From NCBI RefSeq assembly GCF_036669915.1, contig NC_089316.1, positions 28,190,669 through 28,254,668 of the forward strand: DNA of 64,000 bases, given 5' to 3'. The DNA is from Pocillopora verrucosa. Taxonomy: Eukaryota > Cnidaria > Anthozoa > Scleractinia > Pocilloporidae. Below the pieces are notes generated by a model. The model did no database searches. It was not told the DNA's origin and saw only the letters and a list, made by a program, of their open reading frames with translations. This document shows, in pieces, positions 1 to 64,000 of the stretch (its first letter is position 1; every line of letters starts with the position of its first letter). The position numbers and the translations under genes were made by a program.

Positions 1-1060
1 TCACAACGAATGACAAATGGGGATCTATCCGGCGACGATTCGAAGTTATTGCTTCTTACACAGCCTAGAATCCTTCGCTAAAACTAACTCGACAAAAACG
101 GCAAAAAAAACAAAAAAAAAAAGCAAAAACAAAAGATAAAAAACAAAAAAAACCAAAAACCTGCAAGTAACGCTTAAGCAGCGCACATGGCATGGGAAAC
201 TGCACCCTAGGTATATTATAAGCGGCGCTATAAAATGTATGTAAATGCAATTAATCATACACATGCTACTTTCTTATTCAACTTTCTTTTCGCTCTGCTT
301 TGAACGATACAATCAGGCTTCACGACAAATGTTCCGTCAATGTTGTCGTCATATGGAAAGTTCTTCTAAGCACCTTTCATAGTTTCGACTCCCCATTCCG
401 GATTCAATTGCTAGTTACAATTCCTCTGCATTTGTTGCATTCTTCTTTCATGCTGTAAGGGCCAGCTGCGCTTGGCAAAATAAATGCGACACAAAAACTT
501 CTATGTGTCCTGATTCCTTGTATTCTTGTACAGGATAATCACAGCGAATGACCAATAAGGATCCATCCAGCGACGATTCGAAGCTACTGCTTCTTACATA
601 GCCTAAAATCCTTCGCTGAAAAAAAAAAAGCTGCAAGTAATGCATATTATCAGCGGTGCTTTAAACTGTATCAGGTAAATGCAACGAATCATACACATGC
701 TACTTTCTTGTTCAACTTTCTTTTCGTTCTGCTTTGAACGATACAATCAGGTTTCACGATGACATAATAGAGTGAACTTATCTTTGTAAGACGATTTACA
801 CCCGAGACAAAATTATCATAAAAAGTCCAGGAACTCTAAGATTTATTTCAAGTTACTACAAGTCTCCTGTTACTTCATTTAGAAGCTGTCACCAGTTCTT
901 TTTCGCCAGTTATTTTGCAAAGTCGATGGTGGTGAATCTCCTGTAGGCTTGGGCTCCACCCTCTATATTCTGTTGTCAACGACTGATCCCCCTGTCTTTC
1001 CCCTTAGAACTACGTAACTCCCCAAACATCAACCAATTCCTTCCCCCCCTCCCCCCGACA
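1..1060. repeat. Upstream flank of a type A receptor unit (amplified, no gene)
   Basis: Noncoding. It holds a partial internal duplication (about 1-300 resembles 537-780, both with the CGACGATTCGAAG core and an A-rich tract). Much of it recurs at 4310-5150 and 56045-56898, and in part at 60480-60840. It therefore belongs to the amplified receptor unit. I see no coding potential here; the short open frames are A/T-run artefacts. Confidence 0.7.
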
Positions 1061-1235
1061 CATGTCATTGACATGAATGAAGCCTCGCGCGTGGAACTCA
1101 CGTTGCCGCGAGAAGTGTCCCTTACATATGGGTTCTTCGCTTACCGAAGCAGCACCATCAACCCTCTTCATTTATAGTGCATTGAGTGAGCAACTGAGGA
1201 GAGAGTTCAAGGGCATTTTGAAGTGTTTTCGTTAA
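1061..1235 (+). pseudogene. Ancient receptor relic: ECL3-TM7-helix 8 only
   Basis: Translated on the plus strand, this resembles the end of the receptors in the cluster: VIDM, then LPREV, LTYGF and SSTINPL. After a one-base frame change comes IYSALSEQLRREFKG and a stop after KCFR. The NPxxY region and the FRREYK-like helix 8 (here LRREFKG) are recognisable, but the sequence differs from every intact gene in the window, so it is an older duplicate. The same relic is carried at 5151-5325 and 56899-57073. Nothing of TM1-TM6 is visible upstream. Confidence 0.72.
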
Positions 1236-2538
1236 TTAAAGACCCAAGTAGGTAGCTATGGTAACGAAATGTGACGACGAACGTAGCTTGAAATCATGTC
1301 TTTTTACATTAGATCAATTTTTGCGTTGATATTGAGAGACGAAATGTCAAACGCGTCCAATTTTGCCGTATTTGATAATATTCAAGCGTCTTTTGAAAAG
1401 GAAAAAATTTTCATGAATGTTGCGTTTTTCAAAAATTTTAGGTAGTTATCAATGTTGAAGAAATTTCCAACCAGTGAAATTAAAGTTAGGATCTAGGCTG
1501 TTATTTCCTGCAAATGCGCCTTCATGTTCATAGGGCAGATTTTTACGAAGACGCTTAAACGTTTTTTTTTCCAGAACTTTATGACTGCAAGCTGGTATTA
1601 GCTCTTTAAACAAAAACAGCTGTATTCCACAGATTTTTTTATGTGAATCATCAGCCAAGGTCAAACTTAATTTAGGAAGTAAAATGACTTTTTGGCTTCA
1701 ATATTTAGAAAGAAGATGTTCAGACAACATCCCCACGGTTTTTAATTAACCTTCTAAATGTTTCAAGAAGAAAGGTGAGGTGGTTCTAATTACAACTTTA
1801 ATTTTTACTGACACTCTACTTCCGCGATCTTGTGTGCCCGTCAAAAGAAAATACTTCCCCTCTACTATGCCAAAAAACGAATTTTAACCAAAAGTTGCAT
1901 TGTGGATTACAAAGTTTCCTTTGATATTCGTAATTCGTCTTCTTTTTTTCAGTAATTTTGTTTAAGGAAATGAAAGTTGTTGAAGCTCTCTATTGTATTT
2001 CTCACTTTTTTGGACGACGGAATCATCGGATAGCGTTTGTTTACTAACCAGGAACCTAAGGTAAATGCTGATGTTTAGAAACAAGAAATGGCTAAATAGA
2101 ATGAACAGCCTTTCTTTCACTCAGAAAGGATAAACCAAACATCAAAAGCGACTCTCTAGCACTTATGTAAAGTTAAACAAGTGAGAACAATTAAAACAAA
2201 CCTCTTTTAACTTCAACGACAAACAATACGTGGTAGTTCTCGCAGTAACATAAAATCGATCCGTTTTTTGCCTTACAACCTCCCACGGTAAATGACAACG
2301 ACGTTGACATAATTACATAGTTCAATATTAAATATTGCTCAATATTTATTTATTGCAATTGGTATAAAGATAAGATTTATGAGAGAATGGCATCTGTTTT
2401 CATCCCAGCAGACAATATCACTCGCGCACCTTATAGGTTTTAGCGATTTATGATTCAAAAAGGTGTCAACGAAGACTTCACAACAGTATAGTTCTTTTTT
2501 TTTTATCTTTTCGCTAAGCTAATTGACCAAAAGCTGTG
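1236..2538. other. Proximal 5' flank of type A receptor gene
   Basis: No gene. The block is conserved in the other type A units (about 5326-6666 and 57074-58427), including a GTATAAAGATAAG stretch about 175 bp before the start codon and a pyrimidine run ending in CTTTTCGCTAAG about 20 bp before it. The run could be a 3' splice site of a 5'-UTR intron. Confidence 0.6.
2363..2368 (+). promoter_or_regulatory. Possible TATA element of type A receptor promoter
   Basis: TATAAA lies in the context GGTATAAAGATAAG. The context recurs at the same distance from the gene at 58428 and, as GGTATAGAGATAAG, upstream of 6667. Type B leaders have TTTAAAGATA at this place. The evidence is conservation between recent duplicates only, so functional support is weak. 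Confidence 0.3.
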
Positions 2539-3498
2539 ATGACAGGTAAACTTTCCCTTGAGCTTACCACAAGAGAGGAGGCGTTAGCTTGGACTGAAAC
2601 AATTTTGTTTGTTGTTACCAATGTTGTGGCCATCCTTGGAAATCTCCTCATTCTTTGCGCCGTGTACCATAACCACAGTCTACGCACGATTCCCAACATA
2701 TTCGTAATAGCACTGGCTGTGAGCGATATTCTGATGTCTACTATATGTATGCCTTTAACAGTTGCAAGTCTTTTCCACGGCAGGTGGATCTTTCATGAAA
2801 CGGTCTGCCGCTTTCAAGCATTTGATATCTTTGCGTTTGGGAAGTGTAGTCTTGGAACTATGGCAGCAATTGCAGTCAGCCGATATTTCTGTGTTGTTAA
2901 TCGGGAAAAGTATCCCTCGCTGTTTAAGAAGCAAAGAGCCTTGATGTATATTTTCATCGTTTGGTGTTTAGCTCTGGTTGGATCTGTGCCCATATTAGTC
3001 TTCAACAATGACAGCATTGAATTCCACCCTGGGAAAGCAATGTGTCTGTTCAAATTTGAAAGTAACATTGCTTACTCTGCCTCAATCCTTTGCTGTTTTA
3101 TCACAACACCCTTGATTATCATCACGATCTGCTATGTCAAAGTGTTCCGCGCCGTGTCGAGATCAAATCGTGTTTTCTCATCGGAAAATAACCCGGAACT
3201 TCTTCGGGTGAATGTGCAAGAAGCCCAAGTGACGAAGCGTTTGCTAGCAGTTGTGGTCGGCTTTGCATGCTGTTGGCTTCCTGTTTTTGTCGTTGATAAC
3301 ATCGACATGGCACGTGGAGAACCCACGCTACCACGACAAGTTTACTTAACTAACAGCCTCATAATTTATCTGAGTAGCACCATAAACCCATTCATATATT
3401 GCGCCGCAGATAAGAGGTTCAGACGAGAGTACAAGGTTGTTTTGAGGAAGATTTTTACTTTTAAATGCCGAGACAACAGCGAGAACGGTAACGCTTAA
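2539..3498 (+). CDS. Rhodopsin-like class A GPCR, type A copy 1 (melatonin-receptor-like), intact
   Basis: A 319-residue seven-helix receptor in one exon, predicted at the plasma membrane and coupling to G proteins. Class A landmarks: GN 34-35 (TM1), LAVSD with D63 (TM2), C90 at the top of TM3 and C169 in loop 2 (disulfide pair), SRY 114-116 in place of DRY, W142 (TM4), P191 and Y199 (TM5), CCWLP 244-248 (TM6), NPFIY 283-287 (TM7), then a basic helix 8 (KRFRREY). The loop-2 GKAMC and the tail FRREYK resemble melatonin-type receptors. Asp is at 3.31, not 3.32, so an amine ligand is not indicated. The start is the ATG at 2539; the GTG just before it is not a eukaryotic start. The N-terminus is short, with no signal peptide, as is usual for the class. 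Ligand unknown. Confidence 0.93.
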   Translation: MTGKLSLELTTREEALAWTETILFVVTNVVAILGNLLILCAVYHNHSLRTIPNIFVIALAVSDILMSTICMPLTVASLFHGRWIFHETVCRFQAFDIFAFGKCSLGTMAAIAVSRYFCVVNREKYPSLFKKQRALMYIFIVWCLALVGSVPILVFNNDSIEFHPGKAMCLFKFESNIAYSASILCCFITTPLIIITICYVKVFRAVSRSNRVFSSENNPELLRVNVQEAQVTKRLLAVVVGFACCWLPVFVVDNIDMARGEPTLPRQVYLTNSLIIYLSSTINPFIYCAADKRFRREYKVVLRKIFTFKCRDNSENGNA

Positions 3499-3670
3499 CT
3501 GAAATAGCCAGAGAAGTTGTGGTAGGAAATGGATTTTTCTGAGATTTTGTCCGAGGTTGTTGCTGGTAAAATCAGAAACAAAGGACTAACGACATTATTT
3601 GACACTCATCATCCGTCAAATGCGTTTATCTACCGAGACGTTTCGAAGTAGTAACTAATACCCTTTTGGT

Positions 3671-3997
3671 GTTTTCTCATTAGTAAATAATCCAGAACTC
3701 CTTCGGATGAAAGTGGAGGAAACCAAAGTGACGAAGCGTTTGGTTGCAGTTGTAGTCGGCTTTGCATGCTGTTGGCTTCCTATTTTCATCATCGACAACA
3801 TCGACATGGCGCACAGAGAGCCCACACTACCACGACCAGCTTACTTAACATATAGCTTTTTGCTTTACTTGAGTAGCTCCGTAAACCCCTTTATATATTG
3901 TGCCACAGATAAGAGGTTCAGACGAGAGTATAAGGCTGTTTTCTGGAAGATTTTTAGCTTCAAATGCCGAGCTAACAACGAAAACAACGACGCCTAA
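3671..3997 (+). pseudogene. Orphan receptor 3' fragment (loop 3, TM6, TM7, C-tail)
   Basis: The open frame starts at VFSLVNNPELLR, equivalent to about residue 212 of the gene at 2539. It runs through KVTKRL, CCWLPIF (TM6), the DNIDMAH loop, PRPAYL, TM7 with NPFIYCATDKRFRREYK and a terminal FKCRANNENNDA. It has no TM1-TM5 and no start of its own, so it cannot make a receptor alone. It lies 172 bp after the stop of the upstream gene. Its PRPAYL and AVFWK residues differ from the upstream gene (PRQVYL, VVLRK), so it is not a simple copy of that gene's end. The TTTTCTCATTAG at its left edge mimics a splice acceptor, but the same bases encode FSL in intact genes. Confidence 0.85.
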
Positions 3998-5150
3998 CTG
4001 AAATGGTGCAAGATCTGGTGTAGTAGTAGTTTTTTTTCTCAGACTTTAACTGAGGTTTTCACTTGTAAAATTGGAAACATTTGAAGGTAGACTGGCTTGA
4101 ATTACCGAAAAGAGTGACTAAATAAATACTTTGCACGAACCTGGAAGTCATTTGGAGGATCCCAAAGACAGGCACTCTTAGTGATTGCAGCATCTGGAGG
4201 GGAATTACCCTCTTATCAGTTCCAAGAAAAATCTTGGCGGAGATCATCATCAAGTGAATATCAAACACAGTGGACTATAAAGTTTTATTTGATTTCAGTG
4301 CACACAGCTCATGATTACATTCCCTGGAATAAGGTTTGTTAATCGGGCACCTGAGAAATGTTCCGTCAATGTTGTCGTCATACGGAAAGTTCTTCTGAGC
4401 ACCTTTCATAGTTTCGACTCCCCATTCCGGATTCAATTGCTAGTTACAATTCCCCCGCATTTGTTTCATTCTTCTTTCACGCTGTAAGGGCCAGCTGCGC
4501 TTGGCAAAATAAATGCGACACAAAAACTTCTATGTGTCCTGATTCCTTGTATTCTTGTACAGGATAATCACAGCGAATGACCAATAAGGATCCATCCAGC
4601 GACGATTCGAAGCTACTGCTTCTTACATAGCCTAAAATCCTTCGCTGAAACTAACTCGGCAAAAACGGCAAAAAAAAAAGCTGCAAGTAATGCTAAAGCA
4701 ACGCTCACGGCATGGAGAACTGCGCCACAAGTCTATTATCAGCGGCGCTTTAAACTGTATCAGGTAAATGCAACGAATCATACACATGCTACTTTCTTGT
4801 TCAACTTTCTTTTCGTTCTGCTTTGAACGATACAATCAGCTTTCACGAGGACATAATAGAGTGAACTTATCTTTGTAAGACGATTTACACCCGAGACAAA
4901 ATTATCATAAAAAGCCCAGGAACTCTAAGATTTATTTCAAGTTACTACAAGTCTCCTGTTACCTCATTTAGAAGCTGTCACCAGTTCTTTTTCGCCAGTT
5001 ATTTTGCAAAGTCAATGGTGGTGAATCTCCTGTAGGCTTGGGCTCCACCCTTTATATTCTGTTGTCAACGACTGATCCCCCCTGTCTTTCCCCTGAGAAC
5101 TACATAACTCCTCAAACATCAACCAATTCCTTCCCCCCCTCCCCCCGACA
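3998..5150. repeat. Inter-unit flank (amplified), with a polyadenylation-type hexamer
   Basis: No gene. AATAAA at 4121-4126 lies in a conserved stretch that recurs after other fragments (near 8101 and 55866) and could be a poly(A) signal for the upstream receptor transcripts. From about 4310 the sequence repeats the flank seen at 300-1060. Confidence 0.6.
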
Positions 5151-5325
5151 CATGTAATTGACATGAATGAAGCCTCGCGCGTGGAACTCACGTTGCCGCG
5201 AGAAGTGTCCCTTACATATGGGTTCTTCGCTTACCGAAGCAGCACCATCAACCCTCTTCATTTATAGTGCATTGAGTGAGCAACTGAGGAGAGAGTTCAA
5301 GGGCATTTTGAAGTGTTTTCGTTAA
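5151..5325 (+). pseudogene. Ancient receptor relic, second copy
   Basis: Near-identical counterpart of the relic at 1061: LPREV, LTYGF, SSTINPL, frame change, SALSEQLRREFKG, stop. It shares the frame break, so the break predates the duplication of the unit. Confidence 0.72.
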
Positions 5326-6666
5326 TTAAAGACCCAAGTAGGTAGCTATGGTAACGAAATGTGACGACAAACGTAGCTTGAAATCATGTTTTTTCCACAT
5401 TAAATTAATTTTTGCGTTGGTATTGAGAGACGAAATGTCAAACGCGTCCAATTTTGCCGTTATTTGATAATATTCAAGCGCTTTAGCTGGTATAGGGCAG
5501 ATTTTTACGAAGACGCTTAAAAATTCTTTTATCTAGAACTTTATGACTGCAAGCTGGTATTAGCTCTTTAAACAAAAACAGCTGTATTCCACAGTTTTTT
5601 TTAAAGTGTATCATCAGCGAGAGACCATCTCTGTCCTCTCCAAGGTAAAACAGTTTCTTTTTATGCATTTTTTAAAATTGTTGCGACATGAGTTGATTTA
5701 GTTGAATTCAAACGATATAAATACTGTTAAGAAATGTGCTAAAGCGACGATTTTTATATCTTCGGCCAACCCTGTTAAAACTTGTTGGTTTCCACAGCAA
5801 CACGAGAAAGAATTATGTCAACTTAAAGTTTATTTAGGACGTAAAATGACTTTTTGGCTTCAATATTCAATACAACATCCCCACGGTTTTTAATTAACGT
5901 TCCAAATGTTTCAAGCAGAAACGTGAGGTGGTTCAAACAACTTCAAATTTTACTGACACTACTTCCGAGATCTTATATGCTTATCAAAAGAAAAGACTTC
6001 CCCTCTACAATGCCGAAAAACAAATTTTTACCAAAAGTTGCAATATGGATCACAAAGTTTCCTTTGATTTCCGTAATTCTTCTTTTTTTCAGTAATTTTG
6101 CTTGAGGAAATAAAATTGTTGAAGCTTTCTAAAGTATTTTCTCATTTTTGTGAACGACGAAATCGTCGGATAACGTTTGTTTACTAACAAGTACCTGTAA
6201 ATGCTGATGTGTACGAACAAGAAATGGCTAAACAGAATGAATAGCTTTTCTTTCACTCAAAAGGGATAAACCAAATATTAAAAGCAACTCACCAGCACTT
6301 ATATAAAAGTTAAACAAGTGAGAACAATTAAAACAAACCTCTTTTAACATCAACGATAAAAAATACGTGGATGTTCCCGAAGTAATATAAAATCGATCTT
6401 TTTTTGCCTTACAACTTCCAACGGTAAATGAAAACGACGTTGACATAATTACATAGTTCAATATTAAATATTGCTCAATATTTATTTACTGCAATGGGTA
6501 TAGAGATAAGATTTATGAGAGAATGACATCTGTTTTCATCCCAGCAGACAAAATCTCTCGCGCACCGAAGGTTTTAGCGATTAATGATTCAAAAAGTCGT
6601 CAACGAAGACTTCGCAACGGTATAGTTTTTTTTTTATCTTTTCGCTGAGCTTATCGACCAAAGGAG
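5326..6666. other. 5' flank of second type A receptor
   Basis: No gene seen. Homologous to 1236-2538 with several small indels, for example near 5480, where about 100 bp present in the first copy are missing. It ends in a T-run plus ATCTTTTCGCTGAG before the start codon. Confidence 0.55.
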
Positions 6667-7629
6667 ATGAGGAGAAACACACTTTCCCTTGAGCTCGCCA
6701 TGAGGACGGAGGCGTTAGTTTGTACTGAAACAGTTTTGTTTGCTGTCACCAATGTTGTGGCCATCCTCGGAAATCTTCTCACTTTTTATGCTGTGTACAG
6801 AAACCACAGGCTGCGCACGATTCCCAATATGTTCCTGATAGCTCTGGCTCTAAGTGATATTCTGATGTCTACTATCTGTACACCTTTTACAGTTGCAAGT
6901 CTTCTCCACGGTAGGTGGATCTTTGGTGACACAGTCTGTCGCTGGCAAGCATTTGATATGTTTACATTTGGGACGAGTAGTATTGGAACTATGGCAGCAA
7001 TCGCAGTCAGCCGATATTTCTGTGTTGTTAATCGGGAAAAGTATCCCTCGCTGTTTAAGAAGCAAAGATCCGTGATGTACATTTTCATTGTTTGGTGCTT
7101 GGCTCTGGTTGGATCTGTGCCCATATTAGTCTTCAAAAATAACAGCGTTGAATTCCAGCCAGGAAAAGCCATGTGTCTGTACAAATTTGAAAGTAACATT
7201 GCTTACTCTGTCTTTATGCACTGCTGTTTTATCACAACACCCTTGATTATCATCAAGATCTCCTATTTCAAAGTGTTCCGCACCGTGTCGAGATCAAATC
7301 GTGTTTTCTCACTGGAAAATAACCTGGAACTTCTTCGGGTGAATGTGGAAGAAGCCAAAGTGACGAAGCGTTTGGTAGCAGTTGTGGTCGGCTTTGCATG
7401 CTGTTGGCTTCCCGTTTTTGTCGTTGATAACATCGACATGGCACGTGGAGAACCCACGCTACCACGACAAGTGTACTTGACTAACAGCCTCTTAATTTAC
7501 CTGAGTAGCACCATAAACCCATTCATATATTGTGCCACAGATAAGAGGTTCAGACGAGAGTATAAGGTTGTTTTGAGGAAGATTTTTACCTTTAAATGCC
7601 GAGACAACAGCGAGAACGGTAACGCCTAA
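6667..7629 (+). CDS. Rhodopsin-like class A GPCR, type A copy 2, intact
   Basis: A 320-residue single-exon receptor that starts MRRNTLSLELA, unlike the MT(S/G)KLSLELA of most copies. All class A landmarks are present: GN in TM1, LALSD in TM2, TM3 Cys in DTVCRW, SRY in place of DRY, GKAMC in loop 2, CCWLPVF in TM6, NPFIY in TM7 and KRFRREY helix 8, with the tail ending DNSENGNA. The loop SVEFQPGKAMC and the tail FKCRDNSENGNA place it with the gene at 2539. Its counterpart at 58428 has an in-frame stop and a different 3' end. Role and ligand are as uncertain as for the first copy; probably a membrane receptor signalling through G proteins. Confidence 0.92.
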   Translation: MRRNTLSLELAMRTEALVCTETVLFAVTNVVAILGNLLTFYAVYRNHRLRTIPNMFLIALALSDILMSTICTPFTVASLLHGRWIFGDTVCRWQAFDMFTFGTSSIGTMAAIAVSRYFCVVNREKYPSLFKKQRSVMYIFIVWCLALVGSVPILVFKNNSVEFQPGKAMCLYKFESNIAYSVFMHCCFITTPLIIIKISYFKVFRTVSRSNRVFSLENNLELLRVNVEEAKVTKRLVAVVVGFACCWLPVFVVDNIDMARGEPTLPRQVYLTNSLLIYLSSTINPFIYCATDKRFRREYKVVLRKIFTFKCRDNSENGNA

Positions 7630-7659
7630 CTGAAATAGCCAGAGAAATGTGGTAGGAAT

Positions 7660-7950
7660 GTGAATGTGGAGGAAACCAAAATGACGAAGCGTTTGGTTGC
7701 AGTTGTAGTCGGCTTTGCATGCTGCTGGCTTACTTTTTTCATCACCGACAATATCGACATGGCGCATGAAGAGCCCACGCTACCACGACCAGCTTACTTA
7801 GCATATGGCTTTTTGCTTTACTTGAGTAGCAACATAAACCCCTTCATATATTGTGCCACAGATAAGAGGTTCAGACGGGAGTATAAGGCTGTTTTCTGGA
7901 AGATTTTTAGCTTCAAATGCCGAGCCAACAACGAAAACAACGACGGTTAA
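7660..7950 (+). pseudogene. Orphan receptor 3' fragment, second copy
   Basis: Open TM6-TM7-tail fragment of the PRPAYL/AVFWK type, starting only 30 bp after the stop of the receptor at 6667. CCWLTFF replaces CCWLPIF, so the TM6 proline (6.50), nearly invariant in class A receptors, is lost. The rest is NINPFIYCATDKRFRREYK and FKCRANNENNDG. The roughly 170-bp spacer that precedes the homologous fragment at 3671 is deleted here. Confidence 0.85.
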
Positions 7951-9078
7951 CTGAAATGGCTCAAGACCTGGTGTAGTGGTAGTTTTTTTTCTGAGATTTT
8001 AACTGAGGTTGTTACTGGTAAAATTGGAAACATTTGAAGGTCTTCACAAGAACCCACGTTGACTTGTAGACTGGCTTGAGTTACCGAAAAGAGTGACAAA
8101 ATAAATACTTTGCACAAACCTAGAAGTCATTTGGAGGATCCCTAAGACAGGCACCCTTAGTGATTGCAGCATCTGGCGGGGAATTACCCTCTTATCAGTA
8201 CCAATAAAAATCTTGGCTAAGATCATCATCAAGTGAATGTAAACACAGTGGACCAAGAGCTCGGGAAGGAACAAGTAAGGTTCAGGGAAGGAAAGGAATG
8301 TAGCGAACAGATCTTTTCTTTCAAAATATCATCGGGTAACGAGTGGAAAAGACAGCTGTGCATTAACTTTTACAAAGCAGTTGACAGCATCCATAGAGAC
8401 AGTCTCTTTTTAATTTAAAAGAGGAATTTTGTTCTCGAGCAAAACTGTTATATATGTAAAAGTGAATTTTTGTTTGTATATGGATATCAGTTTAAAACAT
8501 TTCTCTGTTCATTTACACTCTTCTTATTGAGGTTAATTTCCTGTGCCCTCCAATGACTTCTCTGAAGCTCGGGGCCAAACTAGAGATAATCGGAAGGAAC
8601 ATCTTAAAACAGATGTCCGCAAATTTGAGTAAATTTCTTCAATCATAACTCAGCCGGGACATGACTGTTTGAGTTTCGATGTCGTCTTCATCATTATTAT
8701 CCACTGTAAGTGAGAAATTGTTGCTTTGAACTATGTAAAATTGGAAGTGAACTTTTTCTCAGAAATATCCTTAATTAAACGTACTTAATTGTCATTCAAA
8801 TGTTCAACACACTCAACATACAGTAACCTACTCCCGTCAAACCCTATAATTAATTAAATAGACTGATACTTGTTCAAATAATTACGCCAAAGTTTTGCTC
8901 AGTTTAACTAAGAATTCGTACAAAGTAAACTGTTTTCTTTGCAAGGAATATCTGTTATTTTAATAGCAAACATATTATAAGGGGTCTTTTTATTTGATTT
9001 CAGTGCAAACAACTCATATTTACATTCCTTGGAGTTGGGCTTGTTAATCGGGCACCTGACAAATTTTAAAATTTGCTA
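7951..9078. other. 3' flank of type A unit, no gene
   Basis: Matches 59391-60479 apart from a SINE present there. AT-rich; no coding signal or RNA gene recognised. About 8980-9060 repeats the TTTATTTGATTTCAGTGCA stretch also found near 4285 and 56030. Confidence 0.55.
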
Positions 9079-9356
9079 AAGCCAAAGTAACGAAGCGTTT
9101 GGTTGCAGTTGTAGTCGGCTTTGCATACTGCTGGCTTCCTATTTTCATCGTCGACAATATCGACATGGCGCATGGAGAGCCCACGCTACCACGACCAGCT
9201 TACTTAACATACGGCTTTTTGGTTTATTTGAGTAGCACGATAAACCCCTTCATGTATTGTGCCAGAGGTAAGAGGTTCAGACGAGAGTATTAGGTTGTTT
9301 TCTGGAAGATTTTTGGCTTCAAATGCCGAGCTAACAACGAAAACAACGACGCTGAA
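9079..9356 (+). pseudogene. Orphan receptor 3' fragment, third copy, decayed
   Basis: TM6-TM7 fragment starting at AKVTKRL, with YCWLPIF, PRPAYL and NPFMYCARGKRFRREY. A stop (TAG, 9291-9293) replaces the following Lys codon. The usual terminal stop after NNENNDA is also changed to GAA. No receptor head lies upstream. Confidence 0.82.
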
Positions 9357-9797
9357 CTGAAATGGTACAAGACCTGATGTAGTATGGAGATTTTGTCCGA
9401 GGTTGTTACTGGTAAAATTGGAACATCTGAGTGTCTTTACACGAAACCATGTTGACTTGTAGACTGGCTTGAATTACCGAAAAGATTGAGAAAAATAAAT
9501 ACTTGACACAAACCTGGAAGTGATGTTGAGGATTCCAAAGTCAGGAACCTTTAGTGGTTGCAGCATCTAGCGGAGAATTACCCTCTTATCAGTTCCAAGA
9601 AAAATCTTGGCTGAGATCATCATCGAGTGGATATAAAACACGGTGGACCAAGCGTTCGTGAAGGAACAAGTAAGGTTCAGGAAAGAAAAGGGTTGCACCG
9701 ACCAGATCTTTACTTTTCAAACATCATCAGGTAACGCACAGAGTGGAAGTTGACAGCATCCTCAGAGATAGTCTCTTGTACTGGATCCTGCAGCAAA

Positions 9798-10125
9798 TAT
9801 TTCATCATTGTCATCATCATCATCATTTTATTAGTCACTTCAGATATAACATTTATACAGGCTTAACAGTATGGTAGGGCGAGGAGACCTCCAAGAAACC
9901 ACCAAGCTTATAGGGGAGGCCACCTCGGTTGTCATTACGTTTGAAATTAAGATGTGGATGTGGATGTGCGGCTTGGCCAATTCGGACTCATTTCATTAAG
10001 AAATCAATCATCTTTCTTTTAAAAGTAAAAAAGCTAGTCAAACCAATGATCGATATCGGGAGAGAATGCCAAGTTTGAGGACCCTGTTAGAGTATTGTAA
10101 ATTGTTTAAGATTAGTACGACAGAA
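9798..10125. repeat. Dispersed repeat with CAT run, copy 1
   Basis: A CAT-triplet run followed by GGCGAGGAGACCTCCAAGAA and related sequence; a second copy lies at about 13890-14215. It looks like the 3'-UTR of a non-LTR element, but no coding part is attached, so the class is uncertain. Confidence 0.5.
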
Positions 10126-10129
10126 GATC

Positions 10130-10425
10130 AGGAAGATCAGCCAAAACAAGACGGAATTTGTGATTCCGAATGTCCCAAACCCCCAAGCTGATTAGAAATG
10201 GAATTCACGTACCTGGGCAATACAGTCAGACATGATGAAGGAACAGGCAAGGACATCAAGAACCGCTTAGTGAGAGTCATCAATGTAGTCAGTATGCTCA
10301 ACAATGTATAGAGGTCCCAGCAGTAGACCACCAAGATCAGGCAAAAACTATATCATAGCTGTGTCGCATCCACCCTAATATGTGGCTCTGAATGCTAGAG
10401 AATGACAGAAGGCGATCCATGCAGA
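10130..10425 (+). mobile_element. RTE-type LINE reverse-transcriptase 3' fragment, copy 1
   Basis: Broken translation resembling the end of RTE-clade reverse transcriptases: EFTYLGNTVRHDEG, DIKNRLVRVINVV, then SCVASTL and GSEC before MTEGD. Stops interrupt it (TAG after the NNV stretch, TAG within the GSEC-R stretch). Related fragments lie at 14318, 18770, 52565 and 61455. Confidence 0.72.
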
Positions 10426-11827
10426 TGGTCAGTCTTCCATAGTCTTCCTAAATTTTGTGTTAGATACAGTTCCCTTTGGTTTGCGCACTGGACTCAACAA
10501 TGTCTGGTCGTTAAAAAAAGCGAAAAGCCAGAAATTTGGCTCACATTTGATCATCGTATTCACGCGGTTGTTAATGAAAAAAAAACTTATGAATTTTTTC
10601 TTTTGTCCAAACTAAAAGTCAAGATGGCGTCAATTATTTATTTCAGGAGGCGATTTCAGTGATATGGAAGAGTTTGCCGACACGTATAATTGATTTCCAA
10701 ACCTTTATCAGGGAGATATTTTTCAAATAAAACTTTAATTTTCTTCTTGAACCGCTAGAACAGTTTTTTGATGAGTCAGTGTTGTCTAAAAGATAACATC
10801 TCTGTTTACTCGCAGCTTTACAATTTTCATTTTAAGACATTCCACAAAGAATTACGATTGAATTTCATGAGTTTAGGTAAACGACTAATTTACTGTTTAT
10901 TACGTTGTTATATTACAGTTTCTAAGTTTCTAAGCCGACGATTTTTCTAACTTCTTCTTTCGTTCTAGATACGTGAATAAATGTAAGAAGGCTGTAAACT
11001 TATGGCTAATTTAGAGCTTAGATTGACTTTTCCGCTTCGTTATTTGATAACAAGATGTTCTTACAATATCCTCTCGGTCTTAGAACAAAGGTTTTTAATT
11101 TAAGCAGAAATTTAGAGTGGCTTAAATTATAATTTCAAATTTGACCGTCACTTAACCTTCGCGATCTTATATGCCCATCCAAAAAAAATTAGTTCCCCCA
11201 TACGATGCCGAAAATTGTTAATAACAGACTGGACTTCAATTTTTTTTTTCTGAGAGAGGGTTTTAGTTTTTTCCAGCTATTTTTACTGCAGAAATGAGAG
11301 TTGTTCAAACTCTTTAAGACATTTTATCCCTTTCGTGAGCGGCGTAATTATATGTTTGTTTATTAACCTGCTGTGTGAAGCAATTGTTTAGACAAGATAC
11401 GGAGAAATAGAAACAACATCTTTTCTTTCACTCTAAAGAGATATGTCGATATATTAAAAGCGATTCAACAACACTTACCCGGAATTAAATTACATAGTTC
11501 AATTATAATAAATCTCTTTCAGCAACAACGACATACCGCACGAGCTCTCGCCGAACAGAAACAGTTTTCATTTGGCCCTACAACTTCCAACTTGATGAGA
11601 ATGATAACAACGATGACATACAGATATTTTTTAATATTCATTAATTGCAATGTGTTTACAGATAGGATGTGATGGAAAATAACATTTGTTTTTCGGTGTT
11701 GGTAATCGCGCACACCAGCGGGTTTCGCCGATCACTGCTTCAAAAAGTCGACAACAAAGACTGTGCAGAAGTGTAACTGAATTAATAATCTTTTCGCCGA
11801 GCTAGAGCTTATTGACCAAAAGCAGTG
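10426..11827. other. 5' leader of type B receptor unit, no gene
   Basis: Conserved with 14501-15830, 19246-20472, 53046-54310 and 61741-63148. It ends in a segment containing CAGCGGGTTTCGCCGATCA, CTTCAAAAAGTCGACAAC and a pyrimidine stretch CTTTTCGCCGAG before the ATG. No open frame of note. Confidence 0.6.
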
Positions 11828-12808
11828 ATGACAAGTAAACTCTCCCTTGAGCTTGCCACAAGAGAGGAGGTGTTAGTGTGGACTGAAACAGTTCTGTTTG
11901 CTTTTACCAATGTTGTGGCTGTCTTCGGAAATCTTCTCACTTTTTACGCCGTGTACAGAAACCACAGGCTGCGAACAGTTACCAACATGTTCGTAATAGC
12001 TCTGGCTATCAGCGATATTCTGATGTGTACCTGCTGTATGCCTTTTACAGTTGTCGCTCTGTTCCATGGCCAGTGGATATTTGGCAAATCTTACTGTCTC
12101 TTTCAAGGTTTTGCCGCGCTGACTCTCGCGATGGTCTCCATAGTTACCATGGGTGTCATTGCCGTCAACCGATTCTTCTGCGTTGTAAAACCAGAAAAGT
12201 ATCTCTTTGTGTTTAAGAAGCAAAGAGCGTTGATATACATTGTCATTGTGTGGTGCCTGGCTTTCGCTGGATCTGTACTCCCGTTTTCCTTTGAGGGCAA
12301 AAATAGCTTTAAATTCCAGCCTGGAAAAGCAATGTGTTCGTACACGTTTGAAAGAAATATGGCTTACACGTTTACAATCGCATGTCTTTACATCGCTGCG
12401 CCCTTAAAAATCATAGTGGTCTGCTATATCAAAGTGTTCCGCTCAGTTTCAAGATTAAATCGTGTTTTCTGTCCAGGCGTTAATCCCAGTCAACTCCGCG
12501 CGAATGTGGAAGAAGCAAAAGTAACGAAAACTTTAGTAGTAGTTCTGTTTGGCTTCGCGTGCTGCTGGCTTCCTATCTTCGTTATGGATATCTTGGACGC
12601 CGTGCGCGGAGAACTGGCAATACCACGACAGGTTTACCTGACGAACGGGTTCTTGATCTATCTGAGTAGCACTATCAACCCAGTCATTTATGGTATCATG
12701 AATAGACAGTTCAGGCGAGAGTACAAGGCCCTCTTGTGCAAGATTACTTGCTTTCGACGCCAAAATAGCAACAACAACGGCAGCCACAACGCTGAAAATG
12801 ATGCATGA
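11828..12808 (+). CDS. Rhodopsin-like class A GPCR, type B, intact (melatonin-receptor-like)
   Basis: A 326-residue single-exon receptor. Landmarks in order: VFGN (TM1), LAISD (TM2), TM3 Cys in KSYCLFQ, NRF in place of DRY (VNRFFCVVK), VWCLAF (TM4), loop-2 Cys in GKAMCSY, TM5 AAPLKII with Pro, CCWLPIF (TM6), NPVIYG then NRQFRREYK (TM7 and helix 8). NPVIYG followed by NRQFRREYK is close to melatonin receptors (NxxIYG then NxxFRKEY), which supports the label melatonin-receptor-like. The Asn/His-rich C-tail ends HNAENDA. The start is ATG 11828, preceded by a conserved leader. It is the only complete intact type B gene in the window, and the ligand cannot be predicted. Confidence 0.93.
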   Translation: MTSKLSLELATREEVLVWTETVLFAFTNVVAVFGNLLTFYAVYRNHRLRTVTNMFVIALAISDILMCTCCMPFTVVALFHGQWIFGKSYCLFQGFAALTLAMVSIVTMGVIAVNRFFCVVKPEKYLFVFKKQRALIYIVIVWCLAFAGSVLPFSFEGKNSFKFQPGKAMCSYTFERNMAYTFTIACLYIAAPLKIIVVCYIKVFRSVSRLNRVFCPGVNPSQLRANVEEAKVTKTLVVVLFGFACCWLPIFVMDILDAVRGELAIPRQVYLTNGFLIYLSSTINPVIYGIMNRQFRREYKALLCKITCFRRQNSNNNGSHNAENDA

Positions 12809-13382
12809 ATTATTTTCATCATTCTCAGCAAACAGCAAATATTTCTGTCTGATTACACGGAAATGACGCTTACATTTTCCTATAAGAGCGCAAGTCGGGC
12901 TGTTGTCAACCCATCTCATTCGAGAGCTGTGCTATAGTTTTGAATGGTAACGGTAATAGGACGAAGTGAAGTCCAATTCGATCTGTAATTAAACAAGTGA
13001 TTAGCAAAATCGGACGACTACGAAGCAGGAGTGGGATTTGTCACGAGTATGATTACATACAGTACTGGACAACACAAAGTCTTGTTACCAATTAACCATA
13101 ACCGTAGCAGTTTCTGGAAACAACAAATATATTTAGAACAAGTATCTCTCGTAGAAACAATGGAACAAAATTCCTCAATTTTAAAAATTCCACATTTTTT
13201 TTACGATAAGTGGTTGTTGCTGTTTTCATTGTGATCAATTCTGTGATTGGTGGATTTAGCTGAGTGGACTTAGTATGACTGGTTGCTTCAACTGTCTGAT
13301 TACAGCCAACTGTTTGATTACACTATCCGATTACAACTTTACAGAATGATTAGCGAAAAATAAAGCAGCTAATGTACCATTC
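12809..13382. other. 3' flank, nothing recognised
   Basis: AT-rich sequence after the type B receptor. No gene, RNA gene or repeat recognised. Confidence 0.5.
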
Positions 13383-13428
13383 GTTTTGGCTTCAAATGCC
13401 GAGCCGACTACGAAAACAACGACGCTTA
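13383..13428 (+). pseudogene. Remnant of a receptor C-terminus
   Basis: Only the last residues of a type A tail survive (FGFKCRADYENNDA, stop), followed by the usual type A 3' flank. It marks the right-hand side of a deleted or recombined type A unit between two type B genes. Confidence 0.72.
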
Positions 13429-14317
13429 ACTGAAATGACACAAGACCTGGTGTAGTATGATAGTTTTTTTCTCAGATTTTGTTGGAGGTTGTTACTGGTA
13501 AAATTGGAACATCTGAGTTTCTTTACACGAACCTTTGTTGATTTGTAGACTGGCTTGAATTACCGAAAAGAGTGACAAAATAAATACTTTGCACAAACCT
13601 GGGAGGATCCCAAAGTCAGGCACCCTTAGGGGTTGCAGCATCTGGCGGGGAATTACCTTCTTATCAGTTGCAAGAAAAATCTTGGCTGAGATCATCATCA
13701 AGTGGATATCAAACACAGTGGACCAAGAGTTCCGGAAGGAACAAGTAAGGTTCAGGAACCGGAAGGGATGTACCGATCAGATCTTCTACTCTTCACAACA
13801 TTATCAGACAACGCATAGAGTGGAAAAGACAGCTGTGCGTTAACTTTTACAAAGCAGTTGACAGCATCCACAGAGGTAGTCTCTGCAAATATTTCATCAT
13901 CTTCATCATCATAGTGTTTTTACTAGTCACATGAGATATAACATTTAGATAGGTTTAATACAGGTTTAACAGTATGGTAGGTCGAGGAGACCTCCAAGAA
14001 ACCACCAAGCTAATAGGGGAGGCTACCTCGGTTGTCATTATGTTTGTAATTAAGTTGTGGATGTAGATGTGCGGCTTGGCCAGTTGGGACTCGTTTCATT
14101 AAGAAATCAATCATCTTTCTTTTAAAAGTAAAAAAGCTAGTCAAACAAGTGATCGACATGATTGGGAGAGAATGCCAAATTTTAGGACCCTGGTATTGTA
14201 AATTGTTTAAGATTAGTACGACAGTTATGTGGTCGATAGCAATTGGCTAATCTTGTATCATTACTGTGTACTTACCTATTTCTTCTCATTAAGAGCGTTT
14301 ACGACAATTTCACGAGC
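13429..14317. repeat. Type A 3' flank plus second copy of the CAT-run repeat
   Basis: 13429-13885 matches the sequence after other type A tails (compare 9357-9790). 13890-14215 is the second copy of the dispersed repeat at 9798-10125. No gene. Confidence 0.55.
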
Positions 14318-14500
14318 AAACAAGGAGATCAAGAACCGCTTAGTGAACGCCATCAATGTAGTCAGAATGCTCAACTATGTATGGAGGTCCCAGCAGTAGA
14401 GCACCAAGTTCAGGCTAAAACTATATCCTAGCTGTGCCCTATCCACCCTAATATGCGGCTCCGAATGCTGGAGAATGCCAGAAGGCGATCCTTACAGATG
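14318..14500 (+). mobile_element. RTE-type LINE fragment, copy 2
   Basis: Short remnant: EIKNRLVNAINVVRMLNYV, then the region equivalent to STLICGSECWRMPEGD. It lacks the upstream FADD part. It sits at the same place relative to the following type B leader as the other copies. Confidence 0.65.
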
Positions 14501-16555
14501 GTCAGTCTTCCACAGTCTCCTTAAATTTTGTGTTAGACACAGCGCCCTTTGGTTTGCGCGCTGAACTCAACAATGTCTGGTCGTTAAAAAATGTGAAAAG
14601 CTGTAAATTTGGCTCACATTTGATCATCGTATTCACGCGGTTGTTATTAAAAAAACTTACAAATTTTTTTCTTTTATCCAAACTAAAAGTCAAGATGGCG
14701 TCAATTCTTTGTTTCAGGAAGCGATTTTAGTGATATTAAAATGTTTGCCGACTCGTAAAATTGGTTTCCAAATCTTTATCAAGGAGATATTTTGCAAATG
14801 AAATTTTAATTTTCTTCTAGAACCGCTAGAACAGCTTTTTTGATGAGTGTTGTCTACAAGATATCCATTTTACTCGCAGCTTTACAATTTTCATTTTAAG
14901 ACATTTGACAAAGAATTATGATTGAATTTCAATGAATTTAAATTCTGTTTCGTATGTTGTTACATTACAGTTTAAGAAGTTTCTAAGCCGACTATTTTTC
15001 TAGCTTCTTTCGTTTTGGATACGCGAATAAATGTAAGAAGTCTGTAAACTTATGGTTAATTTAGAGCTAAGATTGACTTTTCCGCTCCCTTATTTGATAA
15101 CAAGATGTTCTTAAAATATCCTCTCGGTTTTAGAACAAAGGTTTTAAAAGTAAGCAGAAAGTGAAGGTGGTTTAAATTAAAATTTCGAATTTGACTGTCA
15201 CTTAACCTCCGCGATCTTATATGGCCATCAAAAAAATTAGTTCCCCCATACTATGCCGAAAATTGCTAATAACAGACTGGATTTAAATTTCTTTTTTCTC
15301 TGAGAGAGTTTTAGTTTTATTCCAGCTATTTTTATGGCAGAAATGAGAGTTGTTCAAACTCTTCAAGATATCTTATCCCTTTCGTGAGCGGCGGAATAAT
15401 GTTTGTTTATTAACCAGCTGTGTGAAGAGATTGTATAGATAAGATACGGAAAAGTAGAAGCAACATCTTTTCTTTCACTCAAAAGACATATGTCGATTAT
15501 TAAAAGCGATTCAACAATACTTATCCGGAGGTAAATAACTGATTACAATTAAAACAAACCTCTTTCAGCAACAACGACGTACTGCACGAGCTCGCGCCGA
15601 ACAGAAACATAGATGATGAGACTGATAACAACTTGATGAGAATGATAACAACGACGACATACAGACATCTTTTAATATTTATTAATTGCAATGTGTTTAA
15701 AGATAGGATACGACGGAAAATAACGTTTGATTTTCGGTTTTGGTACGCAGTGTTGGTAATCGCGCACACCAGAGGGTTTCGCCGATCAGTGCTTCAAAAA
15801 GTCGACAATGTGTTTAAAGATAGGATAGACATTCGGCTTAAATTATAATTTCAAATTTGACTGTCACTTAACCTCCGCGATCTTATATGCTCATCCAAAA
15901 AAAAATTAGTTCCCCCATACGATGCCGAAAATTGTTAATAACAGAATGGACTTCAATTTTTTTTCTGAGAGAGGGTTTTAGTTTTTCTCCAGATATTTTT
16001 TATTGCAGAAATGAGAGTTGTTAAAACTCCTCAAGATATCTTATCCCTTTCGCGAGCGGCGGAATAATATGTTAGCTTATTGACCAGCAGCGTGAAGAGA
16101 TTGTACAGATAAGATACGGAAAAATAGAAGTAACATCTTTTCTTTACTCGAGAGAGATATGTCGATTATTAAAATCAATTCAACAACACTTATCCGGAAG
16201 TAAATCACATAGTTCAATTATAATAAACCTTTTTAAGCAACAACGACATACTGCACGAGCTCTCGCCGAACAGAAACAGTTGTCATTTGGCCCTACAACT
16301 TCCAACTTGATGAGAATGATAACAACGATGACATACAGACATCTTTTAATATTCATTAATTGCAATGCGTTTAAAGATAAGATGTGATGAAAAATAACAT
16401 TTGTTTTTCGGTGTTGGTAGACAGTGTTGGTAATCGCGCACACCAGCGGGTTTCGCCGATCAGTGCTTCAAAAAGTCGACAACAAAGACTGTGCAGAAGT
16501 TTAACTGAGTTACTTATCTTTTCGCCGAGCTCGAGCTTATTGACCAAAAGCGGTG
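14501..16555. repeat. Duplicated type B leader (one truncated, one complete)
   Basis: The first leader runs to about 15815, including the CTTCAAAAAGTCGACAA stretch that normally lies about 90 bp before the receptor start. It then breaks and restarts at about 15836 as a second leader, which reaches the gene at 16556. No receptor coding sequence lies between the two. This is the footprint of an unequal exchange or of loss of a gene copy. Confidence 0.6.
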
Positions 16556-17533
16556 ATGACAAGTAAACTCTCCCTTGAGCTTGCCACAAGAGAGGAGGCA
16601 TTAGTTTGGACTGAAACAGTTTTGTTTGCTTTTACCAATGTTGTGGCTGTCTTCGGAAATCTTCTCACTTTTTACGCCGTGTATAGAAAGCCCAGGATGC
16701 GAACAATTCCCAACATGTTCGTGATATCTCTGGCTGTGAGCGATATTCTTATGTGCACCTGCTGTATGCCTTTTACAGTTGTCACTCTGTTCCATGGCCG
16801 GTGGATATTTGGCGAATCTTTGTCTCTTTCAAGGTTTTGCCGCACTGACTTTCGGAATTGTCGCTATGGATACCATAGGTATCATTGCGGTCAACCGATT
16901 CTTCTGCGTTGTAAAACCAGAAAGGTATCTCTTGTTGTTTAAGAAGAAAAGAGCGTTGATATACGTTGTCATTGTGTGGTGCCTGGCTTTCGCTGGATCT
17001 GTGCCCCCGTTTTCCTTTGAGGGAAAAACTAGCTTTAAATTCCAGCCTGGAAAAGCAATGTGTTTGTACACGTTTGAAAGCAACATGGCTTACACTGTTA
17101 CAATCGAATGTGTTTACATCGCAGCACCCTTAACAATCATAGCGGTCTGCTATGTGAAAGTGTTCCGCTCAGTTTCAAGATCAAATCGTGTTTTCGGTCT
17201 AGGTGTTAACCTCAATCAACTCCGCGCGAATGTGGAAGAAGCAAAAGTAACGAAAACTTTAGTAGCAGTTCTGCTTGGCTTCGCGTGTTGCTGGCTCCCT
17301 ATCTACGTCGTGGATAACGTGGACGCCGCGCGCGGAGAACTCAAGATACCACGACAGGTTTACTTGACGTACGCGTTCTTGGCCTATCTGAGTAGCACTA
17401 TCAACCATTCATTTACGGTATCATGAACAGACAGTTTAGGCGAGAGTACAAGGCCCTCTTGCGCAAGATTACTTTCTTTCGGCGCCAAAATGGCAATAAC
17501 AACAGCAGCCACAACGTTGAAAGTCATCCATGA
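16556..17533 (+). pseudogene. Type B receptor copy with two frameshifts
   Basis: Very close to the genes at 11828 and 63149. A two-base loss near 16820 (GAATCTTTGTCTC against GAATCTTACTGTCTC) shifts frame just before the TM3 cysteine. A one-base loss near 17405 destroys the NPxxY region (INHSF in place of INPxI). Between the lesions, the NRFFCVV motif, GKAMC and CCWLPIY remain readable, and a TGA follows the tail at 17531-17533. Everything else is well preserved, so inactivation is recent, or the lesions are assembly errors. Confidence 0.88.
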
Positions 17534-18227
17534 ATTGTTCTCATCATCCTCATACTTGACCTTTTAATCTTTTATTTTAATTTTTTTTCTTTCAAAAATC
17601 GATGTAGCTGAATAAAAAAATATGACATTTAACTATTCTTGCGACATTGTCTTTCCTTGTAGCAAATCCTTTCAGAAACAAAAAAATCAGATCAAAAAAG
17701 ACGCTTTGACGGCAACTTTTTGTGTGTAATAAAGTAAGACAGAGGGATTATTGCTTTTCTTTTTGAGAGTGGATTCTCTCTTAGAGTATTTTCAACAATA
17801 AAAGTAAACGATAAATTTAATTATTTGTTGCTTCATTTCAAAATGTTTATTCTTTTTCTGTTATTTTCTTTTTTTCCTCTTTTTGATTCCCCCTCTTGTC
17901 ATTCATAATTATTCAAAAATTCATATCATTACAATATTATTGAGTAGAAGAGAGTGGTTATCAAAGTCAATAACAAACAAATATGAAAACAGCGGGCCAG
18001 CGGTGTGTTATGGGAATTCACTGATTGTACACAAACATCAAATATTGAGCGCACAGTGTGACTGAATAAATCAAGGGAACGTTTCTATTGATCAGTGAGT
18101 TAAGCCTGCGTGGATTAGTATTAAATATCGTATGTGATGGAGATTGAAAAACTTAACTTAATATGCAACTAAGCAATCTGTGACGTTTTATTGCCATTAT
18201 CCTAGTACGAGAGTTATGTGGTCGATA
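17534..18227. other. AT-rich spacer
   Basis: No gene. From about 18046 the sequence matches 52208-52390 (CACAGTGTGA, TTAAATATCG, CCATTATCCTAGTACGAGAG), so the amplified unit extends this far upstream of the LINE fragment. Confidence 0.5.
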
Positions 18228-18590
18228 ATAATAGACTGGATAATAGACTGGTTTATTATTAAATCACATCGCAGTAAAATACTGAATTGCGTAATTATTT
18301 ACAAGCTACTAATGTACAATTATAAATATAATGGCTTAAAGTTTTGTTAAAAGGGGTTCTCATTCATCTCAAACTTGAGTTGGTTACAGCCGCACACTTC
18401 ACGAAAATCGAATTAGCAAAACGCTTTGTCTTGGCTGCTGGTACATTGTACGTTTTTTGGCGCCTGAAATTATAATGAGGGCTGTAGGCTTCAGGAATTA
18501 GGTGATGTAGTTTACTGTCCTGATTCTCACTGATTGATCTAAATAAAGACTTTGTAATGTCTCCGTGGTGTTCCCTGATAGAGGTCAAAC
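18228..18590 (-). mobile_element. LINE 3'-end insertion
   Basis: Absent from the homologous position at about 52385, so it is an insertion into this unit only. On the minus strand an open frame includes NQDSKLHHLIPEAYSPHY and FANSIFVKCA, which resemble the extreme C-terminus of LINE ORF2 proteins in invertebrates. It ends in a tandem of CCAGTCTATTAT, compatible with a short-repeat 3' tail. Clade not assigned. Confidence 0.6.
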
Positions 18591-18769
18591 AGCAACTGGT
18601 TGTCTTGTATTATAATTGTACTTACCTATTTCTTCTCAATAAGAGCGTTTACGACAATTTAACGAGCAGAAGTTAGAACACTCAGCTTTAGAGTGACAAT
18701 TGGAGTGAGGTAAGGGTGTGTGATGTCAGCACTCTTCTTCAACATTGCGATTGTTTGAGTGCTGCAGCG

Positions 18770-19245
18770 AACAACTGAAGACCAAACCAGAGGCATCCGA
18801 TAGACATTATTCTCTGCATACGAGGACCTCGACTTTGCTGATGACCAGGCGCTGCTATCTCACACCTATCATCATAAGCAAGAGAAAACATCCCGTCTCT
18901 GTGGCCTTGTTAAACAGATTTGCCTGTAGATCAGCTAAAACAAGACGGAAGTTATGATTCTGAATGTCCCTAACCCCCAGCTGATCAGAGCGAACAGAGA
19001 GGACCTTCTAACGACGGGGGAATTCACTTACCTAGGCAACACAGTCATACATGATGGAAGAGTAAACAAGGACATCAAGAACCGCTTAGTGAAAGCCATA
19101 AATGTAGTCAGAATGCTCAACTATGTATGGAGGTCCCAGCAGTAGAGCACCAAGACTAGGCTAAAACTATATCATAGCTGTGTCCTATCCACCCTGATAA
19201 ATGGCTCTGAATGTTAGAGAATGACAGAAGGCGATTTTCCAGATA
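18770..19245 (+). mobile_element. RTE-type LINE fragment, copy 3
   Basis: Longest readable copy. A catalytic-type DLDFADDQALLSHTYHH is followed, after stops and a frame change, by MILNVPNPQLIRANREDL, EFTYLGNTVIHDG, DIKNRLVKAINVVRML and SECW-type sequence. It is a dead 5'-truncated element shared with 52565-53045, so it was amplified with the receptor unit and did not insert independently. Confidence 0.78.
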
Positions 19246-20472
19246 GACAGTCTTTCACAGTCTTCGTAAATTTTGTGTGAGACATTTGATCATCATATTC
19301 ACGCGGTTGTCATTGAAAAAAAAATGAATTATTTTTCTTTTATCCAAAGTAAAAGTCAAGATGGTGTCGATTCTTTGTTTCAGGAAGTTATTTCAGTGAT
19401 ATTGAAGAGTTTGCCGAGTCACAAAATTGGTTTCCAAACCTTTATCAGGGCGTGTTTTTCCAAATAAAACTACTTTTATTTGTAGAATTTATCTGTAGAA
19501 GTTTTTTTGGTGAGTGTTATCTACAAGATAACATCTCTGTTTACTCAACTTAATTACTGTCTAGTAATTATTACAGTTAAGGAAGTTTCTAGGCGACGAT
19601 TTTTCTAACTTCCTCTTTCATTCTGGATACGCAAATAAATTTAAGAAGGCTGTGAACCAATGCTTAATTTAGAGCTTATATTGACTTTTCCGCTTCTTTA
19701 TTCGATAACAATTTGCTCTTCCAATATCCTCTCGGTTTTAGAATTTTTAATTCAAGCATAAATTAAAGGTGGTTTAAATTAAAATTTCAAATTTGACTGT
19801 CACTTAACTTCTACGATCTTATATGGCTATCAAAAAAAGTTAATTTCCCTATACAATGCCAAAAATTATTAATAACAAACTGAATCTCAATTTTTTCTGA
19901 GAGAGTGATTTAATTTTTAAGCTATTTTTTATCGCAGAAATGAGAGCTGTTCAAACTCTTCAAGATATCTTATCCCTTTCGTGAGCGGCGGAATAATATG
20001 TTTATTGACCAGCTGTGTAAAGAAATTGTTTAGACAAGATACGGAAAAATAGAAGCAACGTCTTTTCTTTCACTCGAAAGAGATATATCTATTATTAAAA
20101 GCGACCCAAAAACACCTATCCGCAGGTAAAAAACTGAGTATAATTAAAACAAACCTCTTTCAACAACAACGCACGTGCTCTCGCCTAACAGAAACATAAG
20201 GTGGCGTTGTTATTTTGCCCTACAACTTCCAACTTGATGAGAATGATAACAACGATGACATACAGACATCTCTAAATATTCATTAATTGCAATGTATTTA
20301 AAGATAGGACGTGATGGAAAATAACATTTGTTTTTCGGTGTTGGTAGACAGTGTTGGTAATCGCGCACACCAGCGGGTTTCGCCGATCACTGCTTCAAAA
20401 AGTAGACATCAAAGACTGTGCAAAAGTGTAAATTAGTTATCTTTTCACTGAGCTTATTGACCAAAAGCAGTG
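19246..20472. other. Type B leader before truncated receptor
   Basis: Homologous to the other type B leaders; no gene. CTTTTCACTGAG replaces CTTTTCGCCGAG in the conserved acceptor-like stretch. Confidence 0.55.
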
Positions 20473-20749
20473 ATGACGAGTAAACTCTCCCTTGAGCTTG
20501 CCACAAGGGAGGAGGCGTTAGTTTGGACTGAAACAGTTCTGTTTGCTTTTACTAATGTTATGGCTGTCTTCGGAAATCTTCTCACTTTTCACGCCGTGTA
20601 CAGAAACCACAGGCTGCGAACAATCACCAACATGTTCGTAATAGCTCTGGCTGTGAGCGATGTTCTGATGTGTACCTGCTGTATGCCTTTTACAGTAGTC
20701 ACTCTGTTCCATGGCCGGTGGATATTTGGCGAATCGTACTGTCTCTTTC
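20473..20749 (+). pseudogene. Type B receptor 5' part, cut at TM3
   Basis: Codes MTSKLSLELATREEALVW, TM1, LAVSD in TM2 and GESYCLF at the top of TM3. At 20750 the receptor sequence ends abruptly and a minus-strand retroelement begins. About 230 residues (TM3 onwards) are missing, and the continuation is not found on the far side of the element. The remaining codons are unbroken. Confidence 0.9.
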
Positions 20750-20752
20750 TTG

Positions 20753-22057
20753 GGGTGAATAACAATGGATATCTCCACCAGCAGTCTGAGTAGTTTGGGG
20801 AACCAGCTTTGGCTCATCCACCGTGGCACTATAAGAATGCCCTCTGCTTGGTTTGCATGTAATTTCTCCAGACATCTCCCAATTAGACTAAAAGGAGGAA
20901 ATGCATAAAAGAATAAATTATTCCAATTTACAGAAAATGCATCCACGAACAAAGCTTCCGGGTCTGGACGCCATGATGAGTATTTGGCATATTGTTTATT
21001 CAAACGGGATGCAAAGAGGTCAATTTCAGGACTACCAAACTTATTGGTAATCCTCTTGAATATCTGTGGATCTAACATCCACTCTGTGCGGTCATTAAAT
21101 ACCCTAGATTCTGCATCAGCTTCTACATTTTTACATCCAGGTAAATATGTAGCTCTGAGCCAGTTATTATAAGCAATACACAGGGCCCAGATTTGTTTAG
21201 CTACCTCATTACATGGAATGGATTTAATTCCACCCATGTTATTTATGTAATACACTGCAGTAGTGTTGTCACATTGCACCTGGATGTGTTTATTTTTGTG
21301 TGCACCACACAAAGCTTTGAGGGATAAAAATATAGCGAGGCTACGGTAGTATAATGGGCCATGTTCCACGGCGGGGAAGCTGGAGACCATAAGCCAAATA
21401 ACCTCTGCTAGATGAAGTGTGGTGGGATGGGAGTTACTGAGAAGCTTTTCACATGCTTGGACCACCTTCTCAACTCTAGCATGAGAGAGTCGTACCGTCA
21501 TCGACACTGAGTTTAGGACAAAGCCTAAATATTCGAGTTGTTGAGAGGGATGCAGACAAGACGTTCCAAGATCTCTAAGCAGTTGCCCTGTGTTCAAGGC
21601 ATTTTCATGACACTCATGAAAGGTATCTCCTTGCAGATAAAGATCATCTATGTATGCAGATGACAAGAGGCCTTTTTCTCTAAGGACTTTAAACATAGGT
21701 TTAAGCAGCTTGGTAAATATACGGGGTGCAGAGCTTACCCATTTGGTAGACACACATATTGATAGAGGTTGTCCCTCCACACAAACCTGAGAAATTTCTG
21801 GTGCTCTATAGCAATTGGTACTGAATAGTAGGCATCTTTGATGTCTATTGATGCCATAAAACAACCTGGTGTAGTAAGTTCCTGAACTGATTTAAGGATT
21901 CCATTTTAAAATGTTTGTATACAACAAACTTGTTTAGATCTTTTAGATTCAAGATCATGCGATAATCAATTTTATTCTTTTTCAGTCTGCAAAATATTGG
22001 AGATATGAACTCCCCCTCTAAGAGGGAGCATTTCTCTGTTACTAAATTCAATATCAC
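20753..22057 (-). pseudogene. DIRS reverse transcriptase-RNase H, frameshifted
   Basis: N-terminal palm entry FISPIF and YRMILNLKDLNKFVVYKHF, then the first catalytic Asp in SIDIKDAYYS (near 21850), read in another frame from what follows. The main open part runs SSAPRIFTKLLKP, YIDDLYLQGDT (second catalytic Asp pair), QLEYLGFVLNS, then RNase H with CDNTTAVYYINNMGG and a C-terminal DIRS-type region. At least two frame changes between about 21870 and 21740 break the polymerase. Its last codons run into antisense receptor sequence at 20749, which is not part of the element. Confidence 0.8.
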
Positions 22058-22542
22058 AATGTTGTACCCAGTCAGGCACCTCTGGGTCAGAGGTTATTTT
22101 ATGCCATTCTGGGACAAACTCTTTCAACCTGCCAGCAATAAATGTGTTTTTTACCTGTTCGGTTGTTGTTGAGGGGTCTTGAGGCCTTATTTGTGCTTCT
22201 TCTCCTCCTCCTTTTGTTTGTGAGTTGAGAAGCTGGGCCTTTTTGAGTTTAATTGTTTATTTTGTGAGTATATGTAACCAAACTTCCTGCCTCTATTATT
22301 CTTGTAGGACTTATGGCTGTAATTTTGACCTCTGTATGAATCTTGTTTTGATTAACTGTTCTTGCTTATTTTCTTGCTAACCTTAGTGGCTTCAGCTAGA
22401 TCTTTTAGCTGCTTAGAGAGGTCAGGGTCATCTCCGAATAGGAAATCTGTGAATGGCACTGTAGGTGAACATAGATGTTTGTAGTCTGCATTGAGCTTTG
22501 GTTTTATGTTATCTCTTCTTTGCATATTGAGGCCAAAATTTG

Positions 22543-23345
22543 CTACCCCAGCAAGGCTACTGAGTCAGTGGCCGTTCTAATTAGAGATGGGATATCCAAT
22601 AATTCTTCTGATATTTTGTCCTGGACTTTGACCAGTTGTTCAACTACCAGTGCGATGGGAATGATTTCCTTCAGTAAATTGGCCTGAATAAGCTGAAGCT
22701 TTAAGTCACTTGAGCGTGTGTCATGTTTTAATTTATCCCAGAGTAGATGGTTAGCCTGGGTTGGCTCCAAGCACTTGCAATTTACTGGCCTGGTATAACG
22801 ATTTTTCGTTTCTGTCAATACATCGTCATCAAGTTTGACACGCATGACCTCTTTCAGTATTCCCGCGAATTCTGCATTCACAGCGGGAGCTTTCTTTTGG
22901 CCCAATTTTAAATTACTCGCAATTCCTGCAAGAGTTGAGTTTTCCTCTTGGAAGGACTCAGGGTCTGTTTGATTGGTATTGTTTTTCAACGTCAGCTGAT
23001 CGTTGACGTTATTAGCGTTGCTGGACCCCGATAGGTTTTGGTCCCTAGTGCTAGCGCTGTCCTTGTTTGCCCCTTGTCGGTCTTTCTCCGCGTCCGGCTC
23101 CAGTTTACCGAGCCTTCTTCATTGGCAGATTCCTCGACATATGCGAGGTTTCCTAAAGTCTCCTTCATCTCAGTAAATGAGTGGTCCATTGAGTAGTTGA
23201 GTGTGGTAATAGAGGACACTAGTTGTTTAGTCATAAGCGAGATTGCTTCGATAATAGAGTCGGGTTTCCCGAGTGAGTTTGGCGAGTCGCCATGTTTGCT
23301 TGAGTCAAGCGCTGATATTTCTTCTGGATTTTGCTTGTTTGTCAT
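22543..23345 (-). pseudogene. DIRS gag-like protein, frameshifted
   Basis: An N-terminal part (MTNKQNPEEIS to the Arg/Lys-rich region) and a C-terminal part overlap in different frames near 22990. The latter contains NRYTRPVNCKCLEPTQANHL, WDKLKHDTRSSDLKLQLIQ and a Leu/Val-rich stretch, the hallmark pattern of the structural protein of cnidarian DIRS elements (RPxNC, WD/L, RSxDLKLQ). No zinc knuckle is seen. Confidence 0.65.
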
Positions 23346-23586
23346 GTTGACGGTCTTTGAAAAGGTAGCTGAGAAGAGTTTCTCCTGTTTTTCTTTGATT
23401 GTATGACAGTTTACGTCGACGTTGAAAGGTTTTCTTGATTTCCAAGTTGGATTTCGTAATTCTTGACCGTCTTAGGTAAGGCGGGAAAATGCACTGATCT
23501 CTTGGGCGGTTAGTGCTTTCTCACGTGACTTTGTCAGTGCACATGATGACGAGGCAGAATCACGTGATTTTACTCCTATGAGGGAG

Positions 23587-23700
23587 ACACGATGGCTTAA
23601 TGGCTAGTGCGCTGGACTCCGGGTCAAGAGGTCTGGGTTCGAAACCTGGCCAGGTCATTGTGTAGTGTTCTTGGTTTGTCGGTCGGGATTAAGAAATAAT
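23587..23700 (+). mobile_element. tRNA-derived SINE head
   Basis: A near-consensus pol III box A (TGGCTTAATGG) and a perfect box B (GGTTCGAAACC) lie 40 bp apart, in a tRNA-Arg-like body. The 5' and 3' ends do not pair into an acceptor stem and there is no CCA-end geometry, so it is a SINE rather than a tRNA gene. The tail GTGTAGTGTTCTTGG is shared with 29786-29990. Confidence 0.75.
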
Positions 23701-25617
23701 AGTAAAATAATAAAGTAAGATGAGATCGTAGCTCTTCTGAGTCACTATGACTTGAGGTGGCGAAAGTCATCTGTGTGTGCTTATGTCATTACTTTATGGA
23801 AGATATTCTTCTATTGTTGCTACGGTCGAAAATATTTTTTTGAAAAGTAAATCAATAGTTTTCTGAATTCAAAATCATTCCCATACATCTTAATTTTTAG
23901 TTCAGTATGTCCTACATTTGTAAGGATGCTTCAAGGAATGGCAGCAAAATCCACAGTGGTCCCTGTCCTGCTTCCTGGCCCTGCTCCTCCCCCTCAGTGA
24001 CCTGCAGGCGGAAGTAACTGGAATGGTTGAGACGAATGTCCTTGATAATCAACTGCAAACAGGACAAGTGGAGATGCCCACTTTTGTAGGTGCGGTAAAA
24101 GACAGTTGTGGCGTTGATGTTACACTCGAGGAAGCTGAACAGCAACAAGAAACCATTTCCAGGGAAGGTGAACAAATTGGTAAACACGAGATCGCTAAGG
24201 TGTTTTGTGATCGTGGTAGCCAGACAAGACTACGTTAACAATCTATCTCTAAGGGCGCAGAAAGTTTGAATTCACATTTCTAATTCAAAGTGAGTAGAAA
24301 ACGAGAGCAAAAGTGTTAAACTAATTTTACAAAGCTATTGTTCATTGAGCTGAGCTACGCTGACAGTCTCCTTCATAGGGGAAAGCAGTTCAAAACTTTA
24401 GCATGGAGGCTACGCATACTCTTTTCTGGGAACTGGGAAGTAACGCCGAGGAAGACTTTTTTGTTGATTGATGTACGTCTTCGCTAAACATTTTTTGGGG
24501 CTCATGTCATATTAATTAATGTTCGCCTCTCCTTTTCAAATTTTCGTTATCAACGCATATATGCCACCGTCGAAGGCTTCTTTACAAAACGATTTAATTA
24601 ATTAATGTGGTAGAGTATCTCTGTCTAATCCGAAGAGCTAATGATAATTCTATCACTCCAAAAGACGTAAACCCCTTAACTCCCAAGATCTGATTGTTAA
24701 TTCTCCTCTCTCGCTGCTACACATTTCCTTTTAACGAGCTGTTCAATCATTTGATTTATGCATAGGGTATTTCATTTTCGTCAAACGCTTAAACGTTAAT
24801 TCATATGATCAAATTTCTTTCAAACAAAGAACGCAAATCAAGAAGAAAACGGCTTTGTATGGAACATGAACTCGATAGACTGGAAAAACGTAAAATAATA
24901 AAAAAAAAATGTAGAAATAATAAAAATGAAGTATAGCTGATCAGATCGTATGAAAGTGAGAGAATAATGTTATGTGAAGCGCTCGAGAAGTATTTTAGTA
25001 TTGTTAGGGTATGTTTATACGAAGTATGCTGAGTTTTTGGGAGATTTCTGCTCCAAGCGCAGTTTATTAAGTATATTTTGGTTGCTTTTTGCCTCGCACC
25101 AGCTGCAGGCATTGTAATCAACAACGCATGAATAAATGGGTTTAGTCTCTAAGGAAATTGTGGTGCTGCGTCAGTGAGGGGTACATCAAGACGATTTGGT
25201 TCTATAATCCAACTGCACAAGGTAGAGTTCAAATAACGCGAAAATATGTATATAGCGCATGTGTACAGTTGGTTATTGTGTACTGTAAAAAAACCTGTTT
25301 AACCGGTCGGCTACGCACGCTGCGCTTCTCTATCAACTTTGCTTTTCCCGCCTTCTGAGAAATGAGCAGAAAGACTTAGCGGAAAAGAAAAGCAGTTGGA
25401 TCATAAATAACCTAGTAGACTATTCATTGGTTTGTAGTATTGCCTTGTACTTTCACTCCTTGTTTGAATTTGACGATCCTATGGGGAAGTCAAAATACGG
25501 CACAACTCATAAAAATACTCAGGTTTGCCACCGCCAGATAAAGAAAATCCGAAAAAATCACCATGAATCTTATTTCGCGAGATGATCATCTCGCAGCTGG
25601 AGCTTGGGCTGCTTGTG
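23701..25617. other. Spacer, no convincing gene
   Basis: Weak candidates only. A minus-strand 91-codon open frame (24187-23912) has a vaguely Ig-like pattern. A partial copy of the short element starting AACCCCTTAACTCCCAAG lies at about 24670-24730. Otherwise AT-rich. Confidence 0.45.
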
Positions 25618-25785
25618 GTGTGAGTTCAGATAAAGTAAGTTTTTTCTTTCTCTCAAGGTGAAGTAACGCGATATTTTCGTCCGTTTGAAAGTCATGCTCT
25701 TTTTCTGTTACAAAAATGAAAACATTAAGTACACAAAGTGTCCCATCTCGACCCACCCATGCTACGCATACCAATGTTCCTATAA
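25618..25785. repeat. Dispersed repeat, copy 1 (pairs with 28853-29035)
   Basis: Shares GTGAGTTCAGATAAA, TCTTTTTCTGTTACAAAAAT, TACACAA-GTGTCCCATCTC and CATGCTACGCAT with the second copy about 3.2 kb away, in the same orientation. Noncoding; class unknown. Confidence 0.65.
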
Positions 25786-28002
25786 ATGATGCCATGGATC
25801 AGGGGGCTGTGCACAAAGAATAACATTAACCAGAAATCTTGGGCTCAGATGATAAGTGTGGTGGTTTGTGGCCTTCGCGAGAGCCTCGTTGATTAAGGTC
25901 GAGATTTATCGGGACATGAAAGGTTCGCATTTCATTTTTTGTATTATTTTTAAGTCAAACGTGTTTTTACGGCTCCTTGACGCACAAAGAACACGCCTAA
26001 CATCTCACGTTCCATCATGTACCATAAAAACAACGTGCAAAGTCCATTAGAACATACCCAATCATCGCACTACGTGAACATTTGGCAATTTTTCACGTGC
26101 TTGAATTGTATTCCATCAACCAAATTCGCATCTACGCGCGCCCGTGAATTGTTCACTATCTATGACTCATTTTCTCGGGAAAGTTCACAATGAGTCATTA
26201 ACTTTTGGTTTTCCAGAGAATGTCACGCTTTGGTAAAAACATCATTATGGTCGTGAAACAAAAAGTGAGTCATTTGCATCCTGTCACGGTCGAGTGAACA
26301 TCTTTGGTGGCAGCGAGAAATTTTTAACGCTCGCCATCCCCAGCTCGAAGCGTTGCTTCTAAGTTATCGCGAGCTAAATTTAAGAGGAAAAAATCAAATA
26401 CTCTTACGTCGTGAGATCACTAAGAAAAGAGTACCCTCTCGACACCGTTCTTGTTATAATTCACCTTCTGAAGACCTCATCAAAATATCTTCGGTCTTGC
26501 AAAATTTTACAAATTTAACAGGTTCTTAAGGACGAATTCAACGCTCCGTCGTTGACGAAACGTCGTTTTAAGGTAAGCTCTGAAATAATTAATTAAACCA
26601 AGTGGTTTTTCTCACCCACTCGCAGTGTTCCATCAGTAACATTGCCAGTTTGTATCAACAAAGAAAAACTTTGTACATTGTAAAATATAGACAATCCGGT
26701 ATGAGGCGTGGTGTCTTGGTTTCACGTGGGTCTTTCAGCAAAGTTAACTGGCAACAACACACTTGGCCATATGATCGCAGACAAGAGGAAGTTATGAAAA
26801 TTTTCTCGATCGAAAGTGCTGTGTCCCTGCTTACTCTATTTTTTTAGAAGAGTATTTAGTGAGAACTAAGAAAACTCAGTGTTTCGAGATAATGTGAAGC
26901 CTTTTTCCTTTTTATTTTGATTATAAACTACCGTCTACGTGTTACATCCTGTTCGCATTATAGAAATTGAAAGAGGAAGCAGTTGTCATAAACACATGTT
27001 TCGAGGGGAAGATGTAAAACACTCCTTGCTTATTAAATGATACAAAACTTGGCAGGTATTTTCAGGCAGAGAAAAATTTAAGGCGACAAATCAAAATACG
27101 AATTCTTTAACACATTATTTGACTTCTTTTGAAAAAATTTAGGTTATATTAAGAACACAGCGTAACTGAATATTTATCAGCATACCTTTGGAAAATGAAA
27201 ATAAGCTGAAATCCAGTTCGCACGTACATTTTGGAATAAATGATCGTCTTCTTTGTTTTGTTTTTGTCCTACATAAATTAACAAGTGAATCACATGCTCC
27301 TCGTTCTTATTCGTCATAACTCGAGTCGAAAATTTTACGAAAATTTGAAATGAGATTGCCTGATTGTATTTCTTTGTTCCACATAAAATCATGAGTGCAC
27401 CACGTGCTACTTGTTCGAGTTTTTCATTGAAGGCATTTTGGCTGGCGTATCTATTAGTTTAGTTTGCAATGACAGAAGGAAATAGTCCAATATGAAAGAA
27501 AGAAAACATTACTATTAATCCGAGTCATTTCGTTAGTGCCATACCTCCTGACTGTGGTGTACTCAAAGTTCTACGGAGCATGCCCGAAGGTGTTAGGTTG
27601 AAAAAACAACATGGCGCGATCGGTAAGAAGTAAAGATCTTGTAGATTATTATTGCTTCGAAAGACAACAGGAAATATAAACCCGGGATAAAATTGTATCA
27701 AGTGGAAAGACTTGTCAGCAAGCGGAAATCGTCGGACAAAGTTTCGCATATTATCATGATAATTGTGCAGAGTTGCAAACAATGGACAGCTGATTTTATG
27801 ACGAGCGTATTTGCGTGTACACCATAATAAATCACATTTGAATTACCTACCATAAAATACCTTGCTAAATTTCCAAAGTGGCTACCAAAACAACGAAAAA
27901 GAAGTGCGGATGCGGCGAGCGTTTTCTATATTTTTCGCCTTGTTATGACATCCCTGGTGAAAATCTTTGAAGGATCTTTAACGTTCCTACACGATCTTTA
28001 TG
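25786..28002. other. Spacer, nothing recognised
   Basis: AT-rich. Short open frames have no recognisable domain. 26080-26330 repeats the words GTGAACAT and GAGTCATT several times but shows no clear period. Confidence 0.4.
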
Positions 28003-28157
28003 AGAACCTTTAAAGATCTTCAAAATTCTTCTTAAGATCTTCCAGGATCTTTCATTTTCTTGCTAAGATCTTCAAGGATCTTTCATTTTCTTGTTAAGAT
28101 CTTCAAGGATCTTTCATTTTCTTGCCAGGATCTTCAAGGATCTTCAAAGTTCTTGCC
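28003..28157. repeat. 31-bp minisatellite, five units
   Basis: Units begin at 28003 (degenerate), 28034, 28065, 28096 and 28127. The consensus is AAGATCTTCAAGGATCTTTC plus ATTTTCTTGCT. The two middle units differ at one or two bases. AAGATCTT and GGATCTT make each unit internally palindromic. Confidence 0.88.
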
Positions 28158-28852
28158 AATTTTGCCAAATTATACTTCGCTCCACCATGTGTCATTTCCT
28201 TGTAAACAATTTGCATTTAATCACGTATTCTAACCGCAATATCCAACCCCACTGGAAAAAATTTACACTAAATGCTACTGATAGTGAACTTTTCACGCAA
28301 TTATCCCACGTTTTAACTTTTTCTACGAATAAACTCAGCTTTTAACTACCTTGGACTTGATCCAATTGCGTGTTTATTCCTTGTGAACAACCTGCATTTT
28401 ATCAGGAATTTCACACACAGAAGGCAAAGGCCAGACAGGCAACAACCAATCAAGGAGCCCTCTCTCAGATGTTATCCTTTTCTCTCGGGAACTGTATCTT
28501 CGTTTGGTCGAGATCGCAATATACCTTTGGTTAGAGTCTATTGGAGATACAACAGAGTTTCAGTTTGCTTTTCGTGGTAAAATTACATGGAATTATATTT
28601 TTCAGGCATCTAACTGTAGACGAATAATTTGAATTTTCTCTCTGGCAGAGGAACGGCAGTAAGCGCGGTCTCTTTCGCAACTATTATTTGGTCTCATCAC
28701 GCTACGCGCTCTCTCTCCGTCGGGGAATAGATGGCGTTGTGTGACGAGAGCAAACAACTGCTGCGAAGGAGAAAACAGTAAGCGTGGCACCGATCCATTT
28801 CATTTTTGCTCGGAAGTATTTCGACAGTAGAGAAAATAGACCACAAGATACC
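28158..28852. other. Spacer, nothing recognised
   Basis: No gene or clear repeat seen. Confidence 0.4.
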
Positions 28853-29035
28853 TGTGTGAGTTCAGATAAATTACGTTTTTTCTCTCTTTCTCTTAAGGTG
28901 AAGTAATGCAACATTTTCGTTTTTTATAAAGTTATGCTCTTTTTCTGTTACAAAAATGAAAACACTTGGTACACAAGGTGTCCCATCTCATCCCACCCGG
29001 TCAAAAAAAATAACTCTTGCATGCTACGCATGCCT
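28853..29035. repeat. Dispersed repeat, copy 2
   Basis: Counterpart of 25618-25785 with scattered differences and a short insertion (ACCCGGTCAAAAAAA) before CATGCTACGCATG. Confidence 0.65.
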
Positions 29036-29785
29036 ATGTTTTTACTTGGAAGCTAGAAAATTCACAATACACTAGTTTAGTGCAAGTGACATTAGTACAT
29101 GACCATTACCTTGCTTTCTTGAGCTGAACTGGGAAATATTGGCTCTATGGCATTTCTATACTGCTGCAACCATGGGCCAATATTCCCTAGTAGAGACTTG
29201 TGCTCGAATGGTCAGTAAGAGGTTAGTAATGGCTTTGGAAAAAATCTACACGGTACATGCATCTCAGGCTATTTTTAATTCCAGAACAATTGATTTCCTT
29301 GTTCCTCTACATTTCTTGAATTTTTTTCTACGTGAAGACAGCCAGCAAGGATTTTATGATATTTGAAAAACAACCAGTCTAGATTATCAGGATAATTAAA
29401 GTTAGCATCAAAGACAAATCAATTCTGTGCACAAAACAATGTAAACATGAAATAATTGCAAAAACAATTAGTTTAATATACATATACTGGTAAACCACAA
29501 ACATCAGCACCTGTACCAAATTGAAATCCATATCAACATACATCAGCAAGCATTGGTGTATATATTTCATTTTTTTCCTGTCATAAGTGTCCAGTTGAAT
29601 TAACTGCCAGCTGCACAAATATGGTGTCGGTTCAACTGGAGGAAATTGAATAAAAAACTTACATATTTTGTAAGTTTTGACCAGTAATCCCTATTTAAAA
29701 ATCAGATAAGAAAATCTTACTTTGGTTTTGTAAAAGTTGTTTCCTATTAGAAGGGATTCACCATAAACTCTCTCCTCTTGTGGAG
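29036..29785. other. Spacer, nothing recognised
   Basis: A 75-codon plus-strand open frame (29139-29366) has no recognisable domain and no splice context that I trust. Confidence 0.4.
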
Positions 29786-29990
29786 ACATGGTGGCCTTAT
29801 GATTAGTGAGGTGGAGTCAGGGTCGAGAGGTCTGCATTTGTAACCTGGCCTGTGCTGGACTCAGGGTCAAGAAGTCTGGGTTCCAGTCAATGTGTTGTGT
29901 TCTTGTGCAGAACACTTTACTCTTACAGTACCCCTCTCCACCCAGGAGTATAAATGGGTACTAGAAATTAGTCAGGGGAACCTGATGAAA
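29786..29990 (+). mobile_element. tRNA-derived SINE, partly dimeric
   Basis: It starts GGAGACATGGTGGCCTTATG, like the SINE at 23585. The promoter segment appears twice: CTCAGGGTC-GAGAGGTCTG at about 29815, and CTCAGGGTCAAGAAGTCTGG at about 29861. Then come GTGTTGTGTTCTTG and the body with CCACCCAGGAGTATAAATGG. Box B is degenerate in both halves, so it is not expected to be active. Confidence 0.7.
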
Positions 29991-30499
29991 TGACAAGAGG
30001 GAAGAGGGAGGGGGGGGGGGGGTAACCATGGGGTGGACTGTCATCATGTCTAGGGAGGAGTAATAATACCTAGTCGCTTCATGTGAGGAATCCAGGACTA
30101 TGAGCTCAGGGCCTGGATGGGCCACTCTTAAATACAGACTTTACCTAACTACAGCCTCTGATTTAAATAACTTCAATTGCTGCTGTTACAAATTATATGA
30201 ACTTGCAACATACGATGATGATTTTTGCCCAATTTATCTCAGTCAATTAGGACTGTCTTTTGTAAATCTTGAAATTTTCAAAAATCCAGACAGAGATGGA
30301 GTTTCAAAAAAATTTTCAAAAATCGATCCAGACAGAGACGGAGTTTTCTATACTAATGTCTGAACACTTTGTAGGCTTCCTGCCATCTGGTGGGATGCGT
30401 AATTAAGTACAGTGGTAAAGGGCCCTTCCATAGTAGTTACAAGACGCTGACAAAACTTTTTCTCTCCACCGAAAATCACATCAAAATTTGTCCTTGCGA
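29991..30499. other. Spacer with a G12-type tract
   Basis: Homopolymer G run at about 30011-30022. The repeated phrase AATCCAGACAGAGATGGAG / ATCGATCCAGACAGAGACGG lies at 30285-30340. No gene. Confidence 0.4.
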
Positions 30500-30905
30500 A
30501 ATTTCAAGTGTGCTGCACGTATCAGCACCCCCCGGGGATCCCCTATATATAAGAGGCGAGGATGCGAGTCCGTGTGGGAGTGGGAACAACTGATATTTAC
30601 CCCTATAAATTACCAATTTAAACACAAAAAAAATTGAAAAATCTCAAAAATAAGAACTTCTTTATCGATGTGCTCTAGAGGCTCAAGTCAGATCATTAAA
30701 ATCGTTCCAGTGCTTATTAAATGCTTATTTCAGGTATTTTATTGAGCGAAAAACACCCTAAAAGGTACCAGCTAAGTCTCTGGCAGTCCACTAAAGTTGG
30801 AGACACCATAAAAGGTACCAGATTACTGATTTTGACCCCTGAAAGGTACGACAAGCATCCTCACCCATTTTTGCCAACTACGAGCTGTCAGTCTCACCTC
30901 GTAAA
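30500..30905. repeat. Dispersed repeat with AAAGGTAC words
   Basis: It opens with CCCCCCGGGGATCCCCTATA and carries AAAGGTACCAG twice and AAAGGTACGACAAGCATCC once, in a pattern I associate with a common cnidarian interspersed repeat. No termini or target duplication could be defined. Confidence 0.45.
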
Positions 30906-31464
30906 ATTCACGTAAACTGGTTATTTACTTATAAAAACTTTAGGCGCTAATCTGTCAGATTTTTATGCGGAAAAAATCTGTCCTGCCTCGAGGCAGGACG
31001 GCTGTACGTTTTGTTTTGTTTTGTGCGTCTTGACATAATTTGATAGGGATTATAATAACTGTACGTCTGCATTTGTTAACAGACTATTCAAGTCCAGAAC
31101 TCGATGTGTGCACTTCTAGTGCATTAAGTATTCTTTTGTAACATAGCCAAAGATCTTGCGATGTCTACTGTTCAAGCCTTTTTCTCTTTTCAAAGAGGCA
31201 TCAGAATTATTTTCATGTCAAATTTGCAGTAAACTGCTTGCGTGTCATCCTTTGTTTTCAAGGTGTCCGACCAGGTATGACTGAAAATGGCTCCTCGCTT
31301 TGATAGGAATCCTTTTGTTGTTGCTTCTTACTTCCTGAAATTATCACTTGAAATTCGCTCGGTAATGTAAAAAAAAAAAAACAACAACAACAACGCGAGT
31401 AATACAGATATATCCAAATTCTTTTATCACATGAGAAAGTTGCAGGACTTGATAGCATCTTAGG

Positions 31465-31629
31465 GACGGACCATTAGATTTTTGATGCAGGGGGAGGGGG
31501 GTATTGGGGTGTTGGGCAATAACCCCCGAAAAAATCGAGCACAGGCTTAATGGAAGAAAACAAATCGTGCAATTGGCAAATGACCCCCCCCCCCCTCCCC
31601 TACCCACATCAAAAATCTAATGGTCCGTC
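31465..31629. mobile_element. 165-bp MITE with long terminal inverted repeats
   Basis: The left end GACGGACCATTAGATTTTTG is exactly inverted at the right end, ATCTAATGGTCCGTC, with the pairing extending through ATCAAAAA into the G-rich and C-rich inner arms. There is no coding capacity. The target-site duplication is unclear (TTAGG against AATAAGG), so the superfamily is not assigned. Confidence 0.85.
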
Positions 31630-31639
31630 AATAAGGTAC

Positions 31640-31985
31640 CTTTTACGTTTTTCCAAAATGGGTTTCATTTCCGAATGAAATTAATTTCATGCCGCGTTCA
31701 CATGGAAGATAATTTTGATTATAAAAACAAGTATTTACGTCCCTTTTCTATGCTTTCTTCGCTCCTACAGAGGATTCATACAGATATGAGTGTCGTGCCG
31801 CGTTTACTTTACACAGGTACAAAAGGTCGTCCAGAATAAGTGTTTCGTTCTGGAATGAAAACCTCAATAAACTCATTCAGAAATGACTCGTTTCGAATAA
31901 TTTTACTCTGGTATCATGTGGCAACCGGGATGAACTCGTTTATGAACAAAACTCATTCCGATATCATGTGAAAGGCCCCAAAGAG
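31640..31985. repeat. Probable dispersed repeat (TCATGTG words)
   Basis: Contains GTATCATGTGGCAACCGGG and GATATCATGTGAAAGGCC with repeated AACTCATTC/AACTCGTTT phrases, typical of nonautonomous repeats. The ends are not defined. Confidence 0.4.
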
Positions 31986-33102
31986 TTTTTATTCCCAGAG
32001 CATCATGCTTTGCTTTCCTGCCAGAACACTATAAATTTCAATAGCGTTGAAGCAACAACCCGCTTTGAACTGCTACGCTGCCACTGAAACAACGATTAGT
32101 GACCACAAAAGTGACATATTGTAATATTGTCAATTTAACATAAACAAAAATCTTCACACAGGGTAAATATTTATTTAATTTGTGTTGGTATCAATTATTG
32201 CGTGACTAGCTTCTGATATAACTGGAATAGGGGAAAACACAACGTAAAACCTGGGCTCTCGGCAAAAAGTAATACCCAAGCGTAATATAATGACCAAAAC
32301 AGCTTATTGGTCTTATAAAATCATAAATAAACTAGGTTAGAGTGTTATGTTAGAATTTTTTTACAAATTGTAGTGATTTATGCCTCGATATGCCAATAAA
32401 AGGTGGCGACAAGTAGGCACACCATGTATATTTCATAGTTGCTAGCAAGTAAATTTTGCCGGACTTTGAGTTCGTCTCACGATAGAACAACACAATTACA
32501 CAAGAAAGTTTTTACATTAATTTTATAACCATCCTTTTGTCTTTTAAAAGCTAGAAGCTCAGTAGATTCTCTCATATTGGTCATTGTTAAAACTGTCTTT
32601 GTTTTGATGCTACTTTTCGACATAGAAAAAGTATGTCGGACAAAAATATTCACCAAAAAATAAATAATTTTTTGCCAGCCTCAATAATGTCAAGGGATTA
32701 AGTTTAGATGATACAACAAAGGATTATGCCGATAGAAATGCCGGAGGTCAAGTAAATTCGTTACATGAGGTCACACAACTCGGTTAATATTCAGAGTGAA
32801 AATTTGCATATTTGAGCGGTCGAACGAAAAAAATCATTTCTCAGAAACTAAAATATATTTTTAAAAAAACTGCACCACCATTATTAGGACATATTGGGCT
32901 ACAAAATATGAAAGTAGGATAGAAAACGAATTTGGACGACTTGCCGCTGTTTGTCGGATGCATGTTGACATTAGCTCTTAGTTGGCTTCTGATTTTGTGT
33001 CTATGTATCCCTCCCATTCTCAGAAGGGAAAAAATATTTATTTTGCAACTGGGTAATATGTTGAGCTGATGTTTAAACCATTTTCAATCACCTTTTTTTC
33101 AG
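31986..33102. other. Upstream region of the TPR-CHAT gene
   Basis: AT-rich, with no recognisable upstream coding exon. It may hold the promoter and noncoding first exon(s), because the first coding exon starts after a splice acceptor (CTTTTTTTCAG at 33092-33102). Confidence 0.4.
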
Positions 33103-33256
33103 GCCAGGATGACTTAAAAGAAGAACTTTTTAAGAAGCATCAGTCTTGTTGCAGTTGCTATGGCTACAGGAAGAAGTTCAATTAAAGTTCCATGTGAAAA
33201 TGAAGACTTACCTGACAAAGAAAATGCACCAGATTTTGACGAGGACACTTTACGAG
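33103..33256 (+). CDS. TPR-CHAT coding exon 1 (start at 33160)
   Basis: Acceptor TTTTTTTCAG, donor CGAG/GTGAGC. An earlier ATG at 33108 is followed two codons later by TAA, so I take ATG 33160. It encodes a Glu/Asp-rich leader, [10 protein letters not shown] to DEDTLRG, without signal peptide. Confidence 0.75.
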
Positions 33257-36200
33257 GTGAGCTAGGTTCAACTTCGGCTTCAGTTATTGTTAGAACAATT
33301 TCTATTCGATCAGTTTCAAGAATGCAAGCAGATGTGGAAAAGGACATTTACAGTGTATGACCACTTTAAAGGATATTTGGCCAGTCATGACTCTCTTGTA
33401 TGATTACAATATGCTGTTCATTGAGAAGATCTATGACACAGAAACTTTTGCTATTTTCTTTTCTAACAGTTCAAAGCAATAACACAAAGTTATAATAAGT
33501 TAAGACTTTATTTGATCATCATACAACATCCATTGTGTAAGTTTGCATCATAGTTACCATCATCATCATCACCATCATCATCACCATCATCTTTCAATTT
33601 TAATGAAACATAATCACTTTGAAACCTTCAACATTCCCTCCCTTCTCCTCGAGCAACCCACAGGCATTTGATCGTCATCCAAGCCAAAGAGGGTGGGGGG
33701 GGGGAGGGGGTTTTAACCCTGCCTGGCTGGCGTTAGGGAATTTGAATAAAAACTGTCACATCTAATTTTCAGTAGAGTACAAGTGTTAATTATCATTGAA
33801 TATGGAGGTGTTTAAGGTAGATGGTGTACTTTCACTTACAAATGGCTCAGAAGAAATAAGGCTTCAAGGTCTAGGTTTTAAAGCTTGGTCAATTAGTTTT
33901 TAAAACTTGATCAATTAGTTGAAAGTGAAATTGCTAATTATTTCGCCTTTTACATAAGATTGTGTGGGGCATTTGAACATTTTATTAATTTTGCCCAGGG
34001 AATAGGAATTTTAGGAATCTCCAGGGGTTTGCCTCGAATTGAGTGGTGCTTATAATTCTCATCATTATTCTTACCCATGTTGTCACCTACATTGTTAGCA
34101 TCATCATAACTATTGAAAATCTGCAGATTTGAAATCTCCAGATCTTGGCAGCTCTGACTATACACGAATAATTATTAACTACGATCACAGACTTTGACAC
34201 CCATTTATTAATTTTTTTCGAATTATTTTATTTTTTCTTTGCAGCCACAGCTGATGTTTATAGGAATGAGGGTAATGAGGCCTTCATGAAAGGAGATTTC
34301 ATCAATGCTATTCATTTTTACACCAAAGGAATTAAAATGAACTGCAATGACAAAGAACTGAAGGCTAAACTGCACAACAACAGGGCAATTGCACATTCTA
34401 AACTTGGTAAGATGATGAGAGCTTTAATATGCTTTTTTTTTCTATTTTGAAGCTATTGAGTTGTCTGTAGTAGTTTTCTGAACAAGGTGATGATTTTTAA
34501 TGCATTCCCGGAAAAATTTACATCTTATCTTGGCCTCTCAAATATACAAAGAAGTAACCTCTTACCCCAGATATCAACGAGCAAGTTTTTCCCAAAATTA
34601 TAGTAATGGTAGTTGGTTTGCAACATGTATGGTTAATCAGAGATATTTATTTCAATAACAGGAAATCACCAGGACTCACTAAGGGATGCAGAAGCAGCTA
34701 TTGAGTTAAATCCAACTTTCCTTAAGGCAATTGTGAGAGGTTAGATATGTTAGCTGTACTATAATAATAATAAAAAAAAAGAACTCAACACTCTAAGGTT
34801 AAATGAGGTTAAATGGAGTGCAATCTTGTCTCAATTGACTTTAATTAAGAGGTCAAGACCCCCCTGATGTACATTTGAATCCAGCTCTTGACTACTACGC
34901 CTTTACTTCCATTAATCATGATGAGAATATTATTTTGAACGGGATGAAGAACTCAATGCGGAATGCAAAGCAAAATTTCAGCATGAATATTTTAGTTCCT
35001 TAAGTTCAATGAGTCACAGGTGTCAGATATGTTGAGAGCGTGTCCACGAGAGCACCAGTCAGTCGTGCTACATACCATCTCACCGATTTCAATGAAACTT
35101 TGCCAGTTTAAAGGGTTTACCCCAAAACTCAAAAAGACAAACTGGTTTCTGTTTTGGTTTTTTTCTGAGGGAAGATAGACCACCCCCTAGTTTTTTTCTT
35201 AGTTTTCACCAAGAAAATCGCTTCAAATAGGTAAAATGTATATGAAGCTCTCATTGCGATGGTATTTAACCAATTACTTTGAGGATTTGCACACATATTT
35301 TTACATCCTTTGTTAAGGTCTGCTGCAAGCATCAGTCAGTTTGATTGACGGCTTGTCAATCAACAGAGGCAAATATACGACTGTGTTTTTAGACTTTTCG
35401 ATTCACCCAAATATTTGACAACTTTGAGGTCAAATATCTCCCGTTGCCAGAAAGCTACAACACTAATCTTAATTACCCTTTATAACCCATTATTTCATCT
35501 CTGAAAGTCATCAAAAAAATCTTTGGGCACTACCGTATTTTTGTCTTGGATGCCTTTTAAAATCTGCGACTGTGACAAGTTTCTCTTAACTACACCTGTC
35601 ACGCACTTCTTGCTCTAGGCGGTCACTTGACGAAATAAACCTACATTTTTTAGTTCTTTATACAAGACGGTTGTTCAAGAAAGGTGAAAAATGTGAAAAA
35701 CTTTCGAGATTTCTTGTAGGAACGGAATTCCACGTTTAGAGAGATGCATGTAGACGAAAAATCAATGGGAAAATCGTAGCGTTTCTTTCTTCAGTCGTTT
35801 ATTACTTTGAAGATTTGCTAAAATCAGCAGATATGGCTTTTGTACGGCACAAAACATTCATTAGTCTATAATTTGATTGTTTATCATCATCATTGCTCAT
35901 TTTAGGATATTTTAAAGCCACATGCTGCGTGTTGGTTGATATTACTACATGTTCCAGTGTACTACAACTTCGGCTTTTACAGACGAAAAATTCTGCGCTT
36001 TCGCTCGAGAGCAAATATCAATAGTTCTTTCGGACTAAAAACTGTGATTCTATCCCGAAAATAAAATTCAATAGTGTGGTCGTTGTCACTTACCGCCATC
36101 GAACATTTCCATGCAGAACTCCGCTAAGCTAACATCTGTTGTGTGACCCGAAGACTCTCCGTAGGAATTATTCAAGCGCGTTGTTCATGCTGTCTGCTAG

Positions 36201-39200
36201 ATAACAATTTCAGAATAATCTGCAGCTCACTATGATTATTTGCCTGCTTCGTTTGTAAAATATCTGCATATTTTTTTCAAGCATTCTATTACTACATATA
36301 AATCCACATCTCTCTAGATCGAATGTTGCCGGGTTTGACTTGTAAAATTTTAAAATAAGAATGAGCCAGCAGTAATTTGACGAGTAGGCTTCCTGCAAAT
36401 CTCCCTTGATGAAATCCTAAGACATAGCCAGTTGTTTTCGTGAGCAAAGACAATAAATATGAAAGAAAAGTGAGATGCAAATGTCTTTTTTTTTTAGCTT
36501 AATAGCAGCTGTACCCTCTCCTGCAGTCTTCGTCTAAATTTTGCAAGGTCCCTCCTTATCTTCTGCCTTGTTCGTTCAGTTTCGAATTCTGAAGCTAGAT
36601 CATTGGCATCGGCCAACCGGCTGAAGTATCGAGCGATTTGCTGCTGTATCAACCGGTCAGTCTTAGACAACATTTCTGGCTGGTGTCGTCTCTTAAACTC
36701 CCTCGATATTTGGGAAATCACACTGGAGGCGGTTGCCTTACTAGTTTCCTCCCTTGCCCAGCACACGTCTAAGAGATAATTCTCTGCTTTCTGAGAAAAG
36801 GTGGCTGTTTTTTGTGTTTTCCAAAGAGCCCATCCAAAGTCCACTTGGCTAGTTAAGGATTGTTCGTCAGAATTTTTACCTGAGGTCCGACCTTGAACGT
36901 AGCCATCCCCTATAGAATGGCAAGCCGGTCTTAGTCCATTTCCTCTTGATCTTATCATAGGCGGAATTTTTTTGTCGGCTTCACTGTGTTTGTCTTTGTC
37001 AGGGTACATTTGGATGGCTGCCAATGACTGAAACGTCTTGATACATCCTTCTTCCATATCTCGCTTTCTTGTTCCGTCTATGACGGATTGGGTATAGCTC
37101 TCGCGATGACCCGCGTTCAGAAATCTGTGCACGTTGCTGATAACCACCCGCTTCTACGATTAGTTTGCTGAAGGTTTCTAATGTGATGAGCCTAGTGAGA
37201 CCCTGAGGTGCTTCAAACCGTGCCAGTTGGTCTGCGCTATAAACTTGTCGCAGTTCTTAAGTCAGAGGGAGGATCGCCCACCTCTATTTATGTGAGCGCC
37301 TCTACAGTATCTGCGTATCCCTAGCAATCATATGATATAAAGTTCATCTCAGTCACAAATCACCAGCTTGGAAAACTGATGTTCAGATAGGCGCTCTTCT
37401 TGCCCTTCTTCCTTATTCATTGCCGACTCTAAGGTAGCAGCTACAGTACGCGTTCTATTTAGGTTTACAGTCACCTTGCCGCCACCAGGAAGACTCGCCA
37501 CCAGCTTAGATTTCTTCTGCCATCTGGGGATTCATCTCTCTCCCACTTTATGTCTCAGATTTTTATGAGGAGGATACTGGCATTTACGAACCTGAAGGTC
37601 TGAATCTCACACCAAGTTGTGCACGATATTTGAGGTACATCGTGAAATCGCGGCCTTCGTAATCTCCAAATAAGCCAATACGCGCTAGAATAAGCTCCAT
37701 CTCGGACGAAACGCATGTTTGGGATACACCGACGTCTCTCAAATGTTTTTTTTAAGCTGTATACCCACGAATTTAGAGGTATGAGCTGTTGCCGTCCCTG
37801 TCCAGCGCGAGAAAAATAAAATTTGGTTCTACAGTTAGTTGCAAATGAACAAGACAACTGCACCATCTTGACTTTATCAATTCGAGTGTTAGATTGAATT
37901 GAGGGCTTTTTAGACACTCGATTTCTTATATGGCAGCACTATGAAGACGTAATACAACTGATACACCTACACTACATAGGATTAACAATGACTGTTGCGG
38001 TGTTGCGAGAAGGAGGAAAATATTACCGGAAGTGTAAACTCTTTTTAAAAAGAGTTTCAGAGACGTTTCAGAGATGTCTATCTTTGATTGGCTGTCACAA
38101 AAAAATGACCCCCACTTAAATTTACTTGGAAAAATGAACTTACCAACTCCTTGTTGAAAAAATTGGAATTCATTTGACCGATACGCCGGCTTTTTCCTCG
38201 GGCTGCTATAAAACAGTTCATAAATTGACTAATGAATAAAATGTTTTGAAATACCGTTCGGAATTTGCCTTTTTTTTCTGCGTGCAAATCACGGGTAGAC
38301 AAAGTTTTTAAAACATTTGACTAGAATTTCATGGAGTTCACCTCGATAATTTTCGTCGGCCAGAGTCAAGACGCGCCAAGGTAAGCGACATCGCCCCCCA
38401 GTAAAATAATTTTCCAAAGAATAAACGTGGCAAGCGTGAGGAAACGCACACTTTTTTTATCATTGTGATCAAAGCCCAATGATGTACCTAAACTGGTACT
38501 TACGGTATCAAACCATTAATTATGACAGGATGAGCTTAATTTTTCTGTCGAGGTTGACGTGATTTCACATTAAAAGCGTTTTTGACGGAACAAACTAGTA
38601 AGCATCGCTGCACGAACTGAGAAAGTAAAAACTTGTATTTATCTCCCACGCGTTTCGTCTGACAATAGTAGACTTCATCAAGGATTTTTCAAGTAGGGTA
38701 AATAAGCTTTCTCATATACAAATAGTAAATAAGTTGTCTCTTTGCTATTGAAGCCAATGGATAGAATTCGCCAGGTGCGCCTAAGGTGTTATACATGCGT
38801 GACATTTTCCGGACGTTACATGTACGAGTACGTGATCCGTTTGAGGGTCACAGATTTAGGGTAAATATTTCACCCCTCAACATCACGCAATGTCTCTAGT
38901 TTATAGAGGTCTTAGAACGTTTCATTATACGGAGTTGCCTTCTGCGGGTAGAAGGCTACAAGCGAGTTTCTCAGGCGTAATTGCCTTCGATTTCTCAATT
39001 GATGTTGTCGCAAACACAGTTTTTGGGAGTCACGAGACAAAAAAAACTTATCGGGACCTAGTTTCATGTTCTAATGGAGATAAATAGCAAATAGAAACAC
39101 ATTTTCTTGAGAAATAAAGTCACAAATGACGGGGGTCTCTGAAACAAATAGTGATAGAAAAGGATTTCAGTTCTGGTCAATATTGACTTTTCATGGCCTA

Positions 39201-42200
39201 CTTCCAAATCTGAGGGAACGCACTGAGGGAATAAAAAAACATAAATGTGTGATAATGCAAGCAAGAGAATGAAAATCCAAATGAAGAAAAAGGAGAAAAC
39301 ATGGGAACCCGTGTTGCAGCGTGCAGATATCTTTCGAGCCAGACCTACACACCTAAGCCCGACACCAGCCAGAGAAACTCGAAAGAGTCCTGTATATGAA
39401 CTAGCTCGCACGTGCTCGCAGGAAAGGCCATGACAATCAGCGAAAATAATAGCAAATGCAAATGATATTTGCAGTCAAAAAACAGGAAAATAAGATAACA
39501 GAAGGATTAAGAACTTTCTAGAAGTGTCTTCTTGAAAAGAAAAGATGAACAATTTTTACTTCTCATGAAAAGTCACGCAGTAACCCTACAAATACTATTT
39601 CTATACGTGGAATTTCTTGATGGTGGAAAGTGGAAAAAACATTTTCCAGTCTTATTTTCTGGAAACATGGCGTAGTTAATGAATTTATGGGGCTATTGAT
39701 ATTTCCTATCAAATAAGGGGGGCAGAGTTTCCCGTCATTCGCGGTATGGAAAAGCCGAAGTTGTTACCCTCGGGAACTTGTACGTCAACAAGCAGGCGAC
39801 ATGTGACTTTAAAATCTCCTCTACTGTTACAGTTTCCTTATTGTAAACTGTGCGATAATGATAATAGACGATCAAAGTATAGGCTAATGAATGTTTTGTT
39901 CTGTACAAGAGCCCTATGTCCTGATTTTAGCAAATCTTCAAAGTAATAAACGACTGAAGAAGGAAACGCAACGATTTTCCCATTGATTTTTCGTCAACAT
40001 GCATCTCTCTAAACGTGAAATTTTCCATTCCCACAAAAAATCTCGAAGGTTTTAAACATTTTTCACCTTTCTTGATCAATCATCTTGTATAAAGAGCTAA
40101 AAAATGTAGGTTTATTTTGTCAAGTGACCGCCTGGAGAAAGAAGTGTGTGACAGGTGTGGTTAAGAGAAACTTGTCACAGTCGCAGATTTTAAAAGGTAT
40201 CCAAGACAAAAATACGGTAGTGCCCAAAGATTTTTTTAATGATTTTCAGAGATGAAATGATGGGTTATAAAGAGTAATTAAGATTAGTGTTGTAGCTTTC
40301 TGGCAACGGGAGATATTTGACCTCAAAGTTGTAAAATATTTAGATGAATCGAAAAGTATAAAAATACTGTCGTATATTTGCCTCTGTTGATTGACAAGCC
40401 GTCAATCGAACTGACTGATACTCGCGGCGGCCATTTACTAAGGATGTAAAAATATGTGTGCAAATCCTCAAAGTAATTGGTTAAATACCATCGCATTGAG
40501 AGCTTCATACATTTTACCTATTTGAAGCGATTTCATTGGTGAAAACCAAGAAAAACCGGGGGGTGGTTTATCTCCCCACGGAAAAAACCAAAACAGAAAC
40601 CAGTCTGTTTTTTTGAGTTTTGGGGTAGAGCCTTTAAACTGACAAAGTTTCATTGAAATCGGTGAGATGGCATGTAGCACGACTGTCCGGTGCTCTCGTG
40701 GACACGCTCTTAAGTCACTATCTAGTTGTTTTAGAAAGAAGGATCAGGACTTACCTAACTCTTAGTGTTTTTGTGGGAGTTGTTGATCCTAATTTAAGTG
40801 TTCTTAGAAGTTTCAGTTGTCTGTAAAGCTAAATAAATCTAACTGAAACCTAATAGGGCCTGTTTATTCTTTTCCGTTTAGTTTTGTTTTGTTTTGTCTT
40901 TTTTTTTTCTTCTGGTCTGTAATGATTTCAATGGTTTCAGGTTCTTTTCTCAGAATTGAGCTACAGTAATAGTATGCTTCTTTGTGTTGTTGCCTACAGG
41001 AGCCACTGCTTGTGTTGAATTAAAGAGATTTGAAGAAGCAATCACTTGGTGTGATAAGGGACTAGCTGTATCCTATGAAGGAATCTTTCATTTTTAACCG
41101 TGGGTATAAAAAAAAAGTTTCCATAATTTGATGTTTTAAGGGAGAAAATACAAAGAAGGGTATTAATTATGATGGAAACTTATCAGTTCATATACTTTAA
41201 GTGTGTGTGATTAAAAACATAGGAGAAGTTATTACCTCATGACTTATTAATGAAATTACTCCTTTTAGCCAATTTGACTTAGTTCTACTATCCATGCCAA
41301 TAACTGGTACATTAGTTTATATAACCCTTTAATTTCCCAGAACAAATTTGTAATTATCCTTACTGTCAACCATACAATTCTTGTAATGTTAGTACAGAGA
41401 ATTCAGTATCGCATCAACTAACTATTTTCAAATTGATATATCTTTTTTTACTCTCAACACTTATCTGATTGATATTGTATTGCTATTGTAAGGAGAAATT
41501 CTCTTTTGGTCACTCACGGGAGTTAAAGGGTTAGAAGACTAATATTAATCCAGTTTTACATAGTACTTGGGTAGATGATCTCTCTAAAACAAGCCAGAAC
41601 TAAAAGCTCGGTAATGTTTACATATTTTATGCAAATTTTCTTGCCTTCGACCTTTTTCCACTACTTAGAGACTCGGAAACTTTCGTCCTGCTTTCCTATG
41701 GACAAATAAAAATTTTAAAGACATGTGTTTGTGTTGTAGACTCATTTCTTCCACTGCTGTAAAATAATTGTCTGATGTTAAAGCTATATTAATTTAAAAA
41801 TTGAGCAAGTGCTGCTCAGTTTTTGGAAACTAAGGATTAAATCTAGATATTTCGCGTTAAATTTTGAGGCTGTAGACAGAAAAAACATTTTTTGAAGTGT
41901 AGATTTACTTCACAACTGACTTTAAGACTGTATGTTGATAAATCATCTACCTTTCATGCAAAGCCCTCCTAATGGGTAATTTTATAGTCGTGTACTTAGT
42001 TGCCAAGCCTTAGTTTGGAGTGAGGCTGAAGGTGACCTTGTTGTGATAGAGACCAGTATCTAGAAACGATAATAACAAAGTAGTTTGCATTTAAAAAGCA
42101 GCAATGTTTTTATCATAACAAGGTCAGCCTTTATCATCCCTCTTGTTCAGAGGCTTGGGAACCAAGCACGCAAATGTTAAAATGGACTATTACATATCAA

Positions 42201-45200
42201 TATGATCAGAAACATAATCTTTTTTGTTTTTCCACATTTAACCCTTAACATAAAAAAAGATTGACAAAAACAATAGGATCTTGTTGTCATTAAGACTTCA
42301 GTCTGTCAGAGAAGTGGGAGATAAGTCCATGGAGGAAAAAGATCCTATTAGTCATGACCACGTTAGCGCAAGTTCAGGTGATATCAAGAAAGTCATAGAC
42401 TTCTATAATTGGGGAGAAGAAGCCATAGAGTACCTAAACCTATATCTTAAAAAAGCTAAAGAAGTAGGAGACAAACATGGGGAGGGTCGTGCTTATGGCA
42501 ATCTTGGCAATGCTTATCACCGTCTGGGTGATTTCAAAAAAGCCATAGAGTACCACAACCTACATCTTAAAATAGCTAAAGAAGTAGGAGACAAGCATGG
42601 GGAGGGTAGTGCTTATGGCAATCTTGGCAATGCTTATGACAGTCTGGGTGATTTCAAAAAAGCCATAGAGTACCACAACCTAGATCTTAAAATAGCTAAA
42701 GAAGTAGGAGACAAGCATGGGGAGGGTGGTGCTTATGGCAATCTTGGCAATGCTTATCAGAGTCTGGGTGATTTCAAAAAAGCCATAGAGTACCACAACC
42801 TACATCTTAAAATAGCCAAAGAAGTAGGAGACAAGCATGGGGAGGGTAGTGCTTATGGCAATCTTGGCAATGCTTATTCTAGTCTGGGCGATTTCAAAAA
42901 AGCCATAGAGTACCACAACCTACATCTTAAAATAGCTAAAGAAGTAGGAGACAAGCATGGGGAGGGTGGTGCTTATGGCAATCTTGGCAATGCTTATTCT
43001 AGTCTGGGTGATTTCAAAAAAGCCATAGAGTACCACAACCTACATCTTAAAATAGCTAAAGAAGTAGGAGACAAGCATGGGGAGGGTGGTGCTTATGGCA
43101 ATCTTGGCAATGCTTATCACCGTCTGGGTGATTTCAAAAAAGCCATAGAGTACCACAACCTAGATCTTAAAATAGCTAAAGAAGTAGGAGACAAGCATGG
43201 GGAAGGTGGTGCTTATGGCAATCTTGGCAATGCTTATTCTAGTCTGGGTGATTTCAAAAAAGCCATAGAGTACCACAACCTAGATCTTAAAATAGCTAAA
43301 GAAGTAGGAGACAAGCATGGGGAAGGTGGTGCTTATGGCAATCTTGGCAATGCTTATTCTAGTCTGGGTGATTTCAAAAAAGCCATAGAGTACCACAACC
43401 TACATCTTAAAATAGCTAAAGGAGTAGGAGACAAGCATGGGGAGGGTCGTGCTTATGGCAATCTTGGCAATGCTTATCACAGTCTGAGTGATTTTAAAAA
43501 AGCCATAGAGTACCACAACCTACATCTTAAAATAGCTAAAGAAGTAGGAGACAAGCATGGGGAGGGTCCTGCTTATGGCAATCTTGGCAATGCTTATCGC
43601 CGTCTGGGTGATTTAAAAAAAGCCATAGAATACCATAACCTAAATCTTAAAATAGCTAAAGAAGTAGGAGACAAATCCTTGGAGGCAATGGCCTACTGTT
43701 CATTAGGATGCGTTTCTGTGGACTGCCAAAAGCCGTTGAACATTACCAAGCTAGCATAAACTTATTCAATTCCTTGAGAGTACTTCTTAAATCTAAAGAT
43801 GAGTGGAAAGTTAATTTTCGAAATCAGCATCAAATGGCGTATACGGGTTTGTGGAGAGTTCTCGTAGAACAAGGTAATGTAGATGAAGCCTTATTTGTTG
43901 CTGAGAAAGGACGAGCTCAAGCTCTAACCGACCTCATGGAATCCAGTTTTCGTGGTGGAACAAGTCACCACAAGGGAGAAGATGAAGATTGCGCAGTTTT
44001 AAAAAACGTTCCATCAAACACTGTCTTTCAGGCAGTGGACGAAGCTAACGTCAATCTTTGGGTTGTGTCCGAAGGAAAACAAGTTCAGTTAAGACAAAGT
44101 AAACTCAAAGGTTTTGTTTCAGAGAATAGTGGATCTAGCCAGTCGTTTGAGTCGTACATGCTCGGTGTCTATACACAACTTGGTGTTCGTTCTAATGTGA
44201 GATGCGAGAATCGATCTTTAGATGCTTTGAGGGAGGGCCGTTCAAAAGTGGATGAGAAAACCAAAGAAGCCAACCCTCAACCTCACTTCCAACAAGACGG
44301 ATGCTTGAGCAGTTTGTATGATATCGTTATGAAGCCGGTGGCTGACTTGATTCAAGGGGATGAGCTTCTCATTATTCCTGATGGACCCCTGTGGATCGCT
44401 CCTTACGCTGCATTGAAGGATGGTAATTCTAAATATCTGTGTGAATCGTTCACAATCCGAGTCGCTCCATCGTTAGCAAGTCTTAGACTCATTGCCGATT
44501 GCCCAGATGATTATCACAAAAGCAGTGATGCGTTACTTGTAGGAGATCCGTGGGTATCCGAGGTTACTAACAGCGAGGGAGAGAAAGTCCTCGAGCAGCT
44601 TCCGTGTGCTAAAGAAGAAGTAGAAATGATCGGAGAAATTCTGAATATTACGCCAATCACTGGCAGAAAAGCCACGAAACGTGAGGTGTTGAAAAGACTC
44701 AGTTCCGTTTCCTTAGTTCACTTTGCGGCACACGGATGTATGGAAACTGGCGAAATTGCTCTTACACCTGACCCAGACCGAATATCTTCTGTGCCTACCA
44801 AGAAAGAGGATTACATTTTAACGATTCGAGATGTGTTGAATGTTCAACTTCGCGCTAAACTTGTTGTGCTCAGTTGCTGCCACAGTGGTCGGGGCGAGAT
44901 CAAGGCTGAAGGTGTGGTTGGCATTGCGCGCGCTTTTATTGGGGCTGGTGCTCGGTCTGTTGTGGTGTCCCTGTGGGCGATTGATGACGAGGCTACTCTC
45001 GAGTTCATGAAATGCTTTTATCAACACCTTGCAGAAGGTAAATCTACAAGCAAGTCACTGAACCTGGCCATGAAAAGCCTCAGAGAATCAGATGAGTTCC
45101 ACGACATCAAATACTGGGCGCCCTTTTTGCTGATTGGAGATGACCTCAAGTTTGACCTGATGGCAAAGGAAAGAGAAAATTTGAATAGAAAATCAAATAA

Positions 45201-45204
45201 ATGA
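33160..45204 (+). CDS. TPR-CHAT protein gene, five coding exons, one apparent frameshift
   Basis: Coding exons 33160-33256, 34245-34406, 34662-34739, 41000-41067 and 42260-45204 join in matching phases (1, 1, 1, 0), each with GT and AG ends. Product in order: acidic N-terminus ([10 protein letters not shown]), an Sti1-like TPR module ([15 protein letters not shown] to DKGLAIDKNN), ten 40-residue kinesin-light-chain-like TPRs, a linker with [12 protein letters not shown], and a CHAT caspase-like domain. CHAT proteins are cysteine peptidases of the caspase-separase fold; bacterial TPR-CHAT proteins are activated through their TPRs. The His (44731-44733) and Cys (44878-44880) are present. A frame change at about 43690-43715 separates TPRs from CHAT: either a real inactivating indel or a sequence error. 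Likely cytosolic; substrate unknown. Confidence 0.85.
33558..33591. repeat. CAT/CAC microsatellite in intron
   Basis: Eleven trinucleotides, CAT interrupted by CAC, inside the first intron of the TPR-CHAT gene. Confidence 0.85.
34245..34406 (+). CDS. TPR-CHAT coding exon 2 (first TPR)
   Basis: Acceptor TTTCTTTGCAG, donor CTTG/GTAAGA, 162 bp. It encodes the TPR consensus positions [18 protein letters not shown], then [11 protein letters not shown]. Confidence 0.9.
34662..34739 (+). CDS. TPR-CHAT coding exon 3
   Basis: Acceptor TCAATAACAG, donor AGAG/GTTAGA, 78 bp. It encodes [20 protein letters not shown] and KAIVRG, the second helix pair of a TPR. Confidence 0.88.
35036..35990. repeat. Left inverted arm of the TTAA-flanked transposon
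   Basis: Reverse-complement partner of 39745-40709; pairing continues to about TTCGGCTTTTAC near 35972. Confidence 0.8.
36494..37147 (-). CDS. Transposon-borne ORF, uncharacterised (FGWALWK motif)
   Basis: 217 codons on the minus strand inside the transposon. The C-terminal half has [38 protein letters not shown] and [16 protein letters not shown] recall this pattern (GWALK, FS.K...YL, QI..YFSRL) from uncharacterised invertebrate proteins, but cannot name the family. The N-terminus is a Cys/His-poor region with [17 protein letters not shown] further minus-strand open stretch at about 37540-37365 ([20 protein letters not shown] to QFSKLVICD, stop) suggests an upstream exon of the same gene. 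Whether it is the transposase or a passenger is unknown. Confidence 0.5.
   Translation of the reverse strand: MVISNVHRFLNAGHRESYTQSVIDGTRKRDMEEGCIKTFQSLAAIQMYPDKDKHSEADKKIPPMIRSRGNGLRPACHSIGDGYVQGRTSGKNSDEQSLTSQVDFGWALWKTQKTATFSQKAENYLLDVCWAREETSKATASSVISQISREFKRRHQPEMLSKTDRLIQQQIARYFSRLADANDLASEFETERTRQKIRRDLAKFRRRLQERVQLLLS
37920..39744. other. Interior of the transposon, nothing further recognised
   Basis: No domain recognised. 38640-38700 contains ACGCGTTTCGTCTGACAATA and CTTCATCAAGGATTTT, a motif pair seen in fold-back repeats of many invertebrates, so a nested small repeat is possible. Confidence 0.4.
39745..40709. repeat. Right inverted arm of the TTAA-flanked transposon
   Basis: Partner of the left arm, followed by TTAA at 40710-40713. 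Confidence 0.8.
41000..41067 (+). CDS. TPR-CHAT coding exon 4
   Basis: Acceptor TTGCCTACAG, donor AGCT/GTATCC. It encodes [20 protein letters not shown] and LA. Joining in phase 0 to 42260 gives [15 protein letters not shown], the expected TPR end. Confidence 0.86.
41323..41532. mobile_element. 210-bp MITE, AACCCTTTAA ends, in intron
   Basis: Left end AACCCTTTAATTTCCCAG, right end GGGAGTTAAAGGGTT, inverted. I recognise the interior (TACAATTCTTGTAATGTTAG, GATATTGTATTGCTATTGTA) as an abundant coral short repeat. It lies in the intron between coding exons 4 and 5 of TPR-CHAT. Confidence 0.82.
42260..45204 (+). CDS. TPR-CHAT terminal coding exon (TPR array and CHAT domain)
   Basis: The start is set by AAAAAAAG/ATTGAC, which restores the TPR sequence; the acceptor has a poor pyrimidine tract. 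Frame one covers the TPR array up to SLGC (about 43712). Frame two resumes at [15 protein letters not shown] and continues to the TGA at 45202. The CHAT part reads [77 protein letters not shown] and [10 protein letters not shown], a full-length canonical domain. Confidence 0.88.
42458..43657 (+). repeat. Ten tandem 120-bp coding repeats (40-residue TPRs)
   Basis: Ten units of exactly 120 bp encode [10 protein letters not shown][30 protein letters not shown]. Differences fall almost only at the x positions. In order: R/HR/H, S/DS/D, G/QS/H, S/SS/H, G/SS/H, G/HR/D, G/SS/D, G/SS/H, R/HS/H, P/RR/N. A degenerate unit precedes ([14 protein letters not shown]) and another follows ([17 protein letters not shown]). 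The DNA identity points to recent expansion or ongoing homogenisation. Confidence 0.97.
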
Positions 45205-45354
45205 GAAAATTTAATTTTTCATCTCAAAAGAATGAAGTAGGAACTTGGAAGGTTTAAATGTTTCTCTATTTTAAACAATTTTTGGTTATTTTTCTTTACT
45301 TTTTACTTTTTTGTTAAATGGAACTTGAGATGTGCAACTTTACTATGGTGAAGA

Positions 45355-45360
45355 AATAAA
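45355..45360 (+). terminator. Poly(A) signal of TPR-CHAT gene
   Basis: AATAAA about 150 bp after the stop codon, the first good hexamer in the 3' region apart from one overlapping the stop itself. Confidence 0.6.
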
Positions 45361-45925
45361 CCAGTCTATTTCATTATATTTTGATCAGTGGAATTGTCAT
45401 TTTTTGTTACTTTAACAAATTTAAATGCTTGCGAAGAGAACGAAATGCAACAAGGCCTCTGTTATGAACGAGGTTTCCATTTCCACCAACATGTCACTCA
45501 GCTCTGTTCCTGTATTACAATCAGTTGTATGGAAAATAATTTAAAGGTTATTTCTTTTACCCAACCAGGGGCTTTTCCACCAGATTTTAATTACCTTTAT
45601 GCTCTAAGCTTTTGATAAGCAAAGAAACAATTCGTCATTTGCAAAAGTTGGCGAATTTTATTTCCAAAACTTTGATTGAACATGTATGTGAATTGAATAT
45701 GTGAATTCATCTTAGACCGTTTTCTACATCATAAATTACTTTGTTACAATTTACCTTCATCTTTACAAAAAAATTGATTATCATTTTCAACTCAATCCAT
45801 TTTAATGCGATCTAGTTCTGTCAGTGCCAAGATTGCCATTCTAAGCTTAATTTGAAGAAGTAAACATCAGAGATGATGTTATTAAATTTACTAACCATAT
45901 GTTAGAGACATTACACCTACTTTTA
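45361..45925. other. Spacer, nothing recognised
   Basis: AT-rich; no gene seen. Confidence 0.4.
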
Positions 45926-46086
45926 GGGGTGTAGCCAGCCTCTAGTCCCGTAGGCCCGGCCTACAATTGTTTTCTGCCCGCTTGACTTTTACTAAAAGAT
46001 AATATGACTCTTGCAAATGTTGAAACAAAAACTGAAATTTGTGAGGGTAGAAGCTTACATTTAGTCAAAAAGCTGGCTACAACCCT
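45926..46086. mobile_element. Short MITE-like element
   Basis: GGGGTGTAGCCAGC at the left is inverted as GCTGGCTACAACCCT at the right, 161 bp overall, noncoding. Ends about 15 bp long; target duplication not clear. Confidence 0.6.
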
Positions 46087-46672
46087 GTTTTCAATCAAAC
46101 GAGTCTGGCCAATTTTTGTCCGTTTTACCAAACACTTCTCCGTTCGTTTTAAAGAACGACGACGGAGAGGCTAAAAATTGTCCATGTAATCTAAACTAGG
46201 AAAGAGGGACGCAGAGTTCACTATAAATTAAAGTTTCCATAGGTGTGACTTTTATTGTATGTGACATGGAATTTGTTGTTTCTAGTATGACAATATTTAC
46301 GCTCATAAACGAGAGAAGCAGTTAACGTAAGCCATGTAGTCCTCAATGGGAATTATTTTGGTGAAAAGGCTCATTAATTAATGCAAACCTAATGCGTAGT
46401 TGAAAACGTTCAGGGCTTCAGGATAAAACTTCTAATTGTTGAAAATCACCTCTTGAAATTTTTTCATCGCTTTAAATTTATCTCAGCATGATTTGAGGAT
46501 GTCTGATAATATGCGTGGTTGAATATAATGTAACTAGGATTTTAAAGACATTCTAGGACAGTTTCAACTAAACATGGTTTGTATAATGTCAGTGTATTTC
46601 GTGTGAAGTGTTTTGATGCTATTTTTTTTAAAGTTGAAGATGACTGTTCATTCATCTTAGTTTACATTAATT

Positions 46673-46887
46673 AACTCATGAACTCCCAAGTTCTGAAGAA
46701 AAATAAGATAAGAATGTGTTTCTCTTTGCTGCCGCTTGTTCCGAGAATTCGATGTAACATTATGTTTCTAGTAAAAGATTATCCTCCAGTTTGGATTTTC
46801 TCTAACTGTTATTGACTCCATGTTTTTCGGTGTATTAATACCGTGAGGAGAATTAAAATTATGATCAGCCTTGGGAGTAAATGGGTT
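46673..46887. mobile_element. Diverged MITE with AACCCATTTACTCCCAAG ends
   Basis: Left AACTCATGAACTCCCAAG and right CTTGGGAGTAAATGGGTT are inverted with three mismatches. Related in end sequence to the element at 41323 and the partial copy at 24670. Confidence 0.6.
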
Positions 46888-47675
46888 CATTTTAGCGTCT
46901 CCGTTTAGCGCATATTTTACTTAATGCCTTGAACAGTTTAATGCAGTTTCTATTGTACTTATTTTTTTACTTCTTTGTGTAAGAGAAATATAGAGTGTCT
47001 AAAATACAAAAACTGCGTTGATTTACATTGTCTGTCTTTATATTCTTAGGATGCGTGTAAGATGTAGAGAAAGCAGATCCTATGGGGACTTCAATACTTG
47101 TTTTGACCCGCGCACCAAGTTGATAATGTGTGCAGCTAACAGTGTACTAACATTCCATGTTCCAAGCCCCCGCCCACTTGACAAAAGCGCGTCATCTCTT
47201 CGATTGTGTCTCTTTCACTGTCTATCGTTCTCCGTATTGCCACACGGTTTTGAACGCCGACGGACGTGTTCATACTGTTACATATCTGCGCCTTTTTTTA
47301 TCTTTTTCCTCACACAAGTTTTTACACCTTTTCACATTTGCGCATCCCTTTTTTTTCTCCTTCCTCTGGTTCCTTCCTTTTTTTTTTTTTTTTTTTTCAT
47401 CGCAATTTTCCTTTATTCCCATCTTTTTCATGTCTAGGATATTGATCAAATGAAGCCTTTAAGTGCTACTGTGGTTCTTTCTTTATTCACTCCGAGCTTT
47501 CGCCGTTCTACGGCATCATCAGGGAGGACGATATCTGTCTGTTTCAGTTTTCACTCGTCTCAATCTTCGCGCAACGTCAGGCTTCTTACAACTCATATAC
47601 CTCGTTACTCCCCCATAGTAGTTGTTATCATGCGTATTATGTTCACTTTGGGACGGTGTCCTCTTAAAGTCATCT
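46888..47675. other. Spacer with a pyrimidine-rich stretch
   Basis: 47280-47400 is strongly C/T-rich with a T18-type run near 47381. Open frames across it (Phe/Ser/Leu-rich) are compositional artefacts. Confidence 0.5.
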
Positions 47676-47864
47676 CTAGTAAAATCTCAGTTTTCCTTTC
47701 GATTGATTCCTAGTCCACAGGGTGCCAGTGCTTGCTCTCCTCAGTCCTCTCATCATAATAGCAGTTATAAAGCGAAACAGCTCCCTCCAAGACTCGGCGA
47801 CATAATCAGTGCATTTAGTCGGAAACGAGTCCCTCAATGTCCAAATTAAGGCTTCTTCTATCAT
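47676..47864 (-). CDS. Globin terminal exon (helices G-H)
   Basis: It begins MIEEALIWTLRDSF and continues KCTDYVAESWRELFRFITAI, then a basic tail to the TAG. The base pair before it is AC (CAATCAC), not AG. The only nearby AG acceptor (GATAG) would create a stop or lose conserved residues when joined to exon 2. Confidence 0.78.
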   Translation of the reverse strand: MIEEALIWTLRDSFPTKCTDYVAESWRELFRFITAIMMRGLRRASTGTLWTRNQSKGKLRFY

Positions 47865-50800
47865 GTGATTGGGAATGGGTCAAACTCTCGCCCAGGGTCC
47901 ACCTACAATGCGAATCCAAGATGGCGGCAGGCCAATCCACAGCCGTACTCTATTGAGTCGGTAGCTGCCATCGGATGTAGACGCAGAGAATACCCTGAGG
48001 AAGAGTTTTGACAAAACAATAATTGAGAAAGGATAAGATACAATAATGCTTAGAGAGATGACAACTTGAGAGATTCATCATGGGCAAACACGTTCCGTTG
48101 ATTAGTGAACTTCATGTCTGTTCGAATACGCACTCCTATATGCCCCTCTTCCCCGTCCCTATACATCCCTCTACTGCAAGTTTTATCATCATACAGCACA
48201 ATACAACATTATACCCCAGAGTAACACTGTAAATCCGTAAAATGCAGTAACTAGACAACGCTTCACAACAATATGTACCCCTAGATAGCACTATGCTTCG
48301 CTCTACTGAATTTTAAATCACCATATAGCGCTATATAAACAATTGCTCCAATTTGGCGCCAAAATAAGTGCGAATATTTGCCGCAGTCATTTTCTCGAAG
48401 TTTCTGTTCCAAGATGCGGAAACTGTGAACTTCGAGGAACAGATAATATCCAAGGACAAATATCCGTACATATTTTCGCGCAAATTAGACGCTATTGTGT
48501 TTTTTAATCCTTCAAATATTTTGTGAAAAATGTTAATGAACAGCTCACTGAATTGAATTAAGAAAAGGTTAAGTTTCTAAAAAAACCTGTGATGCTGCGT
48601 CGGTGGGAGAGTATAACATGGTAATTTAGTGAGTTGATAACGTAAATTGGCCACTGCAAAGAGTTTAAAAACTGACGTTTCGAGCGTTAGCCCTTCGTCA
48701 GAGCGATTGCATAGGGCAAACGCTCGAAACATGAGCTTTTAAACTCTTTGCGGTGGGCAATTTACGTTATCAATTCAGTTGATAATGCCTAATTACCCTG
48801 AATTGCATTAATTTTGAGATGAAGACTTATCGTGGTGGACGTAAGGTCTGCAAATTGGGGAATATCGTTTAGGTGATATTCTCGGATATCACTTAGTTTT
48901 AGCCAGGGAATATTCAGTCACTTACTGCGTTTAGACCAATCGCGCGCGAGCAAAATTATTTGATGGATCATAAGCAATAATATGTACTCCTAGATAGCAC
49001 TACACTTCCCGCTACTGTAATTTACATCACAATACAGCGCTATACAACAATATGTACCCCTAAGTAGCCTTGATCGGCATAATAGAATACATATATCGAA
49101 ATGCTCCAGCCTCACGGGCCATGGTTTATGTCTTTCTCCCAAGTTCATTAAATATCCGATGAAAACCTCTGCGTCGTTCAAAGAAAACACAGCATTTTCC
49201 AGCGCAGTCATGACTCGTCTGACGTGAAGATACAGAGATCGAGAGTTGATTACGGCTTCAAGTTTCAAACTCTTAAAGGCGGGAAATATGTCTTGAACTC
49301 TTGGGTTGGACTCAAAAAGTCTGAAACAAAATCATTCATGATCATCGTTATCAATTCTGAATAATTGAAATTCGATTCACGTTTACTTTGGATAATAAAT
49401 TTTACTCCTATTTTGCCAGTTGTACAAAGAAATCAAGACACTGACAAGACACAGCTACAGTGTTGTGAATCTCCATCCTCATCTTCAACAGAACTGTGCT
49501 ATCACGAAGATAGTGCGCGTGCGTTTGCATTTTAAAGTCACTTTTGCACAAAATAATGACCTCGGCAAGAATACAGGGTAAACACGCAACAGCGCTGGTG
49601 CTTTTGCGTTTGCGTTCCGGCGTTTGCTCTCTAAAAGGCCCGTGAAAACGTTTTCATTGTCTAGTAAATTATTGATTGTTTTCATTCCTCGGGTTCTTCT
49701 TTTAAACCGGAACTCGGTTCTTCGCGACTTGTTCAAATATTGCACTAGTTAAGACGTAACTTAACTCTTTATGCAATAGGAAATAGGCAAACAACAGGTG
49801 GCACCTTTTAAAGGACATCAAACACGTTATGATAAGTCTGCAAATTCTTTAGACACCAATAGTCATCAACAATTCATAAACATCGGTCGCAGTTGCGAAG
49901 TTTACGCGTTATATTTCAGTGTTTTGCATTTGGAAAACTCATTTTTTATTAATACGATGACTAGCCCTCTTTCTCACAAATATGAAAATTATTCTGAACC
50001 TGGTTAGCTCAGAGGTGATTTAGAAAGTAAAAATAATGTCAGTAAATATAAACAGCTACTGATCCTATTTTGTAAACTTATAAATAATTGTTCTCAGTTC
50101 CTCAGGATCGGATGTGCTATTTTTTCCTTCTCATTTTTCAAATTATATATATGAATCTTTGAATGTTATATCTGGGGACGAATTTTTCCTGCAAAAAAGT
50201 TTGGGCTCCAGAGACACTATGGTAACCTATTGACATGAAAAAGAAAAAGAAAAAAACACTCTTGAAATATAGATCCATTTTAGGTGAACGTCGTTGAACG
50301 TTATAGAAAACAAACAAATTGAGTTTGAAAGGTGCACGCATTTCGGCTGGGGAACATAGTTGCATTTACTGCTCTAGTTCAGTGGAACAATTTATACAAC
50401 AATAGGTTTTTCAATGCTTACCCAATGGGATGTGTATCTCTAACGCTGTGTTTTATCGATACCATGGCCATCACCGACTGAACAACAAATTTTTAGTGTT
50501 TACTGACAGTTTAAATGAATTATTTAGGGTATCATCCATCGAAATTGAGGTTTCGATCGTCATGCAACTAAAAATAGAGGTAAAATCTATTGGTAACTAA
50601 TGAGGAACGAAGAATAAAAAAACATGGAAGTCATCAAGAATAATCTCGCCAAAGATCTTCCCATATACCAAGGAATTGTACCACTGGATTCGACATGTGT
50701 TAGTAAGCTACTTTCACATGTAACATGACATCCAGTTAGGATCAGCATACTGTTTCCCCTATTTCTCCATTTTAAACGATTCCAATCCTAATAGTGGTAT

Positions 50801-50954
50801 GATATTTTTAATAGAAAAGCTAGTGTCACCTCGAGACTCTACATTCATTATTTTTTTTAGGAAATGAAACACAACAAACCAGAGATGGCGAGTATTTAAA
50901 ACACTTACCGTTTAAACACTTTCTTCCTTGTGACGCTCTTAATGCGCCAATGAG
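47676..50954 (-). CDS. Globin gene, three exons recognised, 5' end not found
   Basis: Minus-strand exons 50909-50954, 49095-49320 and 47676-47864. The joined product has KVFKRLFESNPRVQDIFPAF (B, C and CD region), HVRRVM with distal His E7, LGERHKPWPV with proximal His F8, then EALIWTLRDSF (G) and ESWRELFRFITAIMMRGL (H). The pattern is closest to neuroglobin/globin-X-like proteins. The heme-binding His pair is present. Exon 1 to 2 joins between codon bases 2 and 3 at B12.2, and exon 2 to 3 in phase 0 at G7.0, the two ancestral globin intron sites. The region before exon 1 (helix A, start codon) was not found. It is convergent with the TPR-CHAT gene. Function could be oxygen binding, redox or nitric-oxide chemistry. 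Confidence 0.82.
48165..48345. repeat. Local repeat (TATGTACCCCTAGATAGCAC)
   Basis: Diverged monomers with CAATATGTACCCCTAGATAG, CACCATATAGCGCTATATAA and CATACAGCACAATACAACAT. Related monomers lie at 48978-49080. All are in the globin G7.0 intron or just at its exon edge. Confidence 0.55.
48634..48773. mobile_element. 140-bp fold-back MITE in globin intron
   Basis: TTGATAACGTAAATTG...CGCAAAGAGTTT-type left arm inverted at the right (AAACTCTTTGCGG...CAATTTACGTTATCAA). The inner arms ACGTTTCGAGCGTTAGCCC and GGGCAAACGCTCGAAAC also pair. Nearly the whole element could form one hairpin. Confidence 0.88.
49095..49320 (-). CDS. Globin central exon (C to early G helix)
   Basis: Acceptor TTTTGTTTCAG at 49321-49331 on the minus strand. 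It runs from LFESNP to VRLEHFD and contains E7 His and F8 His. After GAT (HFD) the intron starts ATATGTATTC. The next GT, three bases on, would leave phase 1 and a stop after joining. Confidence 0.88.
50909..50954 (-). CDS. Globin upstream mini-exon (B helix)
   Basis: 46 bp between acceptor TTCTTTTTGGCAG and donor GTAAGTG, both strong. In the frame that joins exon 2 it reads HWRIKSVTRKKVFKR, giving KVFKRLFESNP across the junction. The Trp may be A12. The A-B segment is then about four residues shorter than in neuroglobin, so either this globin is shortened or the exon assignment is imperfect. Confidence 0.65.
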
Positions 50955-52207
50955 CTGCCAAAAAGAAAGAAAGAATTATATTTCTTTAGTTATTCCGACA
51001 TCCCTCAATGCACGAATTCAGGCGAATTAATTTATTCATTCTCTAAGTTGTGGAGTCGGAAATTAAAAGCGCCCCATCTACTAGAAAATATTGATCCGAG
51101 GGACATTTGCGCTAAAATGTTCGAAAATAAATACAATAAAAGGAATTTTTCATAATATCTTTGCTTCGAATAGTCAAATGATGATATGAGCCCGTCCAGA
51201 CGAGCAAAAGTAATTCTTCATTCTTAACTAAGTGATTTGTGACAGTTAAATTACTGGTTGTCATTTTTAAGTCATTCTTACATACTCCAGCACATGACGA
51301 GATATAACCTCTCTCTGTTAGATTACCTTTGTATTCTTCCTTGATGTGACATAATTTTAAATGACGTTACAAACTTAGGCTCCAGGCTTCTACAGTGATC
51401 ATGATGCTGACGAATAATGCAATGAAAGTATGTCTGTGGCGAGAAAATTTTGCAGGGATTTTATTTTACGCATCAGCGTTAGTTCATGTCATGTGTAAGC
51501 AAATTATTTTGGTTTGAGTCGATGAAATTTTCTGCTGAGAACTTCTATTAGTGATTTCTTGTTCAATCCGACAGAAAACAAACAAAAGGAAGAAAACGAT
51601 GGAGAACAATTCTCAAACTAGATTTTCACGCCACTCAGTGATGTCTTAAAATATAAAAGGGAAGAGGATCTTAAAAGAAACTCAGGAAAGAAAGCAGTCC
51701 AGGGGCACGCCCCAGAGGTACAAAAGAGGTGAGGATCTGAGCGATAATTATAAACTACAACATAAAACATTAAACTCAAACTACCATAACTTACAACTTA
51801 GTTTTTTTAAAATTTATTTTGCACAACGCTTGGAAGGAGAATTGAGGGGTATGTATTTTTGCACCATAAAGAGAGTGGCTTTCTATTCTCGAAACCCCCA
51901 CGGACTACTGCCGCTGGAGTCAGTGCAAGTCACTCCAACTAACCTGAGGTCGGTATATACTTATTGCACACCTTATGAGAAAATAATGGGACAGAGAGGG
52001 AAAATCAGGGCGTCGGCTAAATAGATCGATCTCAATTAAGTTATATTTAGATTGAGGCGGAAAGCATTGTGATTTCCTAATTTAGTTTCTTTATTGCCAA
52101 AGTCTAAGATAAAAGAGCCAATCTCATCGTCGTTTTCCAATTCATAAATTGTATTCATCGACGACTACGGCTCACTGAAAGAGGATGGATGTTTGTGGAA
52201 ACATCAA
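50955..52207. other. Region upstream of the known globin exons
   Basis: The globin start codon and helix A exon should lie here or beyond, but I found no convincing exon. AT-rich. Confidence 0.4.
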
Positions 52208-52564
52208 ATCGCACAGTGTGATTGAATAAATTAAGGGAAAGTTTCTATGGGTCAGTTAGTTAAGCCTCCGTAGATTAGTATTAAATATCGTGTGTGATGA
52301 AGATTGAAAAACCTAACGTAATATGCAACTAGGCAATCTGTCACGTTTTATTGCCATTATCCTAGTACGAGAGTTATGTGGTCGATAGCAATTGGTTTTC
52401 TTGTATCGTAACTGTGTACTTGTCTATCTCTTCACAATAAGAGCGTTTACGACAACTCCACGAGCAGAGGTAAGACACTCAGCTTTAGAGTGACAATTGG
52501 AGTGAGGTAAGGGTGTGTGATGTCAGCACTCTTCTTCAACATTGCGATTGTTTGGGTGCTGTAG
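52208..52564. repeat. Start of the right-hand receptor cluster unit
   Basis: Matches 18046-18769 without the LINE 3'-end insertion at 18228-18590, so it shows the empty site. Confidence 0.65.
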
Positions 52565-53045
52565 CGAACAACTGAAGACCAGACCAGAGGCATCCGATAG
52601 ACATTATTCTCTGCATACGAGGACCTCGACTTTGCTGATGACCAGGCGCTGCTATCTCACACCTATCATCATAAGCAAGAGAAAACATCCCGCCTCTGTG
52701 GCTTTGTTCGACAGATTTGCCCGTAGATCGGCTAAAACAAGACGGAAGTTATGATTCTGAATGTCCCAAACCCCCAGCTGATCAGAGCAAACAGAGAGGA
52801 TCTTCCAACGACGGGGGAATTCACGTACCTAGGCAACACAGTCAGACATGATGGAAGAGCAAACAAGGACATCAAGAACCGCTTAGTGAAGGCCATAAAT
52901 GTAGTCAGAATGCTCAACTATGTATAGAGGTCCCAGCAGCAGAGCACCAACACCAGGCTAAAACTATATCATAGCTGTGTCCTATCCACCCTGATATATG
53001 GTTCTGAATGCTGGAGAATGTCAGAAGGCGATCTTGTAGATTGTC
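52565..53045 (+). mobile_element. RTE-type LINE fragment, copy 4
   Basis: Same broken structure as 18770-19245: DLDFADDQALLSHTYHH, stops, then LNVPNPQLIRANREDLPTTG, TYLGNTVRHDGRANKDIKN and GSECWRMSEGD. Internal stops are TAG after IC-P and TAA after IG. Confidence 0.78.
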
Positions 53046-54310
53046 AGTCTTTCACAGTCTTCTTAAATTTTGTGTGAGACATTTGATCATCATATTCACG
53101 CGGTTGTCATTGAAAAAAAAACTTATAATGTTTTTCTTTTATCAAAACTGAAAGTCAAGATGGTGTCAATTCTTTGTTTCAGGAAGTGATTTCAATGATA
53201 TTGAAGAGTTTGCCAAGTCATAAGATTGGTTTCCAACCTTTATCAGGGCGTGTTTTTCCAAATAAAACTTTGAGTTTCTTTGTAGAATCGCCAAAGTAGT
53301 ATTTCTGATGAGTGTTGTCTACAAGATAGCATCTCTGTTTACACAACTTAATTACTGTCTAGAACGTTGTAATATTACAGTTAAGGAAGTTTCTAGGCCG
53401 ACGATTTTTCTAACTTCTTCTTTCGTTCTGGATACGCAAATAAATGTAAGAAGACTGCGAACCAATGCTTAATTTAGAACTTAGATTGACTTTTCCGCTT
53501 CTTTATTCGACAACAATTAATTCTTCCAATATCCTCTCGGTTTAAAAATAAAGGTTTTTAATTCAAGCATAAATTTAAGGTGGTTTAAATTAAAATTTCA
53601 AATTTGACTGTCATTTAACTTCTGCGATCTTTTATGGCCATCAAAAAAAAAAATTAGTTCCCCTATACAATGCCTAAAATTATTTATAACAGAATGAATT
53701 TCAATTTTTTCCTGAGAGAGAGTTTTTTTTTTTTCTAGCTATTTTATGTCGCAGAAAAAGAGAGTTGTTCAAACTCTTCAAGATATCTTATCCCTTTCGT
53801 GCGCGACGGAATAATATGTTTGTTTATTAACCAGCTGTGTGAAGAGATTGTATAGATAAGATACGGAAAAGTAGAAGCAACATCTTTTCTTTCACTCGAA
53901 AGAGATATGTCGATTATTAAAAGCGATTCAACAACACTTATCCGGAGGTAAATAACTGAGTACAATTAAAAGAAACCTCTTTCAGATACAGCGACGTACT
54001 GCACGAGCTCGCGCCGAACCGGAAACATAAAATGGAGTTGTTATTTGGTCCTACAACTTCCAACTTGATGAGAATGATAACAACGACGACATACAGACAT
54101 CTTTTAATATTTATTAATTGCAATGTGTTTAAAGATAGGATACGATGGAAAATAACGTTTGATTTTCGGTTTTGGTACGCAGTGTTGGTAATCGCGCACA
54201 CCAGAGGGTTTCGCCGATCAGTGCTTCAAAAAGTCGACAACAAAGACTGTGCAGAAGTGTAAGTTACTTAAGCTTATCTAAGCTTATAAGCTTATCGACC
54301 AAAAGCAGTG
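53046..54310. other. Type B leader ahead of a chimeric receptor
   Basis: Matches other type B leaders. The last 50 bp are rearranged (AAGCTTATCTAAGCTTATAA), replacing the conserved pyrimidine/AG stretch found before every other receptor start. Confidence 0.55.
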
Positions 54311-55257
54311 ATGACAAGTAAACTCTCCCTTAAGCTTGCCACAAGAGAAGAGGCGTTAGTTTGGACTGAAACAGTTTTGTTTGCTGTTACCAATGTTGTG
54401 GCCATCCTCGGGAATCTCCTCACTCTTTGCGCCGTGTACCATAACCACAGACTACGCACGATTCCCAACATATTCGTGATAGCACTGGCAGTGAGAGATA
54501 TATTCTGATATACGTATGCCTTTTACAGTTGCAAGTCTTTTCCACGGCAGGTGGATCTTTCATGAAACGGTCTGCCGCTTTCAAGCATTTGATATCTTTG
54601 CGTTTGGGAAGTGTAGTCTTGGAACTATGGCAGCAATTGCAGTCAGCCGATATTTCTGTGTTGTTAATTGGGAAAAGTATCTCTCGCTGTTTAAGAAGAA
54701 AAGAGCCTTGATGTATATTTTCATCGTTTGGTGTTTAGCTCTGGTTGGATCTGCTCCCATATTACTCTTCAAAAATAACAGCATTGGATTCCAGCCTGGA
54801 AAAGCAATGTGTCTGTACAAATTTGAAAGTAACATTGCTTACTCTGCCTCAATCCTTTGTTGTTTTATCACAACACCCTTGATTATCATCAAGATCTGCT
54901 ATGTCAAAGTGTTCCGCGCCGTGTCGAGATCAAATCGTGTTTCCTCACTGGAAAATAACCTGGAACTTCTTCGGGTGAATGTTAAAGAAGCCAAAGCGTT
55001 TGGTAGCAGTTGTGGTTGGCTTTGCATGCTGTTGGCTTCCTGTTTTTGTCGTTGATAACATAGACATGACACGTGGAGGACCCACGCTACCACGACAAGT
55101 GTACTTGACTAACAGCCTCTTAATTTACCTGAGTAGCACCATAAACCCACTCATATATTGTGCCACAGATAAGAGGTTCAGGCGAGAGTACAAGGTTGTT
55201 TTGAGGAATATTTTTACCTTTAAATGCCGAGACAACAGGGAGAACGGTGACGCCTAA
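54311..55257 (+). pseudogene. Chimeric receptor (type B start, type A body), frameshifted
   Basis: The first residues MTSKLSLKLATREEALVWTE and the upstream leader are type B. From about TM1 (VTNVVAILGN) onward it matches the type A gene at 2539. Lesions: small losses near 54500 at the end of TM2 (VRDIF then stop) and an eight-base loss near 54990 before TM6. SRY is replaced by the same SRYFCVVN, and NPLIY replaces NPFIY. The tail is FKCRDNRENGDA. The sharp leader/body switch marks a recombination breakpoint between 54360 and 54400. Confidence 0.88.
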
Positions 55258-55412
55258 CTGAAATACCCAGAGAAGTGTGGTAGGAAATAGATTTTTCGGA
55301 GATTTTGTTCGAGGTTGTTGCTGGTAAAATCAGAAACAAAAGACTAACGACATTATTTGACACTCATCATCAAACCGAGACGTTTTGAAGTAGTATCTAA
55401 TACCCCATTTGG

Positions 55413-55741
55413 TGTTTTCTCATCAGTAAATAATCCAGAACTCTTTCGGATGAAAGTGGAGGAAACCAAAGTGACGAAGCGTTTGGTTGCAGTTGTAGTC
55501 GGCTTTGCATGCTGTTGGCTTCCTATTTTCATCATCGACAACATCGACATGGCGCACAGAGAGCCCACACTACCACGACCAGCTTACTTAACATATAGCT
55601 TTTTGCTTTACTTGAGTAGCTCCATAAACCCCTTTATATATTGTGCCACAGATAAGAGGTTCAGACGAGAGTATAAGGCTGTTTTCTGGAAGATTTTTAG
55701 CTTCAAATGCCGAGCCAACATACGAAAACAACGACGCCTAA
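55413..55741 (+). pseudogene. Orphan receptor 3' fragment in block 2
   Basis: Counterpart of 3671-3997: VFSSVNNPELFRMKVEETK, CCWLPIF, PRPAYL, SSINPFIYCATDKRFRREYK. A one-base gain in the tail (AACATACG for AACAACG) replaces NNENNDA with an Arg/Gln-rich extension. Confidence 0.85.
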
Positions 55742-56898
55742 CTGAAATGGTGCAAGATCTGGTGTAGTAGTAGTTTTTTTTTCTAAGACTTTAACTGAGG
55801 TTTTCACTTGAAAAATTGGAAATATTTGAAGGTAGACTGGCTTGAATTACGGAAAAGAGTGAGAAAATAAATACTTTGCAAGAACCTGGAAGTCATTTGG
55901 AGGATCCCAAAGACAGGCACTCTTAGTGATTGCAGCATCTGGCGGGGAGTTACCCTCTTATCAGTTCCAAGAAAAATGTTGGCCAAGATCATCATCAAGT
56001 GAATATCAAACACAGTGGACTATAAAGTTTTATTTGATTTCAGTGCACACAGCTCATGATTACATTCCCTGGAATAAGGTTTGTTAATCGGGCACCTGAC
56101 AAATGTTCCATCAATGTTGTCGTCATACGGAAAGTTCTTCTGAGGACCTTTCATAGTTTCGACTCCCCATTCCGGATTCAATTGCTAGTTACAATTCCTC
56201 CGCATTTGTTTCATTCTTCTTTCATGCTGTTAGAGCCAGCTGCGCTTGGCAAAATAAATGCGACACAAAAACTTTTATGTGTCCTGATTCCTTGTATTCT
56301 TGTACAGGATAATCACAGCGAATGACCAATAAGGATCCATCCAGCGACGATTCGAAGCTATTGCTTCTTACATAGCCTAAAATCCTTCGCTGAAACTAAC
56401 TCGGCAAAAACGGCAAAAAAAAAAAAAGCTGCAAGTAATGCTGAAGCAACGCTCACGGCATAGGGAACTGCGCCACAAGTATATTATCAGCGGCGCTTTA
56501 AACTGTATCAGGTAAATGCAACGAATCATACACATGCTACTTTCTTGTTCAACTTTCTTTTCGTTATGCTTTGAACGATACAATCAGGTTTCACGATGAC
56601 ATAATAGAGTGAACTTATCTTTGTAAGACGATTTACACCCGAGACAAAATTATCATAAAAAGTCCAGGAACTCTAAGATTTATTTCAAGTTACTACAAGT
56701 CTCCTGTTACCTCATTTAGAAGCTGTCACCAGTTCTTTTTCGCCAGTTATTTTGCAAAGTCAATGGTAGTGAATCTCCTGTAGGCTTGGGCTCCACCCTT
56801 TATATTCTGTTGTCAACGACTGATCCCCCCTGTCTTTCCCCTGAGAACTACGTAACTCCCCAAACATCAACCAATACCTTCCCCCCCTCCCCCCGACA
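55742..56898. repeat. Inter-unit flank in block 2
   Basis: Matches 3998-5150; no gene. Confidence 0.6.
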
Positions 56899-57073
56899 CA
56901 TGTGATTGACATGAATGAAGCCTCGCGCGTGGAACTCACGTTGCCGCGAGAAGTGTCCCTTACATGTGGGTTCTTCGCTTACCGAAGCAGCACCATCAAC
57001 CCTCTTCATTTATAGTGCATTGAGTGAGCAACTGAGGAGAGAGTTCAAGGGCATTTTGAAATGTTTTCGTTAG
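56899..57073 (+). pseudogene. Ancient receptor relic, third copy
   Basis: As at 1061 and 5151, with the same frame break. LTYGF becomes LTCGF and the stop is TAG instead of TAA. Confidence 0.72.
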
Positions 57074-58427
57074 TTAAAGGCCCAAGTAGGTAGCTATGGT
57101 AACGAAATGTGACGAGAAACGTAGCTTGAAATCATGTTTTTTTCACATTAAATTAATTTTTGCGTTGGTATTGAGAGACGAAATGTCAAACGCGTCCAAT
57201 TTTGCCGTTATTTGATAATATTCAAGCGCTTTAGCTGGTATAGGGCAGATTTTTGCGAAGACGCTTAAAAGTTTTTTTCTTGAACTTTATTACTGCAAGC
57301 TGGTATTAGCTCTTTATACAAAAACAGTTGTATTCCACAGTTTTTTTTATGTGTATCATCAGCGAGAGACCATCTCTGTCCTCTCCAAGGTAAAACAGTT
57401 TCTTTTTATGCATTTTTTAAAATTGTTGCGACATGAGTTGATTTAGTTGAATTCAAACGATATAAATACTGTTAAGCAATGTGCTAAAGCAACGATTTTC
57501 ATATCTTCGGCCAACCTTGTTAAAACTTGTTGGTTTCCACCGCAACACGAGAAAGAATTATGTCAACTTAAGGTTAATTTAGGACGTAAAATGACTTTTT
57601 GGCTTCAATATTTAGAAAGAAGATGTTCAGACAACATCCCCACGGTTTTTAATTAACGTTCCAAATGTTTCAAGCAGAAACGTGAGGTGGTTCAAACAAC
57701 TTCAAATTTTACTGACACTCTACCTCCGCGATCTTATATGCTTATCAAAAGAAAATACTTCCCCTCTACTATGCCGAAGAACAAATTTTTACCAAAAGTT
57801 GCAGTCTGGATCACAAAGTTTCCTTTGATTTTCGTGATTCTTCTTTTTTTCAGTAATTTTGTTTGAGGAAATAAAATTGTTGAAGCTTTCTAAAGTATTT
57901 TCTCATTTTTGTGACCGACGAAATCGTCGGATAACGTTTGTTTACTAACAGGAACCTGTAAATGCTGATGTGTACGAACAAGAAATGGCTAAACAGAGTG
58001 AATAGCTTTTCTTTCACTCAAAAGGGATAAACCAAATATTAAAAGCAACTCACTAGCACTTATATAAAAGTTAAACAAGCGAGAACAATTAAAACAAACC
58101 TCTTTTAACATCAACGATAAAAAATACGTGGATGTTCCCGAAGTAATATAAAATCGATCTTTTTTTGCCTTACAACTTCCAACGGTAAATGAAAACGACG
58201 TTGATATAATTACATAGTTCAATATTAAATATTGCTCAATATTTATTTACTGCAATGGGTATAAAGATAAGATTTATGAGAGAATGACATCTGTTTTCAT
58301 CCCAGCAGACAAAATCGCTCGCGCACCGAAGGTTTTAGCGATTAATGATTCAAAAAGTCGTCAACGAAGACTTCGCAACGGTATAGTTTTTTTTTTATCT
58401 TTTCGCTGAGCTTATCGACCAAAGGAG
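57074..58427. other. 5' flank of the type A receptor in block 2
   Basis: Matches 5326-6666, including the TATAAAG context and the ATCTTTTCGCTGAG stretch. It retains a TTTAGAAAGAAGATGTTCAG segment also present at 1704 but absent from the copy before 6667. Confidence 0.55.
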
Positions 58428-59390
58428 ATGAGGAGAAACACACTTTCCCTTGAGCTCGCCACGAGGACGGAGGCGTTAGTTTGTACTGAAACAGTTTTGT
58501 TTGCTGTCACCAATGTTGTGGCCATCCTCGGAAATCTTCTCACTTTTTATGCTGTGTACAGAAACCACAGGCTGCGCACGATTCCCAACATGTTCCTGAT
58601 AGCTCTGGCTCTAAGTGATATTCTGATGTCTACTATCTGTATGCCTTTTACAGTTGCAAGTCTTTTCCACGGTAGATGGATCTTTGATGAAACGGTCTGC
58701 CGCTTTCAAGCATTTGATATCTTTGCGTTTGGGACGAGTAGTCTTGGAACTATGGCAGCAATTGCAGTCAGCCGATATTTCTGTGTTGTTAATCGGGAAA
58801 AGTATCCCTCGCTCTTTAAGAAGTAAAGATCCGTGATATACATTTTCATTGTTTGGTGCTTGGCTCTGGCTGGATCTGCTCCCACATTACTCTTCAAAAA
58901 TGGCAGCGTTGAGTTCCAGCCTGGAAAAGCAATGTGTATTTACAAAGTTGAAAGTAACATTGCTTACTCTGTCTTTATGCACTGCTGTTTTATCACAACA
59001 CCCTTGATTATCATCACAGTCTGCTATGTCAAAGTGTTCCGCACCGTGTCAAGATCAAATCGTGTTTTCTCATTAGAAAATAATTCAGAACTCCTTCGGG
59101 TAAATGTGCAGGAAGCCAAAGTGACGAAGCGTTTGGTTGCAGTTATGGTAGGCTTTGCATGCTGTTCGCTTCCTATTGTCATCATTGACAACATCGACAT
59201 CGCGCACGGAGAGCCAACGCTACCACGACCAGCTTACTTAGCATACGGCTTTTTGCTTTACTTGAGTAGCACCATAAACCCCTTCATATATTGTGCCACA
59301 GATAAGAGGTTCAGACGAGAGTATAAGGCTGTTTTCTGGAAGAGTTGTGGCTTCAAATGCCGAGCTAACAACGAAAACAACAACGCTTAA
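58428..59390 (+). pseudogene. Type A receptor with one premature stop
   Basis: Full-length 320-codon frame with a single interruption: TAA at 58824-58826, where the intact copies have CAA (Gln, loop 2 intracellular, after LFKK). It starts MRRNTLSLELA like the gene at 6667. From TM6 on it is of the fragment type (DNIDIAH, PRPAYL, AVFWK, NNENNNA), unlike 6667, which ends PRQVYL/VVLRK. CCSLP replaces CCWLP in TM6, removing the W6.48 toggle residue. A single C-to-T change makes it a pseudogene or a polymorphic null allele. Confidence 0.9.
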
Positions 59391-60023
59391 CTGAAATGGC
59401 AAAAGACCTGGTGTAGCATGGTAGTTTTTTTCTGAGATTTTGTCCGAGGTTGTTACTGGTAAAATCGGAACATCTGAGTGTCTTTACACGAACCCATGTT
59501 GGTTTGTAGACTGGCTTGAATTGGAAGTCATTAGGAGCATCCCAAAGACAGGCACTCATAGTGATTGCAGCATCTGGTGGGGAATTACCCTCTTATCAGT
59601 TCCAAGAAAAATCTTGTCCATGATCATCATCAAGTGAATATCAAACACAGTGGACCAAGAGCTCGGGAAGGAACAGGTAAGGTTCAGGGAAGGAAAGGAA
59701 CGTAGCGAACAGATCTTTACTTTCAAAATATCATCAGGTAATGCACAGAGTGGAAAATATAGCTGTGCATTAACTTTTACAAAGCAGTTGACAGTACCCA
59801 TTTGATTTGAAAGAGGAATTTTGTTCTCGAGCAAAACTGTTATTTATGTAATCATGAATTTTTGTTTGTACATGGATATCATTTTAGAACTTTTCTCTGT
59901 TCATTTACACTTTTCTTATTGAGGTTAATTTCCTGTGCCCTTCAGTGACTTCTCTGAGGCTTGGGGCCAAACGAAAGATTATCGAAAGGGACATCTTAAA
60001 ACACATGTCGGCAAATTAGAGTA
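59391..60023. other. 3' flank of type A unit in block 2
   Basis: Matches 7951-8630; no gene seen. Confidence 0.55.
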
Positions 60024-60183
60024 TCGCAGAGGTCATGGGTTCAAATTCCGTACGGGCCTGAATTTTTTTCAGGTCCTATTTTCAACCACTCGTTTCAGTA
60101 GTGTTCTTAGCTGCGAGGATCTCCTAATTTCATTTCTTCACCGCAGTGCAAATATATGAATTTCATATATCTAAAATCATCAT
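60024..60183 (+). mobile_element. 5'-truncated tRNA-derived SINE with target duplication
   Basis: 160 bp beginning TCGCAGAGGTCATGGGTTCA, a tRNA T-arm with box B GGTTCAAATTCC, then a GGGCCTGAA...TTCAGGTCC hairpin and an AT-rich end. It is flanked by TTAGAGTA at 60016-60023 and 60184-60191. The homologous site at about 8631 has a single, uninterrupted copy of this sequence. Confidence 0.88.
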
Positions 60184-60843
60184 TTAGAGTAAATTTCTTC
60201 AATCATAACTTAGCCGGAACCTGAACGTTTGAGTTTCGACGTCGTCGTCGTCATTATTATCCACTGTAAGTGAGGAATTGGGATTTTTGAAATATGTAAA
60301 ATTGGACGTAAACTTTTTCTCGGAAATGTCCTCAATTAAACCTGCTGAACTGTCGTTCAAATGTTCAACGCATTCAACTTACAGTAACTTACTCCCGTCA
60401 AACCCTATAATTAATTAAATAGGCTGATACTTGTTCAAATGATTGAGGCAAAAATTTGCTCAGTCTAAACTAAGATTTTCCGCATTTGTTTCATTCTTCT
60501 TTCATGCTGTAGGGGCCAGCTACGCTTGGCAAAATAAATGCGACACAACAATTTCTATGCGTCCTGATTCCTTGTGTTCTTGTACAGGATAATCACAACG
60601 AATGACAAATGAGGATCCATCCGACGACAATTCGAAGTTATTGCTTCTTACACAGCCTAAAATCCTTCGCTGAAACTAACTTGGCAAAAACGGCAAAAAA
60701 ACAAACAAACAAAAAAAACTGCAAGTAACGCTCGTGGCATGGGGAACTGCGCCCTAAATATATTTTCAGCGGCGCTATAAACTGTATCAGGTAAATGCAA
60801 CGAGTCATACACATGCTTTCTTATTCAATTTTCTTTTCGTTAT
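60184..60843. repeat. Junction of 3' flank and upstream flank copies
   Basis: Up to 60479 it matches 8640-8914. From 60480 to about 60838 it matches the upstream flank at 430-760 and 1-300. At 60844 it jumps into receptor coding sequence, so two recombination joints lie here. Confidence 0.6.
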
Positions 60844-61348
60844 GGATCTGCTCCCACATTACTCTTCACAAATGGCAGTGTTGAGTTCCAGCCTGGAAAA
60901 GGAATGTGTTCGTTCAAAGTTGAAAGTACCATTGCTTACTCAGTCTCTATGCACTGCTGTTTTATCACAACATCCTTGATTATCATCACGGTCTGCTATG
61001 TCAAAGTGTTCCGCACCGTGTCAAGATCAAATCGTGTTTTCTCATAAAAAAAAAATCCAGAACTCCTTCGGGTGAATGTGGTGGAAGCCAAAGTGACGAA
61101 GCGTTTGGTTGCAGTTATGGTATTGGCTTCCTATTGTCTTCATTGACAACATCGACATCGCGCACGGAGAGCCAACGCTACCACGACCAGCTTACTTAGC
61201 ATACGGCTTTTTGCTTTACTTGAGTAACACCATAAACCCCTTCATATATTGTGCCACAGATAAGAGGTTCAGACGAGAGTATAAGGCTGTTTTCTGGAAG
61301 AGTTTTGGCTTCAAATGCCGAGCAAACAACGAAAACAACGACGCTTAA
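60844..61348 (+). pseudogene. Receptor fragment TM4 to C-tail, broken
   Basis: It starts at GSAPTLLFTNGSVEF (end of TM4), continues GKGMCSFKVES, TM5 and SRSNRVFS, then a stop (TAA 61045-61047). A 14-base loss in TM6 near 61124 removes GFACC. The remainder reads PIVFIDNIDIAH, PRPAYL, NTINPFIYCATDKRFRREYK and FKCRANNENNDA. No TM1-TM3. Confidence 0.87.
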
Positions 61349-61454
61349 CTGAAATGGCACAAGACCTGGTGTAGTATGGTAGTTTTTTTCTGAGATTTTG
61401 TCCGAGTTTGTTACTGGTAAAATCGGAACATCTGAACATCTGAGTGTCTTTACA

Positions 61455-61740
61455 CGAACCCAAAACAAGACGGAAAAACCGCTGATCAGGGCGAACAGAG
61501 AGGATCTTCCAACGACGGTGGAATTCACGTACCGGGGGAACACAATCAGACATGATGAAGGAACAAACGAGGACATCAAGAACCGCTTAGTGAAGGCCAT
61601 AAATGTAGTCAGAATGCTCAACAGTGTAGAGAGGTCCCAGCAGTAGAACATTAAGACCAAGCTAAAACTATATTATAGCTGTGTCGTCTTCACCCTAATA
61701 TGTGGCTCTGAATGCTGGAGAATGACAGAAGGCGATCATT
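61455..61740 (+). mobile_element. RTE-type LINE fragment, copy 5
   Basis: LIRANREDLPTTVEFTYRG, HDEGTNEDIKNRLVKAINVV, then GSECWRMTEGD with a stop after RSQQ. It directly follows type A 3' flank and precedes a type B leader, the same order as at 10130. Confidence 0.75.
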
Positions 61741-63148
61741 GCAGATTGTCAGTCTTTCACAGTCTTCTTAAATTTTGTGTTAGACACAGTTCCCTTTGGT
61801 TTGCGCGCTGGACTCAACAATGTCTAGTCGTTAAAAAACGCGAAAAGCTATAAATTTGGCTCACATTTGATCATAGTATTCACGCGGTTGTCATTGAAAA
61901 AAAAAAAAAATTTTTTTTTTGTCCAAACTAAAAGTGAAGATGGCGTCAATTCTTTGTTTCAGGAAGCGATTTCAGTGATATTGAAGAGTTTCCGACTCGT
62001 ATAATTGGTTTCCAAACCTTTATCAGGGAGATATTTTTCAAGTGAAACTTTAATATTCTTCTAGAACCGCTAGAACAGTTTTTTCGATGAGTGTTGTCTA
62101 CAAGATAATGTTTCTGTTTACTTGTAGCTTTACAATCTTCGTTTTAAGACATTCGACAAAGAATTATGATTGAATTTCATGAGTTTAAGTTAAACGACTA
62201 AATTACTATTTAGTACGTTGTTATATTACAGAATAAGTCTAAGCCGACGATTTTTCTAACTTCTTTTGTTCTGGATACGCGAATAAATGTAAGAAGGCTG
62301 TAAACTTATGGTTAATTTAGAGCTTAGATTGACTTTTCCGCTTCGTTTTTTGATAACAAGATGTTCTTATTAATAGTATGCTCTCGGTCTTAGAACAAAG
62401 GTTTTTAATTTAAGCAGAAATTTGGAGTGGCTTAAATTATAATTTCAAATTTGACTGTCACTTAACCTCCGCGATCTTATATGCTCATCCAAAAAAAAAT
62501 TAGTTCCCCCATACGATGCCGAAAATTGTTAATAACAGAATGGACTTCAATTTTTTTCTGAGAAAGGGTTTTAGTTTTTCTCCAGATATTTTTTATTGCA
62601 GAAATGAGAGTTGTTAAAACTCCTCAAGATATCTTATCCCTTTCGTGAGCGGCGGAATAATGTGTTAGCTTATTGACCAGCAGCGTGAAGAGATTGTACA
62701 GATAAGATACGGAAAAATAGAAGTAACATCTTTTCTTTACTCGAAAGAGATATGTCGATTATTAAAAGCAATTCAACAACACTTATCCGGAAGTAAATCA
62801 CATAGTTCAAATATAATAAACCTTTTTAAGCAACAACGACATACTGCACGAGCTCTCGCCGAACAGAAAGAGTTGTAATTTGGCCCTACAACTTCCAACT
62901 TGATGAGAATGATAACAACGATGACATACAGACATCTTTTAATATTCATTAATTGCAATGCGTTTAAAGATAAGATGTGATGAAAAACAACATTTTTTTT
63001 TCGGTGTTGGTAGACAGTGTTGGTAATCGCGCACACCAGCGGGTTTCGCCGATCAGTGCTTCAAAAAGTCGACAACAAAGACTGTGCAGAAGTTTAACTG
63101 AGTTACTTATCTTTTCGCCGAGCTCGAGCTTATTGACCAAAAGCGGTG
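61741..63148. other. Type B leader before the terminal receptor
   Basis: Matches 10426-11827 and the second leader at 15836-16555; no gene. Confidence 0.6.
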
Positions 63149-64000
63149 ATGACAAGTAAACTCTCCCTTGAGCTTGCCACAAGAGAGGAGGCGTTAGTTT
63201 GGACTGAAACAGTTTTGTTTGCTTTTACCAATGTTGTGGCTGTCTTCGGAAATTTTCTCACTTTTTACGCCGTGTACAGAAAGCGCAGGCTGCGAACAAT
63301 TCCCAACATGTTCGTGATAGCACTAGCTGTGAGCGATATTCTAATGTGTATCTGCTGTATGCCTTTTACAGTTGTTACTCTGTTCCATGGCCGGTGGATA
63401 TTTGGCGAATCTTTCTGTCTCTTTCAAGGTTTTGCCGCACTGACTTTCGGAATTGTCGCTATGGATACCATGGGTATCATTGCGGTCAACCGATTCTTCT
63501 GCGTTGTAAAACCAGAGAAGTATCTCTTGTTGTTTAAGAAGAAAAGAGCGTTGATATACATTGTCATTGTGTGGTGCCTGGCTTTCGCTGGATCTGTGCC
63601 CCCGTTTTCCTTTGAGGGCAAAAATAGCTTTAAATTCCAGCCTGGAAAAGCAATGTGTTTGTACACGTTTGAAAGCAACATGGCTTACACTATTACAATC
63701 GAATGTGTTTACATCGCAGCACCCTTAACAATCATAGCGGTCTGCTATGTCAAAGTGTTCCGCTCAGTTTCAAGATCAAATCGTGTTTTCTGTCTAGGTG
63801 TTAACCTCAGTCAACTCCGCGCGAATGTGGAAGAAGCAAAAGTAACGAAAACTTTAGTAGCAGTTCTGCTTGGCTTCGCGTGTTGCTGGCTCCCTATCTC
63901 CGTTGTGGATAACGTGGACGCCGCGCGCGGAGAACCCAAGATACCACGACAGGTTTACTTGACGTACGCGTTCTTGGCCTATCTGAGTAGCACTATCAAC
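63149..64000 (+). CDS. Type B class A GPCR, intact as far as visible, runs off the window
   Basis: 284 codons without interruption from ATG 63149 to the window end, which falls at STIN just before the NPxxY Pro. Features: TETVLFAFTNVVAVFGN (TM1), LAVSD (TM2), GESFCLFQG (TM3 Cys), VNRFFCVVK (DRY position), GKAMCLY, TM5 AAPLTII, KVTKTLVAVL, CCWLPIS (TM6). It is closest to the broken copy at 16556 (same DAARGE loop, AFLAYLSS) and lacks both of that copy's frameshifts. About 40 further residues should lie beyond the window. Confidence 0.9.
   Translation, partial: MTSKLSLELATREEALVWTETVLFAFTNVVAVFGNFLTFYAVYRKRRLRTIPNMFVIALAVSDILMCICCMPFTVVTLFHGRWIFGESFCLFQGFAALTFGIVAMDTMGIIAVNRFFCVVKPEKYLLLFKKKRALIYIVIVWCLAFAGSVPPFSFEGKNSFKFQPGKAMCLYTFESNMAYTITIECVYIAAPLTIIAVCYVKVFRSVSRSNRVFCLGVNLSQLRANVEEAKVTKTLVAVLLGFACCWLPISVVDNVDAARGEPKIPRQVYLTYAFLAYLSSTIN

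Follow-up and report, generated by a model that had tools for sequence, protein, structure and literature searches.

The window analysed here, a stretch of 64,000 nucleotides (positions 28190669-28254668 of contig C5 in a genome of 353 Mb and 52 contigs, in which paralogues were also sought), contains a TPR-CHAT gene with ten nearly identical tandem repeats whose amino-acid differences are concentrated at four hypervariable (HV) codons. Among the close paralogues of this gene, it is firmly established that both replacement and synonymous differences accumulate at the same four codons. With a probability of about 0.7, and judged from sequence data, the array would represent the ligand-binding superhelix of a TTC28-like gene, with selected codewords that give each gene a different binding surface.

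According to this explanation, the gene would belong to a large animal TPR-CHAT family that expanded in tandem, and the groove would be built by an unchanging scaffold of LGN type, to which the nearly invariant Asn at unit position 9 belongs. In every repeat, a short codeword on or at this groove would be formed by positions 2, 12, 13 and 27. The array would gain and lose units and have others overwritten, with unequal crossing-over and gene conversion as the probable processes, and selection would keep the codewords diverse, leading to a different binding surface per gene. In intact paralogues, such a sensor would be fused to the CHAT caspase-like domain and its binding would probably regulate CHAT. 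What we infer is that diversifying selection is the cause and conversion the route, that the ligands are peptides, and that the array controls CHAT and serves immunity or self-recognition. If true, the explanation would suggest that animals evolved anew a rule described for fungi, namely variable concave sites on homogenised repeats, here with the sensor joined directly to a caspase-like effector.

Structure of the array and of the window copy

A preliminary description of the window had reported ten near-identical 120-bp units, and this was confirmed by their exact 120-bp spacing and by TRF, which detected a single array of period 120 (42420-43674, 95% matches, without indels). The coordinates given at that time, 42458-43657, denote the same array but are 27 bp out of register with the limits in Table 1, where unit numbering follows the TPR register (L7, G8, Y11, A20). 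The array protein matches the Pfam profile TPR_12 with an E-value of 5.5e-107 and 350.5 bits and consists of 40-residue two-helix repeats, so that its units were assigned to the LGN/GPSM2 type of TPR. The best natural PDB matches by sequence are LGN and Pins, with one engineered TPR protein ranking above them, and comparison of the predicted fold likewise suggests LGN, which was solved with bound peptides, as the nearest natural solved relative. Of five AlphaFold models, one was confident; helices alternate at approximately unit positions -3 to 13 and 17 to 33. Asn at unit position 9 is nearly invariant. A pseudo-unit directly before the window array and a probable upstream exon complete the visible 3′ part of the gene; a similar pseudo-unit precedes the array in 17 of the 20 close paralogues fetched.

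Table 1. Features of the window, with positions counted from its first nucleotide
Feature	Position	Strand	Basis or content
GPCR frames	2527-3498, 6649-7629, 11816-12808	+	Pfam 7tm_1
GPCR frames, partial or broken	16544-17426, 20461-20793	+	assigned by eye from translations
Long frame of retroelement-derived look (by eye), overlapping a GPCR fragment	20518-21891	-	lone Pfam match below curated cutoff
tRNA-Arg (anticodon ccg)	23586-23657	+	predicted, bacterial setting
Probable upstream TPR exon	41002-41067	+	reading frame; splice to about 42302 judged by eye from reading phase alone
Open frame containing the array	42281-43759	+	stop 75 bp past the last unit
Degenerate N-terminal pseudo-unit	42365-42484	+	directly before the array
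Array of ten tandem 120-bp units (one 40-residue TPR per unit)	42485-43684	+	exact spacing, TRF, Pfam, helical hairpins in model
Unit starts	42485, 42605, 42725, 42845, 42965, 43085, 43205, 43325, 43445, 43565	+	
HV codon, unit position 2	42488-42490 (unit 1; +120 per unit)	+	R/S/G/P
HV codon pair, unit positions 12-13	42518-42523 (unit 1; +120 per unit)	+	HR, DS, QS, SS, HS, RR
HV codon, unit position 27	42563-42565 (unit 1; +120 per unit)	+	H/D/N
CHAT open frame	43708-45204	+	PF12770, E 4.4e-60; frame other than that of the array
Deletion from the window copy of 10 bp that all 20 close paralogues possess	between 43717 and 43718	+	comparison with paralogues
CHAT motif HFAAHG	from 44719	+	sequence
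CHAT motif LSCCHSG	from 44869	+	sequence
Globin-like exon frame	48990-49331	-	PF00042, E 6.8e-11
GPCR frames, partial or broken	54495-55767, 58410-59390	+	Pfam 7tm_1

In the window copy, the TPR array and CHAT are not in one reading frame. All 20 close paralogues possess the 10 bp that are missing here and have a continuous frame across the array-CHAT junction; the array frame of the window copy stops early because of this deletion. As read, the window copy cannot encode the array and CHAT as a single chain; it could be a young pseudogene, a polymorphism or an assembly error, or it could give a TPR-only product. The codeword pattern is independent of this copy. Splicing was rejected as the cause of the frame break, since the lone short GT-AG stretch seen by eye at the junction is 21 bp long, a multiple of three, and cannot change the frame. 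The two CHAT motifs hold what we take to be the catalytic His and Cys, an assignment that is weakly supported by a weak alignment of the CHAT frame with 8rot_B (E 0.09).

Variable positions in the window and in paralogous arrays

Across the ten window units, position 2, which follows GEG, is occupied by G (five units), R (two), S (two) or P (one) and position 12 by S (four), H (three), D, Q or R (one each). Position 13 shows S in seven units and R in three, and position 27, which follows HNL, shows H in six, D in three and N in one. The distinct alternatives at these four codons comprise 10 nonsynonymous and 0 synonymous ones, compared with 5 nonsynonymous and 7 synonymous alternatives at the other 36 codons (Fisher p 0.005). 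The five amino-acid changes outside the HV codons each occur in a single unit, three of them in the last one. The earlier statement that the units differ nearly only at these sites therefore holds for amino acids but not for silent changes, which are located elsewhere. Leaving out the last unit, eight distinct forms of the four-letter codeword were counted among nine units.

A search of the genome with the CHAT frame of the window gave at least 88 match rows, with at least two genes being split over two rows and only the best candidates being scored. Twenty close paralogues (L031-L050, approximately 7 kb each) and four distant ones (L051-L054) were fetched. From the window and the close paralogues 318 units were parsed and 297 kept, the 21 dropped ones being 18 N-terminal pseudo-units and three frame-broken units. 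Exclusion of the 21 last units led to a core set of 276 units from three clades, with 125 in C5, 103 in C13/C4 and 48 in C12. For the distant arrays, 104 of 113 pattern matches were kept (22 of 24, 18 of 21, 37 of 39 and 27 of 29).

According to mean within-array heterozygosity, positions 2, 12, 13 and 27 occupy ranks 1 to 4 in all three clades, with position 2 being first or second. In pooled units, the four are at the top in C5 and C13/C4; in C12, position 17 lies slightly above position 27 in pairwise difference (0.566 vs 0.559). When each of the 25 arrays is taken singly, its four most variable positions include position 12 in every case, whereas position 2 is included in 23 arrays, position 13 in 20 and position 27 in 12. 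The scaffolds of three distant homogenised arrays differ by 24.8-28.5% from those of the three clades, a comparison from which L051, a diverged array with an HV piN/piS of 1.5, was excluded. Two of these three vary mainly at the HV sites: the most variable positions are 12, 2, 13, 5 and 27 in L054 and 12, 27, 2 and 3 in L052, where position 13 is without variation (rank 9). The pattern is weak in L053, with 12, 2, 23 and 5 as the most variable positions, 27 as the seventh and 13 as the eighth.

The preliminary description had named homogenisation with neutral noise as the alternative to a recognition role; here, unequal crossing-over would keep the units alike and the HV positions would be surface sites tolerating replacements. 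In agreement with this, scaffolds differ to a similar degree within an array and between arrays in C5 (2.3 vs 2.4%) and C13/C4 (4.5 vs 4.6%), whereas the recurrence of the same four positions in three clades disfavours it, as does the conserved first unit described below. We regard this alternative as unlikely. In C12, the scaffold differs by 5.5% within and 6.8% between arrays, and its arrays are more separate than those of C5, in which the four HV codons differ by 31% within and 36% between arrays.

Some further observations concern the integrity of individual arrays. In L047, a member of the C12 cluster, a block of approximately eight units recurs with codewords in nearly the same order, a sign of block duplication. 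The C12 arrays L048 and L049 contain frame breaks or stops, and some CHAT matches elsewhere in the genome contain stops as well, so that some members of the family look like pseudogenes.

Substitution patterns at the HV codons

Within arrays, the ratio of piN at HV codons to piS at all codons amounts to 8.3 (7.2-10.2) in C5, 5.6 (4.3-7.5) in C13/C4 and 4.4 (3.7-5.0) in C12. By the same measure, the other 36 codons reach 0.62, 0.66 and 0.63, and CHAT among the same genes 0.50, 0.42 and 0.51. A replacement diversity of 4.4-8.3 times the overall synonymous level speaks against neutral noise, but the ratio depends on the choice of the denominator, which can be either this overall level or the HV codons' own synonymous sites. 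Determined by path counting, the synonymous diversity of the HV codons is 0.24, 0.36 and 0.42 in C5, C13/C4 and C12, compared with 0.02-0.06 elsewhere. Relative to their own piS, HV piN is 1.3 in C5, 1.1 in C13/C4, 0.9 in C12 and 1.4 in the window; among the distant arrays it is 1.0 in L053 and 7 in L052, and L054 has no synonymous difference. The 36 other codons give 1.4, 1.1 and 1.0 in the three clades when set against their own synonymous sites. That the HV codons reach such high synonymous values is mainly due to codewords lying two or three bases apart (e.g. GGT vs AAC or TCT vs CAC), over few sites. Such differences point to old lineages or to a locally raised mutation rate.

On unit trees, whose parsimony counts are unsafe owing to recombination, HV dN is 4.65-6.17 times overall dS, and the non-HV codons are near neutral (dN/dS 0.92-1.14), which favours neutral noise. 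Only in C13/C4 do these trees show a strong difference in N:S between the HV codons and the rest (p 2e-6); in C5 it is borderline (p 0.047), and C12 shows none (p 0.19). Counts of distinct codons likewise reveal no N:S difference of HV codons from the others in the three clades (p 0.22, 0.26 and 0.79), which, like the ratio of about 1 to the HV codons' own synonymous sites, favours neutral noise. However, relaxed constraint alone leaves the pile-up of both kinds of difference at four codons unexplained. The comparison of replacements with synonymous changes, proposed at the outset as a check, therefore has a divided outcome: in the window as in three clades, replacements exceed overall piS, yet they do not exceed the piS of the four codons themselves.

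Selection rather than mutation as the cause of the codeword diversity rests on controls provided by the codon interior, the first unit and a recent pair of duplicates. Targeted or local hypermutation at the HV codons, through a hotspot or a diversity-generating process and with or without selection, would account for their raised synonymous diversity and for the many codons lying two or three bases apart; we consider it rather improbable. The codon-interior control is mixed because the contrast in pairs with the same amino acid and different codons runs in opposite ways among families. These pairs are rarer at HV codons than elsewhere in C5 (0.4 vs 1.2%), L052 (0 vs 4.7%) and L054 (0 vs 2.9%), which argues against hypermutation, and somewhat commoner in C13/C4 (4.2 vs 2.8%), C12 (6.4 vs 3.6%) and L053 (9.2 vs 5.8%), which argues for it. 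Also difficult to reconcile with hypermutation are the third bases of positions 13 and 27, which are nearly fixed in the three clades (heterozygosity 0-0.09), with a highly variable first base. At position 12, L052 and L054 each contain six amino acids with T always as the third base, a base that is not fixed in L053.

In 18 of 21 arrays, the window included, the first unit was assignable. Its positions 12-13 are His-Arg in 15 and are encoded by CAC-CGT in 14 of these 18, and heterozygosity at position 12 is 0.10 in first units compared with 0.87 in inner units. In contrast to the first unit, inner and last units vary at positions 12-13. Position 2 is not conserved in first units (heterozygosity 0.68 vs 0.78 in inner units), and position 27 is hardly more conserved there than in inner units (0.46 vs 0.48). 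The conserved first unit would be either a cap or an end that unit turnover does not reach. The fact that it keeps His-Arg in a like sequence context argues against a plain mutational hotspot.

L034 and L035 are recent duplicates, being 99.8% identical over 2132 bp downstream and 99.7% over 3277 bp upstream of arrays that comprise 13 and 14 units, respectively. Over 13 aligned units, the HV codons differ seven times, in four units and exclusively by replacements, and the other 36 codons show eight replacements and one silent change. In three of the four changed units, at least two bases are altered together within HV codons, as conversion from another unit would give. Most changed sites swap codons that are already present in the array, again at variance with hypermutation. 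Two points count against conversion as the route: sharing between arrays is limited, with 12 of 341 distinct units common to more than one of them, and gene conversion was judged uncommon in corals in a coral genome paper (PMC10236652). The comparison of repeat number and codewords between paralogues, which had been recommended initially, thus revealed differences in both, even in this very recent pair.

Predicted groove position and relation to known repeat proteins

Aligned to previously studied TPRs, positions 2, 12 and 13 correspond to concave positions. Furthermore, position 2 aligns with R236 and position 27 with R221 of LGN, both of which contact NuMA, so that mapping by homologues rather than by model coordinates predicts the variable sites to be concave or ligand-contacting. 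On the helical wheel, position 27 lies at 180 degrees on the helix-B face, near A20 and A31. In canonical TPRs, the helix-B face at this position packs against helix A. The HV positions might accordingly tune packing or curvature between neighbouring repeats instead of binding a ligand, a structural compensation to which the correlation of positions 12 and 13 in several families would also conform. In most families, however, positions 2 and 27 are only weakly tied to 12-13, with the clearest departure in L053, and the aligned LGN residues contact NuMA; we consider this explanation very unlikely. The wheel-exposed positions 18, 22, 25 and 29 vary little (pairwise difference 0-0.17), which is not expected under neutral noise. 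In LGN, helix A lines the groove that holds the peptide (PMC6525239).

The idea of an evolving recognition surface is supported by the excess of replacements over overall piS, by the turnover among paralogues and by the probable concave or ligand-contacting location of the sites, although replacements show no excess over the codons' own synonymous sites. Gating of the CHAT protease, also suggested in the preliminary description, is a putative role, and in the window copy the 10-bp deletion sets the two frames apart. A further-reaching version of the ligand-binding reading is possible but tentative: the array could be a natural modular peptide reader in which Asn9 holds the extended backbone and the codeword 2/12/13/27 reads side chains. 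Units reshuffled across scores of TPR-CHAT genes would then provide a NOD-less, germline-diversified repertoire of receptor-proteases for the recognition of pathogens or self.

Coral TPR-CHAT (TTC28-like) proteins are described as a TPR array followed by one CHAT, with large tandem expansion and variable TPR length (PMC12314368, PMC9145168). Between 6 and 362 copies were found per coral species examined, and diverse TPRs were suggested, from Acropora, to widen the diversity of partners (PMC12314368). The window gene shares the architecture of array and CHAT and the multiplicity, with the at least 88 CHAT match rows of the present genome, and differs in its frameshift between array and CHAT. 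Judged by the literature, so large a TPR-CHAT family suggests a scleractinian coral as the probable host. The text available of both papers (PMC12314368, PMC9145168) does not mention HV positions per repeat, turnover of codewords or mapping to the groove. No earlier report of a per-repeat code in animal TPR-CHAT was found in the literature searched, which covered few subscription papers.

A parallel comes from fungal NLR repeats (WD40 HNWD, TPR and ANK), for which near-identical units, polymorphism of repeat number and concerted evolution as a proposed process have been described (PMC4986451, PMC12222747). Positive selection acts there at few positions on the concave face (PMC4986451), and such WD40 repeats in Podospora recognise HET-C variants (PMC12222747). 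The window array lies within the definition used for the fungal repeats, i.e. more than 85% identity over at least 100 aa. A two-unit query gave eight alignments with the rest of the array, 77-80 aa long and 89.6-96.3% identical, and two further alignments running out of the array showed 77%. In contrast to the fungal sensors, which are STAND/NOD proteins, the window gene comes from an animal, has CHAT as its effector and carries 40-residue repeats of the LGN type; no Pfam profile of NACHT or NB-ARC matched the array and CHAT frames at E <= 0.001. The selected concave positions of fungi compare here with a replacement diversity above the overall synonymous level and about equal to that of the same codons, at sites that would be concave by homology. 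Thus, the expansion of coral TPR-CHAT and the variable concave repeats of fungal NLRs are published in the sources available, and a per-repeat code in animal TPR-CHAT is apparently new. For further studies, the split into scaffold and codeword points to the groove, to binding of codeword-swapped arrays and to alleles between colonies.

LGN/GPSM2/Pins resembles the array in its 40-residue TPRs and is its nearest natural solved relative by sequence and predicted fold, but its repeats are individually distinct and not homogenised. LGN carries GoLoco motifs and not CHAT. According to the source text available, Craspase TPR-CHAT (Csx29) combines TPR and a CHAT protease in one chain and couples target recognition to protease activity; it differs in being prokaryotic and RNA-guided. 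We know of no hypervariable tandem code in Craspase.

TALE and PPR arrays read nucleic acids and have repeats that each combine an unvarying scaffold with a short variable code. The likeness to them pointed out in the preliminary description holds formally, but the closest natural solved relatives of the window array bind peptides. TALE is not among the 22 Pfam families matched by the array and CHAT frames at E <= 0.001. With the PPR profile, the protein as a whole scores 41.4 bits (cutoff 25), but no single stretch passes; on this ground, and with units of 40 instead of 35 residues, membership in the PPR arrays was rejected.

A scan of prokaryotic contigs comprised 26 loci, and chains of at least three units spaced by 120 bp were detected in three of these by pattern search. 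Two of the three chains are diverged (57 and 72% to their own consensus). The third, a four-unit array from Altarchaeum, is without the HV pattern, with three prokaryotic chains in all being too few to generalise.

As regards the surroundings of the gene, class A (rhodopsin-type) GPCR genes, several of them broken, form a tandem cluster on both sides of the TPR-CHAT gene (Table 1).
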